Made by a program: the position numbers and the translations under genes. Shown here piece after piece: positions 1-30,192 of a stretch of 30,192 nucleotides of DNA. A model generated the notes under the pieces. That model worked only from the letters and a program-made list of their open reading frames with translations, was not told where the DNA came from and did no database searches. This stretch comes from a virus, in IMG/VR virus record IMGVR_UViG_3300037233_000055, positions 1 through 30,192 of that record. One strand, 5' to 3'. The stretch's first letter is position 1; every line of letters begins with the position of its first letter.

Positions 1-127
1 CCAAAGCGCCGAAGTCCTGTTGCTTTGGATAGTCCAAGATGCAGACTGACTTGGATGCAGCGAAAGCCGGTGGCGCGTAAGCGACCGGAGCGAGCACTAG
101 AAGCAGGAGAAAAGCTAGTCGTTTCAT
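1..127 (-). CDS. Secreted small protein, N-terminal part only (runs off the left edge)
   Basis: The minus strand opens with ATG at 127, seven bases after an AAGGA-type ribosome binding site. The reading frame stays open to base 1, giving at least 42 residues. The N-terminus is a classical signal peptide: MKRL, then a run of leucines, then an AFA-AS cleavage-like site near residue 23. The mature part begins SKSVCILDYPK. The ATG overlaps the stop of the gene before it (ATGA), so it is the last visible member of the leftward operon. No family is recognised. Export is well supported, function is unknown. It could be a lysis, exclusion or host-surface protein; that is only inference. Confidence 0.6.
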   Translation of the reverse strand, partial: MKRLAFLLLLVLAPVAYAPPAFAASKSVCILDYPKQQDFGAL

Positions 128-291
128 TTCGTTCCTTTCGTGGCTTGCGGGATAGGCGTCGCCTTCGCTTTCGTAGCGATGAACAGCAGCGCGTCGGTTT
201 CGTGCACGAACGTCGCGATCCACACCGCGCCCGAGTCGTAAACCTGAAACCTGGAGTCTCCGTTTCCCAGCGTGACCGTTTGGATTTTCAC
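124..291 (-). CDS. Small hypothetical protein, 55 residues
   Basis: This GTG-started frame overlaps the helicase stop (GTGA) at its 5' end and the next gene's ATG (ATGA) at its 3' end, which is the arrangement seen across this operon and is the main reason to accept it. The protein begins MKIQTVTLGNGDSRFQVYD and contains an aromatic and beta-prone middle (VWIATFVHETDALLFIA) with a basic, proline-containing tail. No family is recognised and there is no membrane segment or cysteine motif. Translation is probably coupled to the helicase. Confidence 0.55.
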   Translation of the reverse strand: MKIQTVTLGNGDSRFQVYDSGAVWIATFVHETDALLFIATKAKATPIPQATKGTK

Positions 292-1340
292 TCGTCGTCT
301 TTCTTGCGTTTACGCTTGCAGCATTGGACCATTGCCTCGTCTTGCTCGTCCATCGATCCGAAGCTCATCGTTGCGCCGCCCCAAAAGCTATGCTGCTTGA
401 AGCACGGCCCTTGTCGGTTCTTGCTCACGACGATCTCGCAGACCGTATCTTTCGCGGGCTGTCCCAGGAATGGTCGGTGCAGTAGTATGCAGCGATCCGC
501 GGCCTGCTCGATCTTTCCTGAGTCCTGAAAGTTTGCGTTCGTTGGCCGGCGACCCGCGGCGTCGCGGTTCAACTGCGCGAGCAGAACGGTCGTAATAAAC
601 GACGATCGTACAAACTCCGAAAGGGCGTCCATGATCTCGCCGGCAGCGTCTCCCGGTTTCCATCCGCCTATCCGGCGCGAGTAGTCGATAAACAACAGCG
701 ACGCGCTTACGTCGACGGCGCGCTGCGTTATGCCGGCGAGGCTCCGCTCTTTCTTCGACGGTTGCCACACGAGCAGGTCAAAGCTACTGACGAGCATCTT
801 CCCCTGCTGATAGAGCTCGGTTTTTTCCATTTGCTCGTACTCGAGTCGGTCCAGCGACCATCCAAGTTTCTTGGCGAGCATCCGATCGCGGACTTCTTCG
901 GGCGTCATTTCCAGCGTTGCGTAAAGCACTTTATGATCGCGTGCGTTGGAGAGCGCCATCATTTCCGCCCAGGCAGATTTTCCGTGCCCTTCTCGAGCTC
1001 CGACGACGACGAGCTCGCCAGGGCGGAGCTCGCCCATGTGCGTCGTGATGCCGGCGAGTCCGGTTCCGTAACGTCGCGGATCGAGGTGCCGAGTCGTCGG
1101 GATCGTACCAAATCGAATGTCCGTGCGATCGGCGTCCGTCTGTCCCATGAAGCCGTGCGCGACGTTCAGGAGAGCGTTCGCCTCGGTCGGATGCTGGAGC
1201 ATCCATGCCTCGGTGTCCTCGATCCGCAGGCCCTCCGTCGCCTTCCATGCGGCCTTCCCGGAGTAGCTCTTTTCCGGTGGCGCTAAGGTCTCGGTCTCGC
1301 CGTCGTTCCAGAGCGGCGCGTCGGCGGCTTGCGCGGTCAT
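288..1340 (-). CDS. DnaB-family replicative helicase (RecA-like domain)
   Basis: The 350-residue protein unwinds DNA at the phage replication fork, by family. Visible motifs: a Walker A loop GAREGHGKS at residues 114-122, a Walker B strand LLFIDY at 215-220, an AQLNRD motif at 255-260 matching the DnaB glutamine sensor region, DSGKIEQAADR at 273-283 (the DnaB SGxIEQxAD signature), and KNRQGP at 307-312. It is shorter than bacterial DnaB (about 450-470) and the N-terminal 100 residues do not resemble the usual primase-binding domain. The tail is very basic and acidic at the end (KRKRKKDDE). The ATG overlaps the upstream stop (ATGA). The Walker B motif ends FIDYSRR rather than the usual DYLQ. 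The helicase call is firm; its loader and primase partners are not visible. Confidence 0.88.
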   Translation of the reverse strand: MTAQAADAPLWNDGETETLAPPEKSYSGKAAWKATEGLRIEDTEAWMLQHPTEANALLNVAHGFMGQTDADRTDIRFGTIPTTRHLDPRRYGTGLAGITTHMGELRPGELVVVGAREGHGKSAWAEMMALSNARDHKVLYATLEMTPEEVRDRMLAKKLGWSLDRLEYEQMEKTELYQQGKMLVSSFDLLVWQPSKKERSLAGITQRAVDVSASLLFIDYSRRIGGWKPGDAAGEIMDALSEFVRSSFITTVLLAQLNRDAAGRRPTNANFQDSGKIEQAADRCILLHRPFLGQPAKDTVCEIVVSKNRQGPCFKQHSFWGGATMSFGSMDEQDEAMVQCCKRKRKKDDE

Positions 1341-2053
1341 TTCCCGCGGAGCGCCTGTGTGGCCGTAACGGTTTCGAAAACATCGTTCGGATCATTGTGT
1401 AACTGAAGGCACTCCTCTATCGGCAAGTCACAATCGCAGCCTTTTTTAAGCCGCCGGTTACGTGCGTCTAGTCCGCCCCTAGCTATCCATTCCTGGACCC
1501 ACCTCATCGTGTAGATCGCCTCGCCGCGGGCATCGCAGAGTTCCCGCCACGCCCCAAGCGCGACTATCGGCGTAACCGCCGCTTTCGCCATATCTAACAG
1601 GACGGCGCGGTTCCCATTTACGTGCATCCAACCATTGCGAGTCATTCCCGCCAGCCTTGGACCAAGCTCATCCCAAATCACGGAAGCTATTTCGTCCCTG
1701 GCTTGGAATGCGGCCAGTTTTTGAGGATCGGGCGGTACGGTTTTCTTCGCCCCCTGCTTTGGCTTTGGAGATGATAACTCCGAAGGAGTTTCATCTATAG
1801 AGAATAGAGATACCTTAGACGCGCGCGTGAAGCCGCTTCCCGGTTGCTTCCCGTCGCTTCCACTAGTCACGGATTTTGCTTCCGTCTGGTGCATGGCCGC
1901 TTCCCGAAAGGGAGACAGCCACAAAAAGAGGTCGGCGTCGCGACACTTGATTTTTTGATCGCGGAGGGCTCGGCCTATAGACCGGATCGATGGTTTGATG
2001 CCCCGCCCTTCGAGGTATTTCCATAGCGCGACGGACTCTTGCTGGGCGTTCAT
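1337..2053 (-). CDS. Possible replication-initiation or helicase-loading protein (unrecognised)
   Basis: A 238-residue protein directly upstream of the helicase, overlapping it by ATGA. I chose the ATG at 2053, which overlaps the upstream stop (ATGA); an in-frame TTG lies three codons earlier at 2062. The N-terminal 45 residues look like a winged-helix-type segment (GIKPSIRSIGRALRD). A low-complexity serine, lysine and proline linker follows at about residues 60-110, then a helical domain with ELGPRLAGMTRNGWMHVNG and a tryptophan-rich part (GAWRELCDARGEAIYTMRW). A cysteine cluster CDCDLPIEEC lies near the C-terminus. Phage O, DnaD and DnaC-type proteins often sit here, so a replisome organiser or loader role is an inference from position only. 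Confidence 0.6.
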   Translation of the reverse strand: MNAQQESVALWKYLEGRGIKPSIRSIGRALRDQKIKCRDADLFLWLSPFREAAMHQTEAKSVTSGSDGKQPGSGFTRASKVSLFSIDETPSELSSPKPKQGAKKTVPPDPQKLAAFQARDEIASVIWDELGPRLAGMTRNGWMHVNGNRAVLLDMAKAAVTPIVALGAWRELCDARGEAIYTMRWVQEWIARGGLDARNRRLKKGCDCDLPIEECLQLHNDPNDVFETVTATQALRGK

Positions 2054-2232
2054 TGTTTGCAAGATGGGTATTTACGCCAAAGGGACTCGCCTTGAAAGCA
2101 ATCCTCGCAGAGTATGAAGTCCGACTCTCGATCATAAACGAGCGCAACCTTGTGGCGTATAGGTGCGCGTCCGCACGCCCCGCAGGCGTAACGTGACTTT
2201 CTGAGGGCTTTGGATCTCTCCATGAGGACCAT
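2050..2232 (-). CDS. Small zinc-ribbon protein, 60 residues
   Basis: The frame carries two CxxC pairs (CGAC and CEDC, 23 residues apart) on either side of a short beta-prone stretch, which is the pattern of a four-cysteine zinc ribbon. The ATG at 2232 is chosen because GAGGA lies five bases before it; in-frame TTG codons upstream would give up to 74 residues. The stop overlaps the next gene's ATG (ATGA). Between the zinc pairs is IRHKVALVYDRESDFIL. A DNA- or protein-binding accessory of the replication operon is plausible but unproved. Confidence 0.6.
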   Translation of the reverse strand: MVLMERSKALRKSRYACGACGRAPIRHKVALVYDRESDFILCEDCFQGESLWRKYPSCKQ

Positions 2233-2409
2233 TTGGTCCTCGGTAAGTGTGCCTTCCAATAGCAAAACCTCCAACGTTTCGTTGCGTCAGAGGTTCTGCG
2301 ACAGGTGCGAAGCGCCGGCTCACGTCGCGCTGGGTGCCCTACCGCCGGACTCCCGGCGCGGTATTTCGCTTGCGTTACCCCGTCGGGCGACGCTCGCAAA
2401 GGGTGGATA
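2233..2409 (-). other. Structured non-coding gap in the leftward operon
   Basis: No convincing gene fills these 177 bases, unlike the rest of the operon where genes touch. Read on the minus strand it holds a CGTCG-CC-CGACG hairpin (about 2379-2390) and a stronger stem, GCCGG-GAGT-CCGGC, extended by TACC/GGTA (about 2345-2368). No T-run follows, so these are not typical intrinsic terminators. A leader, a processing site or a small RNA are all possible. Overlapping minus-strand frames exist here but lack good start sites. Confidence 0.35.
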
Positions 2410-3534
2410 CTACTCCTCGCCATCATCCCCTTCTTTTATTTTCCCGATCGTGAACCGCGGCCGCCCCTGCTTCTCTTCCCATAGGCCGGCAAGCCGCGGA
2501 TCGTTCTCGAGCTTTTTGAGCTTGCGGGCGTCGGGCGACCCTATGAGCGGCAGCGCTTCGTCTCCGAGTCGCTCGATCAGCGCGGCCTTGTCGGTAATCG
2601 TGAGACCGGGCGCCGGCATCCGGTACGAAGCCTCGAGCTCGTCGACGAAGACCGGACCGCTCAAGTCGACGTATTTCTTCAGCGCGTTCTTCCTGGCTTT
2701 GAGCGCGGCGTCGAGAATGTGCGCCTCAAGTATGGCCTTCTGAGCGTCCTCGAGGTTCACGATCGCCGTACCCTGGTCGCGTAGCTTTTGCAAATGCTCG
2801 CAGCGAATCGCGATCGCGCACCAGGAGCAGTGAGCGCCAGCGGTCGGCAACCAAGTCCGCGTCGCGAATGACTCTTGCCGGCGTAGGTAAATCGCGATCG
2901 CGCGGCGCTTGGCGTTGTCGAGCTCGTAGTCTTTTGGCTCGTGCCAATCTTGCGGCCCGCCGGCGCGAATGAACCAGTTGCGAACCTTCACACGATAGTC
3001 CGGGTAGGCGAGCTTTAGCAAGAGCGCTTGCAGCATCTTTTGGAACTCGTTACGATCGGTCGTCTCCATCGCCCACCCGGTCTTTAGGTCCGTGTCGCCG
3101 ATGAACTCGCCGAGCTCGTCTTCTTCTTTCGTTACCTGGTCGAGTCGGCCGACGAGCTTCGGGATCGACGGATCGATCACGGCTTCGATGTATTGCTCGA
3201 GCTCTAGCACGACGCCGATCCGGTGCCGGTAGTTTCGCGCGAAGGTCTTGGCGGCGATCATCACGTCGGAGAAGAGCGCAGTCGTGCGCGTTTGGTCGTT
3301 CGTGACGAAGGCTTGCCCGACAATATCCGCGGCGATCTCGAACGGGATCATTTCGACCGACGTCTCTTCGCAATAGCGCACGATCCCCTCGGCGGCGTCG
3401 TGGGTTAGCAGCCCGACGGAGAGCGAGTCGCTCGGAGCTTCGGGCACCTTGTCGAGATACTTAGCCTTCCAGGAAAGCGCGCAGTCGTCATACGACGCGA
3501 GCGATGAGAAGCTGAGGTGCTTTGGCGCGCTCAT
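2410..3534 (-). CDS. Cas4/RecB-like PD-(D/E)XK nuclease, probable recombination exonuclease
   Basis: A 374-residue nuclease of the PD-(D/E)XK superfamily, Cas4-like branch. It starts with SFSSLASYDDCALSW, the usual opening of this family. LTHDAAE at 43-49 fits the histidine motif. GRLDQV (D132) and DTDLKTG (D149, K151) form the metal-binding core, followed by the helix EFQKMLQALLLK. Cys18 with Cys236, Cys239 and Cys245 (CSWCAIAIRC) makes the four-cysteine pattern that holds a 4Fe-4S cluster in Cas4 and AddB. The start at 3534 overlaps the RecT stop (ATGA), so the two are translationally coupled. By analogy with lambda Exo-Bet and RecE-RecT it probably makes the single strands that the annealing protein uses. 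No cas genes are present, so a CRISPR role is unlikely. Confidence 0.82.
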   Translation of the reverse strand: MSAPKHLSFSSLASYDDCALSWKAKYLDKVPEAPSDSLSVGLLTHDAAEGIVRYCEETSVEMIPFEIAADIVGQAFVTNDQTRTTALFSDVMIAAKTFARNYRHRIGVVLELEQYIEAVIDPSIPKLVGRLDQVTKEEDELGEFIGDTDLKTGWAMETTDRNEFQKMLQALLLKLAYPDYRVKVRNWFIRAGGPQDWHEPKDYELDNAKRRAIAIYLRRQESFATRTWLPTAGAHCSWCAIAIRCEHLQKLRDQGTAIVNLEDAQKAILEAHILDAALKARKNALKKYVDLSGPVFVDELEASYRMPAPGLTITDKAALIERLGDEALPLIGSPDARKLKKLENDPRLAGLWEEKQGRPRFTIGKIKEGDDGEE

Positions 3535-4742
3535 ACGAGCCTCGGTTGCGCTTCGGGACAGTCGTAGAAGTGTACGGTTCCCGGCCCGCATAGGCACGCA
3601 GGGCACGGCTCTTCGGTCGTGTTGCGCGGCGATCCGGACTCCTCGGCCGCGGCTTGCTGCGCTTCGGCTGCGAACCTATGCGCGTCGTCGATCAGCGCTC
3701 GGCCTTGCGCTTCTGTGAGCTTCGAGTAGGACGTGACCTCGACGCCGTTGTCCTTGGCGAACGCGATCCGCGCAGGCTTGGAGTCGACGCCGATCGCGGC
3801 CAGCGACGCGAACAGCGCGGCGTTCGTTGGCTTGGTAATAGTTTGCTCGATAGCGGTTTCCGTGACTACGACGCCCTCAGCAACGATCGGCTCTGCTTGC
3901 GGTCGCTTCTTGCCGCCGCGCGCGACCTCGGCCTCCATCTTCTCGAGGAGTTTCGCATCGTCGAAGCCGACCGTCTTACGCTCGACCTCGAGGCGCGCGC
4001 CGGTCCATTTCAACTGCTTCTTTAGGCTCGCGAGACGATCGTAGGCTTCCGGCGCCAGTTGCTCGAGCACTTGATCTTCGGGCGTAGTGGCTTCGGGCGG
4101 CGGCGTGACGTTCTTCTCGGGCGTGACATCAGCCATTTCCTCGGCGCTTCCGAGACCTTTAAGTAAGTCGGCGAACGCATCGCGCAACGCAAACGCTCGA
4201 GCGCGCATCTTCAGCATCCGCTTCGGGTTGGTTATCCAAGGCGTATCCTGTCCGTCGCGTCCGCGCTTCTGCCAAATCTTCGCAACCTTCGCGTCGGCGA
4301 TCGAATACTCGGCGGTCGTTTCTTCGATCTCACCGCCCGAGATCGCGCGCTTCACCGTGCAAAAGGCGGTCATCGACTCGTCGCCGAGCTCGCCCTCGTA
4401 CCATTCTTTCTTTCCGCGCCATGCCGGGTCTCGCTGGCAAATGCCAAGCTGTCCATCGCCCCATAGTGACGGGCGGCCATTTATAACCGCGATCGATTGC
4501 AAGCCCTGCATCGGCGAAAGACCAACCTCGGCCGCCATCGCGAGCGCCGCGATAATCGCCTCGGGCCGCCCGCGCATATCTTTGGGTGGGAAGTCGGTCT
4601 TTGCAAGTATCTGCGCCATGCGCCAAGCCTCGTCGAACGTCGTCGGCGCAAGCGCAAAGCCGCGCATCGCCATCGGTGCGAGCTCGCGTGCCCTCATCGG
4701 CTGCGTCGAGTCTGCGAGCGCAGTAGTCTCGTTGGGGTCCAT
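3531..4742 (-). CDS. recT: RecT-family single-strand annealing protein
   Basis: The 403-residue protein anneals complementary single strands during phage recombination, by family. The RecT core lies at residues 35-200: FDEAWRMAQILAKTDF, then AMAAEVGLSPMQGLQSIAVI, then NGRPSLWGDGQLG, then the C-terminal NPKRMLKMRARAFALRDAF. These are hallmark RecT segments. The ATG at 4742 has an AAAGGA site eight bases upstream. It is followed, overlapping by ATGA, by the Cas4-like nuclease. The C-terminal 190 residues are an extension with a helical region and end in a cysteine cluster (Cys380, 383, 385, 395; CPACLC), which could bind zinc and is not part of the core RecT fold. The first call is firm; the role of the tail is unknown. 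Confidence 0.88.
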   Translation of the reverse strand: MDPNETTALADSTQPMRARELAPMAMRGFALAPTTFDEAWRMAQILAKTDFPPKDMRGRPEAIIAALAMAAEVGLSPMQGLQSIAVINGRPSLWGDGQLGICQRDPAWRGKKEWYEGELGDESMTAFCTVKRAISGGEIEETTAEYSIADAKVAKIWQKRGRDGQDTPWITNPKRMLKMRARAFALRDAFADLLKGLGSAEEMADVTPEKNVTPPPEATTPEDQVLEQLAPEAYDRLASLKKQLKWTGARLEVERKTVGFDDAKLLEKMEAEVARGGKKRPQAEPIVAEGVVVTETAIEQTITKPTNAALFASLAAIGVDSKPARIAFAKDNGVEVTSYSKLTEAQGRALIDDAHRFAAEAQQAAAEESGSPRNTTEEPCPACLCGPGTVHFYDCPEAQPRLV

Positions 4743-4753
4743 TACTTTTCCTT

Positions 4754-4837
4754 TCAGTCGTCGTTATAATGCTGGCAGTTTTCGCAACCGCCATTCCAAA
4801 GGGTTTCGCATTCGGCGCCGCAGCGCGGGCAGGTCAT
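4754..4837 (-). CDS. 27-residue zinc-ribbon micro-protein
   Basis: The whole protein is little more than a metal site: MTCPRCGAEC at the start and CENC near the end give CxxC-x3-C-x7-C-x2-C. The ATG overlaps the stop of the gene before it (ATGA), and the stop lies 11 bases before the RecT start, inside whose leader the RecT ribosome binding site sits. This layout supports real translation, although frames this short also occur by chance. Function is unknown. Confidence 0.5.
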   Translation of the reverse strand: MTCPRCGAECETLWNGGCENCQHYNDD

Positions 4838-5103
4838 ACGAATCCCAAAGCCTCGGGAAGGCTGCGACAATAAAACACTGCGCCCGTTGCGCTATTCGCC
4901 ATGCCGGCGCCCGCAAGGTAGTGCTCGCACGTTTCGTCGAGGTCCTCGGGTATGTCGCACTCGAACCCAAAGTTGGCGACGTGCCGCCGTTGCCAGGATT
5001 CGCGCACCATCCCGCTCTCGATTAGCGCGGCGCGGTAGGCGTCCCAATCGATCGGCTCGCGCTCGTTGCGCTTGCGCTCCTGCTGGATTTCGTAGACGCT
5101 CAC
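4834..5103 (-). CDS. Hypothetical protein, 89 residues
   Basis: A GTG start at 5103 is preceded at seven bases by GAGGA. The protein begins MSVYEIQQERKRNEREPIDW, with a charged N-terminal helix, and continues with RESWQRRHVANFGFECDI and a DLDETCEHYLAGAGMA segment. Three cysteines are scattered and do not form a clear zinc site. The stop overlaps the next ATG (ATGA). No family is recognised. It belongs to the leftward recombination operon by position and coupling. Confidence 0.65.
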   Translation of the reverse strand: MSVYEIQQERKRNEREPIDWDAYRAALIESGMVRESWQRRHVANFGFECDIPEDLDETCEHYLAGAGMANSATGAVFYCRSLPEALGFV

Positions 5104-5143
5104 GACGGTATCCTCGCCCCGCAGCGGTGCAGCATGGCCGCGA

Positions 5144-5257
5144 TCACTTTGGCCGCCATGGCGCTCGCGCTATCAGTAGGCCAAAGCCCAGGATCACGGC
5201 GGAGACGTACGCGGTTAGCACGACGCCGAGAATTTGGTCGAAGGTCGGCCATTTCAT
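5144..5257 (-). CDS. Small single-pass membrane protein, 37 residues
   Basis: The ATG at 5257 overlaps the upstream stop (ATGA) and has a strong GGGAGG site four bases before it. After MKWPTFDQ comes one hydrophobic helix, ILGVVLTAYVSAVILGFGLL, followed by a short basic tail (IARAPWRPK), which predicts an N-out or N-in single-pass inner-membrane protein with the tail in the cytoplasm. Downstream the next 40 bases hold only a 15-codon GTG frame of doubtful reality. Function is unknown; small early membrane proteins of phages often modify host processes. Confidence 0.6.
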   Translation of the reverse strand: MKWPTFDQILGVVLTAYVSAVILGFGLLIARAPWRPK

Positions 5258-5424
5258 CGTCCTCCCGCCTTCTCCGCAGCCCGCAAGATGGCTCCGATGG
5301 CAGCAACTTTCGCGGCCACTGCCAAGCCCATGAAGGCGCGGGTTAAAACCTCTTCGCTCCCGCCGTATTTGCAGGCGAGCGCGGCGTGGTTGGCCGCTTG
5401 TTCGAGCATTTTGTCGTCGGTCAT
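5254..5424 (-). CDS. Hypothetical helical protein, 56 residues
   Basis: Starts ATG at 5424 in a TGATG junction with the regulator gene upstream and ends in an ATGA junction with the membrane protein downstream. The sequence (MTDDKMLEQAANHAALACKY, then an alanine-rich helix VAAKVAAIGAILRAAEKAG) predicts two helices, the second moderately hydrophobic. No family is recognised. Translation looks coupled on both sides. Confidence 0.55.
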   Translation of the reverse strand: MTDDKMLEQAANHAALACKYGGSEEVLTRAFMGLAVAAKVAAIGAILRAAEKAGGR

Positions 5425-5591
5425 CACCCAAGTACCTCATCGGACACCTTTACGATCGCCGCACGGTTGAATACGCCCGGCTTCGTCTTTAGCTTCCGGG
5501 CCGCGCGCTTGGCGCGTTCGAGCTCCTTGTCGGATAGCCGAACGCTTACGATGTTATCGCGCTCGGGTTTCCGCTCTATGTTTATTGCCAT
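5424..5591 (-). CDS. Ribbon-helix-helix transcriptional regulator, 55 residues
   Basis: The core NIVSVRLSDKELERAKRAAR followed by NRAAIVKVSDEVLG is the strand, helix, turn, helix pattern of Arc/CopG-type proteins: they dimerise and read operator DNA with the beta strand. The ATG at 5591 is used; it lies only seven bases after a predicted -10 box, so the mRNA would start at or next to the ATG and lack a leader. In-frame upstream starts exist at 5603 and 5627 but fall inside the promoter. Location next to the early control region fits a phage repressor or Cro-type role; the target operators are unknown. Confidence 0.72.
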   Translation of the reverse strand: MAINIERKPERDNIVSVRLSDKELERAKRAARKLKTKPGVFNRAAIVKVSDEVLG

Positions 5592-5598
5592 ACCGGAC

Positions 5599-5627
5599 AG
5601 CATACCACCGAGATTACAGAAGCGCAA
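5599..5627 (-). promoter_or_regulatory. Promoter for the ribbon-helix-helix gene (leaderless)
   Basis: On the minus strand TTGCGC (5627-5622) and TATGCT (5604-5599) are separated by exactly 17 bases, with GGTGG just before the -10 box (extended -10 TGGTATGCT). The ATG of the regulator follows seven bases after the -10 box, which would place the transcription start at the ATG itself. Confidence 0.6.
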
Positions 5628-5640
5628 TAGAGGGCAAACG

Positions 5641-5669
5641 AAAAGCCCCGCTCAAGTGCCGAGCAGGGC
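5641..5669 (-). terminator. Rho-independent terminator in the leftward transcript
   Basis: Read on the minus strand, GCCCTGCTC and GAGCGGGGC form a nine-pair stem with one mismatch around a seven-base loop, followed by TTTT. It lies after the four first leftward genes and before the regulator promoter. Confidence 0.65.
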
Positions 5670-5703
5670 CGTTCGCAGGAGGGTTTCCGCGACCTCTTGG
5701 CCG

Positions 5704-5934
5704 CTACCTTATCGACTCGTCCGCGATTCCCCTAGCGTCTTTCCACCCCTCGATGTACGCACGCAGCGCGAGCACCATCGACGCCGCTCCGTACAACCAA
5801 CCCGAGAGGCTCGGCGGTCCGCCTGCGATCCGCCACGAAGCGCCGTCGCGCGTTAGGATGCCTTCGCAGCGTGTCACGTTTCGGCAGCGGTCCCACGTTT
5901 CGTAAACGTCTTCACGCCCGATTTTGTGCGTCAT
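5704..5934 (-). CDS. Hypothetical protein, 76 residues
   Basis: I use the ATG at 5934, which forms a TGATG junction with the gene before it, rather than an in-frame GTG 23 codons upstream that would overlap that gene. The protein begins MTHKIGREDVYETWDRC, has CRNVTRCEG (two cysteines, CX5C), then SWRIAGGPPSLSGWLYGAAS and a mildly hydrophobic helix. No family recognised. It is the last gene before the terminator at 5641-5669. Confidence 0.6.
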   Translation of the reverse strand: MTHKIGREDVYETWDRCRNVTRCEGILTRDGASWRIAGGPPSLSGWLYGAASMVLALRAYIEGWKDARGIADESIR

Positions 5935-6053
5935 CAGTTGCCGAACCCCGCGCGCGACGTTACCGGCGGCGGCGCGATTGTATGCCGCGGCCAATGCGTG
6001 CACGCTAGGCCGAGCGCCATTTGCGAGCAGTAGTCGGTTCGTTCGTCGCTCAC
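5934..6053 (-). CDS. Hypothetical micro-protein, 39 residues
   Basis: A GTG start overlaps the stop of the membrane protein upstream (GTGA), and the stop overlaps the next ATG (TGATG). The product begins MSDERTDYCSQMALGLACTH and ends in a proline-rich tail. Support comes almost entirely from this tight coupling; the composition alone would not prove coding. Confidence 0.42.
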   Translation of the reverse strand: MSDERTDYCSQMALGLACTHWPRHTIAPPPVTSRAGFGN

Positions 6054-6172
6054 AATAGCCCCCCGATCTTGCCGGCGAGCGTGATCCACAAGCCCGCAGC
6101 CGCGTTACACGTTAGGATGATAAGCGCCAGCGCGACGGACGTCAGCACGAGCTCGGCAAGCGTGTCCTTCAT
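6050..6172 (-). CDS. Small single-pass membrane protein, 40 residues
   Basis: The ATG at 6172 follows a strong GAGGAGG site and overlaps the stop of the gene before it (ATGA). After MKDTLAELV comes a long hydrophobic helix (LTSVALALIILTCNAAAGLW), then ITLAGKIGGLL. One membrane span is predicted. No family recognised. An early leftward phage membrane peptide could alter host physiology; that is inference. Confidence 0.6.
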   Translation of the reverse strand: MKDTLAELVLTSVALALIILTCNAAAGLWITLAGKIGGLL

Positions 6173-6315
6173 AGCGCCTCCTCGTAAAAGTAGGGGTCGA
6201 GTATTGGCTCGCATTCGTTGCAATCTTCGAGCAGCGAGATTCCGTGCTGGCAGCGAACGCCAGCGAAGGCGTGAGTTTCGAGCGATCGAAGCGCTTCGGT
6301 GTATGCGTTAATCAT
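6169..6315 (-). CDS. Small cysteine/histidine protein, 48 residues
   Basis: First gene of the leftward operon. ATG at 6315 with AAGGA ten bases upstream, about 40 bases after the predicted transcription start. The N-terminal half is a helix (INAYTEALRSLETHAFAG), followed by CQHG and CNEC, a CxxH/CxxC-like pattern that could hold zinc. The tail is acidic (FYEEAL). The stop overlaps the next ATG (ATGA). Function unknown. Confidence 0.58.
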   Translation of the reverse strand: MINAYTEALRSLETHAFAGVRCQHGISLLEDCNECEPILDPYFYEEAL

Positions 6316-6332
6316 CAGACTGCTGTCCTTCT

Positions 6333-6346
6333 GCGCCTACTGGCGC
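6333..6346. promoter_or_regulatory. Inverted repeat in the leftward leader
   Basis: GCGCC-TACT-GGCGC forms a perfect five-base-pair inverted repeat between the predicted leftward transcription start and the first gene. It could be an mRNA hairpin or an operator. Confidence 0.4.
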
Positions 6347-6362
6347 GAGTTGTGTATTCCGA

Positions 6363-6392
6363 AGTGTAGTCTATAAGGTAGGCTCTTGTCAA
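6363..6392 (-). promoter_or_regulatory. Leftward early promoter
   Basis: On the minus strand a perfect TTGACA (6392-6387) is followed after 18 bases by TACACT (6368-6363). Transcription would start near 6356 and run into the 48-residue gene at 6315 and the rest of the leftward operon. Confidence 0.68.
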
Positions 6393-6480
6393 ACCTCGTT
6401 TCCCTAATTGGGATGAGTCCTAGTATAGGCCGACCCACCAAAAATGCACTGGCGGGGCTTAAACCGTCGCGGTTTTTCTG

Positions 6481-6540
6481 GATTTTGGCCGGATCGGGCG
6501 ATTTTGGAAGGAATCGTGATTTGACGCCGATTTGCGATTT
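6481..6540 (+). repeat. GATTT direct-repeat cluster
   Basis: GATTT occurs at 6481, 6500, 6518, 6529 and 6536, the first two as GATTTTGG. The first three are spaced 19 and 18 bases, close to two helix turns. This could be a set of operators or origin iterons; the copies are short and not all identical. Confidence 0.4.
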
Positions 6541-6583
6541 GTGGTAGGTTGACGGTGTTCGAGCCGTCGAGAAGTGAGAACCG

Positions 6584-6610
6584 CCGCCCGCGCTTTAATC
6601 CCGCGGGCGG
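6584..6610 (+). promoter_or_regulatory. Perfect GC-rich hairpin before the rightward promoter
   Basis: CCGCCCGCG and CGCGGGCGG pair perfectly over nine bases around a nine-base loop. No T-run follows on the plus strand beyond TT, so an operator or protective leader hairpin is as likely as a terminator. Confidence 0.45.
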
Positions 6611-6639
6611 TTGCAATTCTGTCCGGCTAGGCGTAGGAT
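6611..6639 (+). promoter_or_regulatory. Rightward early promoter
   Basis: TTGCAA (6611-6616) and TAGGAT (6634-6639) are separated by 17 bases. Each box matches four of six consensus positions. The zinc-ribbon gene at 6670 follows. Confidence 0.5.
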
Positions 6640-6669
6640 TGCGGTACTCTCGACGATGAGGATTAAGCA

Positions 6670-7020
6670 TTGGTCACTAAACGTCGATTCCGCCCAGCGC
6701 CCCGCAAATGCAGGGCGTGTGGATCTCCGCTACTCTCAGCGAAACGCGGCCGGACGTCAGAATGTGGGTGGGTTTGGAGCCGAAGTAGCGGATGGCGCGG
6801 CCCGCGGCCTGTCCGTATCCCAAGGTCCAAGGTTATCGTCGAGAGCACCGCTTCGTCTGTCCCGCGATGCCCGAAACATGGCACTCAACTCGAACGGCGC
6901 TTCTCGGAACGTAAAGCCGAGCCATTCATGGCTTGCCCGGTCGAAGGCTGCGATTGGACTAAAGACGCTCCCGCGTCGCTTATCCCTTCGAGTTATAGCT
7001 GGAAGTACGAAGTGACCTAA
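6670..7020 (+). CDS. Zinc-ribbon protein, 116 residues
   Basis: The start is TTG at 6670, with GAGGA seven bases before it. The N-terminus is basic (MVTKRRFRPAPRKC). CRAC at residues 14-17 and a second pattern, CPKHGTQLERRF then CPVEGCDW, resemble topoisomerase-type C4 zinc fingers. It is the first rightward gene after the control region and may bind DNA as an early regulator. A longer frame over the same bases (6611-7015) lacks a ribosome binding site and any recognisable motif. Specific function is unknown. Confidence 0.62.
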   Translation: MVTKRRFRPAPRKCRACGSPLLSAKRGRTSECGWVWSRSSGWRGPRPVRIPRSKVIVESTASSVPRCPKHGTQLERRFSERKAEPFMACPVEGCDWTKDAPASLIPSSYSWKYEVT

Positions 7021-7091
7021 CCGCGATCGGTCACAAGCGCGCCGAGTGCGCTCCCGGGACGAAGCATTGCCCGGTTCGAGCTCGCGGCGAC

Positions 7092-7115
7092 CGAACGGAA
7101 ACCACCGCCCGTTCG
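7092..7115 (+). repeat. Seven-base-pair inverted repeat
   Basis: CGAACGG (7092-7098) pairs perfectly with CCGTTCG (7109-7115) across a ten-base loop, just upstream of the terminator-like hairpin. Confidence 0.45.
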
Positions 7116-7120
7116 TCTAG

Positions 7121-7143
7121 AACCCTTCTTTGCAGGGTTTCTT
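7121..7143 (+). terminator. Probable terminator after the zinc-ribbon gene
   Basis: AACCCT and AGGGTT form a six-base-pair stem around a seven-base loop, followed by TCTT (with TTT from the stem end). It lies 100 bases after the stop at 7020. The stem is short, so strength is uncertain. Confidence 0.5.
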
Positions 7144-7529
7144 AGGAGCCAAACTGCGCCCTTTAGGCGCCTCCACTGCGGAGTCGGGACGGAGCGCGAC
7201 CGCAGAGAGCCAGCGAAGCGCCAACCGCCGCCCTATAACGAGGCCACCTACGCTCGCTAGACGGTTACCTTCCGACTACCGACACCCACCTCGACCTGTA
7301 ACCAACGCACGCCACAACACCAACGCAGCGTAACCTGTAACGTACGCAATCGAGCGCTATCACGCTTGAATCGTATCAGTAACGCCCTCCAACCGGCTGG
7401 CAGCGAGAGGAACGCAGCGGGCGCGCGCGGTGGATCGGTGGCAAGGGGCGGCGGGTCCCCCCGCGGGTCCCCCACCCCGCGCAAATTCTGGTGGTATGCG
7501 ACTGATTCGCGCGAGGGCTAAGAGCGCGG

Positions 7530-7538
7530 TGGTAGAAT
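7530..7538 (+). promoter_or_regulatory. Extended -10 promoter before the 7561 operon
   Basis: TGGTAGAAT is an extended -10 box (TGn plus five of six TATAAT positions). No good -35 box is seen. The surrounding GGTGGTAGAATCGC matches the promoter at 14346-14359 at 13 of 14 bases. Confidence 0.55.
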
Positions 7539-7560
7539 CGCTTTAGACGGGAGGACGTCA

Positions 7561-7716
7561 ATGAGTGTGGAGTCGCCTAGTCTCGCGAGCCCTGTGCCGC
7601 CGAATCTGCTAGTGGGTGGTGGGAAGCCGATGATAACGCCGCTCGTTCAATATGAGTCTCCTCCGGCGCCGGGAAAGGAGATGACGGCGGTGGAGCGTTG
7701 GCACGCGAGGGAATGA
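7561..7716 (+). CDS. Hypothetical protein, 51 residues
   Basis: ATG at 7561 follows a strong GGGAGG site and the extended -10 promoter at 7530. The product is proline- and glycine-rich (MSVESPSLASPVPPN, then GGGKPMITPLVQYESPPAPG) and probably disordered, ending in a short helix (TAVERWHARE). The stop overlaps the next ATG (ATGA). No family recognised. Confidence 0.55.
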   Translation: MSVESPSLASPVPPNLLVGGGKPMITPLVQYESPPAPGKEMTAVERWHARE

Positions 7717-7952
7717 TGGATTCTCGGTTAGTGGAGGCTGAGGCGTTGTTGGCTGGCCGTCTCGCGGTGGAAGCGCATCGCGAGTCGATGGGTCTCGTTA
7801 CAACGAAGTGGACTGGCGTCGGCGTACGGATGGGTTTTAAGGTTCCGGTGGAGGAGGCGTCGCAGAGTAAGCGTGCTCGCAAGGCGGCCGGGGTTCACGG
7901 TCGGAAGGCGGCTAAGAGATTCGCCCGGCAGTTCAAAAAAGGTGCCACGTGA
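7713..7952 (+). CDS. Hypothetical basic protein, 79 residues
   Basis: ATG at 7713 overlaps the stop before it; the adjacent ATG at 7716 is equally possible given GAGG just upstream. A first helix (DSRLVEAEALLAGRLAVEAH) is followed by TTKWTGVGVRMGFKVP and a strongly basic tail (KRARKAAGVHGRKAAKRFAR) that could bind nucleic acid. No family recognised. Confidence 0.6.
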   Translation: MMDSRLVEAEALLAGRLAVEAHRESMGLVTTKWTGVGVRMGFKVPVEEASQSKRARKAAGVHGRKAAKRFARQFKKGAT

Positions 7953-7965
7953 AACGTTATAGGGC

Positions 7966-8193
7966 ATGAACGAGGACTTCTCAGTTCCGCGCGCGATGAT
8001 AACGAAAGAGATTCTCTGGAAGGCGCAGCAGGTCGAGGAGTTGACCGGACACCCGGTGGCGCTCGACGTGGACGCGATCCTAAGCGCGGCGACCCTTTAC
8101 GATATGCTTTCTGAGAAGGGGAAGCGCGGGACCCGCGGCGCTTTCGAGGAGCAGGGTAAGTCGCTGGACCGAATCATTCGGAACTGGGAGTGA
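7966..8193 (+). CDS. Hypothetical protein, 75 residues
   Basis: ATG at 7966 with a weak AGGG nearby. Sequence features: MITKEILWKAQQVEELTGH then VDAILSAATLYDMLSEKG and a charged helical tail (KSLDRIIRNWE), predicting an all-helical small protein. The stop forms a GTGA junction with the next gene. No family recognised. Confidence 0.6.
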   Translation: MNEDFSVPRAMITKEILWKAQQVEELTGHPVALDVDAILSAATLYDMLSEKGKRGTRGAFEEQGKSLDRIIRNWE

Positions 8194-8372
8194 ACGAGGA
8201 CCAGCCCCGCTTCACTGCGCCGCCGGTGGAGAAGTCGGTGCGGTTGGACCCGTCGATTGCAGATCGAGTCGCGATTGCGGTGGCGAACCGAAAGCCGGTG
8301 CCGGCGAACGTACGCGAGCGCCGCGAGCAGAATAACCGGGCTCGGCTGTCGAAGGGCGACCCTATCGGCTGA
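8190..8372 (+). CDS. Hypothetical protein, 60 residues
   Basis: GTG start at 8190 overlaps the previous stop (GTGA) with GGGAG just upstream. After FTAPPVEKSVRLDPSIADRV, which has the look of a ribbon-helix-helix strand and first helix, the protein becomes basic and probably disordered (NVRERREQNNRARLSKG). It is too short on its C-terminal side to be a full ribbon-helix-helix domain. Function unknown. Confidence 0.55.
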   Translation: MNEDQPRFTAPPVEKSVRLDPSIADRVAIAVANRKPVPANVRERREQNNRARLSKGDPIG

Positions 8373-8390
8373 AAGGCCAAGGAGGCTCTC

Positions 8391-8585
8391 GTGCACTTAC
8401 TCGTCGCGTTTCTGATCTTTCTCGTGGTCCTGGTCGTCGTTACGGCGATCGTTATTTTCATTTTGCAGCAGTTGGCGCCGCAGTGGCCGTGGGCTCGAAA
8501 CGTATGCCTGGCCGTCGCGGCTTTGATCCTATTGATTTGGCTCGTCTCGCACTACGCTGAAATCGTCGGGTCGTTTCACGCTTGA
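8391..8585 (+). CDS. Small membrane protein with two hydrophobic helices, 64 residues
   Basis: GTG at 8391 has a GGAGG site six bases upstream. Residues 2-26 (LLVAFLIFLVVLVVVTAIVI) and 38-55 (NVCLAVAALILLIWLV) are two likely membrane spans joined by a short PQWPWAR loop. Two-span proteins of this size include holins, but the position far from lysis genes leaves that open. A GGAGCC/GGCTCC inverted repeat follows the gene (about 8587-8620). Confidence 0.62.
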   Translation: MHLLVAFLIFLVVLVVVTAIVIFILQQLAPQWPWARNVCLAVAALILLIWLVSHYAEIVGSFHA

Positions 8586-8624
8586 CGAAGGAGCCTCTAA
8601 CCCTCCCGGTGTAGTGGGGCTCCT

Positions 8625-8975
8625 GTGTCCCAGATCCAGCTTGATATTTGGGTTCCGCGCGATCTGCGGCGCGATGTAGACCGTATCGCTCGCTATGAAA
8701 AGAAGTCCCGGTCTCGTTTATGCGCCGGGCTTCTTCGTTTGGGGATCGAGCGGTACTTCGAAATGGAAGACGCTAAGAAGATCGCGCCGCTGCGCGCCTT
8801 GATGCGCGACACGTTTATCAACGGTCTTCCCGATCCTGAGATGTACGGAGTTCCCGTGCCGGTCCGGCCGATCGGACAACTTACCGCCAAGCGCCGGGCT
8901 CGCTATGCCAACGAGCGAGAGTTCGATGCTGCCATGGAAGAAGGGTTAAAAAACTTTGAAGCCACTCGCGGTTAA
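8625..8975 (+). CDS. Ribbon-helix-helix-like protein, 116 residues
   Basis: The N-terminal 45 residues read as a strand and two helices: IQLDIWVPRDLRRDVDRIAR then SRSRLCAGLLRLGIERYF, the Arc/CopG pattern. The rest is helical with a conserved-looking PDPEMYGVPVPVRP segment. GTG at 8625 is assumed; no strong ribosome binding site is visible. It overlaps the following co-chaperonin-like gene by 20 bases. Likely a DNA-binding protein; target unknown. Confidence 0.6.
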   Translation: MSQIQLDIWVPRDLRRDVDRIARYEKKSRSRLCAGLLRLGIERYFEMEDAKKIAPLRALMRDTFINGLPDPEMYGVPVPVRPIGQLTAKRRARYANEREFDAAMEEGLKNFEATRG

Positions 8976-9342
8976 CGTGCTCATCGTCCCAGCCGATACG
9001 GCCGCCGACAAGACGGAGAGCGTCGCCTTCGCCGGCTCGGACGTCGCGGTCACAGCGCAAGCCATACCGGGCTCGTCGCTCCTGGCTCCCGGCAAAGATA
9101 ATAAGGTCCAGAGTAAGCCGTCGGAGGGAATCGTCCGCGCACTCGGCGACGACGTGAAAATCAAGATCAAGGAGGGCGATCGCGTTCTGTATCGATCATG
9201 GACGGGTCTCGAGATACGGATCGATGGAATCGATCACCAGCTGACTCCCGAGCGCGACGTGCTGGCGATCGTCGACGAAGGCGAGAAGGTTGAAGTCATC
9301 CAGCGCCCGATCCCGCAGCCAGCGCAGCAACCGCGACGCTAA
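8956..9342 (+). CDS. GroES-like co-chaperonin (first of two)
   Basis: The 128-residue protein should cap a GroEL-type chaperonin ring and help fold phage proteins, as T4 gp31 does. The TTG start gives MKPLAVNVLIVP, matching the GroES opening (RPLxDRVIV). Residues 38-47 (PGSSLLAPGK) fit the mobile loop that contacts GroEL. KPSEGIVRALG, KEGDRVLYRSWTGLEIRIDG and ERDVLAIVDE match the rest of the GroES barrel nearly strand by strand. The roof hairpin between ALG and KEGD is very short, as in T4 gp31. About 20 extra residues (13-36) precede the mobile loop and the C-terminus has a proline-rich tail, making it longer than the usual 95-100. No GroEL gene is in the window, so the host ring is the likely partner. 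Confidence 0.78.
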   Translation: MKPLAVNVLIVPADTAADKTESVAFAGSDVAVTAQAIPGSSLLAPGKDNKVQSKPSEGIVRALGDDVKIKIKEGDRVLYRSWTGLEIRIDGIDHQLTPERDVLAIVDEGEKVEVIQRPIPQPAQQPRR

Positions 9343-9344
9343 CG

Positions 9345-9659
9345 ATGGCGAAGGGGCAGGATCAGGCAACCGGAATAGGGCCATTTGATACAACGCGCGC
9401 GGACACCCATACTCCGACGATGCGCGATGATTCTCATAAGTCTCTGGAAGTCGGAACCGCGCACATGAGTTTCCATTGCTGCGCGTGCTACGAGAAGGCT
9501 GTCGAATACGATCACGCGACCGTTGCTCGGGACCTTCTAGAGAAAGCGGTTAGCGTTGCGGGCGATGTAGTTATCGACGCAAAGTTCGGCAAGGAAGACA
9601 CCGAGGAGGCGCGCGCCTTCCTCATGGACTTCATCCGAAAACATAAGGCTCGGCTTTAA
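9345..9659 (+). CDS. Hypothetical protein, 104 residues
   Basis: ATG at 9345, two bases after the stop of the co-chaperonin gene. The first 40 residues are polar and probably disordered; then HMSFHCCACYEKAVEYDHAT and a helical, acidic second half (ARDLLEKAVSVAGDVVIDAK). The CCAC cluster with nearby histidines may bind metal. It joins the next gene by TAATG. No family recognised. Confidence 0.6.
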   Translation: MAKGQDQATGIGPFDTTRADTHTPTMRDDSHKSLEVGTAHMSFHCCACYEKAVEYDHATVARDLLEKAVSVAGDVVIDAKFGKEDTEEARAFLMDFIRKHKARL

Positions 9660-9937
9660 TGACAGCGACGGCTGAGAAGGTTCGGCGGAAGAAGGGCCCG
9701 CGGCCGCGCGTCGACGTGATGCACAACGTTCACTTTTCTCCGAATACCAGCGCCGCCATAAAGCTGCTCTCCGCGCTCACCGATAGCGGCGGGATCAGCG
9801 GCTTGTGCCGCACAGTCATGGAGTGCTATCTATCGGGGGCGATCAATTGGGAAGACCCGAAGTTTCGTGACGTCGATCGTATCGCGCGCCCGGCCGAACG
9901 GTATAAAGGGCAGCACGAGAAGCTCGGGTTGGCATGA
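9659..9937 (+). CDS. Hypothetical protein, 92 residues, ribbon-helix-helix-like core
   Basis: Starts in a TAATG junction. A basic N-terminus (AEKVRRKKGPRPRVDV) is followed by HNVHFSPNTSAAIKLLSAL and SGLCRTVMECYLSGAI, which look like a strand and two helices similar in layout to the next gene and to the gene at 8625. It ends in an ATGA junction. DNA binding is plausible; not proved. Confidence 0.55.
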   Translation: MTATAEKVRRKKGPRPRVDVMHNVHFSPNTSAAIKLLSALTDSGGISGLCRTVMECYLSGAINWEDPKFRDVDRIARPAERYKGQHEKLGLA

Positions 9938-10470
9938 ACGGCGACGTGCTGCCGGTGACCGAGATCGAAGCCCAACTCGCCGAGCAGGCCGCTCCCCTGA
10001 AGCCACGGCGCACGCGCGGTAAGAAACGCGCCGCCGCTCCTCCGTCGCAACCTCCGCCAGTCGTCGAGGAGCAGACCGTCGAGCAACGTCTCGCGGCGAC
10101 CAAAGCCAAGGCGCGCAAGCTCTCACAGGAGCAGAAGATTCGGATTCCGCTGCGCTTGGCCGTCTCGCTCGAGACGCACGAGTCGCTCGTCGCGATCGCT
10201 GAAGCCGTCGGCCCGGAAAAGATAACGGACCTCGCCGTTCACTGCATGGAGCTCGGGATCGTGCAAATGTCGGGCTCGCAGTTTAAGCCGCGTGCGAGCG
10301 TAACGCCATTGGGCCGTCCGGCGGCAACGAACGACGAAGCCCGCGCCCGAGCGGCGATCGAGGAGGCCGTTATCGCCGATACCGAAGTCGAGAAAGAGAT
10401 CGAACGCGAGCGAGATGAAGCCGCGGCGAGGCTCCACCTTCCAGGGAGAAAACGTGCTGTCGCTGGATAA
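9934..10470 (+). CDS. Hypothetical protein, 178 residues, possible DNA-binding core
   Basis: ATG overlaps the previous stop (ATGA). Residues 1-60 are a basic and proline-rich linker (RRTRGKKRAAAPPSQPP). The middle, KIRIPLRLAVSLETHESLVA followed by EKITDLAVHCMELGIVQ, resembles a ribbon-helix-helix domain. The C-terminal third is a charged helix. A small-terminase role was considered because of the upstream position, but terL lies 2 kb away, so this is weak. The end overlaps the second co-chaperonin-like gene by 17 bases. Confidence 0.55.
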   Translation: MNGDVLPVTEIEAQLAEQAAPLKPRRTRGKKRAAAPPSQPPPVVEEQTVEQRLAATKAKARKLSQEQKIRIPLRLAVSLETHESLVAIAEAVGPEKITDLAVHCMELGIVQMSGSQFKPRASVTPLGRPAATNDEARARAAIEEAVIADTEVEKEIERERDEAAARLHLPGRKRAVAG

Positions 10471-10819
10471 ACTCGAGACGGCGCTTGAATCATGCCGCGA
10501 GGAAGCGTTTTGGAAGCCGTCCTATGCTGGCGCCGTTCTTTGCGTCCCGCTTCTAGATGAAGGAGACTCCGGCGGCGTCGAGGTTGTCGCGCATAAGCAA
10601 CGGCGCTCTTATCAGGGAATAGTGGTCTCCGTGAACGATACGAAGCACGTCGAGGTAGGCGACTTGGTTTGCGCCGACCAAGGAAGGTTCGAAGAGTTGC
10701 GGACCGCTCTCGGTGAGGTATTCGTTCACTCCACGGAGCGAATGCTATCCGGCGTCGACGAAGAGTTTTCCAAACCGTCCGAGCCGACGCTTCTTCCCTC
10801 GGGGCTATGGGTCGCATAA
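10454..10819 (+). CDS. Second GroES-like protein, divergent
   Basis: A 121-residue protein whose GTG start at 10454 follows AGGGAG by five bases; a longer in-frame ATG at 10415 has no such site. Residues 25-103 follow the GroES strand order: AGAVLCVPLLDEGD, then SGGVEVVAHKQRRSYQ (compare the GroES mobile loop SAGGIVL), then GIVVSVN, VEVGDLVCADQG (compare VGDIVIFNDG), and GEVFVHSTERMLSGVDE (compare EEVLIMSESDILAIVEA). The roof region is again short. Identity to the first copy is low, so it is not a recent duplicate. The N-terminal 24 residues form an added helix. A hetero-oligomeric or specialised cap is possible. Another small beta-barrel fold cannot be excluded. Confidence 0.58.
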   Translation: MLSLDKLETALESCREEAFWKPSYAGAVLCVPLLDEGDSGGVEVVAHKQRRSYQGIVVSVNDTKHVEVGDLVCADQGRFEELRTALGEVFVHSTERMLSGVDEEFSKPSEPTLLPSGLWVA

Positions 10820-11031
10820 TGGACGGCATGAAAGACACTACAAAATCTCTGACGATTACGGCCTGTACGTTTTGCGGCGCCGGGATCGGCAAACTTATCA
10901 GCGGGTGCCCCGACGGCGAGCGGCATTGTCTTCTCTGTACGACGCCCGAATCGCGCGCGTCTAACCCGTGCCTTCCGAACTGCGACCATCTATGGCGGCG
11001 CGGTCACAATTTTCAGAGGGTGGCGCAGTGA
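10819..11031 (+). CDS. Cysteine-rich protein, 70 residues
   Basis: Uses the ATG in a TAATG junction with the gene before. Cysteines occur as CTFC, then GCPDG, HCLLC and NPCLPNC, with a histidine near the end, enough for two zinc sites. The pattern CTFCGAG followed by HCLLC is like a zinc ribbon. The stop overlaps the next GTG (GTGA). Likely a nucleic-acid or protein-binding accessory; function unknown. Confidence 0.6.
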   Translation: MDGMKDTTKSLTITACTFCGAGIGKLISGCPDGERHCLLCTTPESRASNPCLPNCDHLWRRGHNFQRVAQ

Positions 11032-11147
11032 GCGTCGATGGCGCCATGCCGCTCGTGAGGATTCCAGAGAACGAACCCGAAGAGGTGGACGACGACGACA
11101 CCTACGCCGATTACATTGACGCCATAGTGGCGGGAGACGAGGGATAG
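11028..11147 (+). CDS. Acidic micro-protein, 39 residues
   Basis: GTG overlaps the previous stop and the TAG sits directly before the next ATG. The sequence is strongly acidic (NEPEEVDDDDTYADYIDAIV). Fully contiguous with both neighbours, which supports translation. Function unknown; an acidic partner for the lysine-rich neighbour is only a guess. Confidence 0.48.
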   Translation: MSVDGAMPLVRIPENEPEEVDDDDTYADYIDAIVAGDEG

Positions 11148-11441
11148 ATGCCGCTCAAAAAAGGTTCGTCACGCAAGACGATCAGCAAGAACATCAAAGA
11201 GTTCAAGGCCGGTCCTCGCAATAAGGCGACCGCGAAGAAGTCGGGCAAGAAGGCCGCTCAGAAGCAGGCTGTCGCCGTCGCGCTCAAGTCGGCCGGAAAG
11301 TCCAAAAAGAAGAAGGCCGCCGGCAAGAAGAAGGCCGCCAAGAAGTCGAGCGCCGATTCTCAGGGACGCAATATCGAAACTAAAACCAAGCCGAAACGAA
11401 AAGCGGCAAACCGGCGCAAACGGAATATCGGAAGAAGCTAG
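11148..11441 (+). CDS. Lysine-rich basic protein, 97 residues
   Basis: The opening MPLKKGSSRKTISKNIKEFK and the segment QKQAVAVALKSAGKSKKKK are familiar from small basic proteins common in phage genomes (DUF6496-like, from memory). The rest is lysine and alanine repeats (KKAAGKKKAAKK) like histone tails. It probably binds DNA or RNA non-specifically. The start is ATG directly after the previous stop. Confidence is good that it is coding, low for the exact role. Confidence 0.65.
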   Translation: MPLKKGSSRKTISKNIKEFKAGPRNKATAKKSGKKAAQKQAVAVALKSAGKSKKKKAAGKKKAAKKSSADSQGRNIETKTKPKRKAANRRKRNIGRS

Positions 11442-11932
11442 TGCCGGGATTCGCCGCAACGCCAGCCCGCGACCGGTTTTGGTCTAAAGTAGATCGCGTT
11501 CCTGATGGTTGCTGGGAATGGCGAAACTATCGTATGCCAAACGGTTACGGTAGGTTCAACCGCGACCTGCTCGCGCACCGCTTCGCTTATACCGACGCGA
11601 TAGGTCCGATTCCAGATGGTCTTGAGGTCGGTCATTTATGCGATAACCGTGGATGCGTCCGTCCGTCCCATCTAGAGATTTGTACCCATCGAGAAAACTT
11701 TGAGTCCGGTAAGCGGCGCGGCCGAATCGCAAAAATAACATGGGACGATGTTTACGAAATGCGAGCATCACTTGCGAGCCACACAGCGATGGCTAAACAG
11801 TTCGGAATCAACGGTGAAGTGGTGCGCCGCATCCGTAAGAACGAAAAGTGGCCTGACGATGCCTACCAGGTCAACCCCTCTCACTTTCCCGGACGAGGCA
11901 CACCGGGTACCCCAAGAAAAGGAAGGACGTAG
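11441..11932 (+). CDS. HNH endonuclease, homing type
   Basis: A 163-residue protein that cuts DNA and probably spreads itself. RFWSKVDRVPDGCWEW, then PNGYGRFN, AHRFAY and IPDGLEVGHLCDNRGCVRP, SHLEICTHREN form the HNH_3 type domain with His65, Asn69 and His77 as likely active residues. The residue usually found before the first histidine is Asp, and here it is Gly64. The C-terminal part (ITWDDVYEMRASLA to EVVRRIRKNEKW) looks like a helix-turn-helix used for target recognition. Start is GTG in a TAGTG junction. It interrupts the hypothetical gene train as a free-standing nuclease. Confidence 0.82.
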   Translation: MPGFAATPARDRFWSKVDRVPDGCWEWRNYRMPNGYGRFNRDLLAHRFAYTDAIGPIPDGLEVGHLCDNRGCVRPSHLEICTHRENFESGKRRGRIAKITWDDVYEMRASLASHTAMAKQFGINGEVVRRIRKNEKWPDDAYQVNPSHFPGRGTPGTPRKGRT

Positions 11933-11935
11933 CTA

Positions 11936-12274
11936 ATGCACAACGGCCCACGACCGGTTGCCGACGTGGCAGCGCTCGCAGCGCAAGGCAGAGTCATCGA
12001 CGCGCAAAAGGATCTCGCCGCGATTCAGTTCTCGCAGAACGCGCGCGACACGAAGGTCAAGAACGCAATCAACTTTCTCTTGCTCCCGCTTCAGACTAAG
12101 GACGGCGTGATTCGGCAGGAGCCGGAGTACGACGATCCCGACGTTCGCCCGCATGTCGTCGCGGCGCGAAACGCGGCGTACGATTGCATCACGCATTATT
12201 TCGCGACGACCACCGATTTCGAAGACGGGATTCCGGTTCGCGAAGCGCCGTCAACTGAGTTCGCGATAGCTTAG
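11936..12274 (+). CDS. Hypothetical protein, 112 residues
   Basis: ATG at 11936 shortly after the HNH stop. Mostly helical: VADVAALAAQGRVIDAQKDL, then ARDTKVKNAINFLLLPLQTK, and an acidic tail. It lies two genes upstream of terL, where small-terminase or head genes often lie, but no helix-turn-helix motif is clear. Function unknown. Confidence 0.6.
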   Translation: MHNGPRPVADVAALAAQGRVIDAQKDLAAIQFSQNARDTKVKNAINFLLLPLQTKDGVIRQEPEYDDPDVRPHVVAARNAAYDCITHYFATTTDFEDGIPVREAPSTEFAIA

Positions 12275-12276
12275 TA

Positions 12277-12543
12277 ATGGCAACCTTCACGATTCGGCGA
12301 AACCACCCGTACGCCGGGGTCGTGACCTTGTGCAAGCTCGCCGGCGGAGCGTTCGTCCCTAGAGAAATGCAAGTCACGGAGTCTGCCTTCATCGCGGCTG
12401 TTATGGTCTACATGAAGCAAATGTCGCCGACCGAAAGGACGAAGCTCCGCCGCGACGCACCCGAAGCCCCCGCGCCGATTCCAGGAAACGGCGAGCAGCG
12501 AACCTTTAAGGTCAAGAAGGCTGCGACCGCCTCGGCGGGCTAA
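12277..12543 (+). CDS. Hypothetical protein, 88 residues
   Basis: ATG at 12277, stop in a TAATG junction with terL. Beta-prone start (TFTIRRNHPYAGVVTLCKL), a helix (ESAFIAAVMVYMKQMS) and a basic, proline-rich tail. Its direct coupling to terL suggests a packaging-related role, which is inference only. Confidence 0.6.
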   Translation: MATFTIRRNHPYAGVVTLCKLAGGAFVPREMQVTESAFIAAVMVYMKQMSPTERTKLRRDAPEAPAPIPGNGEQRTFKVKKAATASAG

Positions 12544-14345
12544 TGCCTCGCGGCCCACGCGGAAGCACGCCGCTCCCGCGACCTGACCTTTCTCCCGAGG
12601 ATCAACGTAAAGCGGAGCGCATACTCCGCTCGACGTTTGCCTTTTGGAGGGCGACCGATCCGTGGCCGATTTACGATCAACCGCACAAGCAAATGTTCGG
12701 GATCTTCGATTCGTCCGGTCCCGATATGTCCAAGCAACGCCGCTCGCCGCTCTCGTCGATGTTCCTGGCGCCACGCTTCTCGAATAAGACGTACGGCGTA
12801 GCCAAGAGCATCGCGCGTCGCGTGCTCAAGGACCCCGATATATCGATCGGCATTGTGCGCTCAACGCGCGACGAATCGCGGAAATTGCTGCGACTCGCCA
12901 AAAACATTCTGCGCAGCCCGAGAGTCACGCACTTTTTTGGCGATCCGTACTTTGGCGCCGAGCTCTGGAATGAAGACGCGATCGTGATTCCGTGGCGCAC
13001 GGTCTCTCGCGCAGACCCAACCGTCTTTACGATGGGAACAAGCGGTACGTCGACGGGAAACCATCCAGACTATATCTACGGAGACGACCTCGTAACGGAA
13101 GTCAATTGCGACTCGATCAAAGAGCAAGAGACACTCTGGAATTATATCGAGTCGTTCGAACCGCAAATGCCGTCCTGGGGCGCGACGCTCTTAACCGGAA
13201 CCCGGTGGTCGGAGATAGATTGCTACGGACGGGTCGAGGCGCTCAACGAAGCCGCGCGCCGCGCCGGAGTTGCCGAAGAAGACCTACCGTGGAAGACGCA
13301 TATTTTCGAGGCCAAATGGCAAGTCGCGGACGGCTCGTGGGAGTATTACTTCCCGGCGTATCTCGATGAAGAGCGGCTCGAGGCCATGCGCCTCAAGGTC
13401 GACGTGCGGCGCTTCAATGCGTGGATGTATAACCGGATGGTCGATCCGGCCGAGAAACCGTTTAAGCCGCAACACATTCACAAATTCTCGGGAAAATACG
13501 AGTTCTCGTATCCGTACAAGCGGACGCTCACGCTCCTGGACCCGCAGTATGCCGGCGAGAAGGTTCGGCTCTACGTCGCGCTCATCGTCGACCCGGCGCT
13601 CACCGACGAGACCGGATCGTGCGGCTACGGGCTAACGGTCACGGGATTCGCTCGCGATCGACGGCAGTTTACGCTCGAGTCTCGCGAGCGCGTTCTGCTC
13701 CCGTCGCGCGCGCTCGAGATCATCAAGCAAATGCTTCTAACCTATCGGCCCAACCGGGTCGTCATCGAATCGGCCGGCGGAGACGCTTGGCTCATCGTGG
13801 AGATCGGAAAGTTCATCCAAAAAGAGGCGCTCGATTGCGTCGTGCAGCCCTTCTCGGCCCTGCAGCATGAGAAGTCCGGGCACCGCGCCAAGCACCAAAG
13901 GATCAGGCGGATGGAGACCTACGTCTCAAATGACCAGTGCTTCTTCCGCATGGCCGATGATCCGGGTCAGGTCGATCACTACGGCGGATATTGCTACGAC
14001 CTTTTACAGCAGATCGACAAGTGGCCGTCGCTCATCCGAAACGACGCGATCGATTCCTGGGCGATGGGACACTACGTTCTGCCGTTCGTCCCGGCCGACG
14101 AGGGCGATTACCAGGAAGATTTACCGACGGCCAACCCGCCCGAATGGGATATGTCCTGGACGGACTCCGACGGTAACGTGCACGGGCTCTCGGCCGACAA
14201 GGTTTCGCGCCTTGCGATGGGGCCGCCGCCCGGCGCCGACGCCGCCCGCTGGCTCGAGACGCTCGAGTTCGGTTCCGATCCGGGTATCTATCGGCCAGGT
14301 TCGGCGACAAGATCGTACCTTCAAAGGCGGAAAAGGGCGGGATGA
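12543..14345 (+). CDS. terL: Large terminase subunit
   Basis: A 600-residue packaging motor that pulls DNA into the procapsid and cuts it. ATPase half: a Walker A-like LAPRFSNKTY at 75-84, Walker B YIYGDD at 177-182 followed by LVTEVN, and TGTRWSEID at 218-226 (coupling motif). Nuclease half: LIVDPALTD with D350, RVVIES with E409 and RNDAIDSWAMGH with D501 and D504. The Walker A loop has Asn81 where glycine is normal (GKT/GKS expected); Lys82 and Thr83 are kept. The start is ATG in a TAATG junction. A promoter follows the stop directly. Confidence 0.9.
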   Translation: MPRGPRGSTPLPRPDLSPEDQRKAERILRSTFAFWRATDPWPIYDQPHKQMFGIFDSSGPDMSKQRRSPLSSMFLAPRFSNKTYGVAKSIARRVLKDPDISIGIVRSTRDESRKLLRLAKNILRSPRVTHFFGDPYFGAELWNEDAIVIPWRTVSRADPTVFTMGTSGTSTGNHPDYIYGDDLVTEVNCDSIKEQETLWNYIESFEPQMPSWGATLLTGTRWSEIDCYGRVEALNEAARRAGVAEEDLPWKTHIFEAKWQVADGSWEYYFPAYLDEERLEAMRLKVDVRRFNAWMYNRMVDPAEKPFKPQHIHKFSGKYEFSYPYKRTLTLLDPQYAGEKVRLYVALIVDPALTDETGSCGYGLTVTGFARDRRQFTLESRERVLLPSRALEIIKQMLLTYRPNRVVIESAGGDAWLIVEIGKFIQKEALDCVVQPFSALQHEKSGHRAKHQRIRRMETYVSNDQCFFRMADDPGQVDHYGGYCYDLLQQIDKWPSLIRNDAIDSWAMGHYVLPFVPADEGDYQEDLPTANPPEWDMSWTDSDGNVHGLSADKVSRLAMGPPPGADAARWLETLEFGSDPGIYRPGSATRSYLQRRKRAG

Positions 14346-14359
14346 GGTGGTATAATCGC
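14346..14359 (+). promoter_or_regulatory. Extended -10 promoter after terL
   Basis: TGGTATAAT (14348-14356) is a perfect extended -10 box. No -35 box is obvious. It starts one base after the terL stop and feeds the portal and scaffold genes. The motif GGTGGTATAATCGC is shared with the promoter at 7528-7541. Confidence 0.68.
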
Positions 14360-14396
14360 CTCACTATGTACCGACTCGCCCGAAAGGGGTGCGCAA

Positions 14397-14606
14397 GTGC
14401 CAGCTAACGTCAGTCAAAAGGCCAAAGCGAGGGTCAATACCGTGCAGACGCTCCAGACGTCGCTCGGGATCACCGGTCCCAAGTCGCTCCCCGGTCGCGG
14501 CGCCGCAACGCAAACGCTCGCCGACAGTCTCAAGACCGGGCAGACCATGAAGCGCAAGGCGACCAAGATCGGTCGCAACTCACTGCGCGACTCGATGGGG
14601 CTCTAA
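14397..14606 (+). CDS. Basic hypothetical protein, 69 residues
   Basis: GTG at 14397 with AAAGGGG seven bases upstream. Sequence is polar and positively charged (SQKAKARVNTVQTLQTSLG, SLKTGQTMKRKATKIGR), without a hydrophobic core of note. First gene after the extended -10 promoter. No family recognised; it may bind nucleic acid. Confidence 0.6.
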   Translation: MPANVSQKAKARVNTVQTLQTSLGITGPKSLPGRGAATQTLADSLKTGQTMKRKATKIGRNSLRDSMGL

Positions 14607-14607
14607 A

Positions 14608-14790
14608 ATGCACGACAGCAATAAAGGTGAAGCTCCACGCCCAATGACCCACGCGCAGCGTATCGCCGACCTGCAGATGAGGCTAGGGAACGCCGAAATG
14701 ATTCTCAGCCGAGTAATGGCGGCGCTCGAACTCGAGGCCGGAATCTCCATCGAAGGTCCGCCGCAACCCTCTTCCGCGAGGCCCTACTAA
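14608..14790 (+). CDS. Hypothetical protein, 60 residues
   Basis: ATG at 14608, two bases after the previous stop. A central helix with heptad-like hydrophobics (QRIADLQMRLGNAEMILSRV) could form a coiled coil. N- and C-terminal ends are polar and proline-rich. Function unknown. Confidence 0.58.
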   Translation: MHDSNKGEAPRPMTHAQRIADLQMRLGNAEMILSRVMAALELEAGISIEGPPQPSSARPY

Positions 14791-14791
14791 G

Positions 14792-15043
14792 ATGGCGACG
14801 TCGATAAAACAGCGCCCGAAAGTCACCAAGAAGAGCAACGCCAAGGCCAAGAAGATCGGCGGCGGCAAGAGCGGTGTAAAGCACGTTCACGGTCTCAGCC
14901 AGCAGAAAGAGAAGACCGGCAAAGGCAAGGGCGGCCACGGAACCGTCGAGCTCCCCAAGGGCGTGCATATCGTCGAATACCCCGGCGAAGGCAAAGGCAA
15001 GGGGTTCGGGCCAGGCGTCAAGGTAGTCGGCAAGGGCGGCTAA
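14792..15043 (+). CDS. Lysine- and glycine-rich basic protein, 83 residues
   Basis: The N-terminal half is lysine-rich (KQRPKVTKKSNAKAKKIGGG), the second half glycine- and lysine-rich (EKTGKGKGGHGTVELPKG, then GEGKGKGFGPG). Probably disordered and nucleic-acid binding. ATG at 14792, one base after the previous stop. One of three such basic proteins in the window. Confidence 0.6.
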   Translation: MATSIKQRPKVTKKSNAKAKKIGGGKSGVKHVHGLSQQKEKTGKGKGGHGTVELPKGVHIVEYPGEGKGKGFGPGVKVVGKGG

Positions 15044-15050
15044 ACGCCGC

Positions 15051-15260
15051 ATGGCGGATGACGAATGGTTTGAACTGGGGCCTATTGAGCTTCCCGTAAA
15101 ACGCGTAGTTCGCTGCGTCGAGGGGCACGACTATCAAGTCGGGTTCCTTACTGAAGCGCAAGCGTGGCCCAAGGACACCGAAGTTTTAGGATTTCGATGC
15201 CTCGAGCACGGCGGCGAGTCGTACACGCTGCATCTAGAAGCGACCTATTATGCCCCGTAA
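15051..15260 (+). CDS. Small protein with paired Cys-His motifs, 69 residues
   Basis: ATG at 15051. Features are VVRCVEGHDYQVGFL and GFRCLEHGGESYTLHL: two copies of a Cys-x3/2-His motif about 30 residues apart, which could bind one zinc. Overlaps the portal start by 11 bases. No family recognised. Confidence 0.6.
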   Translation: MADDEWFELGPIELPVKRVVRCVEGHDYQVGFLTEAQAWPKDTEVLGFRCLEHGGESYTLHLEATYYAP

Positions 15261-17361
15261 GAAAAAACTCACAAGGACGATAACCAGGAGTCCGAAGTCT
15301 CAGGTCGTTCGAGACGCCGGCGCCGGAAAGTTATCGAAAGAAGATTGGGGCATTGTCGCGTCAGATGCGTGGCAGTCGATCATTTCCGCGATCGGTACGC
15401 GCTCTGCGCTAGAAGCCAATCTCCGAACCGCCTACGCGCTCTACGAGCGAGACAACCGCGACGAAGGGGTCGAGGACGATCCGTACGTCGACTCCTCCGA
15501 CCTAACGATTCCGCTCGTCTTCTCCAAGCTGCGCAAGCAGAAAACCGAAGTCGCGTCGCTCACCTTCGTCCCCGATTTCTACCTCTTCACGGGCCAAGAC
15601 GAGAGCTCACAGGCGCAAGCCAGCGATATGCAGGTCCGCTGGAATAGCGATTTCCACAGGCTTCGCGGACCGTATATGTCGTGGCAGAAGGCGCACGACA
15701 AAATGCTGCACATGGCGTTGCGTGACGGCACCGCGTTCATGGAATGCTCGTGGGTTAAAGACGAGCGGATGCAGCGTTACAAGGTCGAGTCGCCCGTAAC
15801 CGACGACACCGGCATGCCGACCGTCGACGAAGAGAGCGGTGAGATTTCGACCAAGCCCGAGTACGTTACGATGCCGGTCACGGTGTACGACGACGCCGTT
15901 CTTAACCCGTGCCTGCTCAAGGACGTGCTCCTTATGCCCAACGAAAGCACGAGCGTCGAGACGGCCGCTGCGGTTGCAATCTATCACCTCTATTACGAGA
16001 GTGACCTGCGCGCGATGATAGAGGATGATATTCTCGACGAAGAGTGGGTGAACCGCGCGCTCGAGTACGACCCGCAGGGATATAGCGATTACGCCTCGCG
16101 CTTCCAGGGCGTCTACAACTGGACGGCGGGCGGGCAGATCGACGTGGGAGTCGGACAGGGCCAAGGGATCGCGGCCAAGGAGTTTGTCAATCGCGGGCCG
16201 CTCGGCTGTTGGGTTGCCTACTCTCGCCAGTATGATTTCGACGGCGACAAAATCGAAGAGCCCAACATCCTTTTTATTCACGAAGTCTCGGGTTACATGA
16301 TCGGTCACTGCCCGGATACCGATATGGCGCCGATGCGTTTGATCGTCGGCTTCGCGCCGTATCCGCGTCCCGATTCGCCTTATGGCTTCGGCGTTCCCGA
16401 ACTTATCGGGCCATTCCAAGCCGAAGCGACGCTGTCGTGGAATCAACGCAACGATGCCGTCTCGACGCGCCTCGAAGTGCCGCTCCTTACCGATACGAGT
16501 ATCCAAATCAAAGATTCGGGAATGTCGTGGGGCAACGGCCGTGTGTGGTGGGTTCTTGGCAACGCGCAGCAAGGCTCGTTGCAAAACGTCCTGTACTATC
16601 CGCAGCTTCCCGAAGTTCCGCTCTCGTCGTATCAGCAAGATCAGCAGGTCCGATCGGATGCCGACTCGGTGCTCGGCGGCTCTTCGCAGCCCGCGACGAG
16701 TCGCGAAAGCGCGGCTGGCGTCAAGACTCGCGCGGGCGAGTCGGACCTCGGAACAAACGATATTGCGATGGAGCTTCGGTACGTCTCACATCAGATTTTT
16801 GACGCGCTCTGGAGCCTGAGATTACAGTACGGTTTCAATCTCGACGGAACGGAACGCAACCCGCCGCAAGGCGCGAAGCCGCTCACTAAACAGATGATGC
16901 AGCTTCCGTACAAGCGGTCCGTCTCGGGCGAAGACGATCCGCTCGACAAGCAGGCGCAACTCGAGGAAATGCTCGGGTTCAAAAAGACGTTCGAAGACTC
17001 GCCGTTCATCCAAGGAAACCTCATGCACCGTTACAACTTCGAGCGCGCGATCGCGAGCAAGTTTGGAATTGGCGGGCTCGACGGAATCTTCGGCACGCCC
17101 GACGACGTTACGAAGATGCAGCAAGAGCAAGAGAAACAGGGCCAAGAGAAGTCCGCAATCGAGAAGCAACAGGCGTACGGCGAGATCGCGACGCGCTACA
17201 ACCGCGGCCGTCCGCAAGCCGGCATGTCGCTTCTCGGACCCGACGATATTGCCAAGCTCTTCGAACCGCCGCCGGGTCAACAGCCACCGGGGCAACCGGG
17301 GCAGAACGGACAGCCGTCGCAGAACGGTGCGCCACAACCCGCCGCAGCAGGTGCGGGATGA
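15250..17361 (+). CDS. Portal protein
   Basis: A 703-residue protein placed directly between terL and the scaffold, in the usual position for the dodecameric ring through which DNA enters the head. The sequence has portal character: an N-terminal helical region (WQSIISAIGTRSALEANLRT), VDSSDLTIPLVFSKLRKQK, a long tryptophan- and aspartate-rich middle, SPYGFGVPELIGPFQAEATL followed by the NQRNDA helix, and a C-terminal helical and then Q/P-rich disordered tail. Its length matches podovirus portals such as P22 (about 725). Conserved residues cannot be checked here, so the call rests on position, size and the PYGFGVPE-type segment. Confidence 0.82.
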   Translation: MPRKKKLTRTITRSPKSQVVRDAGAGKLSKEDWGIVASDAWQSIISAIGTRSALEANLRTAYALYERDNRDEGVEDDPYVDSSDLTIPLVFSKLRKQKTEVASLTFVPDFYLFTGQDESSQAQASDMQVRWNSDFHRLRGPYMSWQKAHDKMLHMALRDGTAFMECSWVKDERMQRYKVESPVTDDTGMPTVDEESGEISTKPEYVTMPVTVYDDAVLNPCLLKDVLLMPNESTSVETAAAVAIYHLYYESDLRAMIEDDILDEEWVNRALEYDPQGYSDYASRFQGVYNWTAGGQIDVGVGQGQGIAAKEFVNRGPLGCWVAYSRQYDFDGDKIEEPNILFIHEVSGYMIGHCPDTDMAPMRLIVGFAPYPRPDSPYGFGVPELIGPFQAEATLSWNQRNDAVSTRLEVPLLTDTSIQIKDSGMSWGNGRVWWVLGNAQQGSLQNVLYYPQLPEVPLSSYQQDQQVRSDADSVLGGSSQPATSRESAAGVKTRAGESDLGTNDIAMELRYVSHQIFDALWSLRLQYGFNLDGTERNPPQGAKPLTKQMMQLPYKRSVSGEDDPLDKQAQLEEMLGFKKTFEDSPFIQGNLMHRYNFERAIASKFGIGGLDGIFGTPDDVTKMQQEQEKQGQEKSAIEKQQAYGEIATRYNRGRPQAGMSLLGPDDIAKLFEPPPGQQPPGQPGQNGQPSQNGAPQPAAAGAG

Positions 17362-17639
17362 CGGCCATTGCTGGCGGCGGCATGACCGCGCAAGAGCGCG
17401 AGCGGCGCGACTCGGCGGCTGCGGCCGACGTACTCGAACATCCAGGGTTTGGAGACTTTCTCAAAGACGCGGCGCGTGAAGCCGAAGCCGCCCGTGGCGT
17501 TATTTTCGACGATACCAAGTCCGAGAAAGAGCAATCGTTCGCGCGAGGATCTCTGAAGGTCCTAAAAAACATCGTGCTCGCCGTCTACCGTCGAGCCAAT
17601 AAAGAAGTGCCGCCGCAAGTAACGGCGCTATTCAAATAG
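17358..17639 (+). CDS. Hypothetical protein, 93 residues
   Basis: ATG overlaps the portal stop (ATGA). Helical and charged: AQERERRDSAAAADVLEHPG, FGDFLKDAAREAEAARGVIF, LKVLKNIVLAVYRRANKE. It lies between portal and scaffold and could be a small head component. No family recognised. Confidence 0.6.
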   Translation: MTAIAGGGMTAQERERRDSAAAADVLEHPGFGDFLKDAAREAEAARGVIFDDTKSEKEQSFARGSLKVLKNIVLAVYRRANKEVPPQVTALFK

Positions 17640-17652
17640 AAAGGACCCCTCA

Positions 17653-18627
17653 ATGAGTCAAGACTTAACGCCGGTTGGCGGCGACGAAGAGGAAGAGCTC
17701 GACGAAACGACACTCGACGAGCAGGAAATACCGGAAGGCGGCGCACCGGAAGGCGGCGAGCCCGACGATGAAGCCGAGGAAATGCCCGATGACCTCCTCA
17801 CAGACGAGGAGCGCGCCGAGCGGACCCGTGAACGCGCGGGCCGTGCCCCGGTTGCGCCAGTTCGCGAAACCGAAGATCGTAGCGCCGTCGTCGCGGAGCT
17901 TCGCGAAATCTTTCAAGGGCTTCGTCAAGAGCAACCGGCGGCGCAACCGCGAGAGCAAGATCGCCGCGTGCCGGCCGAGTTGCAGCCCTTCGTTCTCAGT
18001 GAAGAGCAAGCGCAGCGGCTCACGGACAAAGCGCTCACCGAACCGGGCGGGATCGCCAAGCTAATCGCTGCGGCGGTCAATATCGGCGACAAGCGTGCGA
18101 CGGCGCGCATGGCGCAGTCGTCCGAAGGTCAGTCGGCGCTACAGTCCGCGGGTAGGGTTTTCGTCAACGATTACCTGGAAGATCGGCTCGACGACCCCAA
18201 AGAGAAGTACGGAAAAGCGATCAAGCCGTATTTCAAAGAGATTCTCAGCGGGTACAACGTGGCCGAGCTCGCGAGCATGAACCAAGCCGATCGAACGGCG
18301 TGGTTCGACGAACAGTGGGAACGCGCAACGGGCCGCGCGTACTCTCGCAAGGCGGTCACGAAAGCGGCTCCGTCTCCAGGCGTTGCTCGCGGCGCAGGCG
18401 CTCGACCTGGCGCACCCGGCGTTGGGCGCGTCGTAATCAAGATGACCGACCAGCAGAAAAAAGACCTCCGCGCAGCGTCGCCGCGCCTCTTCGCAGGAGA
18501 AGAAGGCGAAAAGCGCTTCCGCCGGCAGGTTTGGGAGATCGAACACGGCATGACCGGCAACCCGACGGTGCGAGCGCTCACGCGCGAATCGGTCCGCTTT
18601 GGCGAAGCCGTCGGATTCGGAGGATAA
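17653..18627 (+). CDS. Probable capsid scaffold protein
   Basis: The 324-residue protein has a strongly acidic, disordered N-terminus (EEEELDETTLDEQEIPEGG), a helical middle with RSAVVAELREIFQGLRQE, and a basic C-terminal part (VVIKMTDQQKKDLRAASPRL). This acidic-then-helical-then-basic layout and the place between portal and major capsid are typical of scaffold proteins, which bind coat through a basic C-terminus. ATG at 17653 has AAAGGA ten bases before it. No protease gene is visible nearby. Confidence 0.7.
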   Translation: MSQDLTPVGGDEEEELDETTLDEQEIPEGGAPEGGEPDDEAEEMPDDLLTDEERAERTRERAGRAPVAPVRETEDRSAVVAELREIFQGLRQEQPAAQPREQDRRVPAELQPFVLSEEQAQRLTDKALTEPGGIAKLIAAAVNIGDKRATARMAQSSEGQSALQSAGRVFVNDYLEDRLDDPKEKYGKAIKPYFKEILSGYNVAELASMNQADRTAWFDEQWERATGRAYSRKAVTKAAPSPGVARGAGARPGAPGVGRVVIKMTDQQKKDLRAASPRLFAGEEGEKRFRRQVWEIEHGMTGNPTVRALTRESVRFGEAVGFGG

Positions 18628-18630
18628 TAG

Positions 18631-19341
18631 ATGACGACAGAGTTTAATCAAAACGCGCGCCGGCCAATCGAACGGCCGGATATGCGGCTGAACGACGCCA
18701 ACTATCGAACGTATCAACGCTACGCCGGGAGAAAGCTCCTCAAGGAAGGTAGCGGCGTTGTGCTGCCGGCCGGTGTCGTCATCGACGGCCGCCCGTGGCG
18801 CGGATTCAAGCACTCGGTGCAGGTCCAGACCTTCGTAATGAACCGGCCCGAAGAGCTTTTGCTTCATCCGGACGAGCGCTGCAAGTACGTTTGGCGGCCG
18901 CGCGAAGATCCAAAGCATTCAACCGAGGCGCTCGTCGGCCGCGGCTGTTTGCGCCCGGTGGAAATGAGCGAAGTCGACGAGGCATCCGAGCTTCGCATGT
19001 GGTGTTACGAATACGGGGGGTCGGGCAGTAAGGACGAATCGGGCGACCCGCAGATGGTCGGCCTGGTAGCGGTCGGCGATATGGCGCTCTTCGAAGTCGC
19101 TCCGCGTTGGGCGTATGAATGGTACGACGCCGCGGTCGACGAGGCGTTTTCTCGGCTTCAAGGTCTCGAGCCAGGGTTCAAACAGGACGCCGAAGACTTT
19201 GCGGCTCGCAACCGCGGCATGCGCGTTCATGGGTCGTCGCTCGGCGTCGAGGAGGGCGACAATCAAACCGTCGCTCAGGAGATTAGAAATCCGATCGGAC
19301 CAGGGGCGCCGTTTGCGGACGCGGCGAAAGGCGGCCGATAG
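18631..19341 (+). CDS. Hypothetical structural-module protein, 236 residues
   Basis: ATG at 18631, three bases after the scaffold stop. Contains RPPDMRLNDANYRTYQRYAG-like start (residues 11-35), a tryptophan-rich beta middle (RPWRGFKHSVQVQTFVMNRP, CKYVWRPREDP) and APRWAYEWYDAAVDEAFSRL. The last gene before the terminator at 19365. Head-related by position; no family recognised. Confidence 0.68.
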   Translation: MTTEFNQNARRPIERPDMRLNDANYRTYQRYAGRKLLKEGSGVVLPAGVVIDGRPWRGFKHSVQVQTFVMNRPEELLLHPDERCKYVWRPREDPKHSTEALVGRGCLRPVEMSEVDEASELRMWCYEYGGSGSKDESGDPQMVGLVAVGDMALFEVAPRWAYEWYDAAVDEAFSRLQGLEPGFKQDAEDFAARNRGMRVHGSSLGVEEGDNQTVAQEIRNPIGPGAPFADAAKGGR

Positions 19342-19364
19342 ACACACCCGTTTATCGTGAGGGG

Positions 19365-19403
19365 AAAAGCTCGGCTTAAAAAAGGCCGGGCTTTTTCTTT
19401 TTT
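19365..19403 (+). terminator. Strong rho-independent terminator
   Basis: GCTCGGC (19369-19375) pairs with GCCGGGC (19385-19391) with one G-T pair, extended by flanking A and T bases, and is followed by TTTTTCTTTTTT. It closes the portal-scaffold unit. Confidence 0.85.
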
Positions 19404-19446
19404 ACCCCTACCGCGCTACGCGAGGCTCTCGACCGCTGCTCGCTAG

Positions 19447-20403
19447 ATGCTTTATTTGGTTCCAATGGGAATTACGTTGAATCCTATCCGCCCCGCGCTT
19501 GGACTCGTACAGGGTGGCGAGTATCAGCCGTACACGATTTACCCGGAACAACCCGGAGCTATCTTTAGCGCCGGAGATTTTCTTCAGGTTTACACGACCG
19601 GCAACATGACCTACCCGACGCCCGCGGGCTCGCTCGCAACTTTTCAGCCGACCTCGGCGCCGACGGTCGTGCAAGCCGGTTCGGCAAGCGCCGCAAACCC
19701 GGCGCATACGCTCTACGCCTGGTACACCTTAATCGGAACCGGCGGCGTGGGCGTGATCGAGTCGCAGCCCTACGAGATCGGCCCGATCGTCAACCCGGCG
19801 GGATATAACGCAACGGTCGAAGTCCTGGCCGACGGCAACTATCCGGCCGCGGCAACACACTTTGCGCTCTACGTCGGAACGCTTCCGGGCCAGCAGTGGC
19901 TCCAGGTCGCGACGACGGCGCTCGGTTCAGCCGCAACGATTCCGGCCTACCCGCTCACGAACAACACCGGAGTCAACCGGTCAATAAACGACCCGTCTTC
20001 GGGAATCGTCGGCTACGCGGCCAACGATGCCGGCAGCGGTTACGCGCAGCGTGAGGGCGACATTCTCGCCGCCGGGTACAACTGGCGCGCGCTCTTCGGC
20101 GTCGACCAATCACTTTCGGGCAACCAGGCGTTGCTCGAGCAGTACATGGCCGCGGTGGTCAAACTGCAAAACGTCCCGGTCACGATCTCGCTCTTGCAGC
20201 CGTGGGCGTATCAGACAGGCACGGCCGGAATCGTCTACTCGACGACCTACGGCGTCTTCTATCTGGACACGACGCAGAGTAACGGAATCTTTTCGATCCA
20301 GCGTCCCTACGGAGGTTTGGCAGGTCCGTACAATCCAAGCGGGGTGCAGCCCGGTAACGTCTACCAGCCTGTCACGGGCATCTTCATAGCGGGGTTAGCA
20401 TAA
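19447..20403 (+). CDS. Structural protein upstream of the major capsid, 318 residues
   Basis: Starts at ATG 19447; no clear ribosome binding site is visible and ATG 19465 or TTG 19477 are alternatives. The sequence is beta-rich and low in charge: YQPYTIYPEQPGAIFSAGDF, TLYAWYTLIGTGGVGVIES, ATHFALYVGTLPGQQWLQVA, with a C-terminal GLAGPYNPSG segment. This looks like a virion decoration or coat accessory protein. Position directly before the major capsid supports that. No family was recognised. Confidence 0.65.
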   Translation: MLYLVPMGITLNPIRPALGLVQGGEYQPYTIYPEQPGAIFSAGDFLQVYTTGNMTYPTPAGSLATFQPTSAPTVVQAGSASAANPAHTLYAWYTLIGTGGVGVIESQPYEIGPIVNPAGYNATVEVLADGNYPAAATHFALYVGTLPGQQWLQVATTALGSAATIPAYPLTNNTGVNRSINDPSSGIVGYAANDAGSGYAQREGDILAAGYNWRALFGVDQSLSGNQALLEQYMAAVVKLQNVPVTISLLQPWAYQTGTAGIVYSTTYGVFYLDTTQSNGIFSIQRPYGGLAGPYNPSGVQPGNVYQPVTGIFIAGLA

Positions 20404-20404
20404 A

Positions 20405-21394
20405 ATGGCGGGCGGAAACTACGGAACCGGCCAGTGGCAAACTAAATCCTCGAAGGTTGCCCAGGCCCACCGGATCGCTCAGATCGTCTCGAACCGATCG
20501 CTCGAGGAGCCGCCGTTTTGGCCTAAGCTCTTCGCGATGGCCGAGCCCCCGGTCAACCAATCTTTCGTAGAGTTCGGCCAGTTCGCCGAGCTCGGTCTGC
20601 TCCAACCGAAGGCAGAAGGCGAAGTTCCGGCCTACGACGTGCCGCTCGAGCTCGTACCGTCGCACGGCGAGTTCCAGACGTTCGCGTTGATGACGTCAAT
20701 TTCGCACGAAGCGCAGTACGAAGATCCGTACGACATGATGGGCAAGGCCGCGCCGATGCTCGTCGACTCGGAGCGGGTCACGGAAGACACCTACATTCAC
20801 TCCGTAATCAACTTTGGGTTCGATCCGTCGTTCCCACTGTACGACGGACAGCCGCTCTTCTCGGCAAACCATTTACTCGCGCCGGTTCCAGGGCCGAACG
20901 GTCCGGTCTCGGCGATCAATCAGACCTACTCGAACCTCATCGGCAACGTCGCGCCGACGGCCGAAGCGATCCAAGACGCGCTGCTCAACATGAGCTTGCT
21001 GCGCTCCGATCGCGGCCTGCCGTCCAACCGCATCCCGGTCTACGTCGTCGGGCACCCGTTCATCGAGAAGGTCCTCAAGGAAATCGTCGGATCGGTAAGC
21101 GCTCCGATGACGTCGGACAATCGGACGAACGTCCAGTACGGCATCCAGGAAGTCGTCGCGGATCAGTACCTCACGAACCCGTATGCCTGGTATCTCTCGT
21201 CGGCGCCGCAGGGCGTCGATCCTAAGAGCGGCCAGTCGCTCATCGCGAGCTTCCAGTTCCGCAATCACATGCGGGCCTGGTTCGAACCGGCAACGCTTTC
21301 GTGGAACATCGCGATTCGGTTCCGAGCCTTGTGGATGGCGCGCGACTGGCGCGGCATAAACGCAAGCGCCGGCGCCGGTCCGTACTCGGTCTAG
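20405..21394 (+). CDS. Major capsid protein, Mu gpT-like (HK97 fold)
   Basis: A 329-residue coat protein. An N-terminal helix-rich arm (AQAHRIAQIVSNRSLEEPP) is followed by beta segments and by FPLYDGQPLFSANHLL, matching the DGxPLFSAxH motif of Mu-like gpT major head subunits. Later segments are RGLPSNRIPVYVVGHPFIEK and the C-terminal core AWYLSSAPQGVDPKSG, then FQFRNHMRAWFEPATLSWNI. Length fits the family (about 300-330). ATG at 20405 directly follows the previous stop. A head-fold coat protein is confident; the gpT assignment is good but from pattern memory. Confidence 0.83.
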   Translation: MAGGNYGTGQWQTKSSKVAQAHRIAQIVSNRSLEEPPFWPKLFAMAEPPVNQSFVEFGQFAELGLLQPKAEGEVPAYDVPLELVPSHGEFQTFALMTSISHEAQYEDPYDMMGKAAPMLVDSERVTEDTYIHSVINFGFDPSFPLYDGQPLFSANHLLAPVPGPNGPVSAINQTYSNLIGNVAPTAEAIQDALLNMSLLRSDRGLPSNRIPVYVVGHPFIEKVLKEIVGSVSAPMTSDNRTNVQYGIQEVVADQYLTNPYAWYLSSAPQGVDPKSGQSLIASFQFRNHMRAWFEPATLSWNIAIRFRALWMARDWRGINASAGAGPYSV

Positions 21395-21402
21395 GGGGCG
21401 CC

Positions 21403-22188
21403 TTGGCGAATCCAGTAGTAAACATTCCGCCGACCGGACCTGCCAACACGGGCCAATATGGCACGGCCGCCGGTCCGCAGAACCCGTACCAAAACGCTCC
21501 GGGCAACATCGGCGCGTACATCAACGCAAAAGCGCACGGTGCGGTCAAGGCATGGGGCTTCGGCCAGCTTGCGACCGTCCCGATGGTGGTCGACGGCGTG
21601 CTTGGTGCCGGTCTTACTGGCTCCGCGGTATCCGGATCGATCATCCTGCCGCAGTATTGCAAGATTCCAAAGGTCGCGATCGGCTTTGCGACCGCCGATC
21701 TTTTCAACGGAACCGAGACGCTCAACATCGTGGTCGAATCGGCCGGCGATTACAACCCGGCGATCATCGCGGGAACCGGCTATCCGAACGCCGCGATGGC
21801 GAACGGTTCGCCCCTCGGCGCCGGCAAAGGCTACGGTGTAACCTATACGCCGGGCATCGCGCAGACGACAGGACCTGGCGACAACTCGGGTTGGGCCGGT
21901 TATCCGGCGCAGTACGCCGCACCCGGAACCTGCCTCTTCGGAACCGACATTGGCATCGGACCCGTGTTTTTCACGAGCCCGTCCGCGGGTACGACCGCCG
22001 GCGGTTCGCAAGTTTTCCCGACGACCGAATGGGATACGGTTTACTGCCCCGGAACGATCCTGTCGCTGCGCGCGGTTACGACCGGCAGCACCGGCGACAT
22101 TACGGGCCTGGTCGTGACGCTGCTCATCCAAGTGCTCGACAAGTTTATCGGGAATCCAACTCGCCCGATTCCCTGTCTGACGTTCTAG
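21403..22188 (+). CDS. Structural protein after the major capsid, 261 residues
   Basis: TTG at 21403 is the likely start because AGGGGG lies four bases before it; a longer frame upstream would overlap the capsid gene. Beta-rich, glycine- and alanine-rich protein: GPANTGQYGTAAGPQNPYQN, VSGSIILPQYCKIPKVAIGF, ETLNIVVESAGDYNPAIIAG, TEWDTVYCPGTILSLRAVTT. Looks like a head decoration or coat-associated protein. No family recognised. Confidence 0.68.
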   Translation: MANPVVNIPPTGPANTGQYGTAAGPQNPYQNAPGNIGAYINAKAHGAVKAWGFGQLATVPMVVDGVLGAGLTGSAVSGSIILPQYCKIPKVAIGFATADLFNGTETLNIVVESAGDYNPAIIAGTGYPNAAMANGSPLGAGKGYGVTYTPGIAQTTGPGDNSGWAGYPAQYAAPGTCLFGTDIGIGPVFFTSPSAGTTAGGSQVFPTTEWDTVYCPGTILSLRAVTTGSTGDITGLVVTLLIQVLDKFIGNPTRPIPCLTF

Positions 22189-22192
22189 CCTG

Positions 22193-22717
22193 ATGGCCGG
22201 TTCTCGCCTAGCGGTCGTCGAAGTAGATCCGGTGACGACAACTAGCCATAACCGATTTTCTGAAGTCTTGAAACGCGCATGCAAAGCATGCGGCTCTGAG
22301 TTCGAGACGATTTACAAGAAAAAGGTCTACTGCACGAAAGCCTGCTATCTCGATTTTTGGTATGACCGCCTTGGCGGACGCAAGAAGGTCGCCGAGTTGG
22401 GCAAGAAACGGCGCACGGGTCCCAAAGCTGAGCAGTACCGAGCTCGCAAGCGTGTCAACTGGTTAAAACAAGCGTATGGTATAACGCTGGAGCAGTACAA
22501 AAACCTGTGCGAGATTCAGGAGGGATGCTGCGCTATTTGCGGCGTCGTTCCGAGCAAAGAACTGTTTCACGGTTTACACGTAGACCACGACCATTTGACC
22601 GGAAAAATACGCGGCCTTCTTTGCCGCTGGTGCAACTCGATGCTCGGAAGAGTTGAGGCCTGCCCATCCTGGCTATCAAAGGCAGAATCGTATCTCGCTG
22701 GCGAGGCGGAAGTTTAA
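22193..22717 (+). CDS. Endonuclease VII-family nuclease (inserted)
   Basis: A 174-residue nuclease with an N-terminal zinc ribbon (CKAC at 30-33, then YCTKAC to Cys51) and the endonuclease VII domain: YGITLEQYKNLCEIQEGCCA, ICGVVPSKELFHGLHVDHDH, then TGKIRGLLCRWCNSMLG. His132-His134 and Asn148 of the DHDH and CRWCN motifs fit the His-Me finger active site; the four cysteines bind zinc. In phages this family resolves branched DNA or acts as a homing nuclease. Sitting between capsid and structural genes suggests a mobile insertion. Confidence 0.87.
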   Translation: MAGSRLAVVEVDPVTTTSHNRFSEVLKRACKACGSEFETIYKKKVYCTKACYLDFWYDRLGGRKKVAELGKKRRTGPKAEQYRARKRVNWLKQAYGITLEQYKNLCEIQEGCCAICGVVPSKELFHGLHVDHDHLTGKIRGLLCRWCNSMLGRVEACPSWLSKAESYLAGEAEV

Positions 22718-23181
22718 TGGCGGGATCTGGGGCTGGCTTAAATTACGCGATCAAGATTCTGCTGAAGGCCGCTGCGGCGTCTTCGGCTGTTTACGATTCG
22801 GCCATATTGCACGGCCCGCTGCTGTGGGAAGCGGCCTTCTTCTCGAAGACGAGCTTTCAGATTTTAGCGCAAGCGGGAACCACGGACCCGCTTTCGGGGT
22901 GGAGCGTTGCGTGCTACGGAACGCACGACTACCGCGCTTACATAATGAACCAGGACCCGGTCGTCGATCCCGTTGCGTGCCCCGCAGGGTTCACGCTTCC
23001 CGATACGTCGTGGGTCGAGATCGCGCTTCCGCAAAGCGAGACAACTCCAACTTGGACGAACCCGATCGTTGCGTTCGGCGTCACGGCCTTCTCGCCCGAA
23101 CCGTGGGTCGCGGTCCGCGTCGTCGCAACGGCAGCCTCGGCGACCGGCGACATAGCGATCACCTGCACCCGTATCCCGTAA
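22717..23181 (+). CDS. Structural-module protein, 154 residues
   Basis: ATG in a TAATG junction with the nuclease gene. Beta-rich: SAILHGPLLWEAAFFSKTSF, LSGWSVACYGTHDYRAYIMN, PEPWVAVRVVATAASATGDI. The layout suggests a small virion protein such as a decoration or head-completion factor. No family recognised. Confidence 0.62.
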   Translation: MAGSGAGLNYAIKILLKAAAASSAVYDSAILHGPLLWEAAFFSKTSFQILAQAGTTDPLSGWSVACYGTHDYRAYIMNQDPVVDPVACPAGFTLPDTSWVEIALPQSETTPTWTNPIVAFGVTAFSPEPWVAVRVVATAASATGDIAITCTRIP

Positions 23182-23205
23182 GTGTTTACGACAAGGAGTT
23201 CAAAA

Positions 23206-23475
23206 GTGGCCGCAACCAAGAAAACCAAGAAGCCCTCGATGCCCAAAGCGCACAAGCCCGCCGGCGGAAAGTCCGCGCGTGGCGTCAAGTTCGGCGGCCG
23301 CAAAGGCGGCATGAAGAAGGGCGGCATGAAGAAGACGTCGCGCAAGAAGGGCGGATCGAAGAAGATGCCGTTCGGGGCGACCAAGGCTCCCGGCGCGCGC
23401 AAGTCGCAACCGGCGATGAAAAAGGCCATGGGTGGCAAGATGGCCGGCATGAAAAAGAGTCGCAAGAAGAAGTAA
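23206..23475 (+). CDS. Lysine- and glycine-rich protein, 89 residues
   Basis: GTG at 23206 has AAGGAG seven bases upstream; the longer frame from 23182 lacks one. Repeats of KGGMKKGGMKK, SRKKGGSKKMPFGA and KKAMGGKMAGMKKS dominate. No hydrophobic core; probably disordered and nucleic-acid or virion bound. Third lysine-rich protein in the late region. Joined to the next gene by TAATG. Confidence 0.62.
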   Translation: MAATKKTKKPSMPKAHKPAGGKSARGVKFGGRKGGMKKGGMKKTSRKKGGSKKMPFGATKAPGARKSQPAMKKAMGGKMAGMKKSRKKK

Positions 23476-23594
23476 TGAAGGGTTGCGCTTTCGTCTACGA
23501 CGATGAGCCTTCTCCGGGATATTGCGGCTTACCTAAGCGCGATCACCCGGTTCTAAAGTCGCACGCCCACTACGTTCCAAAGAAGACGCAATGA
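23475..23594 (+). CDS. Cysteine/histidine micro-protein, 39 residues
   Basis: ATG in a TAATG junction and a stop overlapping the next ATG (ATGA). MKGCAFVYDDEP is followed by GYCGLPKRDHPVLKSHAHYV, a C...C...H...H set that resembles a tiny zinc finger. It lies in a longer chance open frame, but only this end is coding. Confidence 0.5.
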   Translation: MKGCAFVYDDEPSPGYCGLPKRDHPVLKSHAHYVPKKTQ

Positions 23595-24154
23595 TCCACC
23601 TCGTAGCGCCCCGTAGCCAAAACACGCTGAAGGTTTTCACGCGCGACGGGTCACTATGGAAGTATTTTGAGTGCGGAACAGATGCGTGGGGGAACCATGG
23701 GGTGGGAGACGGCGGCGATCCATTACCGCCGTGGGGTTTTTCATGTTGGATGCCGATTGGGCACTACATTCTCGGTCCCGTTGACGTATTTGACACGCCG
23801 ATCGACAGCGAAGGCTATGGGCAAATCCCGGTGCTCGACGTCGACGCCGGCACTCTCGCAAAGCTCGTTCAAGGCGGATACGCGACGGTCAATGGCCTAA
23901 CGGCCGTCATCGGCGGACTCGAGGCGCCGCTCGCGCAGTTGTCGCAGTACGATCGCTCCGGCATAATGATTCACTGCGGAGGGAGTAACGCTCCCGACCC
24001 GCTGGCAGACAACCAGGGTCTCTATCGCACCTTCGGCTGTACGCGGATGCTCAACGCCGATTGGCGCGAGCTCGCAGCGTGGCTCCAACCGCTCGAAGCG
24101 GGAAACGTCATCGTTTATACGGCGCTGGAGACACCCGCAGACCTGGGGCAATAG
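23591..24154 (+). CDS. L,D-transpeptidase (YkuD)-like protein, unusual active site
   Basis: A 187-residue protein. Beta-rich start (NTLKVFTRDGSLWKYFEC) leads to GIMIHCGGS (His128) and, 19 residues later, RTFGCTRMLNADWREL (Cys150, Arg152), then VIVYTA. This is the YkuD pattern IHG...SHGCxR, where the cysteine performs transpeptidation or hydrolysis of peptidoglycan stems, but the histidine of SHGC is Phe148 here. ATG overlaps the preceding stop (ATGA). Phages use such folds as endolysin or tail-associated wall enzymes. The fold call is moderate; catalysis is uncertain because of the missing histidine. Confidence 0.6.
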   Translation: MIHLVAPRSQNTLKVFTRDGSLWKYFECGTDAWGNHGVGDGGDPLPPWGFSCWMPIGHYILGPVDVFDTPIDSEGYGQIPVLDVDAGTLAKLVQGGYATVNGLTAVIGGLEAPLAQLSQYDRSGIMIHCGGSNAPDPLADNQGLYRTFGCTRMLNADWRELAAWLQPLEAGNVIVYTALETPADLGQ

Positions 24155-24157
24155 CCC

Positions 24158-25057
24158 GTGCTTGTGGATCAAATAATTAAACCGGCCCGAACGCTGGCGA
24201 AGGACCCTGAACCGGGGACCTATTCGAACGATGCGCTCCTGGGGCAACTCGACCTCGTTTGCCTCGACGTTATTTCGAATATCAAGTTCCCGTTCGCGCG
24301 CATTAGTACGTCGACGATCGCCGGGCAGGGAGCGTATTTGCTTCCCGAGACCCCGATCGATGACGGCACCGGATGCGTATGGCTCAACGGCGCGCTTCTT
24401 ACGAAGACCGATATTGAGACGCTGCAGGGCCAGCAGATCGGGTACTACGATTCGACCGGGTTCGGTACTCCGAACGCCAACAGCGATGGCCCGACCGCGA
24501 ACGCGGGAATGTTCGTTCCATCGTGGACGGTGGCGCCGCCGACGACCTTTCCGATGCCGAACTACTCGAACCTCGTATCGTTCACGGCTCCTTGGTCGCC
24601 AGGCTGCAATCGTGGAAAGTACGCGATTCACGGCGGCGACCTCATCATCGTTCCGCCTCCGAACGCCTCGGCGCAACTCGATACGCACGGGAATCCGATT
24701 CCGAACCTCGTGGTCGATATGTGCATCAGTGACGCCTACGTCGGCCCGTACACTTGGAATGCTGCGACGGTGCAACCTCGCTGCCTCACGAACGTCGGAC
24801 AGCGTATTTGGTTTCCAAACAACTTTCTCAACCTGCTCGTCGCCGGGCTCGTCGACCGAATGCTGGCCGCCGACGACTCGGCCAACTCACGCACGCGAGA
24901 TTGGGCGGCCGAGCAGTACCGCGACCAAACGAACAAGATGCTTTTTTGGGCCAAGAGCTATCGGTCTTACGACCGAATAAACCTGCAGACGAATCGATCG
25001 CGTTACACCGGATCGCGGTGGCGTCGCAATACTCAATACGGCGGAGGATACCCTTAG
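24158..25057 (+). CDS. Probable head-tail adaptor or connector protein
   Basis: A 299-residue protein starting at GTG 24158. An N-terminal helical part (DQIIKPARTLAKDPEPGTYS, LLGQLDLVCLDVISNIKFPF) is followed by beta segments with AYLLPETPIDDGTGCVWLNG and a C-terminal helix (NLLVAGLVDRMLAADDSANS, AAEQYRDQTNKMLFWAKSYR) and an arginine-rich tail (RSRYTGSRWRRNTQYGGGYP). This order resembles phage adaptor proteins after the capsid. The match is by layout only. Confidence 0.5.
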   Translation: MLVDQIIKPARTLAKDPEPGTYSNDALLGQLDLVCLDVISNIKFPFARISTSTIAGQGAYLLPETPIDDGTGCVWLNGALLTKTDIETLQGQQIGYYDSTGFGTPNANSDGPTANAGMFVPSWTVAPPTTFPMPNYSNLVSFTAPWSPGCNRGKYAIHGGDLIIVPPPNASAQLDTHGNPIPNLVVDMCISDAYVGPYTWNAATVQPRCLTNVGQRIWFPNNFLNLLVAGLVDRMLAADDSANSRTRDWAAEQYRDQTNKMLFWAKSYRSYDRINLQTNRSRYTGSRWRRNTQYGGGYP

Positions 25058-26146
25058 ATGAAACGTCTTTTTACCGGCCTCATCGGGCTCGCGCTCTTAG
25101 TGACGCTGGTGAGCGTTCTCGGACCTTTTCGGCTCGTTGCTATCGGCGCTTCGCCGCTTCCAAGCGGGTGCTATACCGATTCGAGCGGCCTAGCTGTTTG
25201 CGGCCCGAATTACGCTGGACCCGGCGGAACTCCAGTGACGCCGAGCCCAATACCAAATGACACCGTCATGGGGAATATCAGCGGAGTTTCGGCGACCCCC
25301 GCGCCAGTCGGTGTAAGCGCATTATTCGATTCGATTTACGGTAGCACCCAAGGGGAAGTTCTCTATCGCGGAGCGTCGGCATGGCTTGCGCTTGCGCCCG
25401 GGACAGCTGGGCAGTTTCTCGAGAGCGGAGGCGCTGCCGCCAACCCATCTTGGGCCTCTGCTGGCGGCGGAGGTGGAATCGTACCTCAGCCAAGTCCAAC
25501 GAGCAGCGCAAATGTTGGGTACGTGTGGCTCACAAAGGGGCTCGTTATCGGGCCGACACCGAGCGCCGCGGCGACCTATGTGCCGCAGGCGTTACAACTC
25601 TCTACGCTATCTGGCCAATGCAATAACGGAACCGTATTTTGGGGAACTCAGGGCTCCGACCTTGGCGTCCTGGGGGACGTATTCGCATTCGATTGCAATC
25701 CGGCTGGAAGCGAGGAATTTTGGGGCGACCATAGTGGCAATATGGTTGCGCGCAACTCGGTTCTCGAGGCGAACGATGCCGGCAGCGGAGGCTTTATCTT
25801 TTACCAGGCGTCAACGGAATTTGACAACTGCGCGTGGGTAGGGCAGGGAGGGCAAGGAATTAAAGTATCGCAGCCAAGCGGGTCTGACCAATGCCCCGTT
25901 TCCTTTGCGGCGTCGCAAAACAAAGGACAGGTTAGCTGTACACTTTCAGCCCTCACATGCACAGCTACCGCAACGGTTATTTCTGGAATGGTATGCATTG
26001 CGGCATACGACGGGACGGCCACGACCGTCACGGCGGCGCTTCTCTTGCCGCTGGAGGTCAACGTTTCCGGTACGACGATGAGCGTTAAAATGCAAGGCGC
26101 TGCGACCGCAAGCGGTACGGCAGCGGCGGACTACCATTGTCACTAA
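25058..26146 (+). CDS. Exported or membrane-anchored fibre-like protein
   Basis: A 362-residue protein beginning ATG at 25058 with an N-terminal signal or anchor (RLFTGLIGLALLVTLVSVLG, then FRLVAIGAS). The middle has GTAGQFLESGGAAANPSWAS, a sequence type repeated in phage tail fibres. The C-terminal part is serine- and cysteine-rich (GQVSCTLSALTCTATATVIS). A signal peptide on a tail-fibre-like protein is unusual; a moron gene or a membrane-bound receptor block is possible. No family recognised. Confidence 0.6.
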   Translation: MKRLFTGLIGLALLVTLVSVLGPFRLVAIGASPLPSGCYTDSSGLAVCGPNYAGPGGTPVTPSPIPNDTVMGNISGVSATPAPVGVSALFDSIYGSTQGEVLYRGASAWLALAPGTAGQFLESGGAAANPSWASAGGGGGIVPQPSPTSSANVGYVWLTKGLVIGPTPSAAATYVPQALQLSTLSGQCNNGTVFWGTQGSDLGVLGDVFAFDCNPAGSEEFWGDHSGNMVARNSVLEANDAGSGGFIFYQASTEFDNCAWVGQGGQGIKVSQPSGSDQCPVSFAASQNKGQVSCTLSALTCTATATVISGMVCIAAYDGTATTVTAALLLPLEVNVSGTTMSVKMQGAATASGTAAADYHCH

Positions 26147-26239
26147 CAATACTTGGCTATATGGTTATCGCAGTAGCCTTCCCGCGGTTTCCGGTAACGG
26201 TGTGGCGTGCGGGCATCCGCAAGCCTGAGAAACCGATCA

Positions 26240-26530
26240 ATGTCGGATGAATCTGACGTTCCAGTTGCTGCGAAATACGATCGGAAATGGCATAGCCGCG
26301 TCGATCACACCCTCTTTGGATTCAAAAATGACGATAGCAATATATGGGTCGACGGTCTCCTTCAAAACCTCGCGGATATGCGGCGGCTCGAATCTATCTT
26401 TATTAAGATCGGCCTGCCGCTCATTGCAACCGGCGTCATCTCGGTGTTTCTAAACATGGTTCACAACTATAAACTCGTCAACACGTTCTCTGAGGCACTC
26501 GGTCACTTTGCGAAAGGATACCTCAAATGA
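26240..26530 (+). CDS. Holin-like membrane protein, 96 residues
   Basis: ATG at 26240 is chosen over a GTG 11 codons upstream. One membrane span is clear at about residues 57-75 (IGLPLIATGVISVFLNMV), preceded by an amphipathic helix (NIWVDGLLQNLADMRRLESI), the arrangement of several small holin-related and XhlA-like proteins. The stop overlaps the next ATG (ATGA). Function as a holin is plausible given the neighbouring membrane protein and the wall-enzyme-like gene upstream, but not proved. Confidence 0.58.
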   Translation: MSDESDVPVAAKYDRKWHSRVDHTLFGFKNDDSNIWVDGLLQNLADMRRLESIFIKIGLPLIATGVISVFLNMVHNYKLVNTFSEALGHFAKGYLK

Positions 26531-26826
26531 AGATTAGCTTACCCGCGCTCCTTGCCAAAATAGCAGGCGGGGCGCTCATCGGACTCGGCCCACTCCTTAG
26601 CCTTTTTTTCCCAAAGCAGGCGACCATTTTCAACGCGGCCTTCGGCTCGACCGGCATCGTGGTTCTCGTCGCCGGGCTCATCGTTCAATCCCTGCAGCCC
26701 GTCAATAAGCTCACCGACGACGCAATCGCCGTAAATTCGCAAGGCGTCAAGACCGGAGACAACGTAACTACCACAACGCTGGCGCCAATCCAGGCGCCCG
26801 CGCGCCGTCTAATAGGAGGCTCCTAA
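26527..26826 (+). CDS. Holin-like membrane protein, 99 residues
   Basis: ATG overlaps the previous stop (ATGA). Two hydrophobic stretches at about residues 12-30 (AGGALIGLGPLLSLFF) and 40-58 (STGIVVLVAGLIVQSLQP) are probable membrane spans; the tail (DDAIAVNSQGVKTGDN) is polar. Two-span layout and pairing with the membrane protein before it suggest a lysis pair. A GGAGG site for the next gene lies inside its end. Confidence 0.6.
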   Translation: MKISLPALLAKIAGGALIGLGPLLSLFFPKQATIFNAAFGSTGIVVLVAGLIVQSLQPVNKLTDDAIAVNSQGVKTGDNVTTTTLAPIQAPARRLIGGS

Positions 26827-26828
26827 CC

Positions 26829-27077
26829 ATGGCACCAGTTCCACAAACCCCCGAAGTTGCGACGACCGTCGCCACGCTCCAGAAAATCAGACCGACGATC
26901 TCGCCGATCTTGCAGAAGGTCCTCGATTTCCTCATTGGCATCCTAACCGGAGTCGGCGGAGACTTGAGCCTAAGCGGCAATTACAGCAAGTCCCAAACCG
27001 GCGACATTCTCGGGAACACCTACACGTTCACTGAGACGGTTGACGGCAGCGTCGACGTCAAGGCAGTTCCGAGCTAA
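26829..27077 (+). CDS. Hypothetical protein, 82 residues
   Basis: ATG at 26829 with AGGAGG twelve bases upstream, overlapping the end of the previous gene. A helix with some hydrophobicity (SPILQKVLDFLIGILTGVGG) is followed by a beta-rich half (GNYSKSQTGDILGNTYTFTE). May be a membrane-associated or virion protein. No family recognised. Confidence 0.58.
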   Translation: MAPVPQTPEVATTVATLQKIRPTISPILQKVLDFLIGILTGVGGDLSLSGNYSKSQTGDILGNTYTFTETVDGSVDVKAVPS

Positions 27078-27091
27078 AAAGGAGAACGCAC

Positions 27092-28174
27092 ATGGCAGCG
27101 CTGTTTAACTATAGTTGCAATAACATCGTCACGGCATCGCTGCCTGGCGCGTACGCAAGTATTTTCGGCTCGCCAACGGTTGGCTCGGGTGACGGCCCGC
27201 AGGGCATCAACACGATTCACTGCAACGGAAACACGGAAGGCGTGTACCTTCCTAACGTCGCTATCAACATCAATGGAAACGGGCTTATCCTGGGAGCCGG
27301 GTTTGACGTAACCGCCTTTGGAAGTGGCGGAACTGGCCTGTATTCGATCGGGTCTAATCTCGGATTAACCGCAGTTATTAGTTTGGTTCTAGGGGCGGAC
27401 GGCTCGCTGCAAATAGTTTCGACCAGTGGTAGCGGAAACCCGACTGTCTTGGCCTCGTCGGCGTCGGGTACATTTACGTTTGGAAATCGGCATGAAGTCG
27501 AGTTTATTATTTCGGCGTTTTCTAGCAGCGGCACGGCGACGGTTAACCTAGACGGAGTTCCCGTCACTAACCTTATTACCGTCGCAGTTTCAAACCTAGC
27601 CTCACTGCAAGATGGAGCAACGATCCATTCGGTTCTTGCTGGCTGCACCAACCAGGAAGTATCTTCGGGGTTTGCCGCTGAGTCAACGCCGATCGTTATG
27701 GACTCGACGTACGCCTTTGATACGTCTGGATCATTCTGCAACGCTCCAGTCGGTCCGGCGATTTCCGTTCCAATGATTCCAAACGGAGTCGGTCAGGAAT
27801 CATCATGGGCTCCGAACGGAGCCGCGCTCGGGTGGGAGTGTATTAGCGAGATTCCGCCCGACGGCGACACGACGTATATCAGCAGTGATACCCCTACGCA
27901 GGAAGAGGCGTGCGCGCTTTCTGCGCCAGTCGGCATCAGTGGAGTTTACTGCGTTTCGGTCATCGGCGATCAGCGCCAGGATACGTCGGGCGGCGGTCGC
28001 ACGATCGAGCTCGGGCTCGGCAACGGCACGACTCGCTCTTATGGAGGCGCGTGGGGGCTCGGTACGACGTACAAGATGAACACGACTCCGTTTAGCGAGA
28101 ATCCGTTTACGTCGTCGGCCTGGACGCTTGGCGCGATGACCGGGCTTCAAGTAGCGGCTTTGCTGGCTAGTTGA
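27092..28174 (+). CDS. Lectin-like virion structural protein, 360 residues
   Basis: ATG at 27092 has AAAAGGAG seven bases upstream. The protein is almost entirely beta-rich: VYLPNVAININGNGLILGAG, TGLYSIGSNLGLTAVISLVL, GNRHEVEFIISAFSSSGTAT, VNLDGVPVTNLITVAV, and ends FTSSAWTLGAMTGLQVAALL. The concanavalin-like strand pattern and the SAWTLGxMTGLQ end are typical of phage fibre or tail-spike-associated proteins that bind glycans. No catalytic residues identified. Confidence 0.62.
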   Translation: MAALFNYSCNNIVTASLPGAYASIFGSPTVGSGDGPQGINTIHCNGNTEGVYLPNVAININGNGLILGAGFDVTAFGSGGTGLYSIGSNLGLTAVISLVLGADGSLQIVSTSGSGNPTVLASSASGTFTFGNRHEVEFIISAFSSSGTATVNLDGVPVTNLITVAVSNLASLQDGATIHSVLAGCTNQEVSSGFAAESTPIVMDSTYAFDTSGSFCNAPVGPAISVPMIPNGVGQESSWAPNGAALGWECISEIPPDGDTTYISSDTPTQEEACALSAPVGISGVYCVSVIGDQRQDTSGGGRTIELGLGNGTTRSYGGAWGLGTTYKMNTTPFSENPFTSSAWTLGAMTGLQVAALLAS

Positions 28175-28175
28175 T

Positions 28176-28847
28176 ATGAGCGGCTTTGGCCGAATCACCC
28201 AAGAGACGATCGAGGTCCTTGGGCCGGACGAAGGCTTTGGCCGAATAACGCAGGAGACGGCCGAGGCGCTCGGGCCTTCGCCTTCAACCGCACGGATCAC
28301 GCAGCTTTACGCCGAGGTGCTCTCGTCGGTCGAAGCGAGCGCGCGCGTTACGCAACTCTACGCGGAGCCCCTTGGGCCGCCGACTCCACCCGACGTCTCG
28401 GCACGCATAACGCAGCTTATCGCGGAAGCTCTCGGCCCTCCGACGACGTTTGCGCGCATCACGCAGTTGGTTATCGAAGCACTTGGCCCGGTCGCAGCGG
28501 TGCCGTGCCTCATACCGTACCCGCTCATCTTTGTAGGCAACGTAAGCGGAGCGTTCTACGAAATGAAGGATATGGGCGCCGAGACTGTTCCTATTTCGAT
28601 TGCCGATTCGACGGTAGTCATTAACGATGCGAGCGTCGTAACGATTACGCAGTATCTCACTCAAGACGGCGGGTGGATAAACTGGAGTCCACAGGATGGA
28701 GCGCTACAGGTAGCGCTATCGAATGGCTTACCCGTGAGAACGCTTTGGGTCGTTACGAACCTCGCGCGTGCGATGCCGCCGCAGATCCAGGTCTATGCTT
28801 CTTCGCTCATCATGCCGCTATGGAAGCAGCTATGTTCTCCGGGGTAG
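28176..28847 (+). CDS. Protein with six 17-residue repeats, 223 residues
   Basis: Residues 3-106 are six copies of a repeat with core ARITQLxxEALGP: ITQ or VTQ at residues 7, 24, 41, 58, 78 and 95, so the period is 17 residues, with one spacing of 20. The C-terminal half (residues 108-223) is beta-rich: CLIPYPLIFVGNVSGAF, STVVINDASVVTITQYL, WINWSPQDGALQVALSNG and LPVRTLWVVTNLARA. Repeats of this sort (ARVSQLVVEVL type) occur in phage tail-region proteins. ATG at 28176, one base after the previous stop. The repeat predicts a fibrous or solenoid part; its ligand is unknown. Confidence 0.7.
   Translation: MSGFGRITQETIEVLGPDEGFGRITQETAEALGPSPSTARITQLYAEVLSSVEASARVTQLYAEPLGPPTPPDVSARITQLIAEALGPPTTFARITQLVIEALGPVAAVPCLIPYPLIFVGNVSGAFYEMKDMGAETVPISIADSTVVINDASVVTITQYLTQDGGWINWSPQDGALQVALSNGLPVRTLWVVTNLARAMPPQIQVYASSLIMPLWKQLCSPG
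28185..28495 (+). repeat. 51-base tandem repeat in the fibre-region gene
   Basis: The DNA encoding the six ITQ repeats recurs with a 51-base period (one 60-base step), with GGCCGAAT or CGCATNACGCAG-type conserved blocks and codon drift between copies. Protein repeats are better conserved than the DNA. Confidence 0.6.
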
Positions 28848-29206
28848 CGGATATGCTGGCGGCGCTCAAATCGCAGCCGCAGAATGGGCCGCTCTACACG
28901 CAGACGTTCCCGTGGGTTCCGAACGTCGGGCCGCTCGTGATTTCGTTTGCGGGCAATCAGCCGATCGGGGCGGTCTATATTTCGAAGGTTGACGTTCCGA
29001 TTGCGTTAAGCGCAGAACCGGTGCCGCCGCTCGGCAACCCGTTTTATACGGCTACGCCGCCCGACGGCGGGAACAACCCGCAGACGATTCCGCTTCCACC
29101 TGGAACGATACAGGTCACGCTTACGGCGACGAGCGCAGAGACGTACTATGTGGTCGCAACGTCGGGAATCGCCCGGCTTTTGATGGAAGGGAGTTCCTCG
29201 ACATGA
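28832..29206 (+). CDS. Tail-region protein, 124 residues
   Basis: The ATG at 28832 is preceded by GGAAG five bases upstream and overlaps the end of the repeat gene; ATG 28853 is an alternative. Beta-rich: QTFPWVPNVGPLVISFAGNQ, IGAVYISKVDVPIALSAEPV, QTIPLPPGTIQVTLTATSAE and TYYVVATSGIARLLMEG. Its strand layout resembles parts of the neighbours on both sides. The stop overlaps the next ATG (ATGA). Confidence 0.6.
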   Translation: MFSGVADMLAALKSQPQNGPLYTQTFPWVPNVGPLVISFAGNQPIGAVYISKVDVPIALSAEPVPPLGNPFYTATPPDGGNNPQTIPLPPGTIQVTLTATSAETYYVVATSGIARLLMEGSSST

Positions 29207-30192
29207 CCGCACCGATTCAACCGACAAACTACGACATCCAAGTCTACGCGCTCGGGCAGGCGGGGCCGCTCGGCAGCGACGCATGGCTTCAGTGGGGCGG
29301 CCCTGGCAATCCCACCTTCGGCGCGCTCACCGTATCGTTCGTCTCGGGGCTAGCGGTTAAGAGCTTATGGTTCCCTGACCCGCAAGGCCCGATGAGCTTC
29401 TACGCGGGCGACAGCGCTACGGGAACGCCGTTCTATGTGACCGACGGCTCCGTGGGCGAGCTCGTCTCGATTCCGAACGACGCGCCGGTGGTCACGATCA
29501 CCGGGCCGGCGACGGCCTTCTATTTCTACGCTTCGACGATTCCGTACACGCCGTTCCGGACGGCTACGCCGCCGACGGTGGACGTTACCGTTACCGCGCC
29601 GATCACCAACTCGGGAACCGGCACCGCGCCGATCCTCGGGCTTGCTACTCCGCTCGCCGTTATGTATGGCGGTAGCGGCTCCGTCGATCCGTCGCTCCTC
29701 TCTGGCACAAACGTTGTAATAACTGGCTCGTGGCCCAACCAAACGATCTCGGTCATCCAGGGCGCCGGCGGCGTGCAGAGCGTTGGAGTCGATGCGCCGA
29801 TTATTCTGAGCGGCACGGCTTCGAATCCGATCATCGGATTGGAGACGCCTTTGCCGCAAAACTACGGCGGTACGGGGATCGCCAATCCGTGGGCCAAGGG
29901 CGGCACGGGAATCGACGTCAACGGCAGCAGCGGTATTAACGATTCTTCGTTCCAGTGGATCATCAGTAACACGGGAGTCCTGGGTATCAACCCGGCTGCG
30001 CTCGGTTTGCTGGCTGGCAACATTCTACTGGATTCTGACGGCGGCACGATCGCGATCACGAACCCGACCGGAAACAAGATTAACCTCGAGACGTCGGCGG
30101 CGGTGTCATCGCTTCCAGTCTACGCGCCCGGAGGCTCACAGTTAAACAACCCGCATATCGTTGCGAGTAAAGCTGCCGCCTATACGGTGACT
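29203..30192 (+). CDS. Tail fibre protein, N-terminal part (runs off the right edge)
   Basis: ATG at 29203 overlaps the previous stop (ATGA); the frame is open through the last base, giving at least 330 residues. It has the glycine and asparagine rich beta structure of phage fibres: AWLQWGGPGNPTFGALTVSF, SGLAVKSLWFPDPQG, LAVMYGGSGSVDPSLLSGTN, and the fibre-type NYGGTGIANPWAKGGTGI, then SDGGTIAITNPTGNKINLET. The GGTG motifs are common in tail fibres. Full length and receptor-binding tip lie outside the window. Confidence 0.72.
   Translation, partial: MTAPIQPTNYDIQVYALGQAGPLGSDAWLQWGGPGNPTFGALTVSFVSGLAVKSLWFPDPQGPMSFYAGDSATGTPFYVTDGSVGELVSIPNDAPVVTITGPATAFYFYASTIPYTPFRTATPPTVDVTVTAPITNSGTGTAPILGLATPLAVMYGGSGSVDPSLLSGTNVVITGSWPNQTISVIQGAGGVQSVGVDAPIILSGTASNPIIGLETPLPQNYGGTGIANPWAKGGTGIDVNGSSGINDSSFQWIISNTGVLGINPAALGLLAGNILLDSDGGTIAITNPTGNKINLETSAAVSSLPVYAPGGSQLNNPHIVASKAAAYTVT

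Follow-up and report, generated by a model that had tools for sequence, protein, structure and literature searches.

In LdtMt2 the catalytic triad is described as Cys354, His336 and the backbone of Ser337, and the oxyanion hole as the backbone NH groups of His352, Gly353 and Cys354 (PMC3605043). For LdtMt2, Csd6 and Bd1075 the triad is given as a cysteine, an upstream histidine and the backbone carbonyl of the next small residue (PMC3605043, PMC4599014, PMC8938487). A 2025 review writes the YkuD motif as phiGphiHG(S/T)-X10-(S/T)XGCphiR(M/L), where the X of (S/T)XGC stands for any residue (PMC12729407). Some YkuD enzymes act as L,D-endopeptidases or carboxypeptidases (PMC12729407, PMC4599014, PMC8938487), and L,D-endopeptidase activity is on record for LdtCd2 and LdtCd3 (PMC12729407).

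YkuD lysins of phages have also been described. PhaLP holds 10 YkuD lytic proteins (PMC8310338), and Mic1 gp80 is a late-expressed L,D-transpeptidase which its authors consider possibly intended for lysis (PMC11237433). Our search of 50,697 phage records returned five records of three phages; the protein of the isolated phage S-CBS4 is labelled endolysin or N-acetylmuramidase in its records ('endolysin' in RefSeq), and those of B23 and S-CRM01 are recorded as hypothetical proteins. The subfamily variant presented here is new, and among the open papers listed by our searches, taken by title and abstract opening, we found no report of this subfamily or of dead YkuD homologues.

A YkuD-domain gene behind the phage head genes

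The window, by which we mean the whole stretch of DNA analysed, is a virus record of 30,192 bases that also encodes a DnaB-like helicase, a PD-(D/E)XK nuclease, RecT, a large terminase, a portal-like protein and a capsid protein. After the capsid region lies a plus-strand gene (23591..24154, with the ATG at 23591 and the stop ending at 24154) for a YkuD-domain protein of 187 amino acids, identified by its reading frame, by Pfam and by a structure model. Residues 102-167 match PF03734 YkuD at 25.2 bits against a cut-off of 23.4 (E 2.7e-5). The motif reads IMIHCGGS...RTFGCTRM, and its codons all lie on the plus strand: His128 (23972..23974), by homology the catalytic general base (PMC4599014 and PMC3605043 for the role); Thr147 (24029..24031), the S/T of (S/T)XGC and by homology the counterpart of S351 of LdtMt2; Phe148 (TTC, 24032..24034), at the site of the histidine in canonical SHGC and variable among relatives; Gly149; Cys150 (24038..24040), by homology the nucleophile; and Arg152 (24044..24046), the arginine two after the cysteine which is typical of L,D-transpeptidases according to PMC8263019. 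The initial annotation had described just such a YkuD pattern, with Phe148 in place of the SHGC histidine and His128 and Cys150 kept, and the reading frame agrees with it.

An AlphaFold2 model built from 30 window and locus sequences is of moderate confidence (mean pLDDT 67.7, pTM 0.71), with an average pLDDT of 58-70 over residues 121-150. In VIA-align all 50 entries among the matches listed are YkuD-type enzymes, the best being 5bmq (Z 10.3, 2.5 A, 114 residues), followed by Csd6, Bd1075, Pgp2, LdtMt2 and B. subtilis YkuD at Z about 10. Foldseek placed LdtMt2 chains at the top, with three matches at E <= 0.001 and query-normalised TM-scores of only 0.34-0.50 among the matches listed. The predicted fold is thus the beta-sandwich of YkuD enzymes (VIA-align, Foldseek) and no other fold was seen in this comparison; the proposed L,D-transpeptidase-like family is borne out by Pfam, fold and motif together. 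Searches of PHROGs and NCBIfam, a direct sequence search of solved structures and a plasmid search gave no match to the protein, and a simple hydropathy scan found no hydrophobic segment in it.

Like LdtMt2 and B. subtilis YkuD, the window protein combines this fold with a catalytic cysteine, an upstream histidine and (S/T)XGC, and the arginine after GlyCysX is shared with many L,D-transpeptidases (PMC8263019). The R and M of the review motif are present too. It differs from these enzymes in having phenylalanine for the SHGC histidine, HCGG(S) for HG(S/T) and no hydrophobic N-terminus, and it departs from the review motif also by threonine for the hydrophobic residue after the cysteine and by a longer spacing; identity to L,D-transpeptidases is 10-18% over the aligned part. 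Csd6, Pgp2 and Bd1075 share the fold at Z 10.1-10.2 in VIA-align, and DpaA is among the Foldseek matches listed. As in the window protein, the residue before GlyCys is not histidine in the active hydrolases DpaA (Ile) and Csd6 (Lys174). However, the arginine kept by the window protein is missing from DpaA, Csd6 and Bd1075 (PMC8263019, PMC8938487); the DpaA/Csd6 type has Ala, Asn or another non-Arg residue two after the cysteine, where the window protein has Arg152. Moreover DpaA, Csd6, Pgp2 and Bd1075 are bacterial envelope enzymes, unlike this phage protein, and an NTF2 domain in Csd6, Pgp2 and Bd1075 is a further difference. With the phage YkuD lysins (B23 gp319 and the S-CBS4 protein) the window protein shares a YkuD domain of tailed phages and the signature H...(S/T)XGCxR, and gp319 is 53% identical to it over residues 116-160. 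Unlike these, it stands alone, without a GH19-like or glucosaminidase partner, has its own DAWGN and PPWG..CW.P.GHY stretches, has no PHROG match, and belongs to a close subfamily in which histidine before GlyCys occurs in none of the 11 members that keep the catalytic pair.

Variation at position 148 and its meaning for catalysis

Identity to six close relatives is 54-96%, and their residues at position 148 are Y, F, F, E, F and E; the sequence of a seventh (L005) ends before the motif. A sequencing error or frameshift at Phe148 is ruled out by these six, which have Tyr, Phe or Glu and never His. The close subfamily comprises 14 sequences, host-genome copies included, and His128 and Cys150 are intact in 11 of them, with F in five, E in four, Y in one and D in one at position 148. 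Histidine is found there in none of the 11, the window protein among them; the initial annotation had allowed for a sequence error revealed by histidine in all close homologues, and 0 of 10 homologues with the catalytic pair have it.

The same variability extends to a phage-type set of 113 distinct domains which takes in the wider phage family around gp319 (Synechococcus phage B23). The motif is contained in 112 of these, the exception being the cut-off L005, and position 148 is H in 67, Y in 14, L in 11, M in nine, F in six, E in four and W in one, so that 45 of 112 lack the histidine, and Arg two after the cysteine is present in all 112. The pattern scans had the HGG stretch, the H and the GC built in, and only the arginine count and the identity of the residue before GC are free results. 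A tree of 80 representatives, made with that residue masked, requires at least 14 switches between H and non-H, of which the well-supported branches force at least six; this was a quick build with long branches flagged by the program. In an alignment of 30 sequences His128, Gly149, Cys150 and Arg152 are invariant and position 148 varies. Within the phylum of genome G001 histidine is found here in 28 of 29 YkuD loci, a count that covers the top-scoring loci of a single phylum and favours canonical enzymes. On the sequences compared, the missing SHGC histidine marks a naturally variable position and is no sign of a dead enzyme.

Both triad side chains of LdtMt2, Csd6 and Bd1075 are present in the window protein as Cys150 and His128, and by analogy its catalytic histidine is His128, not the residue at the SHGC position. 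The idea that His128 might be used in a changed way is not needed; it occupies the position of the catalytic base in solved enzymes. In Csd6, which is active, the residue before GlyCys is Lys174 (PMC4599014), and the sequence of E. coli DpaA, also active (PMC8263019, PMC10653827), has Ile there (SIGCYAM). In LdtMt2 the kcat/Km of beta-lactam hydrolysis is 15.6 M-1 s-1 for H352A versus 47.2 for wild type, a loss of about 3-fold, with values of 5.9 for H336N and 3.0 M-1 s-1 for S351A and an ambiguous result for C354A (PMC9094749). The side chain of LdtMt2 His352 hydrogen-bonds meropenem (PMC3605043), and a substrate complex shows it linked to the donor stem by water; the authors of that complex hold these contacts to be important for the diaminopimelate residue (PMC11410929). 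These LdtMt2 mutants and contacts, along with the activity of Csd6 and DpaA without the histidine, suggest that Phe148 replaces a residue on the substrate side; by this analogy it should tune substrate recognition more than chemistry. The SHGC histidine does matter in ordinary cross-linking enzymes, given its presence in 28 of 29 loci and the contacts of LdtMt2 His352.

The initial annotation had further supposed that the protein may be inactive, serving a structural or inhibitory purpose as a dead YkuD fold. The subfamily does have members that are, by sequence, truly dead, with Arg for the catalytic His128 and Gly for Cys150: L218 (9156-9701, minus strand), L219 (9658-10221, plus strand) and L220 (9291-9809, minus strand), from genomes G147, G092 and G145. 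These homologues, at 35-37% identity, were found in three of 149 genomes searched, and they had no Pfam match up to E 0.1. They illustrate the appearance of an inactive member. Judged by its residues, the window protein is not among them. It and 10 others keep His128 and Cys150 while position 148 varies, and both the roughly 3-fold effect of H352A and the characterised active enzymes without the SHGC histidine leave the supposition unsupported. Selection points the same way: comparison of the window gene with each of five relatives gives dN/dS values of 0.15-0.19, and among six phage-clade genes the values are 0.15-0.24 in the 14 of 15 pairs that allowed a calculation. The window gene and the phage clade are under strong purifying selection, though this alone is no proof of catalysis. 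A dead window protein is very improbable, and the protein is very probably an active enzyme.

Gene neighbourhood and lytic context

We consider the best explanation, with a probability of roughly 0.6, to be an active peptidoglycan L,D-hydrolase serving as a lysin of a tailed phage whose host is probably an Eremiobacterota bacterium. In such an enzyme Cys150, activated by His128, would attack the carbonyl at the L-centre of stem-peptide residue 3, in the L,D bond to D-Ala4. The oxyanion would be held by the backbone NH groups of Phe148, Gly149 and Cys150, and the acyl enzyme would be resolved by water. If this bond is cut in the stem that served as donor of a 4-3 crosslink, the crosslink would open, so that the enzyme could act as an L,D-endopeptidase or carboxypeptidase lysin, released through a holin at the end of infection. 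The suggestion of a different kind of wall enzyme, made in the initial annotation, is plausible in this form, as a hydrolytic lysin; with Arg152, a transpeptidase feature, retained, the sequence does not separate hydrolysis from transfer.

Support for a lytic role comes from relatives. Among five B23-type proteins scanned, three have an N-terminal Glucosaminidase domain (PF01832), one has a C-terminal GH19-like module which lies below the Pfam cut-off and is an endolysin by PHROGs, and one is standalone with no PHROG match; gp319 of Synechococcus phage B23 has a GH19-like module as well. The standalone members, four of the seven proteins compared with PHROGs and the window protein too, had no match there, and the lysis label therefore comes from the fused partners. 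In genome G032 a YkuD gene, which scores 18.8 bits and thus falls under the Pfam cut-off, overlaps with its start the final 4 bases of a Phage_holin_4_1 gene; a tape-measure gene lies upstream. At L217 (1935-6871), from the metagenome-assembled genome (MAG) that also holds the window's phage, an Amidase_2 protein with a TIG domain, a subfamily YkuD protein (D at position 148) and a GH25 lysozyme are clustered with a further protein that has sub-threshold alpha/beta-hydrolase matches. On a 1.7-Mb contig of G043, L206 (9398-16601) brings together a LuxR-type regulator, an intact YkuD protein (E at position 148), a PLD-family protein, a T4-lysozyme-like protein (E 3e-12 against solved structures, no Pfam match at E 0.01) and a large protein.

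Other observations concern these and similar loci. The L206 cluster resembles an arsenal of envelope-attacking enzymes. In the prophage-like L221 (8641-9680) the 5' end of a THGC-type YkuD gene lies within the 3' end of a Phage_holin_4_1 gene, an arrangement resembling a pair of holin and YkuD endolysin. That the gene preceding YkuD in L100 and L175 encodes a spanin was kept as a lead, the matches being weak (Rz-like spanin, E 0.056).

In the window itself, two small membrane genes lie 2-2.4 kb downstream of the YkuD gene on the plus strand. One encodes a 107-aa protein with one hydrophobic segment (26207..26530), by hydropathy a weak candidate for a lysis membrane protein, and the other a 99-aa protein with two hydrophobic segments (26527..26826), the nearest of this kind at 2.4 kb and a weak holin candidate on the same basis, with copies at 42% identity in L009 and L012. 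Neither had a family match or a holin match, no holin family was matched in the window, and Pfam, applied to 36 of the window's ORFs, recognised no further lysin family.

The gene lies directly after head genes in all seven phage-clade relatives checked, a position which fits a virion enzyme as well as a lysin. The order capsid, gene 21552, gene 22717, basic protein, YkuD and gene 24158 is the same in L009, L010, L011 and L012; L005 has this order as far as YkuD, where the locus ends, and L013 and L176 have the same gene order with no match to the basic protein. The basic protein, strongly so and Lys/Gly-rich with 97 amino acids, is encoded directly upstream of YkuD (23182..23475, plus strand) and in the same place in L005 and L009-L012, and directly downstream a phage gene for 299 amino acids (24158..25057, plus strand) is likewise in place in L009-L012. 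A virion-associated enzyme with active YkuD chemistry, packaged and opening the wall locally during DNA entry, would agree with a gene fixed between the capsid-region genes and the 299-aa gene in all four loci that extend so far, with the upstream order in L005, L013 and L176, with the very basic neighbour and with a YkuD protein lacking a hydrophobic segment. Yet gene order alone does not show packaging, and relatives in other phages have holin or endolysin contexts. We regard packaging in the virion as rather unlikely, and a lysin function when infection ends as reasonably probable.

Some features of this region may be recorded in their own right. The basic 97-aa protein is perhaps a virion or DNA-binding protein. 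An Endonuclease VII-type HNH gene (22193-22717) stands beside the head genes and is probably a mobile insertion, since L010, L011 and L012 lack it and have its neighbours close to each other at this place; another HNH gene is found at 11441-11932. The basic-protein and YkuD genes are joined by a 39-codon ORF (23475-23594; two Cys, three His), which overlaps the stop of the first and, through ATGA, the start of the second, and for which L012 has no space. The site of a gene for 362 amino acids with a hydrophobic N-terminus (25058-26146), which L009, L010 and L012 match only partly, is a variable spot amid conserved genes.

Host, alternative roles and implications

The host is likely an Eremiobacterota bacterium. 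An identical copy of the gene occurs in a MAG labelled Candidatus Eremiobacterota, on contig PMUK01000233.1. This contig is phage sequence, collinear with window positions 13591-30192 at 99.6%, and in another part of it (L222) the earlier genes of the window recur with 100% identity of their proteins. We did not accept the MAG by itself as evidence of the host, a weak basis given that the contig is phage in both parts compared and only binned. Stronger evidence is provided by L100 and by cousins in the phylum. In the prophage-like contig L100 the flanking DEAD-box helicase matches that of G089 at 79% identity (228 residues) and that of G118 at 87% (174 residues), in a comparison made within the phylum of G001, to which both belong; as this covers one phylum, the host is inferred. 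No tRNA was found at the L100 edge. The subfamily alignment matched in seven of 149 genomes of the phylum of G001, one of them (G032) having a B23-type gene.

PF03734 is present in 29 of 118 genomes of this phylum, and to say that 89 of 118 lack it overstates the absence, because PF03734 misses some subfamily members and genome completeness is not given. G141, G147, G092 and G145 had no PF03734 match over the threshold, though G141 has an intact subfamily copy (L216), and a second subfamily copy in G001 (L217) was missed by PF03734. All PF03734 matches in G001 and G043 belong to the subfamily, and these genomes may lack YkuD enzymes of the ordinary cross-linking kind. This would suit a phage transpeptidase that makes L,D cross-links or exchanges terminal residues while infection proceeds and so strengthens or marks the wall, for instance to block superinfection; such a role would also agree with Arg152 and Thr147, residues that the protein shares with L,D-transpeptidases. 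However, the absence in G001 and G043 is weak evidence, since PF03734 misses real subfamily members such as L216 and L217; by hydropathy there is no sign of a secretion signal, as an early periplasmic enzyme would need, and relatives have lytic fusions and neighbours. A wall-modifying transpeptidase is improbable.

According to gene calls made with a custom script for the host-genome loci, a LuxR-type (GerE) regulator gene adjoins each of the pseudoenzymes L218, L219 and L220. One could imagine a three-way story in Eremiobacterota, in which phages use YkuD lysins without the canonical histidine and dead host copies downstream of a LuxR-type regulator serve as decoys, inhibitors or sensors of peptidoglycan fragments. 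We think this improbable; if it were true, the dead host copies would act against the phage enzyme or descend from it.

The lysin reading provides a candidate wall-attacking enzyme for phages of Eremiobacterota, a phylum with no reported cultured member before 2022 (PMC9758169). The SHGC histidine is a poor marker of activity, being repeatedly replaced by Tyr, Leu, Met, Phe, Glu or Trp beside a kept catalytic pair, and annotators who read non-His YkuD proteins as dead would overlook a class of phage wall enzymes. The natural set of His, non-His and dead members is suited to tests of the role of this residue and of bond cutting versus bond making.
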